From positions 1 to 47,227 of the forward strand of contig JANTGH010000010.1 in NCBI GenBank assembly GCA_024763055.1: DNA of 47,227 bases, written 5' to 3'. This DNA is from Desulfobulbaceae bacterium. Its GTDB lineage: Bacteria > Desulfobacterota > Desulfobulbia > Desulfobulbales > Desulfobulbaceae. The notes under the pieces were generated by a model that was not told the DNA's origin, ran no database searches, and saw nothing but the letters and a program-made list of their open reading frames with translations. The translations under genes were made by a program, and so were the position numbers. Of the stretch, positions 1 to 47,227 are shown piece after piece. Within the stretch, counting starts at the first letter, position 1. Every line of letters starts with the position of its first letter.

Positions 1-149
1 CTTCGCGCGGTCGCGACTGTACGCATAGAGGGGCTATAGCGGCCAGCCGCGCCTGCACGAATCTGCAGCACCCCTGACCAGTTACAAGTTTTACAGAAGT
101 GAAACCACATGGTTACAAGACCTGTGACCAGATACGGAGGGACCAGCAG
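1..149. other. Window edge, no supportable gene
   Basis: The first 149 bases show only short open frames in any phase; all three forward frames close within about 80 bases. They could be the last codons of an upstream gene, for example a 2-hydroxyacyl-CoA dehydratase subunit that often precedes the activase, but the residues do not match a pattern I know. The end of this stretch carries a GGAGG ribosome binding site about 10 bases before the activase start. Confidence 0.4.
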
Positions 150-905
150 ATGTATGCAGGAGTTGACCTTGGATCCAGAACCATCAAGATTGCTCTCTGG
201 CAGGATGGCCGGTTAGTCGATCATAAGATAGAGGAAAGCGGATTTGAACCCCATGCGCAGGCAAGGAACATGCTGTTGCCCTATAAGCCGCGGCAGATTG
301 TGGCTACCGGCTATGGCAGGCACCTTGCCAGGGAGCATTTCGCCGATCAGGTAATTACCGAGATCAAAGCTCACGCCATGGGAATCCATGCTTTATTTCC
401 CAACGTGACAACAATCGTTGATATTGGTGGTCAGGACTCCAAGGTGATTGCCCTCAAGGCCAAAGGCCAGGTGGCAAACTTTCAGATGAATGACAAGTGC
501 GCAGCCGGCACCGGCAGATTTTTAGAGATTATGGCGGCCTCGCTTGCCTATCCCCTGAAGGATTTTGGTCCGGCTGCACTTGCGTCTGAGCAGGCTATTC
601 AGATTAACTCAATGTGTACGGTTTTTGCCGAGTCTGAGGTTATTTCCATGAAAAACAGCGGGGTACCCAGAGAACATATCGCCAGGGCTGTGCATTCCTC
701 TGTGGCTGACCGCATTGTTGCCATGCTTAACCGTATCGGTTTTGGCGAGTCGGTGGCTTTTTCCGGTGGAGTTGCGAACAACCCATGTATTGTCCGGATG
801 GTTCGTGATCGCCTGGAAAACGTTCAGGTCATCCTCCCTGACAATCCCAGCATAGTCGGCGCCCTTGGTGCGGCAATTGCCGCCGCCAAAAGAGATGTAC
901 AGTGA
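150..905 (+). CDS. BadF/BadG/HgdC-type ATPase (2-hydroxyacyl-CoA dehydratase activase family)
   Basis: This 251-residue protein belongs to the ASKHA ATPases that drive low-potential electron injection into 2-hydroxyacyl-CoA dehydratases or benzoyl-CoA reductases. Visible motifs are the N-terminal phosphate loop AGVDLGSRTIK, the core DIGGQDSK, the NDKCAAGTGRF and NSMC segments whose cysteines ligate the [4Fe-4S] cluster bridging the homodimer, and a C-terminal SGGVANN adenosine loop. Length matches HgdC-type activators of about 255-270 residues. I chose the ATG at 150 over the in-frame ATG at 99 because it follows a GGAGG and begins directly with the ATPase fold. The dehydratase partner is not in the window, so the substrate is unknown; stand-alone activases of this family also occur with uncharacterised double-cubane proteins. 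Confidence 0.9.
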   Translation: MYAGVDLGSRTIKIALWQDGRLVDHKIEESGFEPHAQARNMLLPYKPRQIVATGYGRHLAREHFADQVITEIKAHAMGIHALFPNVTTIVDIGGQDSKVIALKAKGQVANFQMNDKCAAGTGRFLEIMAASLAYPLKDFGPAALASEQAIQINSMCTVFAESEVISMKNSGVPREHIARAVHSSVADRIVAMLNRIGFGESVAFSGGVANNPCIVRMVRDRLENVQVILPDNPSIVGALGAAIAAAKRDVQ

Positions 906-1261
906 ATTTGTAAAACAACAAAAACTCCTGGCCGACGGGGATTGAGTCTGGTGAGCGCAGCGGCCGGCTCAATTCTTTCTGGTCCAATGTAAACGTTTAC
1001 CGGGCACCGCTTTCCTGACAGCAGCCAACCCCCCTGCCTGAAATCAAGGCACTTGTCATGTATCCTCATTCCTTCTCCTGCCTCAAAACAGGACACCTCT
1101 GCATGCCACAAGAAGCGCCCTCAATAATTTTTTAAAAATTTCTCTATTTATCCAGATAGTTATACCAAAGAATGCTTCTGCCGAAAAACAGGCATGATCT
1201 CTGCTTTGATAAGGATAACGACAAACGATACACCAACTTTTTAAAACAAGAGGGATATCTA
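906..1261. other. Intergenic region with weak terminator and a 12-bp palindrome
   Basis: This 356-base stretch has no convincing gene. A possible terminator lies just after the activase: ATTGAG (941-946) can pair with CTCAAT (968-973), followed by a pyrimidine-rich run. At 989-1000 there is a perfect 12-bp palindrome gtaaacgtttac, the form bound by LacI/GalR-family repressors, but no such regulator is nearby. The final part is A+T-rich and probably holds the promoter for the small membrane gene that follows. Confidence 0.35.
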
Positions 1262-1480
1262 ATGATGCACAATGGATTTGGATCAGGTTTTGGTCACGGC
1301 GGCTGGCTCTGCGGCCCCGGGGCTTTTTTCCCGGGCCCCATCGGCTGGATTATAACCCTGCTCTTCTGGGGGCTGATCATCTATCTGGCGGTTCGTTTTT
1401 TTCAGTTTGTATTTTCAGGGAGAAGCCGGTCCAATCCGACATCCCGCCTGGACGTACTGAAAGACCGTTTTGCCGGATGA
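1262..1480 (+). CDS. Small membrane protein with SHOCT-like tail
   Basis: A 72-residue protein with a Gly/His-rich N-terminus, one strong hydrophobic segment (about residues 24-48) and a short polar C-terminus reading LDVLKDRFAG. That tail resembles the first half of a SHOCT motif (LxILKxRYAxGEI), here cut short before the second half. I start at the ATG at 1262, preceded by GAGGG about 8 bases upstream, rather than the in-frame ATG at 1172, because the upstream residues are polar and atypical. It sits ahead of a membrane zinc-ribbon gene and a Met-rich periplasmic protein, suggesting an envelope or metal-stress cluster. Function unknown. Confidence 0.65.
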   Translation: MMHNGFGSGFGHGGWLCGPGAFFPGPIGWIITLLFWGLIIYLAVRFFQFVFSGRSRSNPTSRLDVLKDRFAG

Positions 1481-1577
1481 AAGATAGTCCGAGCAATAAT
1501 CAGACCGAACAGAATTTCCATTTGCAACAGAACACTGTCTCAATGGAGCCTGTCGGCTATTACACGAGGTAGACATA

Positions 1578-1895
1578 ATGTCTTGCTCCTGGGGATATAC
1601 ATGGCATGGCCGTTATTTTTATCACAGTTCCTTTTTCTGGCTTCTGCTCTTCACCCTGCTGGCCATCACTGTTGTCATTCTTCTCTTACGTGGAAGGAAC
1701 AACAGGAAAAAACAATGCCCCGGGTGCAGCTGTGATATAGAGGAGGCGTTTCTGCGCTGTCCCGAATGCGGCCATGGCCTGAAAAGTCACTGTCCGGGTT
1801 GCAACCGGATTGTGGAAACCAGCTGGCAATTCTGTCCCCATTGCCGGGAACCTTTGCATACAACGGAAATACAAACCAGTAAACAAAAAATCTAA
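1578..1895 (+). CDS. Membrane-anchored double zinc-ribbon protein
   Basis: A 105-residue protein with an aromatic N-terminus, one transmembrane helix (about residues 19-38, rich in Leu/Ile/Val) and a cytoplasmic-type basic stretch followed by four CxxC pairs: CPGC, CPEC, CPGC and CPHC. These form two consecutive zinc ribbons of the double-zinc-ribbon (DZR) type. GAGG lies about 8 bases before the ATG. The domain usually mediates protein or nucleic-acid contacts; no enzymatic residues are visible. It shares orientation with the small membrane protein upstream (97-base gap) and an inverted-repeat element begins 3 bases after its stop. Confidence 0.75.
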   Translation: MSCSWGYTWHGRYFYHSSFFWLLLFTLLAITVVILLLRGRNNRKKQCPGCSCDIEEAFLRCPECGHGLKSHCPGCNRIVETSWQFCPHCREPLHTTEIQTSKQKI

Positions 1896-1897
1896 CA

Positions 1898-2064
1898 AGT
1901 GTCTGTCCAGAAATGAGGATTTTCGTTCAAGGCCAAGGAATGCGATAAAAATAAGCGCAGACATATGATTAATATTTCGAGCATTATTTTTTGAGCATGA
2001 CGAGGTAAGCGAGCCTGCGAGACTCCGGGGGATTGGGCGAAAATACCATTTATGGACAAACACT
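1898..2064. repeat. MITE-like inverted-repeat element A
   Basis: A 167-bp non-coding element. Its left end (1898-1925, beginning agtgtctgtcca) and right end (2038-2064, ending tggacaaacact) are imperfect inverted repeats of 27-28 bp with about 23 matching positions. It contains the split core aggtaagcg (2003-2011) and agactccg (2020-2027) that also occurs in the elements at 8.9 and 30.2 kb. No reading frame inside looks genuine and no transposase is nearby. It starts immediately after the zinc-ribbon gene and ends 61 bases before the Met-rich gene, so it may affect their shared transcript. Confidence 0.75.
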
Positions 2065-2124
2065 AGCAAACAACACAGGCAGACATGGTGTCTGCCTGAC
2101 AAATAACCACATGGAGATTATCCA

Positions 2125-2565
2125 ATGAAAACAAACACGATGAAAACAAAACTTTTCGCATCAATCCTCGCCTTTGGCCTTCTTGCCGGCACGGCCATCG
2201 CCCAGACCGGAACAACAACCACCCAGACGCATCACGGCACCATGATGAACGGTCAAATGATGGGGCCCGGAATGATGAACGGGCAGATGATGGGTATGCA
2301 TCATGGTAAAGGCATGATGGGAATGGGATGTAACGGCATGATGGGCGGTGGCATGATGATGCAGAAGATGTCGCCTGAGCAGCGACAGGAGTTCATGAAT
2401 CAGACCACGGAACTTCGCAAGCAGATGATGGAAAAGCGCTTTGCCTATATGGAGGCCATGCGGAACCCGGCAACCACTCCCCAGGATCTGGCAAAGATTG
2501 AAAAAGAAATGCTTGGGCTGCGTGCAAAGATGATGGACAAGATGGGTGCGTTACAGAACAAGTAG
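2125..2565 (+). CDS. Met-rich periplasmic Spy/ZraP-like protein
   Basis: A 146-residue protein with a clear Sec signal peptide (hydrophobic core to about residue 22, cleavage near AIA-QT). The next 60 residues are extremely rich in methionine, histidine and glycine (repeats such as MMNGQMMG and MGMHHGKGMMG), typical of Cu(I)-binding regions. The C-terminal 70 residues are helical and charged, beginning MSPEQRQEF, which resembles the LTxEQ/LxPEQ motifs of the Spy/CpxP/ZraP family of heavy-metal sensing chaperones. GGAG sits 8 bases before the ATG. Role inferred: periplasmic copper or zinc buffering or chaperoning. A strong terminator follows after about 75 bases. Confidence 0.75.
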   Translation: MKTNTMKTKLFASILAFGLLAGTAIAQTGTTTTQTHHGTMMNGQMMGPGMMNGQMMGMHHGKGMMGMGCNGMMGGGMMMQKMSPEQRQEFMNQTTELRKQMMEKRFAYMEAMRNPATTPQDLAKIEKEMLGLRAKMMDKMGALQNK

Positions 2566-2578
2566 CACATTTTTTCGG

Positions 2579-2606
2579 AAAGGAGGTGGCAGGGTATGAT
2601 CACCTC
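2579..2606 (+). other. SD/anti-SD-like hairpin in 3' region
   Basis: Just after the Met-rich gene, AAAGGAGGTG (2579-2588) can pair through GAGGTG with CACCTC (2601-2606); the right arm reads GATCACCTC, the same string as the 3' end of 16S rRNA. The arrangement could sequester a ribosome binding site for a very short frame starting at 2596, or may be a chance palindrome. Confidence 0.3.
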
Positions 2607-2640
2607 TGTCTCCAAATCCAGATTGCTTTTTCGCAGGTAC

Positions 2641-2668
2641 AAATCCCCGCCGCAAACGGCGGGGATTT
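2641..2668. terminator. Strong bidirectional rho-independent terminator
   Basis: A perfect 12-bp stem, aaatccccgccg (2641-2652) and cggcggggattt (2657-2668), with a CAAA loop and T-rich flanks on both strands. It closes the plus-strand Met-rich gene and the minus-strand pyrK-aroA operon, whose last stop codon lies at 2669-2671. Confidence 0.92.
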
Positions 2669-3949
2669 TTATTTACCAGGAAAAGAAAAACGGTCCCAGA
2701 AATCTGGAAATGATTTCACCACGCAGTCTTCACCGGTAATTTTCACCCCGGGAACCTTAAGCCCGGCAACCGCAAAACACATGGCAATACGGTGGTCATC
2801 ATAGGTTTCAATCTCGGCGCCATGCAGGTTAGAGCCACCGGCCCGACCATGAATAATCATCCGGTCCGGTTCCTCCTCCACCTCGGCTCCCATTTTGCTC
2901 AACTCCGCAACCATGGCGGAAAGCCGGTCACATTCCTTGATGCGTAAATGGGCAATGTTCTTAATGACGGTCGTTCCTTCCGCAAAGGCGGCAACAATAG
3001 CCAGGGTCGGCGCCACATCGGGCATGTCCCCCATATCCACCTCTATGGCCCGCAGTCGCTCCGGGCCTCGCACGGTCAACCCGCCTTCCTTGCTGCGAAT
3101 CACATCGCATCCCATGCGCGCCAGCAGGGGAACCAACAGGGCATCGCCCTGCAGGGAAGGCACCGGCACATTGGCCACCGTAACCCTGCCGCCGGTAACT
3201 GCTGCCGCCGCCCAGAAATAGGAAGCGCCGGAGGCATCACCCTCGATTTTATACTCCTGCCCCTCGTAGCAGCCCCCGGGGATACGAAAGAAATCAAGCG
3301 TAACAGCCGCCTCGGGTAAAACTCCAAACCGGCCCATGACCGACAGGGTCATCTCCACATAGGGCTTGGAATAAACTTCTCCGCGAACCTGAAGCTCCGC
3401 AGGTTGTTTTGCATAGGGTGCCACCAGCAGCAGGGAGGAAAGATACTGGCTGGATTTTCCTTCGGGCAGAATTGTTTTGCCCCCGCTCAGGCCCCGGGCC
3501 TTAATGGTGAGAGGCGGACAGCCGTTCTCGGCATCACTGCTGATATCCGCGCCCCAGCCCTGCAGAGCGGTCATCAGAGGATCGATGGGTCGCCGGGCCA
3601 TTCGCCTGCTGCCGGTAATATGAAAGGTTCCCGCTCCAAGGGCCGCCACTGAGGTAAGAAACCTGGTGGCCGTACCGTTGTTACCTAAAAATATATCCTG
3701 ATTCGGCGCCTGAATCCGGCCACCTGTCCCGTGAACACTCCACCGGCTGTTGTCCGTATCGTTGATATCGATCCCCATAGAGCGCAAAGCCGCAATGGTA
3801 TAGGCTGTATCCTCACTCGCGAGGGGCCCGACAAGAGTGGAGGTTCCTCCGGCCAGGGCCGCGGCGATCAAAGCGCGCTGGGTCAGACTTTTCGAGCCCG
3901 GGACGTTGACGGTTGTATCAATCTGCCGGACGGGGATAATTTCTTTCAT
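2669..3949 (-). CDS. aroA: 3-phosphoshikimate 1-carboxyvinyltransferase (EPSP synthase)
   Basis: A 426-residue enzyme of the shikimate pathway, transferring enolpyruvyl from PEP to shikimate 3-phosphate. The N-terminus carries VPGSKSLTQRAL (substrate-binding Lys-Ser), then FLGNNGTATRFL, the family signature with Asn replacing the usual Ala of LGNAGTA, then SRRMARRPI, and the C-terminal LRIKECDRLSAM signature with the RxKExDR residues. Length is normal. I prefer the ATG at 3949; a GTG at 3964 in the same frame is possible and neither has a strong ribosome binding site. It is the last gene of the pyrK-pyrD-aroD-aroE-aroA operon, with the terminator directly after its stop. Confidence 0.95.
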   Translation of the reverse strand: MKEIIPVRQIDTTVNVPGSKSLTQRALIAAALAGGTSTLVGPLASEDTAYTIAALRSMGIDINDTDNSRWSVHGTGGRIQAPNQDIFLGNNGTATRFLTSVAALGAGTFHITGSRRMARRPIDPLMTALQGWGADISSDAENGCPPLTIKARGLSGGKTILPEGKSSQYLSSLLLVAPYAKQPAELQVRGEVYSKPYVEMTLSVMGRFGVLPEAAVTLDFFRIPGGCYEGQEYKIEGDASGASYFWAAAAVTGGRVTVANVPVPSLQGDALLVPLLARMGCDVIRSKEGGLTVRGPERLRAIEVDMGDMPDVAPTLAIVAAFAEGTTVIKNIAHLRIKECDRLSAMVAELSKMGAEVEEEPDRMIIHGRAGGSNLHGAEIETYDDHRIAMCFAVAGLKVPGVKITGEDCVVKSFPDFWDRFSFPGK

Positions 3950-3978
3950 AAAATTGTCTACCACAAAGCAAAATCAAG

Positions 3979-4824
3979 TTATGAGGCTTTCCTTCTTCTC
4001 AGCTCTTCAACAAGGGCCCGTCGCATGACATCCTGTGGCGGTTTCTCCCCAGTCCAGATTTTTAACTGCACCGCCGCCTGAAACAGCAGCATGGACAGGC
4101 CGTCAATGGTTTGACAGCCTGCCTTTTCCGCCTCCCTGAGAAGTCGGGTTGTAAGGGGTGCGTAAACAATATCCATAACTACGGAAAAATTATCGAGCAG
4201 AGCAGGCGCAACGGCAATGCCATCCACATCAGGCTCCATACCCACCGAAGTCGTGTTGATCAGGGCATCGGCATGAATGTCGCCAACCTGATCAGAGGGA
4301 ATAAATGAACAGCCAAGCCAGTCGGCAAGCGCCTGCCCCTTTGCTTTGGTTCTATTGGTAATCACCACCTCGGCCCCTGCTTCAACAAGACCGAAGCAGA
4401 CGCCCTTGGCCGCTCCTCCGGCCCCTATCACCAGCACCCGACTCCCGGTAAGTGGTATCTTTTCCGCCAGGGCAAGATTTGCGCCGAGCCAGTCGGTATT
4501 AAAACCGCGCGCGGTCACTCTTTCCTCGCCGGGTTTCTGCCGAAACAGCAGGGTATTGACCGCGCCGATCCGTTGTGCCACCGGATCGATTTCATCAAGA
4601 CAACCCATCACCTCTTCCTTATGGGGTATTGTAACGGAAACACCGATAAAACCAAGGGCACGCAATCCGGAAACAGCTGCCCTGATATCAGTTACATCCA
4701 TGGGGATATAAACACCATTGATCCCCATGGCCGCGAGCGCGGCATTATGCATAACCGGGCTCAGCGAGTGGCCGACCGGATGCCCTAAGATGCCGTAGAG
4801 TTTGGTGGACCCGTTAATTGCCAT
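3979..4824 (-). CDS. aroE: Shikimate dehydrogenase
   Basis: A 281-residue NADPH-dependent reductase converting 3-dehydroshikimate to shikimate. The N-terminal substrate domain shows HPVGHSLSPVMHN, with the shikimate-binding Ser pair, and AVNTL; the Rossmann half shows GAGGAAKGV (dinucleotide loop) and NRTKAK (NADP selectivity). The TTSVGM and QAAVQLKIWTG segments are also typical. The start is set at the ATG at 4824, which overlaps the last 11 bases of aroD; the longer frame upstream adds 28 non-homologous residues. The overlap suggests translational coupling with aroD, whose product supplies its substrate. Confidence 0.95.
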   Translation of the reverse strand: MAINGSTKLYGILGHPVGHSLSPVMHNAALAAMGINGVYIPMDVTDIRAAVSGLRALGFIGVSVTIPHKEEVMGCLDEIDPVAQRIGAVNTLLFRQKPGEERVTARGFNTDWLGANLALAEKIPLTGSRVLVIGAGGAAKGVCFGLVEAGAEVVITNRTKAKGQALADWLGCSFIPSDQVGDIHADALINTTSVGMEPDVDGIAVAPALLDNFSVVMDIVYAPLTTRLLREAEKAGCQTIDGLSMLLFQAAVQLKIWTGEKPPQDVMRRALVEELRRRKAS

Positions 4825-5509
4825 GATCAAACAGTGTGCGTAATTGTTGAAAATGAAGGGCTGAAAACTGGCCCGGCGCGGTGGCCTGCTCCTTATGCAG
4901 CGCCACATAACTCATGTATCCGCCAAGATAAAGAGTGGCAAAACGGCTGATCCGGCCTTGCTCGCCCATGCAGAAACAAATCAGGGGAAATGAACAGGCT
5001 TTGGCCGTTTCAAGCAACGACAGAACCCGCAGCACATCGCCCCCGTTATGTGCTGTTGTAATAATTTTGCCTATATCGGCGCCCAAGGTCCGCATCTGAT
5101 CAAGGACACCGCTTAAGGTCGCAAAATCGGGGGTGATAGCAAAATCATGCCAGGACAGGATAAGCCGGGTGGAAGATTGTGTTTCTTTTTTTTGGGCAAG
5201 CAGCTGCTCGCGGAGTTCACTGTCCGCCCGAACCTCGAGATCAACATAGGCCGCCTGCAGCCGAACCGCTGTCAGTAAAGGTTCAATCCGGTCCTGTTCC
5301 CTGCCGGAAAAACCACCGCCCTCCCAGTGCGGCCGATTGGTAAACAACAGAGGATGATGTAAAAGCCGGCAGCACTCCGCCACCTCAGGCCTGATCATAG
5401 CATCAAGCCGGACCTCAACCACATCAACAGCAGAGGCAACCGGCCTGATTGCCGCTTCCATTCCCGCGGCATCCCTCCCTATTGCCGAAACACAGACTTT
5501 CCCGGGCAT
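4814..5509 (-). CDS. aroD: 3-dehydroquinate dehydratase, type I
   Basis: A 231-residue class I dehydroquinase, forming a Schiff base with 3-dehydroquinate. Visible are VEVRLDAM (substrate-contacting Glu-Arg), LSWHDF with the catalytic His, and GADIGKIITT with the Schiff-base Lys. The C-terminus GYMSYVAL and APGQ match the family end. A GAGG about 7 bases before the ATG at 5509 favours this start over the ATG at 5521, which would overlap pyrD. It lies 1 base after pyrD and overlaps aroE, in keeping with a polycistronic mRNA. Confidence 0.93.
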   Translation of the reverse strand: MPGKVCVSAIGRDAAGMEAAIRPVASAVDVVEVRLDAMIRPEVAECCRLLHHPLLFTNRPHWEGGGFSGREQDRIEPLLTAVRLQAAYVDLEVRADSELREQLLAQKKETQSSTRLILSWHDFAITPDFATLSGVLDQMRTLGADIGKIITTAHNGGDVLRVLSLLETAKACSFPLICFCMGEQGRISRFATLYLGGYMSYVALHKEQATAPGQFSALHFQQLRTLFDHGN

Positions 5510-5510
5510 T

Positions 5511-6452
5511 TCAGGCCTCATCTATTTGCAGGGCGCCGATTATGGCCCTGACCGAATCTTCACCCTGGGCCGCAAGGTAGGCACGTAAACCGTCAATAAT
5601 GGATTCGGCAGCCCGAGGCTGATAAAAATTGGCCGTCCCCACCTCAATGGCGGTGGCCCCGGCAAGAAGAAATTCAAGAGCGTCCTCGGCGGTGGCAATA
5701 CCGCCGATGCCGATAACCGGAATTGAAACCGCCCGCGCAACCTGCCAGACCATACGCAGGGCAACGGGTTTAATGGCCGGTCCGGACAGCCCGCCGATAA
5801 CATTTGCCAGTTTCGGCCTGCGGCTGCCGACATCTATGGCCATCCCGATCAGGGTGTTAATCAACGAAACGGCATCGGCGCCGGCGTCTTCCACGGCCCG
5901 GGCCATAACGGTAATGTCGGTGACATTGGGCGAGAGCTTAACAATAACCGGCAGATCGGTTTGCCCTTTGACCGTCCGGGTCACCTCGGTCGCCATTGCG
6001 GGATCAGTGCCGAATGCCACCCCGCCTTTTTTCACATTGGGACAGGAAATATTGACCTCAAGAGCGTCAATTCCCTCTATGCCCGTCAACTTTCCGGCCA
6101 GAGCCCCATACTCTGCGGCGGAATCACCAAGAATATTTACAATAACCCGGCTGTTGACGCCCCGAAGGAACTCCATCTTCCGCTCAAGAAATCCCTGAAC
6201 CCCCACATTTTCAAGACCAATGGCATTCAGCATCCCGCAGGCGGTTTCCACCACCCGCGGCGGAGGATTCCCGGGCCGGGGCTTGAGGGAAATCCCCTTG
6301 ACCACTATAGCGCCCAGCCGGTGCAGGTTGACAAGCTGGGAAAATTCCCGTGCGTAGCCAAAGGTTCCGGAGGCGGTCATAACCGGATTACGCAGCCGCA
6401 ACTCTCCGAGGCGGACCCGAAGGTCGATGTCCATACCGTTTATGTTGTCCAT
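5511..6452 (-). CDS. pyrD: Dihydroorotate dehydrogenase, catalytic subunit (class 1B)
   Basis: A 313-residue FMN enzyme oxidising dihydroorotate to orotate in pyrimidine synthesis. Motifs include [41 protein letters not shown] with the active-site Cys, [14 protein letters not shown], and the C-terminal phosphate-binding IGIGGI and [12 protein letters not shown]. The active-site Cys and the adjacent pyrK identify the NAD-linked class 1B type. The start follows an AGAGG by 4 bases and overlaps the end of pyrK by 13 bases, indicating coupling of the two subunits. Confidence 0.95.
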
Positions 6453-7225
6453 GCAACCTCTTCGGCATCAAAAACCGGCCCCTGTCGACAGACATGAATA
6501 TACCTGCCGTCAGCGCCCGTAAGGGTGCAGCCGAGGCATGCCCCGAGCCCACAGGCCATATGGGTTTCCAGGGAAACCTGACAGAAAACAGCTGCCTGGC
6601 CGCACTTTTGGGCGGCTATTCTCATCATCGGAAAAGGGCCGCAGGTATAGACCCGCTCCATATCCGGCAAAACAGGTCCCAAAAGGTCGGTAACAAAACC
6701 ATGATGGCCCATGCTGCCGTCATCGGTGCTCACCTTGACCGTGTAGCCTAAATCAAAAAATTCGGCGGCAAAAAGACTGATCTCTTCCCGACTGCGACCG
6801 CCAAGAAAAACATAATCATCTCCAGGCGATTCGCCGGTCTGCAACAGCCGTTTGGCAAGAAAATATAATGGCGCAATACCCATTCCACCTCCGATGAGAC
6901 AAAGACGATCCCTGCGATCGAGAAAAAATCCACGTCCAAGGGGACCGATACAGTCGAGCTGATCTCCCGGAGTCAATCGGGCAAGCCTGGCCGTTCCCTG
7001 ACCGACCACCTTGAAAAGTATCTGAATATTACCGCCGGACGTAACCTGATGGACGGAAAAAGGCCTGCGCAGGAGGGGGTCCATGCTTGTATCCACCTGG
7101 ACCATGACAAACTGACCGGGGTGGGCTGCTCCGGCAATTTCAGGAGCATGCATTGTCAGGCGAAAAATACCCGGGGCGATGGCCTCCTTTTGCAGCAGAG
7201 GCGCTTTTTCCTGGAATTCAGGCAT
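6440..7225 (-). CDS. pyrK: Dihydroorotate dehydrogenase electron-transfer subunit
   Basis: A 261-residue FAD and [2Fe-2S] protein that passes electrons from PyrD to NAD+. It contains the FAD-binding [10 protein letters not shown], the nucleotide-binding [13 protein letters not shown], and a C-terminal cysteine cluster [11 protein letters not shown] with a fourth Cys in HVCRQGPVF. This is the normal PyrK layout and length. The ATG at 7225 is preferred because upstream in-frame codons (to a TTG at 7288) add residues lacking similarity, although no strong ribosome binding site is visible. It is the first gene of the pyr-aro operon; its promoter should lie in 7226-7400, overlapping the divergent prepilin peptidase promoter. 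Confidence 0.93.
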
Positions 7226-7412
7226 GGAAAACGATACAAAGAAGTAAGAGTACGTTGTCCCGGAATTATGCCGGGCAACATTCAACAAACCAATACGTCC
7301 GGACCATTATTTTCAAGTCACAGCCTCAACAAGGCCGTGGAGGACGTTGAAAATGTAAAGTGGCCCGTGGATTCAGAATGCCGTTTTTATTAATATAACA
7401 AAGAACATCTTC

Positions 7413-8204
7413 GTGGACACTCTTTTTTCGCTCTTTGCCTTGCTCTTCGGTGCGGTTGTCGGCTCTTTTCTCAATGTCGTCATTCTCAGGCTGCCGGACA
7501 AAAAACAATCCATCGTCTTCCCGGCATCACACTGTCCAAAATGTTCCACGCCTCTCCACTGGTATGAAAACATACCTGTCCTCAGCTACCTGGCACTCCG
7601 GGGCAGGTGCCGGACATGCAAAGAAAAAATCTCCCTGCAGTACCCCCTGGTTGAACTGTGCATGGGCCTGCTTGCCGCCGCCCTTTTTCATACTTTCGGC
7701 CCTAACATTTCCTTTATTTTCTATTTTCTCTTTGCCGCGGCCCTGCTGGTTATTATTTTTATCGACATCCGACACCAGATAATTCCCGATGTCATCAGTC
7801 TGCCCGGGATTCTCGTCGGTTTTGCCGGTTCCTTTATCATTCCGTTGGTCAGCTGGCAGCAATCCGCCCTCGGCATCCTGCTCGGAGGAGGCGTTCTTTA
7901 TGGTATCGCTTTAGGATATCATATTTTGACGAAAAGGGACGGGATGGGGGGGGGAGATATCAAACTGCTGGCCATGATCGGCGCTTTCCTTGGCTGGCAA
8001 AGTCTGCTCTTTGTCGTCTTTGCCAGCTCGCTTCTTGGATCAATTGTAGGGATTGGGGCAATGCTCAAACAGCACAAAGGGGGTCGCACCCGCATTCCCT
8101 TTGGCCCCTTTCTCTCAATTGCCGCTCTCTGCTGGCTCTTCTTTCAACCCTATATCCTCAAACTCTGGCAGCTCTACCTCAACCTCACCCTGCCGACCGG
8201 TTGA
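7413..8204 (+). CDS. pilD: Prepilin peptidase / N-methyltransferase (A24 family)
   Basis: A 263-residue inner-membrane aspartic protease that cleaves and methylates type IV prepilins or type II secretion pseudopilins. The N-terminal methyltransferase part has the zinc site CPKC (residues 41-44) and CRTC (66-69); the protease half has FIDIRHQIIPD (Asp118) and the GMGGGD motif (Asp182). Seven or eight hydrophobic segments are visible. Translation probably starts at a GTG; the Shine-Dalgarno is weak. The codons for GMGGGD contain a run of nine G residues. No pilin genes lie nearby. Confidence 0.92.
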   Translation: MDTLFSLFALLFGAVVGSFLNVVILRLPDKKQSIVFPASHCPKCSTPLHWYENIPVLSYLALRGRCRTCKEKISLQYPLVELCMGLLAAALFHTFGPNISFIFYFLFAAALLVIIFIDIRHQIIPDVISLPGILVGFAGSFIIPLVSWQQSALGILLGGGVLYGIALGYHILTKRDGMGGGDIKLLAMIGAFLGWQSLLFVVFASSLLGSIVGIGAMLKQHKGGRTRIPFGPFLSIAALCWLFFQPYILKLWQLYLNLTLPTG

Positions 8205-8332
8205 TAACACTCTTTTTTTAAGGCTCCCTTACTAAAAAACGACCATCAACTCCCCGTTATCCGCACCGAAGCAATGGGCGTTCAAATTGATTGCGTCAGG
8301 AAACCTGATCCAGCCCGGCGGATAGACAGGAA

Positions 8333-8767
8333 TTATTTAAACATGCCCTGCTCCAGTCTTTTTACACCGACCCTCTGCCCTCTGATATTTTGCACCACAT
8401 AACGACTGTTGCTCAGAAGACGCGGACTCCAGCTACAGTAAACCTGAATCTGATCGCCAATTTTTATGGCCCGGGAACGCATTGCCCGAATGGACATCTC
8501 AAAACCAATCCCCTTTGACGAAACATCACTGAGAAATATCTCCACATCCTTCCCGGAGTTCGTAATCAAAACCGCCTTACCGCTCTGTAACTCACGCAAA
8601 GTTGCCCGCCTGTTAAACGAACACTTGACGATCTCGCCGCATTTATGACAACGAACACTCCGCTGACGCAGATGAGTGGGGATGGCTATATATTTCCTCG
8701 TCCCGCACTTGTCACATTTAAATTGAAATCTATGATTGACTACACGAAATGTTTTTACTCTCCCCAT
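8333..8767 (-). CDS. Zinc-ribbon PilZ-domain protein (c-di-GMP receptor)
   Basis: A 144-residue protein. The N-terminal 50 residues hold two CxxC pairs (Cys18/21 and Cys40/43) forming a zinc ribbon. The remainder is a PilZ domain with the c-di-GMP binding residues RATLR (RxxxR at 54-58) and DVSSKG (D/NxSxxG at 81-86). Both binding motifs are intact, so it is probably a functional c-di-GMP sensor. It is convergent with the prepilin peptidase gene (128-base gap) and an inverted-repeat element lies about 90 bases upstream of its start. Confidence 0.88.
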   Translation of the reverse strand: MGRVKTFRVVNHRFQFKCDKCGTRKYIAIPTHLRQRSVRCHKCGEIVKCSFNRRATLRELQSGKAVLITNSGKDVEIFLSDVSSKGIGFEMSIRAMRSRAIKIGDQIQVYCSWSPRLLSNSRYVVQNIRGQRVGVKRLEQGMFK

Positions 8768-8855
8768 GTCGTCACCTGTATCGTTTACCTTTATTCATCG
8801 TTTGTTTTTTTGTAACCGTTCATCGGGACTACAACGTTTCGTTTATCTCAGGCCT

Positions 8856-8980
8856 GTAAGTGTTTACCAGTGCCTTAGATTTGCTCATTTTGGACTTTGA
8901 AGCATACTGGTGCTATTCGAGAAGTTCAAAATGGACGAAGAGGTAAGCGTAGACTCCGTGAGGTGCTGGTGAACGCTTAC
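8856..8980. repeat. MITE-like inverted-repeat element B
   Basis: A 125-bp element with 19-bp imperfect terminal inverted repeats, gtaagtgtttaccagtgcc (8856-8874) and ggtgctggtgaacgcttac (8962-8980), 15 of 19 positions matching. A second inner pair (around cattttgga at 8887 and tccattttgaa complement near 8926) extends the arms, so the unit can fold into a long hairpin. The right arm carries the 18-bp core aggtaagcgtagactccg (8941-8958). It lies in the promoter region of the PilZ gene. Confidence 0.75.
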
Positions 8981-9094
8981 GTTTTTTTATATAAAATTTT
9001 GCCCCATAGTGCAATAGAACCATCTCTTGTCCTGCAGTGAGGGACAGAGAACAAACGGTCAGAAAAAATATTCGCAAGGATAAGGGCTTGCAAG

Positions 9095-9131
9095 AAAAAA
9101 GCCCTCGATCCATAGGACCGGGGGCTTTTTT
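9095..9131. terminator. Bidirectional terminator of the dsr operon
   Basis: A 17-bp stem with two wobble pairs: left arm 9095-9111 (aaaaaagccctcgatcc), loop ATA, right arm 9115-9131. The arms start with A6 and end with T6, so it can terminate on both strands. It lies 24 bases after the dsrP stop. Confidence 0.92.
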
Positions 9132-9154
9132 GTTTTGAAATTATCGGTAATCAG

Positions 9155-10327
9155 TCAGGCTTCTATCTCGTGCTCAACACCAATAGCAATTTTATAGAGA
9201 ATGGTAAGGACAAAAAAGCCCATTGCCCATATACCAAGCGCTATAAAAATTTCATTGGCCGTCGGATAATACTCGGTGATTTCATCGAGTGGACTGGGGA
9301 CAAAACCACCAAGCACAAACCCTATCCCCTTATCAAGCCAGAAGGAAATAAAGATTGCCGCGCACCCTGCCCCAAGCCAGAAATCATTTTGTTTTCTAGT
9401 ATATGGAATGGAAAGCAAAGCAACACCGACGACAAAGAGCACGACAAAACCCCACATAAAAGGAACCAGGTTATTGTACATATGGCCATGATGCTCGAGT
9501 CCGAAGAACAGATATTGCAGGGTATGTTTATGTCCGGGAATATTGGAATAAAAACCGACAAAAAACTCAAGGCCGACAAAAAAAACGTTGACCAGGGCGG
9601 CATAGAGAACGATGGTCGCCACTTTGTCCAACGCCTGCTTACCGGCATCAAAATCTGCCACTCGTTTTAGAATCAGGGCAACAACAACAATCAATGCCGG
9701 ACCGGCGGCAAAGGCGGAGGCTAAAAAACGAGGCGCGACAATGGCGGATAACCAGAAGTGACGGCCGGGCAGGCCACAGTACAGCATGGCTGTTACCGTG
9801 TGAATGGAAACGGCAAAGGGGATGGAAAGGTATACGAAAAAATATATCCACTTGGGCGGTGGCACCTGCTTCCTCTCGGCCGTAAGTATGACCCAGCCAC
9901 AGAGAATGTTAAGAAAAAGGTATCCATTGAGAACAATCATGTCGTAAAACAACATTGATCGCGGCTGGGCATGGAAAATAACATTCAACATGCGCATGGG
10001 CTGGCCAAGGTCGACGACAATAAAACTCAAACACATGAGCAACGCTGAAATAGCAAGAAATTCACCCAAGATGGTGATTTTACCAAACGCCTTGTAATTA
10101 TGAATGTAATAGGGAAGTACCAGCATAACACCTCCAGCGGCGACACCGACCAGAAAGGTGAACTGGGAAATATACAAACCCCAGGAGACATCGCGGCTCA
10201 TCCCGGTAAGGCCAAGACCATAATTGAACTGCCTGACATAGCAGAAAGCGGCAATTCCCATGAAAGTGCCTAAAAAGGCCAGCCATATCCAGTAATAATT
10301 GTTCCCTTTTAGCGCTTTTTCAAACAT
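9155..10327 (-). CDS. dsrP: DsrP, NrfD-family quinone-interacting membrane subunit
   Basis: A 390-residue integral membrane protein with about ten hydrophobic segments, the NrfD/PsrC-like subunit of the DsrMKJOP complex. In sulfate reducers it is thought to exchange electrons with menaquinone and pass them to the periplasmic iron-sulfur subunit DsrO. The sequence DLGQPMRMLNVIFHAQPRSM is typical of the family. I set the start at the ATG at 10327, preceded by GAGG with 5-base spacing and 7 bases after the dsrO stop; the longer TTG start would overlap dsrO. It is the last gene of the operon. Confidence 0.93.
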   Translation of the reverse strand: MFEKALKGNNYYWIWLAFLGTFMGIAAFCYVRQFNYGLGLTGMSRDVSWGLYISQFTFLVGVAAGGVMLVLPYYIHNYKAFGKITILGEFLAISALLMCLSFIVVDLGQPMRMLNVIFHAQPRSMLFYDMIVLNGYLFLNILCGWVILTAERKQVPPPKWIYFFVYLSIPFAVSIHTVTAMLYCGLPGRHFWLSAIVAPRFLASAFAAGPALIVVVALILKRVADFDAGKQALDKVATIVLYAALVNVFFVGLEFFVGFYSNIPGHKHTLQYLFFGLEHHGHMYNNLVPFMWGFVVLFVVGVALLSIPYTRKQNDFWLGAGCAAIFISFWLDKGIGFVLGGFVPSPLDEITEYYPTANEIFIALGIWAMGFFVLTILYKIAIGVEHEIEA

Positions 10328-10334
10328 GGCGACC

Positions 10335-11189
10335 TCATACAATATAAAAGACTGATGGATGGGTACCCGCAGAGGGCTTACGCTGAATGGTATAGTTTTC
10401 CTTCAGCGCCTTCCTGATCTCGGAATTGGGATCGTTCAAGTTACCAAATATCATGGCCCTGGTCTCTCCGCAGACCTCGACACACTTGGGCTTCTTGCCA
10501 AGCCCGATCCGTTCCGCACAAAAATTACACTTTTCAACTACACCTCGCATTCGGGTTGGAAAGTAGCGATTTATATGGTTCATATCCAATCCGACTCTGG
10601 GATCAAGCCAATTAAAACTTCGGGCACCATAAGGACACGCGGCCATACAGAACCGACAGCCGATGCAGCGGTGATAATCCATGGCCACAATGCCGTCCTT
10701 GTTCTTAAATGTTGCCCGGGTCGGGCAGGCCTTGACACAGGGCGGTTCGTCACAGTGGTTACAGAGTACCAGGACCTCGTTGGATATGGTTGGCTTATCT
10801 TTATAATATTGGCTGTGCTCCGTGAAGGCCTTTTCATATTCCGTCGGCCAGATCCATTTTATTTCATCTTTCCTGGTCGGGAAATGAGGCACATTATGTT
10901 CCGCATGGCAGGCATGGACAACCTTTTCTATGAGCTCCGGATATTGTTTAAATTTACGCAGATCCACTATCATTCCAAAACGGTTGCCTGACTTGACGGT
11001 CTCCTCGCCATGCCCTGCCGCCCCGGCATGCGTGTCCGCCCCATGGCCGGCAAGACGTTCCCCGTGGGCAGCCTTTGCCTGCACCGGACTTGATCCCGAT
11101 ACCAGTCGCTCAACAATGGCCGGTCCCCCAAGGCCGGCCAGCGTTGTGGCACCGGCAACCTTAAGGAAATCTCTTCTTTTCTTATCCAT
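10335..11189 (-). CDS. dsrO: DsrO, periplasmic ferredoxin-like subunit
   Basis: A 284-residue protein exported by the Tat pathway: KRRDFLK twin-arginine motif at the very start, followed by a hydrophobic stretch. The mature part has 4Fe-4S clusters of the DMSO-reductase B-subunit type, seen as CNHCDEPPCVKACP, CIGCRFCMAACPYGARSF and CNFCAER...CVEVCGETRAM. It links DsrJ haems to DsrP. A GGAGG lies about 10 bases before the ATG at 11189, which begins 24 bases after the dsrJ stop; this start puts the twin Arg at residues 5-6. Confidence 0.95.
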   Translation of the reverse strand: MDKKRRDFLKVAGATTLAGLGGPAIVERLVSGSSPVQAKAAHGERLAGHGADTHAGAAGHGEETVKSGNRFGMIVDLRKFKQYPELIEKVVHACHAEHNVPHFPTRKDEIKWIWPTEYEKAFTEHSQYYKDKPTISNEVLVLCNHCDEPPCVKACPTRATFKNKDGIVAMDYHRCIGCRFCMAACPYGARSFNWLDPRVGLDMNHINRYFPTRMRGVVEKCNFCAERIGLGKKPKCVEVCGETRAMIFGNLNDPNSEIRKALKENYTIQRKPSAGTHPSVFYIV

Positions 11190-11212
11190 CAGTATATATC
11201 CTCCTTCACGGC

Positions 11213-11587
11213 TCACTCTACAGGGGCTATGTGACAATCCCAGCAATATGGAGTCACCGACGCATATGTATGGCAGGTATCACAAAATTTTTTCTTGCTT
11301 GTATGACACTGCATGCAGGTATTCATCAGACTCTTCTGATACTCTTTATCACCAATTTTCACATCAAATGATCTATCACCGGTGCGGAGAACTTTATCAC
11401 GCCATTGATTCAACAGCTGCATGTGTTCCGAGCGCATATCTGCTGCCGGTAAAACGCATTCTTTCAAAGTTTTCGGTAATTCCGGTTGTGGCACCGCCCG
11501 TGCAGCACCATGGTTGTACCAGACGGGAAAGGTGATAAACAGGACGAAAATAATCAGTCCCGGAATAATTTTACCACTGTCATACAT
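11213..11587 (-). CDS. dsrJ: DsrJ, triheme cytochrome c
   Basis: A 124-residue periplasmic cytochrome with an uncleaved N-terminal membrane anchor (residues 8-23) and three CxxCH haem sites: CMQCH (91-95), CDTCH (102-106) and CWDCH (115-119). Cys44 in ECVLPAADMRSEHM matches the conserved cysteine known in DsrJ as an unusual axial ligand of one haem. Length is somewhat small but normal for sulfate-reducer DsrJ. It sits between dsrK and dsrO with short gaps, the canonical order. Confidence 0.95.
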   Translation of the reverse strand: MYDSGKIIPGLIIFVLFITFPVWYNHGAARAVPQPELPKTLKECVLPAADMRSEHMQLLNQWRDKVLRTGDRSFDVKIGDKEYQKSLMNTCMQCHTSKKKFCDTCHTYASVTPYCWDCHIAPVE

Positions 11588-11614
11588 TGCTTTTCCTCCA
11601 CTCCTGCCAGAGAA

Positions 11615-13249
11615 TTAAAATACCATAGTCCGAAGACCTTCAGGAAGTTCCTGCCTTTTCTCACCATCTATAATCAGAGCGTTAGCAACCAATTCGCTCA
11701 ATCCGCACACCTCAACATCGGGATTCCAGTAATTCATCAGGGTCGTCAAGGTGGCACGATCGATTGCACAGACACAGGTAAGCATATTGACCGCGTGCTT
11801 GTCCGCGACATAACGAACGGCATTTGCCCGCGGCAACCCGGAACGCATTCTAAGTTCCATAATCTCATCCGTATTCAGGGCCGTACCCGATCCACAGCAA
11901 AACGTCTTCTCCCGAATCGTATTTTCTGGCATTTCCACCCAATCTTCAACAACGTGATCCAGGATATAGCGGGGCTCTTCCAATAGCCCCATAGCCCTGG
12001 CGGGATTACAGGAATCATGGAAGGTTGCCTTCACATGGCTGTTTCTGCTTTTATCAAACTTAAGCTTCCCATTTTTAATCAAATCTGCTGTAAATTCCGA
12101 GATATGGACCATTTTTGTGGAAGCCGCATTGTCAAAAACAGTGCCGGTTATCGGTGACTTCGGCACTTCAAGAAAATCAGCCGGTCCGTTCATGGTATCC
12201 ATATACTGGTGCACTACACGCCACATATGGCCGCATTCACCACCAAGGATCCACTTAACCCCAAGCCGTTTGGCTTCAGCATACATCTTACCGTTGAGCT
12301 TCTTCATCATCTCGTTGGAGGTGAAAAGACCGAAGTTACCACCTTCGGAGGCATAGGTTGACCATGTATAATCAAGGCCGATCGCTTCAAAAAGAAGAAG
12401 ATAGCCCATACAGGTAAATAAGCCGGGCTCGGCAAATACATCGGCTGACGGGGTGATAAACAGAACTTCCGCACCCTTACGGTTAAAGCTCGGCTCAATA
12501 TGTACCCCGGTAAGATTTTCTATATCCTCACAGAGAAAATCCACATTCCCTTTGAAAGCCTGGGGGGTAAGCCCCATGTGGTTACCGGTCCTGTTGGAGT
12601 TTGCAACCGGTTCCATGGCCCAGTTAATACCGCAGCCAACAAGATGCAGCAGCTCGCGCAGCATCATGGTGATCTCTGCCGTATCTATTCCATAAGGGCA
12701 GAACACAGAACAGCGACGACACTCCGTACACTGGTAGGCATACATGAACCATTCTTTTAAAATGCCGACAGTCATCTCACGGCCGCCTGCCATCTTCCCA
12801 AGCAGTTTGCCGGCCAGAGTGAATTCCTGTCGATACACTGAACGAAGCAGTTCCGCCCTGAGTACCGGCATGTTTTTGGGATCACCGGTGCCAAGAAAAA
12901 AATGACACTTGTCTGCGCAGGCGCCGCAACGAACGCAGCAATCCATGAAAATCTTCAAGGACCGAAATTTTCCCAATCGTTCAGCCAGACCGTTGATTAT
13001 AATTTCCTTCCAATTTTCCGGTAGTTTCCAGTCATCGTCCTCAGGATTCCATTCACGGGCATTGGGGAAGCTTACGCCAGGTTGACTATCCAAATACTCA
13101 AGTATACTGGGTTTAGTCGTGTACGCGTAGTTGCCGGGCTTGAAAACCACCGGCATCTCCATCCAATCTTTTGTCGGTATGGAGCCGGTCATCAACGAAG
13201 GCCCTTCCGCTACGCTCCGTGCTAACTTGTCTACCTTTACAACTGCCAT
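11615..13249 (-). CDS. dsrK: DsrK, HdrD-like iron-sulfur subunit
   Basis: A 544-residue cytoplasmic subunit related to heterodisulfide reductase HdrD; together with DsrM it is proposed to reduce the DsrC trisulfide. It has two 4Fe-4S ferredoxin motifs, CVRCGACADKCHFF and CTECRRCSVFCPYGID, and two CCG-type cysteine-rich regions, GGECGHMW with HDSCNPAR, and KTFCCGSGTALN with a following CVCAID, expected to bind the noncubane catalytic cluster. An AGGA-like sequence precedes the ATG. A 130-base gap with a stable hairpin separates it from dsrM. Confidence 0.95.
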   Translation of the reverse strand: MAVVKVDKLARSVAEGPSLMTGSIPTKDWMEMPVVFKPGNYAYTTKPSILEYLDSQPGVSFPNAREWNPEDDDWKLPENWKEIIINGLAERLGKFRSLKIFMDCCVRCGACADKCHFFLGTGDPKNMPVLRAELLRSVYRQEFTLAGKLLGKMAGGREMTVGILKEWFMYAYQCTECRRCSVFCPYGIDTAEITMMLRELLHLVGCGINWAMEPVANSNRTGNHMGLTPQAFKGNVDFLCEDIENLTGVHIEPSFNRKGAEVLFITPSADVFAEPGLFTCMGYLLLFEAIGLDYTWSTYASEGGNFGLFTSNEMMKKLNGKMYAEAKRLGVKWILGGECGHMWRVVHQYMDTMNGPADFLEVPKSPITGTVFDNAASTKMVHISEFTADLIKNGKLKFDKSRNSHVKATFHDSCNPARAMGLLEEPRYILDHVVEDWVEMPENTIREKTFCCGSGTALNTDEIMELRMRSGLPRANAVRYVADKHAVNMLTCVCAIDRATLTTLMNYWNPDVEVCGLSELVANALIIDGEKRQELPEGLRTMVF

Positions 13250-13295
13250 TGCTCTATCCTTATCCTCTTAATGGTTTGCTTACGCTTACCGGAAA

Positions 13296-13328
13296 ATCAT
13301 CCCGTAGTTCTTGTCGCTACGGGGTGAT
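13296..13328 (-). other. Intercistronic hairpin between dsrM and dsrK
   Basis: Arms atcatcccgtag (13296-13307) and ctacggggtgat (13317-13328) form a 12-bp stem with one wobble and a 9-base loop. No T-run follows on the minus strand, so it looks like an mRNA processing or stability element rather than a terminator. It lies in the only long gap (130 bases) inside dsrMKJOP. Confidence 0.55.
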
Positions 13329-13379
13329 TGTCATCAATAATTGCCGTTATGACCTCTATTTCGCCCCAGCCATAGCCGC

Positions 13380-14402
13380 TTAGTCATCAGCTTCCGCCGG
13401 CAGTGGTTTCTCCACAGGGATGCCCTGCTCAACCATATCTTTACGAAATTCATCTTCATAACCGGCATAGGAGTGCGGTTTAATATTCGGATCATTCCAG
13501 GGATTAATATGACGGCGCATACGATTGTCGTTGGTCATATTTCTGGTTGGGCTGAGGAATACCCCGCCCATGTGCATGAGTTTGGAATACGGAAAGTAAG
13601 CCAGCAGTACGCAAACGAGAAAAATATGAATATAAAAAATTGACCCGATATCAGAGATAATGGCCGGGTGCAGGGTAACCAGACCAATAGCAAGTCGTTT
13701 GATAGCTATTATATCGATATCCGTACGTAGAAAAAAACGCATTAAAATCCCGGTAACGGCAATAGCAAAAATGAGAAACAGGGGAAAATAATCGTTGGCG
13801 AGTGAAATATAACGTACCTGCCGATTGAACAGTCGTCGACCAAAAAGCAATAACAGGCCAAGAAGAAGAGTTGCATCGGTCATATACATAGTCGGAGCGC
13901 CGATCTGAAGAATACCGTCCATAAACTCAAGCATGGAAACGACCCCGGGAACCGGATCGAGAAAAATCCGCATATGACGCAACACAATGACCAGAAAGCT
14001 GTAATGGAATAGAATAGCAAACAGCCACAACCATTTACTTGATTCATACGTCAACTTTGGGCCGTCATATGCGGTTGCCTTGGTATTGCGCCAGAGCGAA
14101 CGAAAGAAAACAATCTCAAGAAACATTCGAGCGATGACCTGAGAGGTGGTGAGCGGCGCCTCAAGCTTGTCCTGTTTTATCCAGGATAACGAGTACCCCT
14201 GACCGCAGGTCGTGGGAATTTTAAAGGGTACAGGTGATTTGGCCCACCCGATAACCCGGTAGCAAAAACCGCCAAGGAAAAGGGCCATAGCCAGATACGG
14301 AACAGCAATACCAAAAATGTATTGCATCCCCGGTATACTCGACCCAATCCATGCAATCAACACCAAGGCAACAACTGCCGCCAATGGGAAGGTGTACTTC
14401 AT
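13380..14402 (-). CDS. dsrM: DsrM, cytochrome b membrane subunit
   Basis: A 340-residue membrane protein with a NarI/HdrE-like haem b domain, the quinol-facing partner of DsrK. Hydrophobic helices occur near residues 5-45, 125-150, 175-195, 205-225 and 245-275; several histidines (for example in LFHYSFLVIVLRHMR and HPAIISDIGSIFYIHIF) are candidates for haem ligands. GAGGGAG lies just before the ATG. It is the first redox gene in the operon, 107 bases after the RsbRD-type gene. Confidence 0.94.
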   Translation of the reverse strand: MKYTFPLAAVVALVLIAWIGSSIPGMQYIFGIAVPYLAMALFLGGFCYRVIGWAKSPVPFKIPTTCGQGYSLSWIKQDKLEAPLTTSQVIARMFLEIVFFRSLWRNTKATAYDGPKLTYESSKWLWLFAILFHYSFLVIVLRHMRIFLDPVPGVVSMLEFMDGILQIGAPTMYMTDATLLLGLLLLFGRRLFNRQVRYISLANDYFPLFLIFAIAVTGILMRFFLRTDIDIIAIKRLAIGLVTLHPAIISDIGSIFYIHIFLVCVLLAYFPYSKLMHMGGVFLSPTRNMTNDNRMRRHINPWNDPNIKPHSYAGYEDEFRKDMVEQGIPVEKPLPAEADD

Positions 14403-14509
14403 CGATCACTCCCTCGCTTTAAATTAAAACGATAACATTTTACAAAATTGCAATCAAAGCCGCCCCGACACCTCTTCAATTCAAGACAAACTTTGCTAAA
14501 ACTTAACAT

Positions 14510-15046
14510 TTAATGAAGTCTCGTTATTTCCTGTTGATTCTTCTTAATTAACGCTGAAGCACAAGCTGAATCGGTCAGGATATAACGACCACTTTTCAAT
14601 TCACGAACACGGTTCTTATACAATTGTTCCCGGCAGTTCATGTACATGTCAAAAGCCGTAAGCGCGAGCCGATCAACATCACAGTCAAAAGAATCCATCT
14701 CGCTCAGCATCGGACGAGTCGCTTTATCGGTCGCAAAGACCTGCTTGACCACCCACTTGAGCTCTAAAATCGGAGCAACCGCCTGCGCCGGAGAAAAGTC
14801 TTGGACTGCACGAATGCGAATAACCTGATCCAGCGGTTTGACCATTTCTTTCTGGTCCTTATCGCCAATCAATAACTCAAAAATCCTGCTCAACCCTTCC
14901 CGTATATTTGCACCGACGGGATTTGCAAATTTATCCCGGGATTTTTTAAAAAAACCCGAAGAAACATAACTATCCAACGTTCTGTCAATCCAGATGAACA
15001 AGATTTCTTTTTTCTTCTTTTGTAAAGCTTCTATCAGGCTGGTCAC
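14510..15046 (-). CDS. RsbRD N-terminal domain protein upstream of dsrM
   Basis: A 178-residue, soluble, mostly helical protein. The start MTSLIEALQKKKKEILFIWIDRTLDSY and the later PLDQVIRIRAVQDFSPAQAV match the RsbRD N-terminal domain, a globin-like sensor module found in stressosome RsbR proteins; here no STAS domain follows. A stand-alone gene of this type commonly precedes dsrM in sulfate reducers, so it is probably functionally tied to the complex. Translation likely begins at a GTG with a weak ribosome binding site. Its role, sensing or assembly, is not known. Confidence 0.8.
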   Translation of the reverse strand: MTSLIEALQKKKKEILFIWIDRTLDSYVSSGFFKKSRDKFANPVGANIREGLSRIFELLIGDKDQKEMVKPLDQVIRIRAVQDFSPAQAVAPILELKWVVKQVFATDKATRPMLSEMDSFDCDVDRLALTAFDMYMNCREQLYKNRVRELKSGRYILTDSACASALIKKNQQEITRLH

Positions 15047-15145
15047 AGTTCAATAATTTTGTAGATAATCTTCAAATGGTAATGAATGGCTATTCATATG
15101 GGACAAGCTGTATCATGATTACAGGCTGATTTCAAGAGAAAAAAA

Positions 15146-17269
15146 TCATTGAACCTTTCCAATAATCCTGCCGGCAGAGGTGAATTCATCCATTAAAAAA
15201 GACGCCAGGCCGACAAAGGGGTCCTCGGCCAGCTCTTCATCAAGACTCTTTTTTTCTTTTTTCCTTCCCGTATCCGGATCGCTATCCTGATCAATCAAAC
15301 CGGCTGCCACCATTTCTTTTCTGGCCAGGGCAGCCTCTGCACGCTCCTTTTTCATTCCCTCTAAAAAATCGGCTATCTTTGTCTGTTCCCGCCGTTCTTC
15401 CGCCTTGATGGACATGGCCTTGATCTCCTGGAATTTCTTACTTTTTGCAATCCAGTCGACACTTCGTTTCTTAGCTGTATACACGTTGAACCTTGCGCCC
15501 TGCCAAGGTGCGAATTTTACTCCCGGGACGGTATCCCACGGCAAAGAATTATCCATATATTTTTCGCCTGATTTTAAATAATCAAGCATGCTCGGTACCA
15601 CAAAATCCGGTTCCACACCTTTATATTGCGTCGACCCCCCGGTTATTCTGTAAAATTTCTGAATAGTTACTTTAAGGGCGCCAAGATCGTCGTATTTTTT
15701 AAGATGCAACAGGGGCAGATTACGATTTAAATCAACCAATGCCTGCACCGTGCCCTTGCCATGGGTGTGTTCCCCTCCGATAATGAGTGCCCGTCCGTAG
15801 TCCTGCAGAGCAGCGGCAAGTATCTCCGAGGCCGAGGCGGAAAACTGGTTCACCAGTACAATGAGGGGACCATCATAGACCACATGCTCATCCTCATCCT
15901 CTAATACACGGATCATTCCCTGGGAATTCTTTACCTGCACCACAGGCCCACCCGAAAGAAACAAACCCGAAATCTCGACCGCATCCGTAAGGGCTCCGCC
16001 ACCATTGTTCCGCAGGTCGAGAATCAGGCCGACAATCCCTTTTTTTTTCAACTTCACCAGCGCACTGCGGGTGTCTTCAGTAACATTCCTGCCTTTTTCC
16101 GCATCCCGGGCCGCATTAAAATCACGGTAAAAACTCGGTATCCTGATATAGCCTGTCTTTTCACCATGACTATCCTTAAGAACGGTCGACTTGACATAGG
16201 TTTCTTCGATGCGAACCACATCGCGAACAATCGGAATGACCTGCTTGACCCCATCAGGCTTGCGCACGGTCAAAACCACCTCGGTCCCTTTCGGCCCTCT
16301 GATATAGCTTACGGCTTCACGAATGCGCATTTCACTGATATCAACAGGCTCTCCATCTTTTTCCGCAACGGAAAGAATGGTATCCTCCGCCTGTAATTGC
16401 CCCTGATGTTCAGCGGCGCTGCCGGGAATGATCCGCACCACCTTAATATGGCCGTCATCTTCACGCAGCAGGGCCCCGATACCCTCAAGGGAACCTGACA
16501 TATGAATATCAAAATCCTCCTTGGAGGTGGGAGGCATGTAGTTGGTATGTGGATCAAAGGCCCTGGCCACAGCGTCAAAATAGCGATTGTAATGATCCTG
16601 GCGACTCTCTTTCAATAAACGGTTCAAGTAATGAATGTTGCGCTTATGAACTGCATCGAAAGCGGTTTTCCAGATCTTGCTCCGGGTTATGTTTTTGCCC
16701 TGTTTCTCTGTTGTCGGTGTTTTCTTTTCCTTCTTTTTCTCCACAATATTCAAATATTCATCCAGGACCTGCCGCTTCAGTACCCGACGCCATCGATCCT
16801 GTAATTCTTTCCTGTCCGCTGCCCAGGATATCTTTTTAGGATCAGATTCAAGATAATCCTCACGTTCCGGATCAAAGCCCTTGTTCATTATCGGATCAAG
16901 CATGGCCCGGACCTGTTGTATTCTCTCACCCAAAATCTGCATTCCGGCATCCGGCAGAACCATTCTTCCCCGCCGCAACTCATCATCTATATGTTCGGCA
17001 AAGGCACCGAGTTCATCGACATCTGATTGCAGCAGAAAACGTTTCCGTGGATCAAGTTGACGAAGGTAGAGAGTAAACGCCTTTTTTGACAGTTTATCAT
17101 CAAAGGGGACATGACTGTAATGCTGGGCCGGCAGCTGATGACTCAACATATAGGCGATAAGCCTGTTTCTCGCCGCATCAAACTCCACCGGTTTGATATT
17201 TGCCCAGACCATACCAGGCGCAAGGGAAATTACAATCAACCAGCCGACAAAACCACGCAACATGCGCAT
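15146..17269 (-). CDS. prc: Tail-specific periplasmic protease (S41 family)
   Basis: A 707-residue Prc/Tsp-type protease. A signal peptide (MRMLRGFVGWLIVISL, cleavage near VWA-NI) is followed by a long helical N-terminal domain, a PDZ domain (about residues 220-310, around GSLEGIGALL), and the S41 catalytic core with GLILDLRNNGGG, the nucleophile Ser in NQFSASASEI and the Lys of HTHGKGTVQ. The C-terminal Tsp-type domain is complete. GGAG lies 7 bases before the ATG at 17269; a longer frame to 17332 would overlap yedF. The enzyme degrades or processes periplasmic and lipoprotein targets. Confidence 0.93.
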   Translation of the reverse strand: MRMLRGFVGWLIVISLAPGMVWANIKPVEFDAARNRLIAYMLSHQLPAQHYSHVPFDDKLSKKAFTLYLRQLDPRKRFLLQSDVDELGAFAEHIDDELRRGRMVLPDAGMQILGERIQQVRAMLDPIMNKGFDPEREDYLESDPKKISWAADRKELQDRWRRVLKRQVLDEYLNIVEKKKEKKTPTTEKQGKNITRSKIWKTAFDAVHKRNIHYLNRLLKESRQDHYNRYFDAVARAFDPHTNYMPPTSKEDFDIHMSGSLEGIGALLREDDGHIKVVRIIPGSAAEHQGQLQAEDTILSVAEKDGEPVDISEMRIREAVSYIRGPKGTEVVLTVRKPDGVKQVIPIVRDVVRIEETYVKSTVLKDSHGEKTGYIRIPSFYRDFNAARDAEKGRNVTEDTRSALVKLKKKGIVGLILDLRNNGGGALTDAVEISGLFLSGGPVVQVKNSQGMIRVLEDEDEHVVYDGPLIVLVNQFSASASEILAAALQDYGRALIIGGEHTHGKGTVQALVDLNRNLPLLHLKKYDDLGALKVTIQKFYRITGGSTQYKGVEPDFVVPSMLDYLKSGEKYMDNSLPWDTVPGVKFAPWQGARFNVYTAKKRSVDWIAKSKKFQEIKAMSIKAEERREQTKIADFLEGMKKERAEAALARKEMVAAGLIDQDSDPDTGRKKEKKSLDEELAEDPFVGLASFLMDEFTSAGRIIGKVQ

Positions 17270-17328
17270 ATTATGCTCCAATGTTAAAATCCTTATCCGG
17301 GATTGGAAAAATCCCCGGGCGCCTTCTA

Positions 17329-17943
17329 TCAAAAAGGACTGACCACCTTGTCGGCCTCACTCATGGCTGCCATGATGTCATACATATTGGAGATATGGCC
17401 AACCTGTATCTCCGATTTTAATTGAAAAAAATCAAGACAAGTCCCGCAGGCCAATATTTCAACCCCTCTCTTCTGCAAGGCAAGCAGGGCATCGAGAGCC
17501 CCGGACTGCCGGGTGACCAGTTTCACACCGGCATTATAAAAAATAATCTTTGTCGGCAGGGGATCAACCTGTTCAATGGTTTGCAAATAGGTCTGCAACA
17601 ACGCCCACCCCAATTCATCACTGCCACGTCCCATGGAATCAGAAGAGATTACATACACCATGCTGTTTTTCGTCGGAATCGGGCAACTGTAATCGGCCGG
17701 ATCAAATGACTGCTGAGCGGGCGTACTCTCAACCTGGATCATGAGTTGAAAACAGCCCCTGTCAATGGCCTGTATCTTCACCTCACCGCCGCGACTGCGT
17801 ACAAAACGGGCCACATTGTCCCGGGACGCCTCATTGTCAACAATGACCCGCAGTCGTGTTGTGCCACTCTCCAGGGCCTCTTTTGTCTGTATTACCGGTT
17901 GGGGACAGGCAAGCCCTTTACAGTCCAACATCGTGATTTCCAT
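17329..17943 (-). CDS. yedF: YedF-like protein: TusA domain plus DsrE-like domain
   Basis: A 204-residue fusion. Residues 1-70 form a TusA/SirA domain with the CPxP motif (CKGLACPQPV, Cys13), the sulfur-carrying cysteine. Residues 90-204 resemble DsrE/F-like folds (NAGVKLVTRQSGALDALLALQKRGVEIL and CGTCLDFF). This combination is annotated as a selenium-metabolism-associated YedF protein, though sulfur trafficking is equally plausible in a sulfur-respiring host. It lies 59 bases upstream of the prc start on the same strand. Confidence 0.85.
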   Translation of the reverse strand: MEITMLDCKGLACPQPVIQTKEALESGTTRLRVIVDNEASRDNVARFVRSRGGEVKIQAIDRGCFQLMIQVESTPAQQSFDPADYSCPIPTKNSMVYVISSDSMGRGSDELGWALLQTYLQTIEQVDPLPTKIIFYNAGVKLVTRQSGALDALLALQKRGVEILACGTCLDFFQLKSEIQVGHISNMYDIMAAMSEADKVVSPF

Positions 17944-18084
17944 ATGTATAACGTCCTTATTATCGTAACTTATTGCTTAGAGGGTAAAGAACTAACCCGC
18001 ATATTTCACAAACGATCTGCTGAAAGCAGTAAATAAAAATCCGTCGATTGAGGCAAGATCACCTGCGGGATCAAGAACCGGGAG

Positions 18085-19008
18085 TTACAGTTCAATTCCC
18101 ATCCCTTCGCGGGCAAAAAATATCCTGGTATCATCAGGATCGTCGCCACTGCAATACTCTTTGCTTAACCGGTCTAACTGCTCGTCGCTGCGGTCGGGAT
18201 CGTGATGAAAAAGAGCGAGCTGTCTCACGCCGGCCCTGCGGGCGGAAGCAATGGCATGCTCAATGGGCGAGTGTCCCCAACCCACCTTGCCCTCGAAATA
18301 TTCCCTGGTGGTATATTGCGCGTCATGGACCAACAGGTCGGCACCGGCAAAAAAATCCTCCAGCACCCGGTTCTGTTCCAGAGCGGCCTGCTCACCTTCA
18401 TGGGCCATCAATTCGTCGTACGACGGATCTTCGGGATCAGTGACAAACAGATTCCGAAACGGTTCCGTATCATAGGCTGTACAAAACACCGCCCCGCGAA
18501 AAGAAAAACGGTAGCCAAGGGCTGTGATCGGATGATTAATAATGGCTGTTGAAAGTATGATGCCATCGCCAAGATCTATGTGCGGGTCCTCTTTTAACCG
18601 TTCATACTCAATGGATGCAGCCAACTCCCCCATGTTGACCGGAAAATACCGATACTTCATCTGCCCGCCGACCACCTCTTCAAGAGGATCATCCTCATAA
18701 GTTACAGGACCGAACACCTTGATACTGGTACCGGGGATATAGGCGGGCACAAAAAAAGGAAACCCCATGATATGGTCCCAATGGGTGTGGGACAGATAAA
18801 TTTCCGTTGAAATCGGTCCGTTGGGCAGGTCATGGGTCATCATGTAGCTGGCCAGTTCGCGGATACCGGAACCGGCATCTATAATAATATGGCGATTTAC
18901 CTCGGGAAAACGCAACTCAATACAGGCGGTATTACCACCATATTTCATGGATTGCGGCCCGGGACAGGGAATTGATCCTCGAACGCCCCAAAATCTGACT
19001 TTAATCAT
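18085..19008 (-). CDS. Metallo-beta-lactamase-fold hydrolase (phosphodiesterase-like)
   Basis: A 307-residue protein with the metal-binding HTHWDH motif after IYLSH, an N-terminal RFWGVRGSIPCPGP, the later NHPITALGYRF and C-terminal LFHHDPDRSD. This pattern matches MBL-fold proteins related to class II cyclic-nucleotide phosphodiesterases and RNase Z, often found as single-domain signalling hydrolases. GGGAGG lies 8 bases upstream of the ATG. The substrate cannot be deduced. It follows the HDOD gene by 52 bases and both may be cotranscribed. Confidence 0.85.
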   Translation of the reverse strand: MIKVRFWGVRGSIPCPGPQSMKYGGNTACIELRFPEVNRHIIIDAGSGIRELASYMMTHDLPNGPISTEIYLSHTHWDHIMGFPFFVPAYIPGTSIKVFGPVTYEDDPLEEVVGGQMKYRYFPVNMGELAASIEYERLKEDPHIDLGDGIILSTAIINHPITALGYRFSFRGAVFCTAYDTEPFRNLFVTDPEDPSYDELMAHEGEQAALEQNRVLEDFFAGADLLVHDAQYTTREYFEGKVGWGHSPIEHAIASARRAGVRQLALFHHDPDRSDEQLDRLSKEYCSGDDPDDTRIFFAREGMGIEL

Positions 19009-19060
19009 ACTCCAGCCCTCCCGGCCGCTAATAATACAGATTAACTTGAAAAATATACTT

Positions 19061-19918
19061 TTACACCTGCAGAAACACTTCCGCTTTAAATATCTCCTCT
19101 TCCACGGCCTCTGACAGACCGGAGATAGTATTCCAGGAAAGGCCGGTCATCTCCAGCGCCCGGGCAAACTGTTCTTCATCGGGATAATAATTGCCGGCAT
19201 AACCAATATCAAACAGACAGACATAACAGTCGGCAAGGGCTATGGCGGCAACGAGTTGCCGGTGTTCAGGGTCGGCAAGTTCAGGAGCATGGTGATAACA
19301 GATGGCCTGGGTTATCGCGGTATTTAATTTCCATTTCTCGGCAATCATCCGTCCCACTTCCTGATGATCGATCCTGAGAAGCTGCTGCTCAGTGATTACC
19401 AGCGCCTGCTGTTTCTTTCCGGTTTCCGTCAGGACTTCAGCATATTCATCACCAAAGGGTATCTTTCCCAAATCATGAAGAAGACCTGCCACAAAATATT
19501 CTTCCCGCTCCCCCATCGGCACATTGAGTTCTGCTGCAAAAATCTTGGCGGTGACTCCTACTCCAATGGAATGAGCCCAAAATTTCCGAATGGGTAATAC
19601 CTTGGATTTCTTCGTCTGCCCGACACTGCGAATAATAGCCGTCGACAAGGCAAGGTTTTTAACGGTATTCAGGCCCAGCATAATGATAGCCCTGGTCAAC
19701 GAAGCAACCTTATTCATCAAAGAATAATACGCGGAATTGATCAGTTTCAACACCTGACCGGTCAGGACGGGATCCAGGGAGATGACCTTGTTCAGATCAT
19801 TAGGGGATGTATCCGGCCGACTGCAGATTTCCAGAACCTTGCTTACCGTGGTCGACAGGCTGGGCATTTTTTTTACGAAATTACGAATTTTTCGTACTCG
19901 AACTTCCTGATTATCCAT
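19061..19918 (-). CDS. HDOD-domain signalling protein
   Basis: A 285-residue stand-alone HDOD protein. The N-terminus KMPSLSTTVSKVLEICSRPDTSPNDLNKVISLDPVL is the classical HDOD entry, followed by LKLINSAYYS and GLNTVKNLALS. Residues resembling an active HD domain are present (FWAHSIGVG, GLLHDLGK, HQEVGRMIA, CYHHAPEL). Such proteins act in c-di-GMP, two-component or stress signalling, usually without shown catalysis. No strong ribosome binding site is visible before its ATG. Confidence 0.88.
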   Translation of the reverse strand: MDNQEVRVRKIRNFVKKMPSLSTTVSKVLEICSRPDTSPNDLNKVISLDPVLTGQVLKLINSAYYSLMNKVASLTRAIIMLGLNTVKNLALSTAIIRSVGQTKKSKVLPIRKFWAHSIGVGVTAKIFAAELNVPMGEREEYFVAGLLHDLGKIPFGDEYAEVLTETGKKQQALVITEQQLLRIDHQEVGRMIAEKWKLNTAITQAICYHHAPELADPEHRQLVAAIALADCYVCLFDIGYAGNYYPDEEQFARALEMTGLSWNTISGLSEAVEEEIFKAEVFLQV

Positions 19919-20322
19919 AAATTAAGCTATATTATACAGAATTAAACAAACAACCGTATTTCGATATTTATCTTTCAAGGCACCCTCAAATACCATTCTA
20001 CAGGATCAAGACAGGTAGACGAAAGGAGTTTTTCCGACATTACACGGGAGAGACAGGAGCTTAATATCCTTCATCAGGGCGGTATATTAAAGGAAGGAGA
20101 AGCACTGGTCAAGTAAAGCAAACAAATTATTAAAAAATAAGAAAAGATGCTTTTTTAATTTCCAAGTGACAATTAACTGCAATTCAAACCTTCCGGAAAA
20201 AATAGTTGTGTCGTCGTTGCGACTGGTTAATTTTGTCCGGTAAGACCGGTTAGACGGAGGTAATAGGAAGAGAAAAAAGAGACAGGATGTGCAGGGTGCA
20301 GGGGACGTATACTCAAAGACTT
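19919..20322. other. Intergenic region without recognisable gene
   Basis: About 400 bases of mixed, partly A+T-rich sequence. Short frames exist but none has a ribosome binding site or recognisable residues. An A/T-only dyad (attaaaaaa and ttttttaat near 20130-20160) could weakly terminate the small gene at 20323. The HDOD promoter should lie in the left part. Confidence 0.4.
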
Positions 20323-20502
20323 TCAGCATTCGTGTTTAACAAGAAAATCCCGGACCACCTCGTGCATAATGTCAAGTTGATCACGACCGGTTTCGTGAAC
20401 AAGTACCCAGACGCAACGTTGAAAGGCCCGATAAAGATCATCGGAAACAAAAAGTTTTATCTCGGACAATTCAGAAAGTGGGCTTTTCTTATCAGGCATC
20501 AT
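20323..20502 (-). CDS. Small uncharacterised protein
   Basis: A 59-residue soluble protein reading MMPDKKSPLSEL at the start and MHEVVRDFLVKHEC at the end. The central part (FVSDDLYRAFQRCVWVLVHETGRDQL) is amphipathic and looks evolutionarily constrained, with two cysteines. I prefer the ATG pair at 20502/20499; a TTG-initiated version would overlap hisA by 20 bases. It lies directly downstream of hisA on the same strand (13-base gap), so the two are probably cotranscribed. I do not recognise a family and the call rests on composition and position only. Confidence 0.5.
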   Translation of the reverse strand: MMPDKKSPLSELSEIKLFVSDDLYRAFQRCVWVLVHETGRDQLDIMHEVVRDFLVKHEC

Positions 20503-20515
20503 GAAATCAGCTGAT

Positions 20516-21277
20516 TCACATTCGGCAAAAGTCAATCACGCCCTGATAGTTTAAACCTGTGCCACCGAAGATATCCAGGGCCGAGCCCACCGTCACATCC
20601 AACCTCCCTTTTCCGGCCTTACGGACCAGGGCAAGGTCATCCATGGTAGCAACTCCACCGGCATAGGTAATCGGTACGGCGGTACTCTTTGCAAGCAGAT
20701 GAATCAGGCGGTCGTCAACCCCCATGCACTTGCCCTCAACATCCACGGCATGAACAAGAAATTCGTCGCAATAGCCGGCAAGATCATCAAGCACCCGGCT
20801 GCTGATCTCAAGCCGGGTAAACTTTTGCCAGCGATCGGTGACGACACAATAGCCACCATCTTTACGACGACAACTCAGATCAAGCACAAGCCTATCGCGG
20901 CCAACCAGCGAGCAAAGCCGTTGCAGGCGCTTTTCATCAAGGAGACCGTCATAAAACACATAGGAGGTAACAATAACATGGGAAGCACCCCGCTCAAGCC
21001 ATTGCTCGGCATTATCCACAGTTATACCGCCGCCGACCTGCAGGCCTTCGGGCCAGGCGGCAAGGGCATCAGCAGCAGCGTCTTCATTACCGGGGCCGAG
21101 CATAATCACATGACCACCGGTAAGATTATCCCGCCGGTACATGCGACTGTAATATGAAGGGGGAAGTTCCGAAGAGAAATTTGTGTTTGGGCCTGAAGAA
21201 CCAACCCCACGCAGAGTGGAGCCGATGATCTGCTTTACCTGGCCGTCATGCAGGTCTATACAGGGTCGAAAGCGCAT
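20516..21277 (-). CDS. hisA: Eukaryotic-type ProFAR isomerase (HisA/HIS6-like)
   Basis: A 253-residue (beta-alpha)8 isomerase for the fourth step of histidine synthesis (ProFAR to PRFAR). It lacks the usual bacterial HisA wording and instead matches the fungal/plant HIS6 type: RPCIDLHDGQVKQIIG with Asp8 as catalytic acid, TNFSSELPPSYYSRMY, GGHVIMLGPGNEDAA, GLQVGGGI, VVTDRWQKFT, HAVDVEGKCMG with the second Asp, YAGGVATMDDL and GSALDIFGG. I start at the ATG at 21277, which places Asp at residue 8; a TTG further upstream is possible. No other his genes lie nearby. Confidence 0.85.
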   Translation of the reverse strand: MRFRPCIDLHDGQVKQIIGSTLRGVGSSGPNTNFSSELPPSYYSRMYRRDNLTGGHVIMLGPGNEDAAADALAAWPEGLQVGGGITVDNAEQWLERGASHVIVTSYVFYDGLLDEKRLQRLCSLVGRDRLVLDLSCRRKDGGYCVVTDRWQKFTRLEISSRVLDDLAGYCDEFLVHAVDVEGKCMGVDDRLIHLLAKSTAVPITYAGGVATMDDLALVRKAGKGRLDVTVGSALDIFGGTGLNYQGVIDFCRM

Positions 21278-21385
21278 ATCGATGTCCGGGATGGTACCCT
21301 TTTCAGGGATAAACAGCAACGGTGAGGAAAAATTGCCGACGCAAAAGATTACGCATGCGCCCTGGACGTCCTCCCTGCAAACGAG

Positions 21386-22081
21386 TCAGCCCTCTTTAAT
21401 CATCATTGTTGACGGATCAAGATTAAGCCCGATACCTGCATCCGAATCAATGCCGTTATTCCTTATTATTTCAAGTTGAATTGTCGCATCCTTTTCAGGC
21501 TTCAGCAGAATGACAGTATCAAAGAGGTCATCTACCTCATGGCAGGGCGCTGGCACCCCGGCCGGAGAAACCCGATTATCAGTGCGATGACTTGTTGCTG
21601 AAAACCAGGCCTGCAGGTTCATGCTCTCCAAAAATTCCTTAATATCCTCAACAGTGGAACGATCAGCGCGCCCAAAGTCAAAACCATCGACAACCAGGCA
21701 GTTCGGTCTGAAAATATCCTGAAGAATTAAATCATTAAGTCGCTCTTCCAGCCGGGGACGACTGAAGGTATCCTCCTTGAAGGTCATGATCATACGATGC
21801 CGGGCAATCATATCTATTAATTCATGCGGTCGGGAGACGCTATGCTCCTGGAGGATAAACTGCAGGATATCATCATACCAAGCCTTGGTCTTCTCAATGG
21901 ATTCCCCAATGCTTACATGGATAACGCGATTGCCGCGTAAAATTGAATCCAATGCTATTTGAACCAATAGAGCTGTCTTTCCCAATCCCGCGCGAGCCAT
22001 TACCAGCCCTAACTGTTTGCTTCCTCTGCCCAGATTTAATACCCGTAAAGGGTTCTGATTGACCAGTGGTTCGTAACCCAT
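21386..22081 (-). CDS. RecA/KaiC-superfamily ATPase
   Basis: A 231-residue protein with one P-loop ATPase domain. Walker A is ARAGLGKTALLVQIAL near residue 30 and Walker B is CLVVDGFDF near residue 130, the spacing seen in RecA/DnaB/KaiC-type folds. The C-terminus is acidic-hydrophobic without further domains. GAGG lies about 7 bases before the ATG. It follows fusA by 67 bases and precedes hisA by 108 bases. Probably regulatory; the partner is unknown. Confidence 0.7.
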   Translation of the reverse strand: MGYEPLVNQNPLRVLNLGRGSKQLGLVMARAGLGKTALLVQIALDSILRGNRVIHVSIGESIEKTKAWYDDILQFILQEHSVSRPHELIDMIARHRMIMTFKEDTFSRPRLEERLNDLILQDIFRPNCLVVDGFDFGRADRSTVEDIKEFLESMNLQAWFSATSHRTDNRVSPAGVPAPCHEVDDLFDTVILLKPEKDATIQLEIIRNNGIDSDAGIGLNLDPSTMMIKEG

Positions 22082-22148
22082 TGCCTTGCCTCTTTATTCT
22101 TCGTAAATATCGTTTTATTTATTCGCCAAAGTGACCCTGCCTTACCGC

Positions 22149-24233
22149 TTATCCTTCTTTTTTTTCGTCCTGGTAGGCCTTGATTAAATCCTCGGCCACA
22201 CTTTTTGGCACCTGCTTATAGGAGGAAAACTCCATGGTAAATTCAGCCTTGCCCTGGGTCAGGGAACGAAGCGTGGTTGAATAACCAAACATTTCGGATA
22301 GCGGCATCTCCGCCTCAACCACAGTGTAATTACCCTCTTCAAAGGTACCGACGATCATACCCCGCCGCTGATTCAGGCTGCCCATAACCGCGCCCTGAAA
22401 TTCAGACGGCCCTTCAACGGCGACCTTCATGATCGGCTCCATAATGATCGGACCGGCCTTGGCGTATCCTTCACGAAAAGCTCCCTTGGCAGCCTGCTGG
22501 AAGGCCATATCCGAGGAATCAACAGCGTGAAAACTCCCGTCGTTGATAACCATCTTTATTCCGGTAATAGCAGCGCCGATCAAAGTGCCCTTTTTCATAC
22601 TGGCCTGAAAACCCTTGTCACAGGAGGGTATATATTCACGGGGTATAACACCACCGACAATCTCATCGACAAATTCGTATTCACCCTCTTCAAACGGCTC
22701 CATATATCCGCCTACCCGGCCGAACTGACCGGAACCGCCTGTCTGTTTTTTATGGGTATAATTAAAATCGGCATGACGGGTAATGGTTTCACGGTAGGCA
22801 ACCTGCGGCGCTCCGATTTCAACTTCCGCCCCATATTCCCGCTTCATACGCTCAATATATACTTCAAGATGAAGTTCACCCATACCTGAAACAATGGTTT
22901 CGTTTGTCTCATGATCGACAAACGTTTTAAAGGTAGGATCTTCCTTGGTGAACCTGTTCAGCGCCTTGGACATATTCCCCTGCGCCTTATTATCTACGGG
23001 ACGAATTGCCAGGGAAATAACAGGTTCCGGCACATGCATGGAGCTCATGGACCAGTTTAACTTACCGCCGCAAAACGTATCCCCGGAGGCGCAATCCACA
23101 CCAAACAGAGCCACAATGTCACCCGAGCCCGCCTCTTCGATTTCTTCCATTTCATCGGCATGCAAGCGAACCAGACGGCCCACTTTCAATTTTTTCCCGG
23201 TGCGGGTGTTGATAATAGTCTCGCCCTTTCTGATAACCCCCTGATAGGTACGAATGTAGGTCAACTGGCCGTATCGGCCGTCCTCGAGCTTAAAGGCCAG
23301 CGCCACCAAATCATCATCGGGATTATTGGACACCGGAATCTCGGTTTCATCATTATCCAGATCAAGGGCAATATTTTCAACATCCGTCGGACAGGGCAGA
23401 TACATATTTACCGCGTCGAGCAATGGCTGAATTCCCTTGTTTTTATAGGCCGATCCAAGCATGACCGGTGCCAGTTCCAGGCTGAGCGTTCCCTTACGAA
23501 TGGCCGCATGCACCATCTCTTCAGTAACTTCCTGCTCCTCGAGCATGGCCTCCATCAGTTCATCGGAAAACATGGAAGCCGCGTCAAGCAGTTCCTCGCG
23601 CTTTTCTTCAGCCTCATCCTGTAACTCAGCCGGGATTTCCTCGAAACGAAGTTGATCGCCTTGGTCGCCGTCGAAATAAATCGCCTTCATGGTGATGAGA
23701 TCGACAACCCCCTCCATATCACTTTCCAGGCCGATGGGGATCTGTATCATAACCGCGTTCAGATTCAGCTTGTCGCGAAGCTGCTGGACGACACGGGCCG
23801 GATTTGCCCCGGTCCGGTCACATTTATTGATAAAGGCAATCCGGGGAACATTATAACGGGTCATCTGTCGATCAACCGTAATCGACTGCGACTGAACCCC
23901 ACCGACCGAGCAGAGAATTAAAATAGCGCCGTCAAGTACCCGCAGAGCTCGTTCCACCTCGACGGTAAAGTCAACATGACCCGGAGTATCAATGATATTA
24001 ATATCGTGATCCTTCCAATTGCAGAACGTTGCCGCGGACTGAATGGTGATGCCACGCTCTTTTTCCAGCTCCATGGAATCCATGGTTGCGCCAACGCCGT
24101 CTTTTCCCCGAACCTCATGAATGGCATGAATACGTTGCGTATAATAAAGAATACGCTCGGTGAGCGTTGTTTTGCCCGAATCAATATGGGCGCTGATTCC
24201 GATATTTCGCACCCTGTCAAGATCTTGTTTCAT
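22149..24233 (-). CDS. fusA: Elongation factor G, spd/mitochondrial EF-G1 type
   Basis: A 694-residue translational GTPase with G1 [10 protein letters not shown]2 RGITI, G3 DTPGHVDF and G4 NKCD, then domains II to V complete to the C-terminal YKQVPKS. The switch region ([23 protein letters not shown], read in two parts as [15 protein letters not shown] and MELEKERG) and [18 protein letters not shown] resemble mitochondrial EFG1 and the bacterial spdEFG1 proteins, which specialise in translocation while a partner spdEFG2 handles recycling. The DSGKT variant of the P-loop supports this. GAGG lies 8 bases before the ATG. No ribosomal protein genes flank it, unlike the str-operon fusA. Confidence 0.9.
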
Positions 24234-24364
24234 CTCGCGTTCCTCAACTTCTGCACACAGATCGCTGCTCTTTGTTATTAACGTATTTGCAAAACGTCCA
24301 AATTATCTTTAGGTTTCTTGAAAAAGTAAATTTTCCAAGGTACCCCTTTACACGACTCACAAAT

Positions 24365-24475
24365 AAAAAAGGAGTTGCAGAATGTACTGTAACTCCCGTA
24401 TCCTGCTTTAGACAACGGTGAAAATCCAGCACAGCTGAAACACTCGGCCAAAGCAAACACTCTAAGAAAATTTTA
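24365..24475 (-). ncRNA. Possible small RNA or fusA leader with attenuator
   Basis: On the minus strand an A+T-rich promoter-like region (near 24475-24500) is followed by about 75 bases able to fold (GCTTT pairs with AAAGC around 24410 and 24460), then a terminator: 10-bp stem with one mismatch (24371-24380 and 24387-24396) followed by T6ATTT. The nearest downstream gene is fusA, starting 131 bases later. It could be a free small RNA or a regulated 5' leader. No known riboswitch consensus was recognised. Confidence 0.45.
24371..24396 (-). terminator. Rho-independent terminator upstream of fusA
   Basis: Minus-strand stem GGAGTTACAG and CTGCAACTCC with a 6-base loop and one A-C mismatch, followed directly by TTTTTTATTT. 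There is no annotated gene upstream on this strand, which is why an attenuator or small RNA is suggested. Confidence 0.65.
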
Positions 24476-24596
24476 TATAATACATCAACTGAAACCTCAT
24501 AACAACAAAAAAATAACCTTTCTGCGATCTATAGCTGAACTATCTTTATATCGCTGATTTTTCGTCTACTGTGCATATTTTTATTCATTCAGGACT

Positions 24597-26486
24597 ATGC
24601 CGCAATTAATCGTCAGTCAGAACGCATGTAACTATCGCGTTGTACCGTTTACGGACAAGCTTCAAATAGGAAGAGATGCCGACAATGACCTTGTCCTTGA
24701 TTCTCCTCGGGTCTCCCGGCATCATGGCATTATTCATCTTGGAGACGATGGATTTTATCTCACCGATAGCGGGAGCACCAATGGAATCTGGCAAGGAAAC
24801 AAAAAGATCACCTCCCTGCGACTTGCAAATGGTTTTACCTTTAAAATTGTTGATTTTTTCCTTACCTTTATTGACGAGCAGAAACAAAGTCCATCCCGTG
24901 TGTTTGCTACCCAAAACACTCGCTCCTCTCCGGAGCATATGGAAGAAAAAACCATTATTTTGGGTCTGGAATCTTTTTTTCCCGATACGGAAGAGGGAAA
25001 TGCCATTGGCGCTGCTGATAAAAACGGACCGACGAACAATTATTATGCCGATCTGCTTCATGCCATGCACCAGCTTGATCGGATAGATAATGAATCGGAT
25101 TTTTTCTCCGGACTCTTACAAGCCTCCCTTCGGTTAATCCATTGCGAGCAGGGGTTTATCGCCGCCCACGATAAGAAGGGCGATCTTGTTTACCGGGCAA
25201 TGGAAAACCTTGATTTTGATAATGCCGAGAGTCCGATCGACCACGGTCTTATTCACATGGCTCTCAGTAACCGGGAGACTGTATTTCACCCGGTAGCAAC
25301 GGACCAACCTCGTGCCGTTGATGCCTCCGAAAAAAGCAGGCCAGACCTGATTTTTTGCACTCCCTTCTTTTTTGCGGGGAATCCGGAGGGCTGTCTATAT
25401 CTAACCGGCCGGAATAAAAAATTATCGACAGCCACATGCAAGACGCTGATCGACATCCTTGTGCGATATGGTTCCGCCCTCCTGGAACGGATTCGGTATC
25501 AGATCCAGATGACCCAGGAACGGCAAAACCTTAAAAACAGGCTGGAGCTCAAGGATGAAACTATCATCCGCAGTGAGGCCATGATAAGGCTGTACGAAGA
25601 TATCAGGACTATTGGCCCAATCAGTGTCCCGGTGCTTATTCTCGGGGAGGCAGGCACCGGTAAAGAACTGGTGGCCTCGGCACTGCATAGTTTCAGCAAC
25701 AGGCAGGGCGCCTGTCTGACCCTGAACTGTTCAGCTATTCCGGAGGGCATTTTTGAAAGTGAACTGTTTGGCTCGGTCAAGGGAGCATTTCATAATGCCG
25801 TCGACAAGCCCGGTAAACTGGAACTGGCCCATAATGGAACTGTATTTCTTGATGAAATCGGCGATATGGACCTTGTATTGCAACCAAAGCTGCTCCGCTT
25901 TCTTGAAAACAAAGAAATTACCCGTCTTGGTGATATCAGGGTAAAAAAGCTTGATGTCCGAATCATAGCGGCAACCAATCGAAACCTGGAAGAAAAAATT
26001 CGGGACAACACGTTCAGGGAAGATCTTTTCCAGCGGCTTTCCTGTTTTATTCTCAAAGTGCCGCCCCTGCGGGAAAGACAGGAAGACATAGAACCCCTGA
26101 TCCACTTTTTTCTCAAACAGTTTTCCCGGGAATATAACTGGTCGCTTCCCGCCATTGCCGACCCGGTGATCAAGGCGCTGGAGTCCTACTCCTGGCCGGG
26201 TAATATCAGGGAATTGCGCAACAGCGTCCTGCGTCTCAGCGTCCAGGCAAAGGGCAAGACAATTACCATGGACGATCTGGCCCGCATTGGAGATAATTTT
26301 GGACGAGAATCTCTTCGCAAGGTCTCTTCCCTGCCCAGCCTGGAAAAAATGGAACAGAAATATATCCGTCAGGCACTTGATACGGCCAAAGGCAATATAT
26401 CCGAAGCGGCAAAAATTGCCGGCATTGCCCGGTCCACCTTTTACGAAAAGATGAAAAAGTTCCAGATCTCCTCCGATAAAAAATAA
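24597..26486 (+). CDS. FHA-GAF-AAA+-Fis regulator with altered sigma54 loop
   Basis: A 629-residue regulator. Residues 1-95 form an FHA domain (IGRD 24-27, SRHH 40-43, STNG 60-63) binding phosphothreonine. Residues about 140-300 look like a GAF sensor, and 325-555 an AAA+ domain of the sigma54-activator class with Walker A GEAGTGKE (350-357), Walker B VFLDEIGD (416-423) and arginine-finger region FREDLFQRL. A Fis-type HTH closes the protein (SEAAKIAGIARSTFYEKMKK). The sigma54-contact loop reads GAFHNA (396-401) instead of GAFTGA. It opens the cluster of FHA, kinase and phosphatase genes and probably regulates it; whether through sigma54 is doubtful. Confidence 0.9.
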   Translation: MPQLIVSQNACNYRVVPFTDKLQIGRDADNDLVLDSPRVSRHHGIIHLGDDGFYLTDSGSTNGIWQGNKKITSLRLANGFTFKIVDFFLTFIDEQKQSPSRVFATQNTRSSPEHMEEKTIILGLESFFPDTEEGNAIGAADKNGPTNNYYADLLHAMHQLDRIDNESDFFSGLLQASLRLIHCEQGFIAAHDKKGDLVYRAMENLDFDNAESPIDHGLIHMALSNRETVFHPVATDQPRAVDASEKSRPDLIFCTPFFFAGNPEGCLYLTGRNKKLSTATCKTLIDILVRYGSALLERIRYQIQMTQERQNLKNRLELKDETIIRSEAMIRLYEDIRTIGPISVPVLILGEAGTGKELVASALHSFSNRQGACLTLNCSAIPEGIFESELFGSVKGAFHNAVDKPGKLELAHNGTVFLDEIGDMDLVLQPKLLRFLENKEITRLGDIRVKKLDVRIIAATNRNLEEKIRDNTFREDLFQRLSCFILKVPPLRERQEDIEPLIHFFLKQFSREYNWSLPAIADPVIKALESYSWPGNIRELRNSVLRLSVQAKGKTITMDDLARIGDNFGRESLRKVSSLPSLEKMEQKYIRQALDTAKGNISEAAKIAGIARSTFYEKMKKFQISSDKK

Positions 26487-26820
26487 TCCGTCCTCAAAGA
26501 CGATTTTGTATCGTCCGATTTTCATCCACAGTCAATATCTCTCAAAAAAACCTATAAAATTAAATTATTATAGCGTATTTTTCCTGCGGCCTGTCCGATT
26601 TTCGGACAAAAAATTACCTAAAAAGCCCCGTTAAGGAAAAAGCAGTGCTGCACCGGCACCCTTTCCGTCTGCACGAGCCGTTATAACCTGCCGGATAAAC
26701 ATCATTATTCATTTTTCTTCTCCGTTTATTTCCTGTCGGCATCTTGCTTGCTATTCCCTGTATCAGCCGGCGTGGCTCTTGTTCCATTTACTCATCTTTT
26801 CATAGAAAGGAGACGACATT
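26487..26820. other. Regulatory intergenic region ahead of the repeat-protein genes
   Basis: This 334-base gap holds a weak hairpin after the regulator (GACGAT 26500-26505, ATCGTC 26511-26516), a second small dyad GTCCG...CGGAC near 26593-26610 flanked by A/T runs, and a candidate -24/-12 promoter at 26737-26753. No open frame of note is present. GGAG lies about 9 bases before the next start. Confidence 0.5.
26737..26753 (+). promoter_or_regulatory. Candidate sigma54 (-24/-12) promoter
   Basis: The string CGGCATCTTGCTTGCTA keeps the invariant GG (26738-26739) and GC (26750-26751) at the correct 10-base separation; compared with TGGCAC-N5-TTGCW it differs at the first and sixth positions. Transcription would begin near 26762, about 60 bases before the first repeat-protein gene. 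Confidence 0.45.
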
Positions 26821-27396
26821 ATGTTGAAAAAAGCAGCAATCCTTACCCTTGTTCTAATCGGTTCCGCCTCGCTCAGTTTTGCCAACGGGGCAACACATCA
26901 TAACAACAGCCAGACCACCATGATCGGGTCATTCAATGTTGTACCTGCGACAGCGGATACCGAATCGAATTCGGTATCGGCAGGCGACTCTGCTTCCACG
27001 GATACCGGAACCGACGCTGCCGGTGTCGCAACGGATGAGCGCGGATGCAGCACCCTGGTTACCGCCGATATCCATAACAAAATAAAAAAAGCCGGAGACA
27101 TTACCAGTATTGTTGAAAAGGGCAGAAATAATCAGGCCAATGCCGCATCAGTGGTCGTCACCGGTCGAAGCAAGGTTTCCGGCAGCCTGATGAATACGAT
27201 CAACACCAGCGGTGACCTGAAAGCGGTTGTCCGTGGCGGCCGAAACAATCTGGCCAATGCCGGAACCATCTCCGTTAAAGGGGCGGTGTCTTCGGGCACG
27301 GTCATCAATGAGGTAAAAAATACCGGCGATATAACCAGCATCGTGAAACAGGGCCGCAACAACCAGGCCAATGCCGCATCGGTAGCCATTAATTAA
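26821..27396 (+). CDS. Secreted Asn/Gly repeat protein 1
   Basis: A 191-residue protein with a Sec signal peptide (cleavage near SFA-NG). After a Ser/Thr/Asp-rich linker (residues 40-75) come three tandem units of 38-39 residues, each carrying NxI/V-x4-GD(I/L)-x(5)-GRNNxANA followed by a Val/Ser/Gly strand; the G of GRNN falls at residues 101, 140 and 178. Pattern and composition resemble curlin-like or beta-solenoid fibre subunits (compare GxxNxA in CsgA), but I cannot assign a family. It is the first gene of a set with a CsgG-like exporter, supporting a surface fibre or adhesin. GGAG precedes its ATG. Confidence 0.75.
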   Translation: MLKKAAILTLVLIGSASLSFANGATHHNNSQTTMIGSFNVVPATADTESNSVSAGDSASTDTGTDAAGVATDERGCSTLVTADIHNKIKKAGDITSIVEKGRNNQANAASVVVTGRSKVSGSLMNTINTSGDLKAVVRGGRNNLANAGTISVKGAVSSGTVINEVKNTGDITSIVKQGRNNQANAASVAIN

Positions 27397-27411
27397 TTGT
27401 CAGACAAAAGA

Positions 27412-27453
27412 GCCTGTTTCGACCGATGACTGCGGCTACCGGGAGAAACAGGC
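27412..27453 (+). other. Intercistronic inverted repeat
   Basis: A perfect 9-bp inverted repeat, gcctgtttc (27412-27420) and gaaacaggc (27445-27453), with a 24-base loop lies between the two repeat-protein genes, 16 bases after the first stop and about 20 before the second start. There is no T-run, so it may stabilise or process mRNA and set the ratio of the two products. Confidence 0.45.
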
Positions 27454-27472
27454 AAGTTCACGGGAGAATACA

Positions 27473-28069
27473 ATGAAAATTACCGGCATTGCTTTTTCAC
27501 TCTGCCTGCTCTGCTGCCCGATTTCCGGACAGTGCTCGGACCTTCTTGGCCTCCATGTGCGCAACACCGTAACAAACGGATCGTATACCGCAAAAACAAG
27601 GGGAAACAACAATGAGGTCAATGCCGGATCGGTACGGATCGCCCATTCCAGCGGCGGACGAATCTCAAACACCGTCCATGCCGACGGCACAATTTCCGCC
27701 ACCGCTTCCGGAAACCGAAACCGCATAAATTCCGCCTCCGTTATTCTGCGCGACGCTACCGCCGACAAAATAAACAACCAGATCGAAACCGGCAGCATAA
27801 CAAACAATGTTCACGGCGATGACAACATCAGTAATATCGGCTCGGTCATCCTGGATAATTCCGCTGCAGGCACCATTGACTACTCCCTGCGGGCAGGGAA
27901 GGTGCAGAGCAGCATACGCGGCGGCAACAACCGGCTTAACGTCGGCTCGGTGCAGATCGGCAATACCGACCATGGCAATATTTCAGAACATGTTGACATG
28001 GACAATGTCTCGGTCTCCGTCGCCGGCAACAACAAAGATATAGCCGTTGATTCGGTCGTGATTGAATAA
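27473..28069 (+). CDS. Secreted Asn/Gly repeat protein 2
   Basis: A 198-residue protein with a signal peptide (hydrophobic to residue 19, cleavage near GQC-SD) and almost nothing but repeats afterwards. Five units of 35-36 residues each show N-x-V/I...G-x-I...G(N/D)xN-x(2)N-x-(G/A)SV-x-I; the SV dipeptides fall at residues 53, 89, 124, 159 and 194. The register is close to that of repeat protein 1 upstream, so the two may co-assemble as major and minor fibre subunits. GGGAG lies 6 bases before the ATG. Confidence 0.75.
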   Translation: MKITGIAFSLCLLCCPISGQCSDLLGLHVRNTVTNGSYTAKTRGNNNEVNAGSVRIAHSSGGRISNTVHADGTISATASGNRNRINSASVILRDATADKINNQIETGSITNNVHGDDNISNIGSVILDNSAAGTIDYSLRAGKVQSSIRGGNNRLNVGSVQIGNTDHGNISEHVDMDNVSVSVAGNNKDIAVDSVVIE

Positions 28070-28093
28070 AGCATGTCCAGGGAGATCTTATCC

Positions 28094-28429
28094 ATGAAAC
28101 AGTCCATTTCTTTTTTTCTATTCGCCATGCTGTCATGCGGCAGTTTCTGGGCCCCCTGCCGGGCCGATGATCTTGACGACGGCATTGCCATTGATGATTC
28201 CCTAATAGAATACGACCAGATCGGCGACTCTATTGAACCGAACTATTCCTATATTGCCCTCCGGGCTCAAAGTAATGTCGCCGCCCGCTCGGATGCCGGG
28301 ACAGACGACCTGGTGACCGGCGAGGGTTCGGTTTTGAATTCCGTTATCCTTGAAGCGGGAGCCACGGTCCAGGGCGACATCTATATTATAGACCAGTCAA
28401 GGGGCGACAAGACAATCATCACCCAATAG
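28094..28429 (+). CDS. Small secreted protein of the repeat-protein locus
   Basis: A 111-residue protein with a signal peptide (MKQSISFFLFAMLS, cleavage near CRA-DD), an acidic segment and a C-terminal part reading GSVLNSVILEAGATVQGDI, which resembles a single unit of the neighbouring repeat proteins. GGGAG lies 9 bases before the ATG at 28094; an upstream in-frame ATG at 28073 lacks one and spoils the signal peptide. It could be a fibre cap, nucleator or chaperone; no family is recognised. Confidence 0.6.
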   Translation: MKQSISFFLFAMLSCGSFWAPCRADDLDDGIAIDDSLIEYDQIGDSIEPNYSYIALRAQSNVAARSDAGTDDLVTGEGSVLNSVILEAGATVQGDIYIIDQSRGDKTIITQ

Positions 28430-28486
28430 CAATCAATGCAAATTTAATCAAAAGATTAAAAAAATTTTCAATCAGGGGTAAACGTT

Positions 28487-29812
28487 ATGCCAACTCCACA
28501 CTTCAAACCACCCGGATTTTCCACCCTCCGATACTCTTTCTTTTTACTAATCGCGCTTACCCTGCTGCCCGCCTGCGCCAAAATTGATCCACGACAGGTT
28601 GAAGTGGAAATACCCCATGAGGATCCTGTTGTTAAAAGGACCTCCTTTGACCAGGCCTTACACGACCTCGGAACAATGACCGAGGTCTATGGCAAAAGAG
28701 TCATGATTCAAGGCAAGGACATTGTCGATAATACAGGCACTTCAAAATACGGCTTTGGGGAAATCCCGCGCGATATTACCGAAATGACCAAAAGCGCCCT
28801 CAACGCCATCGGCGGCAACGTAGTCTACATCCCCTACAGTCCCGTTTTTTTAAATAATGAAGTCGTCACCGGGTATTCGAGTTTTCAGCATAAATATATT
28901 CCCGACGTTGTGTTATCCGGCGGCATCACCGAATTTGACCGCGGTCTGCAGACGAAGGAACGGGGCACGGATTTCGGCATAACAACACGTCCCTTTAATG
29001 TTAATGAATCATGGGTGCCGGGAGATGTGCTGAGCGCTGATTACAGCCAGGGCAGCAAGGGCAGCCTTGCCCGTATTACCCTGGATTTCAACCTCATTGA
29101 TTTCAAGACCATGTCCGGAATCGGCAGGATGCAGACAGTGAACTCCATTAATGTCTACAAGGCGCTCGCGGAAAAAGAGCTGGGCTTTACCATTTTCGGC
29201 CCCACCTTCGGGTTCAAGGGCACGGTAAAAAAAGTCCAGGGCCGCCACGCGGCCATCCGGCTGCTGGTCCAATCAAGCGTTATGCAGGTGGTCGGAAAAT
29301 ACCTGCATGTTCCCTACTGGAAACTGCTGTCCGGCGCCCAACCCGATCCTGTTGTCACTGACAAGGTGCGCCGGGATTTCCTGCGGCTCAGCTCCCGAAG
29401 CCGGATCCGGGAAATACAATCCATCCTCTTTCTCAAAGGTTTCCCCGTACCGGTTGACGGCACGTTAAACCCGGCAACCATGCAGGCCCTGCGCAAAGTA
29501 AAACCTGGATCAAATCCGGTTACGGCGGCCACGGACACCGCCACCTATATTGAGATCTGGGAATCGCTGGCTGACAATCTTGACCAGGCCCTGGGACGGC
29601 GGGCGCTCCTTGTCAGCAAACTGCAAAAACATCCTTCCAGAAGAAAAGCCAGGGTTTCCCGAAGACAATCCAAACAATCCGCCGGGAAAATCACTGCCGA
29701 CAACAGGCATAAAGGTGATGCATCCGACCAGGATATTGATCGACTGTTACGCAAATTTGACCTTGGAAACGGTTCCACATCAGCAGAGGCATTTATCAAT
29801 GAAAGAAAATAA
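28487..29812 (+). CDS. CsgG-like lipoprotein with peptidoglycan-binding domain
   Basis: A 441-residue lipoprotein: hydrophobic signal and lipobox LPAC with Cys30. Residues about 45-283 have the CsgG/HfaB pattern: a GKDIVDNTG start, PRDITEMTKSALNAIGG, a DVVLSGGITEFDRG strand, ITLDFNLIDFKTM, and a terminal AIRLLVQSSVMQVVGKYL helix. CsgG forms the outer-membrane secretion pore for curli; HfaB does this for holdfast anchor proteins. Residues about 300-340 form a PG_binding_1 domain (IREIQSILFLKGFPVPVDGTLNPATMQAL), a fusion not found in E. coli CsgG. A basic Ser-rich tail follows. The assignment is by reading only. Confidence 0.65.
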   Translation: MPTPHFKPPGFSTLRYSFFLLIALTLLPACAKIDPRQVEVEIPHEDPVVKRTSFDQALHDLGTMTEVYGKRVMIQGKDIVDNTGTSKYGFGEIPRDITEMTKSALNAIGGNVVYIPYSPVFLNNEVVTGYSSFQHKYIPDVVLSGGITEFDRGLQTKERGTDFGITTRPFNVNESWVPGDVLSADYSQGSKGSLARITLDFNLIDFKTMSGIGRMQTVNSINVYKALAEKELGFTIFGPTFGFKGTVKKVQGRHAAIRLLVQSSVMQVVGKYLHVPYWKLLSGAQPDPVVTDKVRRDFLRLSSRSRIREIQSILFLKGFPVPVDGTLNPATMQALRKVKPGSNPVTAATDTATYIEIWESLADNLDQALGRRALLVSKLQKHPSRRKARVSRRQSKQSAGKITADNRHKGDASDQDIDRLLRKFDLGNGSTSAEAFINERK

Positions 29813-30173
29813 TTATCTCATAATAAAGGGTTTTTCCATCGGTGTCATCGCATCCCTGATTCTCATCGCCCTGATGGGCGCGGTCCGTACCGACCAGACC
29901 CCGGGTGAGCCGATCAGCGTCATTCATGGCACAGACAAAGTGGACGTCCCCCTTGCCCGGAACGGCAGGTATCAGGTCACCTCCTGTTCTTTTCTCCCCG
30001 GTTCCGGAAAAAACGGCGGCTACGGTGTTTTTGTCATTGATACCACCACGGGCGTCACTAAGGCTGCCTATGTCACCTTTGTCGATAACCGGGGAAAAAC
30101 CGTCAATGTCAACCAATTGGGAAGACCGTTTTCCCGGATCAAGACCAGCGGCCGGCAAGGAAACCATTATTGA
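29799..30173 (+). CDS. Small membrane-anchored protein downstream of the CsgG-like gene
   Basis: A 124-residue protein with one N-terminal hydrophobic anchor (residues 8-28) and an extracytoplasmic beta-rich part with GVFVIDTTTGVTKAAYVTF. The ATG at 29799 overlaps the end of the CsgG-like gene by 14 bases and has GAGG about 9 bases upstream, implying coupling; the longer open frame to 29550 lies antiparallel in meaning to the CsgG-like gene and is not credible. Possibly an accessory factor playing a CsgE/CsgF-like part, which is pure inference. Its stop codon coincides with the left end of an inverted-repeat element. Confidence 0.6.
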   Translation: MKENNYLIIKGFSIGVIASLILIALMGAVRTDQTPGEPISVIHGTDKVDVPLARNGRYQVTSCSFLPGSGKNGGYGVFVIDTTTGVTKAAYVTFVDNRGKTVNVNQLGRPFSRIKTSGRQGNHY

Positions 30174-30349
30174 TGGCGTCGTAAAAACGTCGATCTACTG
30201 CGTCGTGTGTTCTGGGACGATTCACAACATACTACCTGTATAGTTGAGACCCGTCCCTGAACACTACTCCTCGGAGTCTACGCTTACCTGTATATCTGTG
30301 TTTTTACTTAGCCATCTTTGAGCATATTAAGACTTTTTACGGATCCATC
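30172..30349. repeat. MITE-like inverted-repeat element C
   Basis: A 178-bp element whose left end gatggcgtcgtaaaaacgtc (30172-30191) and right end gactttttacggatccatc (30331-30349) are inverted repeats with one gap and few mismatches. A nested pair, gtgttctgggacga (30207-30220) and ccgtccctgaacac (30251-30264), matches at 12 of 14 positions, so the element can form a branched cruciform. The 18-bp core cggagtctacgcttacct occurs at 30272-30289. It separates the secretion genes from the VWA-kinase genes and overlaps the stop codon on its left. Confidence 0.75.
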
Positions 30350-30417
30350 ATTATTAACAATTCGACAAAAAATAATGCACTAAAAACTGAATGCATCCAC
30401 GAAAAAAGGAGAACAAA

Positions 30418-31575
30418 ATGAATACACAATTATTCAAAACCATCCGGTGGTTTGTACCGGCAATTGCGGCCATGATGCTGACTATCGGACTTTCAGCCGG
30501 ATACGGGCATGCGGCGACCAAGGCCGCTCCCAATCTTCAGGGATACGGGCTGAAAATCTTTCGGGTGGAATCCGGCCTGTACCCCTTTGTTCATGTCTAT
30601 ATCCGCACCTTTGACCAGAAGATGAACCCCTTGCTGAATCTGAACAAAATGAATATCGGCATGATGGTCAAGGGACGGGTCTATGATCCCGATAAAAATC
30701 AATATATCATCCAGCCGCTGCAGAAACGCGGCGAGGCGGTACGCTCCGTCCTGGTCATCGACACTTCAAAAACCATGAAAGGGATTCCCTTTGAGGCCGC
30801 CCTGCGGGCGGCGGCCAGGTTCATTGACGCCAAGCGGCCGCAGGACCAGGTGGCTATCATTGCCCTTGATGATAACAGTGAAGGATATAGCATTGTTTCC
30901 AATTTTGAACGTGATTACGGAACACTGGGACGTCGACTTGCCGACCTGCACGCAACCGGTGAAAAAACCCGGCTTTATGACGGCATCGCCGCGGCCATGG
31001 AGCTGACTGCCGGTTCAGGGCCGGGCAGCGACGCCCTGAGTAAAGAAGATTATATCGTCTCCTCCTCCATTATTGTCCTCTCCGACGGCAAGGATGAAAA
31101 CAGCGCCGTCAGCCGCTCGGATCTTATGACCAGGATTTCGACTATGAAACTGCCGATTCCCCTGTTTTCCATAGCCTTTTCCAAAATAGGCGAGAAACAC
31201 CTTCGCAACCTGCAGGCCTTGTCGAAAAACACCTTCGGAAAATATTATCGAATCGACCAAAAATATAACAACATCACTCGCAGTGTTGAGGATATTCAAA
31301 ATATCCTGCAAAGTGATTATGTGCTTACCTTTCGCGCCTATGTTCCCGTGGACGGAGAAAAACACAGCCTGAAAGTCGGCATAGAATATCCCACCGGCAG
31401 CGGCAAGATGCGGTATGACGGCGGAACCTTTGAAGCGCTCGAACCCCCTCCTCTGCCCCAAATCCTCGCCGCCCAGGACAAACTGGACAAGATTCTGCCC
31501 AACTTGCAGGGCAACAGTCCCTACCTGCTCAATCCCTATACAACGGGCCCGAAAGCCCTGGCCCTGTCGCGGTAA
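30418..31575 (+). CDS. Secreted von Willebrand factor A domain protein
   Basis: A 385-residue protein with a signal peptide (cleavage near GHA-AT). A short N-terminal beta region leads to a VWA domain whose metal-binding MIDAS begins DTSKT (Asp115), a Thr-for-Ser variant of DxSxS; further MIDAS residues are likely in EKTRLYDG and VLSDGKDENS. A C-terminal beta domain follows (RAYVPVDGEKHSLKVGI). GGAG lies close before the ATG at 30418. VWA proteins in phosphorylation loci often act as assembly or binding scaffolds; 30 bases separate it from the FHA-ABC gene. Confidence 0.82.
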   Translation: MNTQLFKTIRWFVPAIAAMMLTIGLSAGYGHAATKAAPNLQGYGLKIFRVESGLYPFVHVYIRTFDQKMNPLLNLNKMNIGMMVKGRVYDPDKNQYIIQPLQKRGEAVRSVLVIDTSKTMKGIPFEAALRAAARFIDAKRPQDQVAIIALDDNSEGYSIVSNFERDYGTLGRRLADLHATGEKTRLYDGIAAAMELTAGSGPGSDALSKEDYIVSSSIIVLSDGKDENSAVSRSDLMTRISTMKLPIPLFSIAFSKIGEKHLRNLQALSKNTFGKYYRIDQKYNNITRSVEDIQNILQSDYVLTFRAYVPVDGEKHSLKVGIEYPTGSGKMRYDGGTFEALEPPPLPQILAAQDKLDKILPNLQGNSPYLLNPYTTGPKALALSR

Positions 31576-31605
31576 TTCTTCAAGATTTTCTATCACCCCT
31601 TTTTT

Positions 31606-34242
31606 ATGACCAAACAGCGGTCTCCATCACACATCGACCCTCGCCATCAAGGCAAGAGTCGATGTTCAGTATCTGCCTTTCTGCAGACAAGTGGACCGGG
31701 GCCGGACTGCAGAATGTATCCGCTCACCGGCAAACCGCTCATCATAGGGCGGGACTCTGAAGAATGTGATATCATCCTTACGGGAGAATCCATTTCCAGG
31801 ACCCATGCCCGTATTGAGTCGCTGGACAATGGCGGGTTCCGGATCACCAATCTTGAATCGACCAATGGTCTTTATCTCAATACGAAAAAGATCAACACCT
31901 CCTGTCTGATTACCCACAACGATATCATAGGGCTCGGCTGCCCGGGCACCGCCCACCTGCGTTTTCTTCACGCCCCGTGTGACCGGCTGCCCCAGGCTGA
32001 TATTCTCCCGCCTCAATCACTGTGGACCATCGGCCGCCGTCCGGACTGCGACATCTGCCTGCCGTTCATCCCCACGGTCAGCGGCCATCACGCCACCCTG
32101 CAGGCCCAAGGCGGAAAACTTCAACTCATTGACAAGTCAAGTCTGAACGGAACCTGGGTCAACGGCCGACCTGTTCAATCGGCATCACTTGATTGCAATG
32201 ATATCGTTGTTATCGGCACAACCGAGCTACGCTGTCACCTGTTAAAGAACGGCGCCTTGCAGGTGGAGCGTCGACAGCGAGCCGGGAAACTCCGTCTCAG
32301 CTGCTCAGGCCTCACCTGCGAATCAGGAAAAGAAAAATCGCCCATACTCAAGAATATAGACCTGGTGATCACTCCCGGTGAATTTGTGGGTATTTTAGGC
32401 CCAAGCGGCGCGGGAAAGACGACCCTGCTGCAAAGTCTCAGCGGCCGGCGGCTCCCGGATTCCGGCACGGTACTGCTTGACGATACTCCGCTGTACGATA
32501 CCAGAGCGATGTTTCGCAATCAGCTCGGCTATGTGCCCCAGGATGATATTCTCCACCCGGAACTGAGTGTCGAGGTGAGCCTGAATGCTATTGCCCGGCT
32601 TCGTTTGCCACTGGATATTACTCTTGACCAGCGTCAGGACATTGTCAACCGGATCCTTATTCTTCTTGACCTGAACAGGGTGCGCAGCTTACGAATTGGT
32701 CAGCTCAGCGGCGGACAGCGCAAACGGGTATCAATTGGGGCGGAGCTGATCACCCGGCCGGGTCTGTTGTATCTCGACGAGCCCGTATCCGGACTTGATC
32801 CCGGGATTGCCGCCAAGCTCATGCTTCATTTCAAAACCATGACCAGGGCCGGCACCACGGTCATCATGACCACCCACAGTTTAGATGCCCTTGAACTCGT
32901 CGACAAAATTGTTCTGCTCGCCAAGGGTGAAATGGTATTTTTCGGCACTCCGGCGGAGGCAATGGACTTTTTTTCCGAACAGACAGGCCATTTGATTGCC
33001 GAACCGGTGGAGCTTTTCCATCTCCTGGACAGAGGAGTGATCAAAGAATCGCTTTCTTCACCTTCACAGGGCCACATAAGTCGCCGAACCCTTGCGATTC
33101 TGTACGCTGAAAGATACCGAAAATCCCCCTATTATAACGCAAACATCCGCAATAAAAATCCCCGGCTGCAAAACACCCTGATCACACGCCGGCAACAGGA
33201 AATGGGCGTCATTACTGCCCGGCCATCCAATCATCTAACCGGGGCTATTGAAAAAAAAGGGCGTTTCCCCTTCTCCCCTGCCCACTGGTACTGTCTCTCC
33301 AGGCGCCACATCATGATCAGGCTCGGCGCTCCGAAACGTATCATCACCTACGCGCTGATTCCCGTGCTTCTGGCCCTCGTGACCCTGACTCTGGACATCA
33401 AGGGTTTCCCAAATCAACAAATCAGCGCCATGCGCAGGCAATCCGTGGAGTTACAGTTGCGACATGACGGGCCACAACTCGAGGTTACGATAAAAAAACT
33501 GCTGTCTCCCGAGGGAATTCTTGATTCCAGGCCAGCCTGGCGGATTATCCATGCCCTGCGCTACGAGGGACCCGCCAACCTGCCGGTACCTATCAGTGTT
33601 CTTTTGATGGGCATTATGACCGCTGTTTTTTTAGGTACTGTTTCGAGCTGTCTTGAACTTTCCCCGGAGCGGCAAATTTATCTGCGGGAACGGATGGCCG
33701 GAATGCGTATTTTTGATTATATCGCCTCAAAACTGCCGTTCTGCCTGACCATAACCGGGCTGCAATGCCTTCTCTTTATCAGCTGCTGCGCCCTGCATCC
33801 AAACCTTGGCCGCCTGCCCTTCCTGCCGATCTACTGTACCCTTGTCCTTGTGGCCTGGACTTCGGTCGCCACGGGATTGTTTATCAGCAGCCTCGACCCG
33901 ACCCCGGGCCGATTTTCCGTTTTGCTTGCTGTTGCCGCCGTCCTGCCGCAACTCATCCTCTCCGGCGGCCTGGGACCCAACTTTTTCGCGGATATGCACA
34001 CGATAACCCGCATCCCGGCATCACTGCTTCCCGCAAAATGGGGTCTTGCCATGGAATTAACCGCTGTCTATGACAGCAACCCCAACACAGCCCTCTCCTG
34101 GATACCGGATTGTATTGAACAGGTAATCGGATTTGACTATGGAAGTTCAGTTTACTATCATGGAACCAGTGTCCTGGCAGTCCAGTCTCTTGTCTGGCTG
34201 CTGCTCTGCGCCTGGCTCCTGAAACGGCGCGATCCTCTCTGA
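31606..34242 (+). CDS. FHA-FHA-ABC transporter fusion (ABCG/Rv1747-like)
   Basis: An 878-residue half-transporter. FHA domain 1 spans about residues 38-115 (IIGRDSEECD, SISRTHARI, ESTNGLYL), FHA domain 2 about 138-210 (IGRRPDCDI, SGHHATLQ, SSLNGTWVNG). The ABC domain (about 230-460) has Walker A GPSGAGKT (265-272), signature LSGGQRKRVS from 367 and Walker B LLYLDEP (387-393). The C-terminal ~300 residues hold six hydrophobic segments of the ABC2 type. Mycobacterial Rv1747 has the same order and is phosphorylated by PknF. The adjacent kinase and phosphatase here imply a similar control. Substrate unknown. Confidence 0.92.
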   Translation: MTKQRSPSHIDPRHQGKSRCSVSAFLQTSGPGPDCRMYPLTGKPLIIGRDSEECDIILTGESISRTHARIESLDNGGFRITNLESTNGLYLNTKKINTSCLITHNDIIGLGCPGTAHLRFLHAPCDRLPQADILPPQSLWTIGRRPDCDICLPFIPTVSGHHATLQAQGGKLQLIDKSSLNGTWVNGRPVQSASLDCNDIVVIGTTELRCHLLKNGALQVERRQRAGKLRLSCSGLTCESGKEKSPILKNIDLVITPGEFVGILGPSGAGKTTLLQSLSGRRLPDSGTVLLDDTPLYDTRAMFRNQLGYVPQDDILHPELSVEVSLNAIARLRLPLDITLDQRQDIVNRILILLDLNRVRSLRIGQLSGGQRKRVSIGAELITRPGLLYLDEPVSGLDPGIAAKLMLHFKTMTRAGTTVIMTTHSLDALELVDKIVLLAKGEMVFFGTPAEAMDFFSEQTGHLIAEPVELFHLLDRGVIKESLSSPSQGHISRRTLAILYAERYRKSPYYNANIRNKNPRLQNTLITRRQQEMGVITARPSNHLTGAIEKKGRFPFSPAHWYCLSRRHIMIRLGAPKRIITYALIPVLLALVTLTLDIKGFPNQQISAMRRQSVELQLRHDGPQLEVTIKKLLSPEGILDSRPAWRIIHALRYEGPANLPVPISVLLMGIMTAVFLGTVSSCLELSPERQIYLRERMAGMRIFDYIASKLPFCLTITGLQCLLFISCCALHPNLGRLPFLPIYCTLVLVAWTSVATGLFISSLDPTPGRFSVLLAVAAVLPQLILSGGLGPNFFADMHTITRIPASLLPAKWGLAMELTAVYDSNPNTALSWIPDCIEQVIGFDYGSSVYYHGTSVLAVQSLVWLLLCAWLLKRRDPL

Positions 34243-34275
34243 AACACTGTCACCCCGACAGAGGGAAGGTAACGC

Positions 34276-35697
34276 GTGGACAGAACTTCCAGTAACGGGC
34301 CGATTTTTGCCCCGCACCAAGACAAATATATCGGCCGAAAACTGGCTGAACGCTACGTTTTTATCAAAATCCTCGGTACGGGCGGAACCGGCACGGTCTA
34401 CCTCTGTGACGACCTGCTGCTCCACCGCAAGGTTGCCGTCAAAACCATTCTCCCTGCTCTGGCCGACAACCTTGATATCCGCCGCCGTATTGACCGTGAA
34501 TGTCGATTGCATGCCGCCATCGGCGTGCACCCACATATCATCACTCTGTATGACAAGCTTGAGCAGGATGGTCAAATCTTCCTGATCATGGAATATGTCC
34601 GTGGAGAATCCCTGTCCGATATACTCCTGAAAGAAACCGGCAAGGGCGACATACTATGGAAAGTTGATAATGTTATTTCGCTGATCCAACAAATCCTGCA
34701 GGCTATTGGTTGCATTCATGATCATGGAATCCTGCACCGGGACATCAAAACATCAAATATTCTCATCTGCAAACAGGAAGACAACAATTACCTCGCCAAA
34801 CTGATGGATTTCGGGATTGCCAGGATGGAGGAAGATGAAGAGGCGCTCACCCGACTGACACAACTTGACACCTCGGGCCCGGGAACCCCGACCTATATGG
34901 CGCCTGAACGAATTGATCCGCAGAAATTCGGCGAAAGCTGCCCTGCCACCGATCTCTATTCAGTCGGCGTCATTCTGTACCAACTCCTCAGTAACGGACC
35001 GCCTTTCCAGGGAACAATCAGTGAAATTTTCAACGGACACCTGCACCAACCCGTTGACCTGAGCAGGCTGAACGATGTGGTTTCTGCCAGCCTGCGCAGT
35101 ATAATTATCAAGGCATTGGCCAAGAATCCCGGCGACCGTTTTGCAGATGCGGATTCTTTTGCCCATGCGCTGCCAGGTGAAAAGAAATCCATCACCGTGC
35201 CAATAACAGGCAGCAAATCCGAAGAAGAGGTAACCTTGCCGGTCATTGATCTTCCTGATGCCCATGGAGTGGAATCCACCCTGCTGGCCCCGGAACCAAA
35301 GAATACGGACAGGCGTTTACCCAGGCAAAAAATGCGGCGCCGATACCTTCCTCTTTTTGCCATCGGGCTTCTGAGCTGTTTTATCTTTTTTATAATTCTC
35401 CGCTTTGTCCTCCGATCCGGGGACGACGGGCAGCCGTCCTCACAAGTCGCCACCCAAACAGAAAACAGTGCACAGCATCCCAAGGCAAAAGTGATTCGAA
35501 CGCTTCCTGTTGTTAGCAAAAATGCCGTAAAAATAACGACAACAGCTATGGATGCCTTACGGGATTCACGGACAACGGCGCAGGAAACTCAAAATGGTTT
35601 AACCATTGATGGCACGTTCAATGAACGCCCTTCTACGGAAGGTTCCGACTGGCAAGTCCTGGAAAGCAGCGCCAGCAGGATAGATAAGAAGCAATAA
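34276..35697 (+). CDS. Transmembrane Ser/Thr protein kinase (PknB family)
   Basis: A 473-residue Hanks-type kinase. Catalytic elements: glycine loop GTGGTGT (34-40), Lys56 in VAVK, HRDIKTSN (154-161), DFG (178-180) and GTPTYMAPE ending at Glu211, with several Thr residues in the activation loop. A transmembrane helix at about 357-379 leaves a 94-residue Ser/Thr/Gln-rich extracytoplasmic tail without PASTA repeats. The start is a GTG with AAGG six bases upstream. It lies 33 bases after the FHA-ABC gene and its stop overlaps the next start, so the kinase, lipoprotein and phosphatase are coupled. Likely targets are the FHA-partner threonines of the neighbouring transporter and regulator. Confidence 0.92.
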   Translation: MDRTSSNGPIFAPHQDKYIGRKLAERYVFIKILGTGGTGTVYLCDDLLLHRKVAVKTILPALADNLDIRRRIDRECRLHAAIGVHPHIITLYDKLEQDGQIFLIMEYVRGESLSDILLKETGKGDILWKVDNVISLIQQILQAIGCIHDHGILHRDIKTSNILICKQEDNNYLAKLMDFGIARMEEDEEALTRLTQLDTSGPGTPTYMAPERIDPQKFGESCPATDLYSVGVILYQLLSNGPPFQGTISEIFNGHLHQPVDLSRLNDVVSASLRSIIIKALAKNPGDRFADADSFAHALPGEKKSITVPITGSKSEEEVTLPVIDLPDAHGVESTLLAPEPKNTDRRLPRQKMRRRYLPLFAIGLLSCFIFFIILRFVLRSGDDGQPSSQVATQTENSAQHPKAKVIRTLPVVSKNAVKITTTAMDALRDSRTTAQETQNGLTIDGTFNERPSTEGSDWQVLESSASRIDKKQ

Positions 35698-36308
35698 TGT
35701 TTAATCTGGTGAAAAAACACCCTGCATCCTTCTTGGGCGCAGTGGCAGGTTGTACGGCACACTTCCTCCTGACTGCTGTCTGCCTGGTCTTGTTGCTCCT
35801 GCAGGGATGTGCCCCCCTTATTCTTGCCGCCGGGGCCGGAGCCGGTTATCTCGCTGTCGATAAGCGGGCAGCCCGCAAGGTTGATCAGTCTCTCCGGGAT
35901 CTGAGTAAATCAATTACTATCTCTTCACGCCGTATATTGGGAAACAGGCGAACCGAAAAAAAATACCGCTATAAACGGGGCTCCGGGTCGACAGTGCGTC
36001 TGCAAGAAACATCACTGGCTCCGGGTACTGTCCATCGGGGTGACAGGGTAACCAGTATTTTAGTCTATGGCGTGCTGGGTGCGCCTGCTGATGGACTCAT
36101 TATCAGGGAAAAAAGAGAGCTTTGGTTTAACAACAAAAAACTTTGCACCCTTCGGGATGAATCAATATCAAGAAAAAACGGGACCTGGAAAAGCCGCCTG
36201 GTTTTTAAAGTACCAGGATCGGCTGCGAATGGAACTTATATCGTGAAACAACAGATCAGCTACAAAGGGAAAAAACAACGCTCCAAAAAGGAGTTTATCG
36301 TACGATGA
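35697..36308 (+). CDS. Probable lipoprotein between kinase and phosphatase
   Basis: A 203-residue protein with a long N-terminal region, a hydrophobic core and a lipobox-like LQGC (Cys38), then GAGAGYLAVDKR and a basic linker. The C-terminal 110 residues are beta-rich and Ig-like (GDRVTSILVYGVLG, KRELWFNNKK, GTYIVKQQISY). The ATG overlaps the kinase stop by one base and the gene overlaps the phosphatase start by four bases. It may be an extracytoplasmic partner or ligand-sensing component for the kinase; no family is recognised. Confidence 0.7.
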   Translation: MFNLVKKHPASFLGAVAGCTAHFLLTAVCLVLLLLQGCAPLILAAGAGAGYLAVDKRAARKVDQSLRDLSKSITISSRRILGNRRTEKKYRYKRGSGSTVRLQETSLAPGTVHRGDRVTSILVYGVLGAPADGLIIREKRELWFNNKKLCTLRDESISRKNGTWKSRLVFKVPGSAANGTYIVKQQISYKGKKQRSKKEFIVR

Positions 36309-37087
36309 AAGCCGAAGAGGGACAGACGCAAATCGGCGATTTTCTTGTTGAGTATGCCGGTTATTCCGATACCGGAAGCGTGCGCAGCATAAACGAGGAT
36401 GATTTTCTCCTCCTGCCCGATAAAGGGGTCTTTTGCCTGACGGACGGCCTCGGCGGTGAGGAACATGGGGAGATAGCCTCTGCCATTGCCCTGGAGAGTA
36501 TTAAAACGCTCATCGCAACGCCTGGACGGGTTTCATTGTTTTCCTTCAGGAAAAAGAGCTGCTCACTGCGGCAGATGATTCATCACGCCAACAAGAGCGT
36601 CTATGAAAAACGCAGATCACTGCGGCTGAACGCGGCCGCGACAATTGTCATGCTCCAAGTGAATGCCACCGGCGTTGAAGTCGCTAATGTCGGAGACAGC
36701 CGCATGTATCAATGGAACGGACAGTCGCTTATCCAGTGCACAAGAGACCATTCTCTGATTGAAGAATTATGCCGGGACAACATCCTCTCCAGAGAACAGA
36801 CCGACAACCATCCGCAACGACATATTATCACCCGTGCCCTGGGCGCAAAAAGTGAGATTCAGGCCTATATCAAAAAAATTGACATCCAAAAAGGCAATCT
36901 GATACTGCTCTGTTCCGACGGGCTGACAACCATGCTGGCCCATCGGGAAATTGAATCTATTTTCAGCAGATACCACACCGATGTTCAACGGACCGGTCGC
37001 GCATTAATCACGGCGGCAAACGATGCAGGCGGCAGGGACAATATAACCGTCATTCTTCTCCATCTAAACACAAACAACTGCCATTGA
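36305..37087 (+). CDS. PP2C-family protein phosphatase
   Basis: A 260-residue Mn/Mg-dependent Ser/Thr phosphatase. Metal-binding residues appear in SINEDD (Glu31-Asp32), LTDGLGGEEHG (Asp47, Gly48), VANVGDSR, LLCSDGL (Asp205) and GGRDNITVI (Asp245); this matches the full PPM motif set of PstP/PrpC enzymes. The start ATG overlaps the preceding stop (ATGA). It reverses the kinase and ends the operon, converging on the pst gene cluster with only 19 bases to the small membrane gene on the other strand. Confidence 0.92.
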   Translation: MKAEEGQTQIGDFLVEYAGYSDTGSVRSINEDDFLLLPDKGVFCLTDGLGGEEHGEIASAIALESIKTLIATPGRVSLFSFRKKSCSLRQMIHHANKSVYEKRRSLRLNAAATIVMLQVNATGVEVANVGDSRMYQWNGQSLIQCTRDHSLIEELCRDNILSREQTDNHPQRHIITRALGAKSEIQAYIKKIDIQKGNLILLCSDGLTTMLAHREIESIFSRYHTDVQRTGRALITAANDAGGRDNITVILLHLNTNNCH

Positions 37088-37106
37088 CGGCCCCTGCCCC
37101 TGACAA

Positions 37107-37286
37107 TCATCGGGGTGGAGAATCGGTGTCTCCTCTGGATTCAGTTATTGAGTTCCAGGCGTCACAGAGCAACCTGGCATTGCCGGGTAGTTTGTCTTTG
37201 CCAAGAGAGCGAAGAAAGATGATGGTAACGATGATCAGCAGACCGATGAGAAATATAATACCAAGAAAAATCGAGAGATTATCCAT
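37107..37286 (-). CDS. Small single-pass membrane protein downstream of pstB
   Basis: A 59-residue frame read directly from the sequence. It starts MDNLSIFLGII, has one strongly hydrophobic helix (residues 5-25, FLGIIFLIGLLIIVTIIFL), then a basic turn FLRSLGKDK and a polar tail ending SPPR. It begins 21 bases after the pstB stop on the same strand. The Shine-Dalgarno is weak. Position and composition argue it is a real, very small gene at the end of the pst transcript; no function can be given. Confidence 0.55.
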   Translation of the reverse strand: MDNLSIFLGIIFLIGLLIIVTIIFLRSLGKDKLPGNARLLCDAWNSITESRGDTDSPPR

Positions 37287-37307
37287 TCATTGCTGTCCAT
37301 AAGAATA

Positions 37308-38192
37308 TTACCCGAATCGACCGGTAATGTAATCTTCGGTGAGTTTATGGCGTGGATTGGTAAAGATCAGGTCGGTAGAGCCCACCTCAATCAGGTCGCC
37401 GAGATGAAAGTATGCCGTACGCTGAGAAACCCGGGCGGCCTGCTGCATGTTATGGGTGACAATGACGATGGTGTACTGCTCCTGCAGTTCGGCGATCAGG
37501 TCTTCAACGGTTGCTGTGGCAATGGGATCAAGGGCTGAGCAGGGCTCGTCCATGAGGATGACCTCGGGCCGGACGGCAATGGCACGGGCAATGCAGAGCC
37601 GCTGCTGCTGGCCACCGGACAGTCCCGTACCCGATTGGTCCAACCGATCGTTGACCTCGTCCCAAAGGCCGGCCTTTTTCAGGGAACTCTCCACGATTTC
37701 GTCCATTTCCGAACGGTTGGAAGCCAGGCCGTGAATCTTCGGTCCGTAAGCGATGTTGTCATAGATGGACTTGGGAAAGGGGTTGGGCTTCTGAAAGACC
37801 ATACCCACCTGGGCTCTGAGAGGAACAACATCCACGGAGCGATCGTAGATATCCAGATCGTCCAGCTTGATTTCTCCTGTCACGCGACAGGTGTCGATGG
37901 TATCATTCATCCGGTTCAGGCAGCGGAGAAAGGTGGATTTACCGCAACCGGACGGTCCGATCATGGCCAGAACCTGATTCTTACCCACGTCGATGGAAAC
38001 ATCTTTTATGGCGTGCTTGTCCCCATAATAGACGTTGACATTGCGGCAGGTCATACGTCCATTGTCAACAAAAGGTTCGCCGACGGTCTGCCGGTCATCC
38101 AGATCTGTATTTTCGTGAGCTACGCTATACTCGCCTGCAACAGTAGCTGTGTTCAATAATGCTGCCTCAGTGGACTGCAGAGCCTCTTCCAT
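37308..38192 (-). CDS. pstB: Phosphate ABC transporter ATP-binding protein
   Basis: A 294-residue ATPase: Walker [10 protein letters not shown]-loop [11 protein letters not shown], signature LSGGQQQR, Walker [15 protein letters not shown]-loop VTHNM. It energises PstCA for high-affinity phosphate uptake. The chosen start adds a 46-residue acidic extension before the usual beginning at [11 protein letters not shown]; an internal start at that Met is the alternative. A hairpin-containing gap separates it from pstS. Confidence 0.95.
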
Positions 38193-38222
38193 AATTGTTG
38201 TTTATTCTGAAAATTGATGGAA

Positions 38223-38260
38223 GATACTGCCGGGAGCCGGATAAGACTTCCGGCAGTATC
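38223..38260 (-). other. Intercistronic hairpin between pstS and pstB
   Basis: A perfect 11-bp inverted repeat, gatactgccgg (38223-38233) and ccggcagtatc (38250-38260), with a 16-base loop just after the pstS stop. No T-run follows on the minus strand. It probably stabilises the pstS message or causes partial termination, raising PstS over PstB. Confidence 0.65.
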
Positions 38261-38274
38261 CAATAGATAATGAT

Positions 38275-39327
38275 TTACTTCAGGACGAGCGGTTTAAGGG
38301 CCCCTGCGTCTGCAGCGAACTGTTTACGTTCCGCGTCGGGTGCCGGAATCAGCCCCTTGTCGGCCAGGTAACCGTCCGGTCCCCAGGCCTTTTCACTGGT
38401 GAATTCGGCAACATACTCGGGTATGCCCGGCACAACACCAACATGACTGTCTTTTATATAAAAATAGAGCGGTCGGGATACCGGGTACTTGCCGGCGGCA
38501 ATATTTTCAAAGGTCGGGGCCTGGCCGCCCACAATGGAGCCCTGGATCTTGTCCGCGTTCTGGTCCAGGTAAGAGAAACCGAAGATACCCAGAGCCATGG
38601 GATTGGCCTCCAGCTTCTGGACGATCAGGTTGTCGTTCTCGCCGGCCTCTATATAGGCGCCGTCTTCACGCACGGTATGGCAGATTCCCTTGTATTGTTT
38701 CTTGTCCTTTTTCTTGATGGCCTTGATCCAGCCAATCTTTTTACACCCACCTTCCATGGCCAGCTCGGCAAAGGCATCACGGGTTCCGGAGGTCGGGGGA
38801 GGTCCCATCACCTCGATCTTGTTGTCAGGCAGGGACGGATTGACATCTTTCCAGGTTTTGTAGGGATTGGCAACCAGTTTTTCTCCACCCTTGGGGTCCG
38901 GCACGTCCTTGGCCAGAGCCAGGAAGATGTCCTTTTTGGTCAGTTTCATCTGCGGGGCGGACTTGGCATTGGCCAGCACGATACCGTCATAACCGATTTT
39001 AACTTCAGTGATGCCCTTGACCCCGTTTTTCTGGCATTTTTCATACTCCGATTTTTTGATCCGCCGTGAGGCGTTGGTAATGTCCGGAGTATCGATTCCG
39101 TTGCCTGCGCAAAACAGCTTCATACCGCCGCCGGATCCGGTAGATTCGATCTTCGGGGTTTTAAAACGTGTTGTCTTGCCGAACTGCTCGGCCACGGTGG
39201 TGGCAAAGGGGTAGACCGTGGATGAGCCGACAATGGCAATGTAGTTACGGCCGGCTGCCTGGCTGTTCTGGGCAAGGGAGCCGATGAGCAGGGATGCAGC
39301 CATGAGTGTCAGACCTTTTTTCAACAT
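38275..39327 (-). CDS. pstS: Periplasmic phosphate-binding protein
   Basis: A 350-residue substrate-binding protein with a Sec signal peptide (hydrophobic to residue 18, cleavage near SQA-AG). Phosphate-contact motifs are IVGSSTVYPFA, ESTGSGGGMKLFC and, later, PPTSGTRDAF. GGAGG lies about 5 bases before the ATG. A three-unit Pho-box-like repeat sits about 60-95 bases upstream. It delivers phosphate to PstCA. Confidence 0.95.
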   Translation of the reverse strand: MLKKGLTLMAASLLIGSLAQNSQAAGRNYIAIVGSSTVYPFATTVAEQFGKTTRFKTPKIESTGSGGGMKLFCAGNGIDTPDITNASRRIKKSEYEKCQKNGVKGITEVKIGYDGIVLANAKSAPQMKLTKKDIFLALAKDVPDPKGGEKLVANPYKTWKDVNPSLPDNKIEVMGPPPTSGTRDAFAELAMEGGCKKIGWIKAIKKKDKKQYKGICHTVREDGAYIEAGENDNLIVQKLEANPMALGIFGFSYLDQNADKIQGSIVGGQAPTFENIAAGKYPVSRPLYFYIKDSHVGVVPGIPEYVAEFTSEKAWGPDGYLADKGLIPAPDAERKQFAADAGALKPLVLK

Positions 39328-39387
39328 GATGTCCTCCTTTTAGTGTTGGTAAGAGCTTTTGAATCAGCAGATAAAGTAACATGATAA

Positions 39388-39420
39388 TGTTCGATTTAAG
39401 TTAGGAACAGGTTAATTTTT
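39388..39420 (-). promoter_or_regulatory. Pho-box-like 11-bp repeats upstream of pstS
   Basis: Read on the plus strand, three 11-bp units follow each other exactly: tgttcgattta, agttaggaaca, ggttaattttt, each with GTT at positions 2-4. The 11-base period and place upstream of pstS match PhoB tandem binding sites; a second array lies at 42835. Confidence 0.6.
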
Positions 39421-39470
39421 GATCATGAATCGCCAGTCCATGCTGTGCGGAAGCTTGCAACTCCCGATAT

Positions 39471-40739
39471 CTACCAGCGCCTCTCGAATTTACGCCGGAA
39501 AAAGACGGCAATCCCGTTCATACAGATCAGGAAGAAGAGCAGCACCATGATAGCGGCGGATGTCAAAGCCACAAAGGCGCGTTCCGGAGAATCAGCCCAC
39601 AGGTAGATCTGTACCGGCAGAACAGCCGCCGGGTCGGTAAAGCCGCCGGGGACATCGACGATAAAAGCCACCATGCCGATCATCAGCAGGGGCGCTGTCT
39701 CACCCAGGGCCTGGGCCATGCCGATGATGGTGCCGGTCAGCATCCCGGGCAGGGCCAGAGGCAGAATGTGATGGGTGATGGTTTGCATCCTGGACGCGCC
39801 AACTCCGAGCGCGGCCTCCCGAATGGAGGGTGGGACCGATTTCAGGGAGGCCCGCGAGGCAATGATGATGGTGGGCAGGGTCATGAGTGTCAGGACCAGG
39901 CCGCCGACCAGGGGTGATGAACGGGGCATATGAAAAAAGTTGAGAAACACGGCCAGACCCAGCAGACCGAAAACAATGGACGGTACGGCGGCCAGATTAT
40001 TGATATTAACCTCTATCAGATCGGTCCAGCGGTTGCAGGGAGCAAACTCCTCCAGGTAGATCGCTGCGGCCACGCCAATGGGAAAGGAAAGGGCCAGTGT
40101 GACGATCAATGTATAGAGTGAACCAACGACCGCTCCACGAATCCCTGCCAGCTCAGGTTCCCTGGAGTCGCCGGCGGTAAAAAAAATGGTGTTGAAGCTC
40201 TTTTTTATCCGCCCTTCTGCCGAAAGTGTATCAATCCAGTGTATCTGGTTGTCTTTCAGGCGTCGATCGGATTCCGGCAGATCACGGGCAATATACCCCT
40301 TGTTGAACAGGTCGACTTCATCGTCGGCCGGCAGCCAGATTTTCCTGGTGGTGCCGATGAGTGAGGGATCGTGCCTGACCATATCCTGGAGGGTAAAGGA
40401 GGCGCCGGAACTGACAAGTTTGTACAGTTTTCGTTTGTCCCGGCGGCCCTTGACCCCGGGGAACAGCACCCGAAGACTGTTTTTGACCAGGGCGCCGTAG
40501 TTAGCCGCCGCCAGGTTGTCAACGCCGAACTCGCTTTTATCGAAGTGGATATTCAGCAGGATTTCAGTTCGAAAAAAAGCCGGCCAGCCATTGGCCGCAA
40601 TGGAGATAAAAAGCAGCCCCAGAAAACAGATGCTGGTAACAATGGCGGACAGTCCCAGCCGTCGGAAATTCCGTTCCCGCCGGTATCGTTTTGCCAGGCC
40701 GCGATTGACCAGCTCCATGGTTGATGGTTGCTTATTCAT
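39471..40739 (-). CDS. pstA: Phosphate ABC transporter permease PstA (with N-terminal extension)
   Basis: A 422-residue permease, longer than E. coli PstA (about 296). The N-terminal ~190 residues form the DUF3333-type module (RGLAKRYRRERNFRRLGL, one helix, then a soluble region) found in a subset of PstA proteins; the C-terminal part has the permease domain with the EAA-like loop REAALGVGASRMQTITH. The ATG at 40739 overlaps the pstC end by 8 bases. Confidence 0.93.
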   Translation of the reverse strand: MNKQPSTMELVNRGLAKRYRRERNFRRLGLSAIVTSICFLGLLFISIAANGWPAFFRTEILLNIHFDKSEFGVDNLAAANYGALVKNSLRVLFPGVKGRRDKRKLYKLVSSGASFTLQDMVRHDPSLIGTTRKIWLPADDEVDLFNKGYIARDLPESDRRLKDNQIHWIDTLSAEGRIKKSFNTIFFTAGDSREPELAGIRGAVVGSLYTLIVTLALSFPIGVAAAIYLEEFAPCNRWTDLIEVNINNLAAVPSIVFGLLGLAVFLNFFHMPRSSPLVGGLVLTLMTLPTIIIASRASLKSVPPSIREAALGVGASRMQTITHHILPLALPGMLTGTIIGMAQALGETAPLLMIGMVAFIVDVPGGFTDPAAVLPVQIYLWADSPERAFVALTSAAIMVLLFFLICMNGIAVFFRRKFERRW

Positions 40740-42120
40740 ATTCTTCTCGATATTTACGGACGATATAGAGAGCGACCACATTAAGCAATAGAGTGACGAG
40801 AAAGAGCAGTAGTCCCAGGGCAAAGGCAGCCAGGGTTTTCGGGCTGTCAAACTCCTGGTCGCCGACCAGCAGGGTAACGATCTGCACGGTAACCGTGGTC
40901 ACGGCCTGCAGGGGGTTCGCGGTCAGGTTGGCGGAAAGGCCGGCCGCCATGACGACAATCATAGTCTCGCCGATTGCCCGGGAGGCTGCCAGCAGTATAC
41001 CGCCGACAATTCCGGGCAGGGCAGCCGGAACAATAACGTTGACAATGGTTTCGCTTTTGGTGGCGCCCAGACCATATGATCCGTCCCGCATGGCCTGGGG
41101 CACGGCATTGATCACATCATCAGACAGAGAAGAAACAAAGGGAATAATCATGATCCCCATGACCAAGCCTGCTGCCAGCGCGCTTTCCGAAGACACATTC
41201 AACCCGATCAATGCCCCGATGTCCCGAATAAACGGGGCGACCACCAGGGCGGCAAAGAATCCGTAGACCACGGTGGGAACCCCGGCCAGAATCTCCATGA
41301 TCGGTTTGGCCCAGGTCCTGACCCTGGGGCCGGCATATTCAGAGAGGTAAATAGCGGATAACAGGCCGATGGGAACAGCTACGGCCAGGGCGATGGACGA
41401 GATCATGAAGGTGCCGGCCAGAACAGGCACGGCACCGAATGCGCCGGAACTGCCGGCCTGGTCGGCACGCAAAGCTATCTGCGGGCTCCATTTCAGACCG
41501 AAAAGAAAATCCGAGATCGGCACCTTCCCGAAGAAACGGATGGATTCAAAGAGGACGGACAGGACAATACCGATGGTGGTGAAGATGGCAAGGGTCGAAC
41601 AACCGATAAGAAAGATTTTGACTATCTTTTCCACCTGATTACGTGCTCGCATCTCCGGCCTGATCCTGACATAGACCATACCGGCGGCAAGAATGGCCGC
41701 GGCGCCCATGATCAGCCCCAGTGCTGCCGTGCCGATGCGCCGGAAGCCGATGTACTGGTCGGCCGCTTTCTGCAGAATCGGATTGATGTCCCGGGCCGCC
41801 ACATGCCCGGCCACCAGGTTATGCAGGTCATTAGCAAGAAGATTGACCTGGTCCGGCGGCAGGTTCTGCATATCAGGCGGCAGGGTTTTCATGGCCAGAG
41901 TGGTGAGGAGGGTATCGGAAAAGGCCAGCCAGCCGCCAAAGAGCAACAGAGCGGGCATGATGCACCAGAGGGCTGTCAGCATGCCGTAATAACCGGGCCT
42001 TGAGTGCAACCGGCGCGAGCCCTTCCCCGGACCGGCCAGGGCAAATGCCCGCCGTTTTCCAAGGAGATAGGCTGCAGAAGACAGTCCCAGCAGAATGACA
42101 AGAAAAAAGGAGGGATTCAT
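40732..42120 (-). CDS. pstC: Phosphate ABC transporter permease PstC
   Basis: A 462-residue permease, also extended relative to E. coli PstC (about 319), with two N-terminal helices and a soluble insert before the core. The EAA-type loop is SYGLGATKSETIVNVIVPAALPG, read in two pieces, near residue 375. The ATG at 42120 lies immediately after the phoU stop; a GTG at 42138 would overlap phoU. Confidence 0.93.
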   Translation of the reverse strand: MNPSFFLVILLGLSSAAYLLGKRRAFALAGPGKGSRRLHSRPGYYGMLTALWCIMPALLLFGGWLAFSDTLLTTLAMKTLPPDMQNLPPDQVNLLANDLHNLVAGHVAARDINPILQKAADQYIGFRRIGTAALGLIMGAAAILAAGMVYVRIRPEMRARNQVEKIVKIFLIGCSTLAIFTTIGIVLSVLFESIRFFGKVPISDFLFGLKWSPQIALRADQAGSSGAFGAVPVLAGTFMISSIALAVAVPIGLLSAIYLSEYAGPRVRTWAKPIMEILAGVPTVVYGFFAALVVAPFIRDIGALIGLNVSSESALAAGLVMGIMIIPFVSSLSDDVINAVPQAMRDGSYGLGATKSETIVNVIVPAALPGIVGGILLAASRAIGETMIVVMAAGLSANLTANPLQAVTTVTVQIVTLLVGDQEFDSPKTLAAFALGLLLFLVTLLLNVVALYIVRKYREEYE

Positions 42121-42121
42121 C

Positions 42122-42787
42122 TCAGCCGGACTCTCCACGCACTATTTCTCCCTCCACCAGGTAGATCACTTCTTCGGCAATGTTGGTGACCCGGTCACCC
42201 ATGCGCTCAAGATGACGGGAGAGGAGATAGAGATTGATCAGACAGGCGGCATGACCCGTTTCGGCGTTCAACTCCCGGATCACGGCCTTGTAGGCCTGGT
42301 TGCGCAGGCTGTCCACCTCATCATCCAGCAGAAAGATTCTGCGTGCCTTTTCTGCGTCCTCCAGGACCAGGGCATCGAGGCCCATTTTAAACATCTGCTG
42401 GACAAGTCCGACCATGGGCTGATAGTCAACAATGTTAAAGCTGAGGTTCGACTCTTTTCTGATGGTCTGTACCCGTTTGGCAATATTGACGGCTATGTCT
42501 GCAATCCGTTCCAACTCGTTATTAATCTTAATGATGGCGATCAACAGCCGCAGGTCACGGGCAACCGGCTGGTGCAGGGCCAGGATTTTCAAACACTCCT
42601 CCTCCACCTCGATCTCCATGTCGTCAATTTCCCAGTCCGAACCGATAATTTCCGTCACCAGATCCTCGTCTCGGGACTGGATGGCGAGGCAGGCCTTCTG
42701 GACCCGATCTTCAACTATTGAGCCCAGGACCATAAACTTTTGTTTCAGTTTATCTATTTCCCGGTGAAAGGTGAGTTGATGTACCAC
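42122..42787 (-). CDS. phoU: Phosphate-signalling protein PhoU
   Basis: A 221-residue all-helical PhoU with two repeated three-helix bundles; metal-binding-type ExxxD segments occur, for example ELERIADIAVNIAKR and HLERMGDRVTNIAEE, one per repeat. It links transporter state to PhoR. Translation starts at a GTG preceded by GGAG at 5 bases. It is the first gene of the phoU-pstC-pstA group, an order different from E. coli. Confidence 0.95.
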   Translation of the reverse strand: MVHQLTFHREIDKLKQKFMVLGSIVEDRVQKACLAIQSRDEDLVTEIIGSDWEIDDMEIEVEEECLKILALHQPVARDLRLLIAIIKINNELERIADIAVNIAKRVQTIRKESNLSFNIVDYQPMVGLVQQMFKMGLDALVLEDAEKARRIFLLDDEVDSLRNQAYKAVIRELNAETGHAACLINLYLLSRHLERMGDRVTNIAEEVIYLVEGEIVRGESG

Positions 42788-42834
42788 TGTATCTCCATGT
42801 TTATTTTGATAAGGATTTATTAGTAGCAGATGTA

Positions 42835-42878
42835 TGTTAGAATTTGGTTAGGATAGTGTTTTGATTTGGTTAAGTCGT
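42835..42878. promoter_or_regulatory. Pho-box-like array between phoU and phoB
   Basis: Four consecutive 11-bp units on the plus strand: tgttagaattt, ggttaggatag, tgttttgattt, ggttaagtcgt, all with GTT at positions 2-4. It lies in the divergent promoter region and argues that PhoB autoregulates phoBR and controls phoU-pstCA. Confidence 0.65.
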
Positions 42879-42988
42879 TTCTTTTTCTTGCAAGACATCT
42901 TCGGTTCGGTAAGATTGAATTAATTTTTGATAATGAAATTCAGGTCTCGGGTAACATCAAAAAAAATCGAACAATAGTGGAGAATTTC

Positions 42989-43705
42989 GTGGGAAAGGCC
43001 AGTATTCTTGTTATTGAAGACGATCTTGATATCCAGCAGCTTGTCAGTTACAACCTGATCAAGGCAGGATTTAATGTCAGCTGCGCTGATTCCGGTGAGG
43101 AGGGGCTGCAGGTTCTCCAAAATGAATCCATCGACCTCCTGCTTCTTGATCTTATGCTGCCCGGTAAAGACGGCATGGAAATATGCACCATGATCAGAAA
43201 AAAAGCTGCTACTGCAAGCATGCCGATTGTTATGATGACGGCAAAAGGTGAAGAGGAAGACATTGTGAGCGGTCTTGCAGCCGGCGCTGACGATTATGTA
43301 CCCAAACCTTTCAGCCCCAAGATTCTCATTGCCCGGATCCAGGCGGTCCTGCGAAGACGGCAGGAGAAAAAAAACGCCGAACAGAAGCCGGCGGATGAAA
43401 AAATTATCTACCCCTCCCTCGTTATTCACCCGGGACGGTACGAGGTTCTGGTTGAAGGTAAACAGGTGCATCTTACCACCACCGAATTCACCATACTGGA
43501 ACAGCTGGCCTCACGTCCTGGCTGGGTCTTTTCACGTCGGCAGCTCATCGACGCCATTCGCGGCTATGATTACCTGATAACTCCCAGGGCCATTGATGTT
43601 CAAATCTTTGGACTGAGAAAAAAAATGGGACAGCTGGGATCGTACATCGAAACCGTACGTGGTGTAGGGTATCGTTTCAAAACAGAGGAAGAGGAAGAGC
43701 AATGA
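42989..43705 (+). CDS. phoB: Phosphate regulon response regulator PhoB
   Basis: A 238-residue OmpR-family regulator. The receiver has Glu10-Asp11-Asp12, phospho-acceptor Asp54 (LLLLDLMLPGKDG), Thr in MMTAKG and Lys in VPKPF; the winged-helix domain begins near LVIHPGRYEV and ends with YIETVRGVGYRF. The start is the GTG at 42989, preceded by GGAG at 6 bases; the longer frame to 42866 would run across the Pho-box array. Confidence 0.93.
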   Translation: MGKASILVIEDDLDIQQLVSYNLIKAGFNVSCADSGEEGLQVLQNESIDLLLLDLMLPGKDGMEICTMIRKKAATASMPIVMMTAKGEEEDIVSGLAAGADDYVPKPFSPKILIARIQAVLRRRQEKKNAEQKPADEKIIYPSLVIHPGRYEVLVEGKQVHLTTTEFTILEQLASRPGWVFSRRQLIDAIRGYDYLITPRAIDVQIFGLRKKMGQLGSYIETVRGVGYRFKTEEEEEQ

Positions 43706-45504
43706 AAAATACGCGGTTGTTCTGGCAGATTTTTTTCCCTGTCCTGTTCATTATCCTGACCTCGGTCTCTGCCACTACCTGGATTGGAGCCCATTTTATA
43801 CGCTCGTTCTATTATGAGCAGATGCGTGAGGACATCAAGGACAGGGCCTTGTTGGTCAGACCCAATATCCTGCAGCTGCTGGATGGGGATGGGCTGGAGT
43901 TGCAGGAATTCTGCCGGGTAAACGGACGGCTGGCCGGTACACGCATTACGGTCATTCGCAGAGACGGCAAGGTGCTTGCGGACTCTAATGAAAATCCGGA
44001 GAGGATGGACAACCATGGCACCCGTCCGGAGATACTCCTTGCTTTTGGCGGTTCGGTGGGTTCCTCCTTTCGCCTGAGTAAAACACTGGGCCGGATTATG
44101 CTCTATGTGGCCATTCCCCTGAAAGAAAAAAAACCTGAAGATGGAGTTCTGCGTCTTTCCGTCCCGGCTACGGCCATGGATGAGGTGCTGGCGGCAATTT
44201 ATCACAAGATCATCCTGGGCACCTGTCTGGTCGGTCTGCTGGCGGCAGTGTTCTCTTATTGGCTGGCGCGTCGTATCAGCAGACCTCTTGAGGAAATGCG
44301 GAAGAGTGCGGAACATCTGGCCGAGGGCGGAACAGATACGCGCGTTGTCACTGAGAGCGCCCACATATCAAAAGAGACATCGAAGCTGGCCCGGACCATG
44401 AACACTATGGCCGATCAGATAACCGCCCGCATCAAGACGATAACCCGACAACACAACGAGCTCAAGGCCGTCTTTGCCAGTATGACGGATTCGGTGCTGG
44501 CCATCGGCACTGATCACCGGATTATCAGGGTGAACAGGGCTGCCGGTCAACTGTTTGGAATTGAGAAAGACATCGTCAAAGGAAAGCCCGTTGAGGGTGT
44601 GCTGCGCAATATGCTGCTGCAGGATTTAATCACCCGGGCGCTTGCAAGCAGCACCCCACTGGAAGAAGACCTGGTCCTGAACATTGATTCCAGAAAAACC
44701 ATCCTCAAGACCCGCAGTGTACCGCTTCTCAACGAAGAAGGCGGCAAACTGGGGGTACTACTGGTCATGAACAACCTGACCCGGGTCAACAGACTGGAGA
44801 GCATCCGGCAAAACTTTGTCGCCAACGTCTCCCATGAGCTGAAGACCCCGATAACAGCCCTTCACGGGTATGTGGAAACGCTTCTGGATGGGGCCTGGAA
44901 AAATCCTGAGGAGTTAAAGGAATTTCTGCAGATTATTAATCGGCAGTCTCTCAGGCTCGAGGCCATTGTTGATGATCTGCTCAGCCTTGCCAGGATTGAA
45001 GATAAGTCGAGCAAGAATAATGTGCACCTGGCAGAGGAAATAATCAAATCCATTTTGGAGAACAGTATCCAGGCCTGTTCTCTTCAGGCTGAAGAGAAGG
45101 GAGTGCGGGTGAAACTGGACTGTGAAAAAACGCTCAAGGCGAATGTCAACCGATCCATGCTTGAACAGGCTGTCGTCAACCTGCTGGCCAATGCGATTCG
45201 GTACAGCCCTGAAGGGGAACAGGTTACAGTCCGGGCCATTGTGCAGCCGGACATAGAGGGAAAAAAGCTGGTGCGGATCAGTGTCAGCGACAGGGGGCCC
45301 GGCATCGGGCCGGAGCATATTGACCATATTTTTGAGCGGTTTTATCGCTGTGACAAGGGCAGAAGCCGGAAAGAAGGCGGCACCGGTCTCGGGCTTTCCA
45401 TTGTCAGGCATATCGCCGGTTGCCACGGGGGAACTGTGGAAGTAAAATCCAGTGTCGGGACAGGGGCAACATTTACCATCAGCCTTCCGGCCCGGTCAGT
45501 ATAA
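43702..45504 (+). CDS. phoR: Phosphate regulon sensor kinase PhoR
   Basis: A 600-residue membrane histidine kinase: helix 1 (residues 8-30), a periplasmic domain to about 165, helix 2 (168-188), HAMP, PAS (about 250-365), HisKA with NVSHELKTP (His378), and a HATPase domain with NLLANAIRYSP, DRGPGIG and GTGLGLSIV. Unlike E. coli PhoR it has a real periplasmic sensor domain. Its ATG overlaps the phoB stop (ATGA). Confidence 0.95.
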   Translation: MKNTRLFWQIFFPVLFIILTSVSATTWIGAHFIRSFYYEQMREDIKDRALLVRPNILQLLDGDGLELQEFCRVNGRLAGTRITVIRRDGKVLADSNENPERMDNHGTRPEILLAFGGSVGSSFRLSKTLGRIMLYVAIPLKEKKPEDGVLRLSVPATAMDEVLAAIYHKIILGTCLVGLLAAVFSYWLARRISRPLEEMRKSAEHLAEGGTDTRVVTESAHISKETSKLARTMNTMADQITARIKTITRQHNELKAVFASMTDSVLAIGTDHRIIRVNRAAGQLFGIEKDIVKGKPVEGVLRNMLLQDLITRALASSTPLEEDLVLNIDSRKTILKTRSVPLLNEEGGKLGVLLVMNNLTRVNRLESIRQNFVANVSHELKTPITALHGYVETLLDGAWKNPEELKEFLQIINRQSLRLEAIVDDLLSLARIEDKSSKNNVHLAEEIIKSILENSIQACSLQAEEKGVRVKLDCEKTLKANVNRSMLEQAVVNLLANAIRYSPEGEQVTVRAIVQPDIEGKKLVRISVSDRGPGIGPEHIDHIFERFYRCDKGRSRKEGGTGLGLSIVRHIAGCHGGTVEVKSSVGTGATFTISLPARSV

Positions 45505-45717
45505 ACTTCATACCGGGTTGAACGATCTCTTTGACCGTTTAAGGAGCTTGAGGGAATTACAGCGTATCTTCGATTGACAGGGACACCTCTTGAATATCCG
45601 AAGGCGCCCTCCGGCGAGTGCGGGGAATATTTACTGGTATTGACGACACGACATATTGCCGCTCTTGAACCTGCAACTCTACGGATTTGGGTCCGGTCTG
45701 TATCATAAGTCCTTCTT
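45505..45717. other. Intergenic region between phoR and the caspase-like gene
   Basis: 213 bases without a gene. A small GC-rich dyad near 45598-45625 (cgaaggcgccctccggcg) could be part of a phoR terminator, but no T-run follows. I see no clear promoter. Confidence 0.35.
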
Positions 45718-46383
45718 ATGCGAGTATTTATCATAGAATGTCCAAATCCCATTGATCTTCTTCAGGGAAGAAATGAAGGCAACAGTCTGGAACAAATCTG
45801 TAAACTGGTCGGTCATGAAGTCACCAGCTTTCACCCTCGATCCAAAGATGAGCTGCAGACTGTATGCGGATATATTTCAAGTATCGACCGTGAACATGAT
45901 GATACAGATAAACCTGACTTGCCTGTTTGCGTACATATCTCCAGTCATGGTGAAGAAGATGGCCTGATTTTTGGTAAGGATATTGTCAGTTGGAATGAGT
46001 TAATGGAAATACTGGAACCAATCTGTACAAAAAAATCTATCTATCGAGGGGAGAATATTTTAATAATATCAGCCTGTGAAGCAAAGCAGCAAAAGCTGAC
46101 CGAAAAAATACAGAAAAAGATCCAGATCAGCAAGGCCTTTCAGCCGCCAAAACATTTTTTCGTCACAGCTGATAAAAATGTGTATTGGACGGATGCAGTT
46201 GTTGCCTGGGCATTATTCTATAACAAAATCCCCAAAGCAAACTTGTCGAAAAAAAAGAAAATAATTGCGGTGCTGTGCCTTATCGAAAAAGCTGGGTTAG
46301 GGTGTATTTATTACTACAGATGGCTTGGCAAAAATAAGAAATATCAATGTTACAGCGCAGCAGGCAGGGTTGCCGGTGTTTAA
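45718..46383 (+). CDS. Stand-alone caspase-like (C14/CHAT-type) protein
   Basis: A 221-residue protein with the caspase-fold catalytic dyad: His77-Gly78 in CVHISSHGEEDGLIFG and Cys120 in ILIISACEAKQ, 43 residues apart, each at the end of a hydrophobic strand. The N-terminus is a further strand (MRVFIIECPN), and the C-terminus is Lys-rich (ANLSKKKKIIAVLC). No fused effector or repeat domain is present. The coding sequence is visibly more A+T-rich than the pho genes, hinting at horizontal origin. No ribosome binding site is obvious, so the start is uncertain. Bacterial caspase homologues are often immune or stress proteases. Confidence 0.65.
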   Translation: MRVFIIECPNPIDLLQGRNEGNSLEQICKLVGHEVTSFHPRSKDELQTVCGYISSIDREHDDTDKPDLPVCVHISSHGEEDGLIFGKDIVSWNELMEILEPICTKKSIYRGENILIISACEAKQQKLTEKIQKKIQISKAFQPPKHFFVTADKNVYWTDAVVAWALFYNKIPKANLSKKKKIIAVLCLIEKAGLGCIYYYRWLGKNKKYQCYSAAGRVAGV

Positions 46384-46572
46384 GCGGAAAACAACATGCA
46401 CAAAAAGCTGAGTGTTCTTTGTGATGGCGTAGCAAAAACAAAACAATCACCAGGCAGGAAAAAGTTACGTTGATGAGATCAATATAGCCTGGAGAGTTAT
46501 CAGGTCGTACAGAGACGGCGACTGCATGGTGATTGTTCGTGTCTCATGTCAATGACATCCGGTCATAAGACT

Positions 46573-46701
46573 TTATTTTTTCTTCCCTTTTTTTCCCTTT
46601 TTTCCTTTTTTTGATTTCTTATTCTTCTTCTCTTTCTTGGCTTTTTTCAGCTCTTTCTTTTTAGCAGCTTCTTTTTTCTTTCCTTTTTTCTTTTTAGCCA
46701 T
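46573..46701 (-). CDS. Tiny lysine-rich protein
   Basis: A 42-residue frame, too short for most gene finders, with an ideal GGAGG 6 bases before its ATG. The product starts MAKKKKGKKKEAAKKKEL and ends KKGKKGKKGKKK; 27 of 42 residues are lysine, the rest mostly Ala, Gly and Glu. It resembles the basic tails of bacterial histone-H1-like or ribosome-associated proteins and would bind nucleic acid or another polyanion. Lysine codons alternate AAA and AAG, so it is not simply a poly-A tract. Confidence 0.6.
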   Translation of the reverse strand: MAKKKKGKKKEAAKKKELKKAKKEKKNKKSKKGKKGKKGKKK

Positions 46702-47125
46702 TGTGTCCTCCTTGTGGTAAATGGGTCAGGATTCGAACATATACACCATATAAAATGACCTGTAGTCATATTATATGTCTTTATGTTCTATAAATATGAT
46801 ACCTTGTCAAGGGAATTTATACCCCTTAGTCATGTTTTATGGTATTTTTATATAATTGCAGATACAACCTTCGTCCAAAATGATCCTCGGGGATTGGCCA
46901 GGTTGTTAAATAACACTTACTATTTACCATATAATATAACCAATAAGACTTATATATGGTTTTTGTCAAGAAAAATAGTTACAATTTATGAAATTTTTCT
47001 TGAACCTAACCTGAGCGTTGCACCATGATTATGGGCGATAAAAAGAAGAGTGGTTTTATGTGGCGGTCCGGAATGCCCCGGACGGGTATTTGTGTAAAAA
47101 TAAATAATATCAAGTAGATACAGAG
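46702..47125. other. A+T-rich intergenic region
   Basis: About 420 bases of A+T-rich sequence. An 81-residue open frame at 46783-47028 lacks a ribosome binding site and looks accidental. A short hairpin, gtccgg and ccggac with a 6-base loop, lies near 47070-47090. A 29-codon frame starting near 47027 (MIMGDKKKSGFMWRSG) is possible but unsupported. The left part should hold the promoter of the Lys-rich gene. Confidence 0.35.
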
Positions 47126-47227
47126 ATGACCTTTATTGAATTTAAAAAATTACTTCTGGATGCGGAGATCACCCTGCCCAAATTCTGCGACCTGATCAAG
47201 GTCAGTGATAAAAACCTGCAGTCATAT
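47126..47227 (+). CDS. Start of a small HTH-type protein (truncated by window)
   Basis: The last 102 bases encode 34 residues, MTFIEFKKLLLDAE followed by ITLPKFCDLIKVSDKNLQSY, and run off the window. The spacing of hydrophobic residues and the LPKFCDLIKVSDKNLQSY stretch suit a Cro/CI-type helix-turn-helix in which LIKVSDKNLQ is the recognition region. A weak GAGATG-type start context is present. Function beyond DNA binding cannot be given. Confidence 0.5.
   Translation, partial: MTFIEFKKLLLDAEITLPKFCDLIKVSDKNLQSY

Follow-up and report, generated by a model that had tools for sequence, protein, structure and literature searches.

A candidate curli-like operon for surface-protein export and anchoring with its own Ser/Thr phospho-signalling genes in Desulfobulbaceae

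Most of what is known about CsgG-type secretion comes from curli, in which CsgA/B are paired with CsgG, and from the holdfast anchor; CsgG is also a widely used nanopore. No kinase, FHA or ABC genes are known to occur with the Hfa genes of the holdfast anchor. In other bacteria, cell-envelope functions have been tied to Hanks-type kinase/PP2C phosphatase pairs and to Rv1747-type FHA-ABC proteins. In Caulobacter, the HfaA–HfaB–HfaD holdfast anchor relies on a CsgG-like lipoprotein to bring two secreted proteins to the cell surface (PMC6707917). Rv1747–PknF is an example of an envelope-linked FHA-ABC/kinase pair (PMC3908365). The open-access literature yielded nothing on a CsgG-like/kinase system of the kind described below, although absence there is no proof of absence.

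The window analyzed here is a 47,227-nucleotide stretch of Desulfobulbaceae DNA. Between positions 24597 and 37087 it carries eleven co-oriented plus-strand genes, all present in the order given in a preliminary description of this DNA. We consider it fairly likely that these genes form an operon for export and anchoring of surface proteins in the manner of curli (CsgG-type), with Ser/Thr phospho-signalling built into it. The composition of the block hints at a signal-controlled relative of curli surface-fibre systems that has not been described before. The preliminary description divided the block into two sub-blocks. A 217-bp gap between the genes for a small membrane protein (SmMem) and a VWA-domain protein agrees with this division in the window, but the gap shrinks to ~30–80 bp in several relatives, so the two sub-blocks probably form a single operon downstream of the regulator gene.

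The first two genes after the regulator encode secreted repeat proteins, RepA (26821–27396) and RepB (27473–28069). RepA has three Asn/Gly repeats of 38–39 residues after a variable linker, and RepB has five. The two are homologous (hhalign E 4.5e-10), and RepB also matches a set of distant repeat proteins (E 1.5e-12, with a score of 82.8 against a shuffled maximum of 15.1); by these profile comparisons, all three groups form one family. RepB is predicted to fold as a β-solenoid (AF2 pLDDT 82, pTM 0.75). Its best structural matches, both weak, are to the amyloids CsgA (fibril; VIA Z 10.3, rmsd 8.8) and FapC (top Foldseek match, E 4.9e-3, probability 0.09). Homology of the repeat proteins to curlins was considered and rejected, as hhalign to CsgA/B aligns just 1–15 residues. 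RepA and RepB contain no QxGxxN motif of the curlin repeat (X6QXGX2NX10) and have no Pfam curlin match. A very long RepA in one relative (L101), suggested by a 771-aa open frame, was likewise discarded; the true start gives a protein of 186 aa with three repeats.

RepB is followed by SmC (28073–28429), a small secreted protein that belongs to the conserved core, and by a CsgG-like outer-membrane lipoprotein with a C-terminal peptidoglycan-binding-like domain (28487–29812). SmMem, a small membrane-anchored periplasmic protein (29799–30173; start assigned during the analysis), overlaps the CsgG-like gene. The CsgG assignment of the preliminary description failed in a single-sequence search and held at the level of the family profile. 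A Pfam scan of the window protein gives no CsgG (PF03783) match, and neither a single-sequence phmmer search nor a nine-member profile found a useful match in the PDB. Among its relatives, 7 of 17 show Pfam CsgG when E-values as high as 1 are allowed (best E 0.0016), and the match in L033 reaches 16.9 bits against a cut-off of 20.8. An hhalign comparison against a profile of three CsgG sequences fell short of significance (E 0.074), whereas the 17-member family profile matched a 19-sequence CsgG profile with a probability of 92 and an E-value of 5.7e-7; control runs, in which the profile was reversed or its columns were shuffled (60 times), gave E ≥0.05 (shuffles ≥0.054). The match covers nearly all of CsgG, including both stretches that carry its membrane hairpins, and by this measure the lipoprotein is a CsgG homologue.

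Structural comparison points the same way from a poor model (AF2 pLDDT 52). The top PDB fold matches of this model are all CsgG (Foldseek best E 6e-3, none below 0.001; VIA Z 9.1, rmsd 4.8 over 164 aligned residues), and CsgG chains hold ranks one to seven, with longer alignments than TraT and PelC, two CsgG-fold lipoproteins that are also among the matches. Because of the low model confidence and the TraT and PelC matches, pore formation is put forward only as something the lipoprotein may do. The lipobox cysteine (Cys30) is kept in 22 of 23 CsgG-like sequences. The peptidoglycan-binding domain of the preliminary description is weak in the window protein (Pfam E 0.12) and clearer in its relatives, 9 of 17 of which carry PG_binding_1 (best E 4.4e-5). 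Three further PF03783 genes lie elsewhere in the source genome, separate from the operon (contigs C153, C148, and C37), and no repeat proteins of the RepA/RepB family were recognized next to them.

The regulator gene upstream of RepA (FHAreg, 24597–26486) encodes an FHA (Pfam, 3.8e-16), a GAF, an AAA+ domain of the sigma54 activator type (Sigma54_activat, PF00158, 6.3e-56), and an HTH_8 domain (PF02954, 1.3e-12). The protein has the AAA+ sigma54-interaction domain and Fis-type HTH by which a bEBP is recognized. The Arg, Ser, and Asn of its FHA domain are kept in every ortholog that covers the domain. The GAFTGA loop is absent: the window protein has GAFHNA and all orthologs have GA[FY]H[NDE]A, a loop that is unusual for a sigma54 activator and weighs against the proposed mechanism.

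Between FHAreg and RepA lies a predicted −24/−12 (sigma54-type) promoter, TCGGCATCTTGCTTGCT, on the plus strand at 26736–26752. A raw scan of the window for sigma54 sites is no better than chance (19 observed against 25.9 expected); the site is convincing because it is conserved across genomes, with YTGGCAY-N5-TTGCW found before RepA in 14 of 14 genomes at 0–1 mismatches. Upstream of it, genome scanning and conservation identify a candidate activating palindrome, TGTCCGATTTTCGGACA (26592–26608), which is unique at up to one mismatch in the 4.17-Mb genome. The exact degenerate palindrome occurs in 11 of 15 operon genomes and in none of 59 other family genomes, and in 12 of 14 genomes it lies 135–148 bp upstream of the −24 box. 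A second activator-like site, CGTCCGATTTTCATCCA (26512–26528, plus strand), precedes the palindrome by 80 bp. When the best-matching position in each genome is taken, a TGTCCGnTTTTCCTACA-like second element is found at 78–80 bp spacing in 11 of 14 genomes. The conserved promoter and the palindrome at constant spacing suggest that the FHA-AAA+ regulator probably drives the operon, and it may do so by binding to the palindrome. This pair of sites would tie the kinase to export more concretely than does the transporter gating proposed in the preliminary description.

The downstream genes supply the putative signalling layer, and the domains named earlier for the regulator and for the VWA, FHA-FHA-ABC, kinase, and PP2C proteins were all recovered by Pfam or NCBIfam. 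The secreted VWA-domain protein (30391–31575; Pfam VWA_2 6.8e-11) is family-specific, with just weak VWA homologs elsewhere. The transporter (31606–34242; Pfam 2×FHA, ABC_tran, and ABC2_membrane) has the FHA-FHA-ABC-ABC2 architecture of Rv1747 and, as in the Rv1747 type, an adjacent Ser/Thr kinase gene; its FHA Arg, Ser, and Asn and its ABC motifs are kept in nearly all orthologs. The Hanks-type Ser/Thr kinase (34276–35697; Pkinase 1.1e-49) has one transmembrane segment and keeps the VAIK Lys, HRD, and DFG Asp and Gly in 14 of 14 orthologs. The PP2C phosphatase (36305–37087) is of the Stp1/IreP type (NCBIfam NF033484 6.8e-64, 215.5 bits against a cut-off of 230; Pfam PP2C_2 1.3e-8). The lipoprotein LP (35697–36308), which overlaps both the kinase and PP2C genes, has no Pfam family over cut-off and is kept in the block. 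The kinase may phosphorylate proteins of this operon, and the VWA, LP, and ABC proteins may contribute to its function.

Fifteen genomes of four genera within one Desulfobulbaceae-level family share this gene order and orientation over the extent of their contigs. In a survey of 74 genomes of this family, 15 carry both a CsgG-like and a VWA gene (Fisher p ~1e-14, kinship among genomes ignored). The common order and this co-occurrence argue that the eleven-gene arrangement is not due to chance. The kinase, phosphatase, and FHA-ABC genes thus recur with the export block, as had been anticipated. None of the 74 genomes showed the opposite pattern, a kinase block lacking its CsgG counterpart, save for one ambiguous case (G005) with VWA alone at a contig edge, which may be a kinase block without the export block or an assembly gap.

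Outside the family, RepA/RepB-family repeat proteins adjoin distant CsgG-like genes in other Desulfobacterota and in methanotroph Gammaproteobacteria, bearing out across two phyla the expectation that repeat proteins are a conserved partner of the CsgG-like gene. SmC homologs adjoin the CsgG-like gene in the same groups, SmMem homologs also adjoin CsgG-like genes outside the family, and GIN/DUF2807 and OmpA proteins adjoin distant members. Kinase, FHA, and VWA genes are absent beside this core outside the family; the kinase layer would therefore be dispensable for core function, and the kinase block is, judged from gene neighborhoods, a lineage-specific addition.

In the proposed mechanism, RepA and RepB would pass the inner membrane via their signal peptides. 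They would then be exported or anchored by the CsgG-like lipoprotein, assembled as a ring and held to peptidoglycan through its C-terminal domain. Outside the cell they may form β-solenoid, possibly amyloid-like, surface structures, with SmC and SmMem as dedicated periplasmic accessory factors; export and fibre assembly are both inferred. The transmembrane kinase and PP2C would set a phospho-threonine state sensed through FHA domains both in the AAA+ regulator, which would turn on the sigma54-type promoter before RepA, and in the FHA-FHA-ABC exporter. More tentatively, the core may be a non-curli CsgG-dependent amyloid-like fibre system with its own repeat family in Desulfobacterota and methanotroph Gammaproteobacteria, to which one lineage has added Hanks kinase/PP2C control through the FHA domains of a sigma54-type regulator and an ABC exporter.

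An unlikely but credible alternative is that the CsgG-like protein is an anchor rather than an exporter. Like HfaB, PelC, or TraT, a periplasmic or outer-membrane ring would hold surface β-solenoid proteins or polysaccharide to the wall, and the FHA-ABC protein would have an export substrate of its own, a lipid or glycan. PelC and TraT among the structural matches, the peptidoglycan-binding domain in the family, the GIN/DUF2807 and OmpA neighbors of distant members, and the place of HfaB in a holdfast anchor complex (PMC6707917) are all consistent with this. Export is favored by the CsgG chains in the first seven structural ranks with their longer alignments, by a profile match that includes both hairpin stretches, and by a constant partner that is a repeat protein family.

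It seems improbable that a repeat/CsgG operon and a kinase/FHA-ABC cassette were joined in the family ancestor and stayed functionally unlinked. The core standing alone outside the family, the 217-bp gap in the window, and the possible kinase-only G005 would fit this, but order and co-occurrence are invariant over four genera at moderate sequence identity, the SmMem–VWA gap narrows in relatives, and the upstream regulator has its own FHA domain beside a conserved promoter/palindrome pair. Less probable still is a system mainly for cell-envelope stress or wall-growth signalling with the repeat proteins as minor effectors. The envelope ties of kinase/PP2C pairs and Rv1747-type proteins elsewhere speak for it; the patchy distribution (15 of 74 family genomes) is more in keeping with an accessory trait of the cell surface than with a core role in the envelope, and the first genes after the conserved promoter are RepA and RepB.

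If the export and anchoring reading is correct, a second, curlin-independent cargo family and a peptidoglycan-anchored CsgG relative would widen the CsgG-type secretion class, and the operon's own kinase, phosphatase, and FHA regulator, together with its sigma54-type promoter, would make Hanks-kinase control of surface fibres testable in a Gram-negative-type bacterium. Like curli, the operon has a CsgG-homologous lipoprotein encoded beside small secreted Asn/Gly-rich repeat proteins, a cargo predicted to be β-solenoid. Unlike curli, its cargo has 38–39-residue repeats without QxGxxN and is not curlin-homologous, no CsgE or CsgF was matched by Pfam among the operon proteins, the CsgG-like protein has a C-terminal peptidoglycan-binding-like domain, and a kinase/FHA/PP2C layer is added. 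Likened by description, the Hfa anchor shares the combination of a CsgG-like lipoprotein with two secreted proteins and differs in that HfaA is described as curlin-like. Rv1747–PknF shares the FHA-FHA-ABC-ABC2 domain order and the adjacent kinase gene, but its operon consists of two genes, neither of them for a repeat protein or a CsgG-like lipoprotein, and belongs to a mycobacterial envelope, in contrast to the Gram-negative envelope of the hosts of this operon.

The eleven plus-strand genes at 24597–37087 are all present, in the order claimed by the preliminary description and with the expected domains. They encode an FHA-GAF-AAA+-HTH_8 regulator (FHAreg, 24597–26486), two secreted repeat proteins (RepA, 26821–27396; RepB, 27473–28069), a small secreted protein (SmC), a CsgG-like lipoprotein (CsgGL, 28487–29812), a small membrane protein (SmMem), a VWA protein (30391–31575), an FHA-FHA-ABC transporter, a Ser/Thr kinase, a lipoprotein (LP) and a PP2C phosphatase. 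Two of the boundaries first assigned are corrected: SmMem starts at 29799 and its gene overlaps that of CsgGL, and the last three genes (kinase, LP and PP2C) mutually overlap. By eye, both flanks consist of apparently unrelated minus-strand genes: upstream lies an EF-G-like gene, and just downstream, at 37308–40850, a phosphate-transport cluster of the Pst type (PstB, PstS, PstA-like).

Whole-genome searches, a scan of named Desulfobulbaceae MAGs and neighbourhood reading identify this gene order, up to contig ends, in 15 genomes from four genera, with protein identities to the window's as low as 24% (SmMem in a single genome) and no higher than 78% (CsgGL and VWA). The block is found in a minority of family genomes: 15 of 74 have a strong CsgG-like match, and all 15 carry the VWA gene (Fisher p ~9e-15, uncorrected for relatedness). 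Kinase catalytic residues, the FHA Arg/Ser/Asn residues and ABC motifs are retained in nearly all orthologs. Given this conserved order, co-occurrence and residue retention, it is very likely that selection maintains the block as a functional unit. The expected pairing of kinase block and CsgG-like gene, borne out in the 15 genomes, is ambiguous in G005, where VWA, FHA-ABC and kinase genes lie at a contig edge (L100, C87), the VWA gene occurs without a strong CsgG-like match, and the repeat/CsgG block was not detected in the genome; this reflects either an assembly gap or a genuine kinase-only case. The MIDAS metal-site residues of VWA are intact in the window protein, but orthologs differ at them (S126 to N, D232 to S); metal binding is therefore unlikely to be the conserved role.

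The proposed CsgG relationship is absent from a single-sequence Pfam scan of the window's CsgGL and emerges at the profile level. Weak Pfam CsgG matches occur in 7 of 17 CsgGL relatives (best E 0.0016), and hhalign aligns the 17-member profile with a profile of 19 CsgG-family sequences, E. coli CsgG included, over nearly the whole CsgG length (prob 92, E 5.7e-7; as controls, 60 column-shuffled profiles gave E of 0.054 or more and a reversed profile gave 0.21). AF2 yields a weak model (pLDDT 52), but its best PDB matches are all CsgG. A peptidoglycan-binding-like domain lies C-terminal to the CsgG-like part (PG_binding_1 in 9/17 members). By sequence, CsgGL is a divergent CsgG homolog, and we infer that it forms a pore. 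Paralogs with 29–34% identity at L037, L038 and L039 (genomes G005, G004 and G001) represent an additional branch of this family within the same genus; solenoid-looking small secreted proteins lie upstream of them, OmpA-like proteins also occur at L037 and L038, and a DUF4384 domain at L037. Elsewhere, the window's genome (G000) holds three genes with Pfam CsgG (PF03783) above cut-off (L041–L043, on C153, C148 and C37), and no repeat family was recognised beside them.

In all genomes where it was fully read, RepA comprises a variable linker and three repeats at a spacing of 38–39 residues; RepB has five repeats by eye. The two are homologous (E 4.5e-10), and RepB is homologous to repeat proteins adjoining distant CsgG-like genes (E 1.5e-12). 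Profile comparison led to the rejection of curlin homology, and a search of the window's genome for a further RepB-like gene found no second copy. RepB is predicted to be a confident beta-solenoid (pLDDT 82), with two functional amyloids as its top structural matches: FapC, with a Foldseek E of 4.9e-3 but a prob of 0.09, and the CsgA fibril, with a Z of 10.3 at an rmsd of 8.8. Because both matches are weak and beta-solenoids readily match one another, the model offers amyloid character only as a suggestion. Repeat proteins near distant CsgG-like genes (L036, 13683–18201; L062, 4548–11725) span 275 to 1172 aa; CsgA homologs are likewise reported to be very variable in length.

Between the regulator gene and RepA, a -24/-12 element (YTGGCAY-N5-TTGCW) occurs in 14/14 genomes examined, with 0–1 mismatches. 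Scripted placement puts a 17-bp palindrome, TGTCCGATTTTCGGACA, 135–148 bp upstream of it in 12 of the 14; in the other two, the script picked a second site, and a degenerate palindrome copy lies at approximately the usual position. This second, palindrome-related site lies ~79 bp upstream of the palindrome in most of the 14. The palindrome is the sole site with at most one mismatch in the window's genome, and its exact degenerate form occurs in 11/15 operon genomes, always at the operon locus, and in 0/59 others (Fisher 3e-10). This is the layout expected of a sigma54 activator, and the adjacent gene encodes an FHA-bearing one. Caution is warranted by the regulator's loop, which reads GAFHNA in place of GAFTGA (residues 396–401) and follows the pattern GA[FY]H[NDE]A across all orthologs, even though the sigma54-type promoter presumed to be its target is strictly conserved. 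A second palindrome copy at 27515–27531, within RepB signal-peptide codons, has two mismatches in the window and is pattern-exact at the same offset in two genomes (G460 and G027); it may serve as an internal operator or reflect a constraint on the codons.

Outside the family, the CsgG-like gene and repeat proteins, usually with SmC, recur in further families of both the order and the phylum, as well as in methanotroph Gammaproteobacteria. By hand count, excluding loci where a contig end interrupts the gene, repeat proteins accompany 11 of 12 distant CsgG-like loci, and the single exception (L031) is itself truncated downstream. Further companions are LPP20-like, GIN (DUF2807), OmpA-like or SmMem proteins. 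No kinase, FHA-ABC or VWA block was found at these distant loci, and the rest of the phylum has only weak relatives of the VWA gene. Most simply, repeat protein, SmC and CsgG-like lipoprotein would form the ancestral unit, and the phospho-signalling layer would be a later addition in the Desulfobulbaceae-level family.

The phosphorylation-controlled export system first proposed is thus upheld in part and made sharper. On the most economical reading, the membrane kinase and PP2C would set phospho-threonine signals, which FHA domains would relay both to transcription of the export operon and to the FHA-ABC exporter; steps beyond gene content, homology and promoter conservation we infer. The block is not a curli system, because curlin repeats, CsgE and CsgF were all looked for among the operon proteins and not found. 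Judged by its genes, it would operate in the manner of a CsgG system for export or anchoring, and its known parallels are curli (PMC3521004), the HfaABD anchor (PMC6707917) and Rv1747-PknF (PMC3908365).
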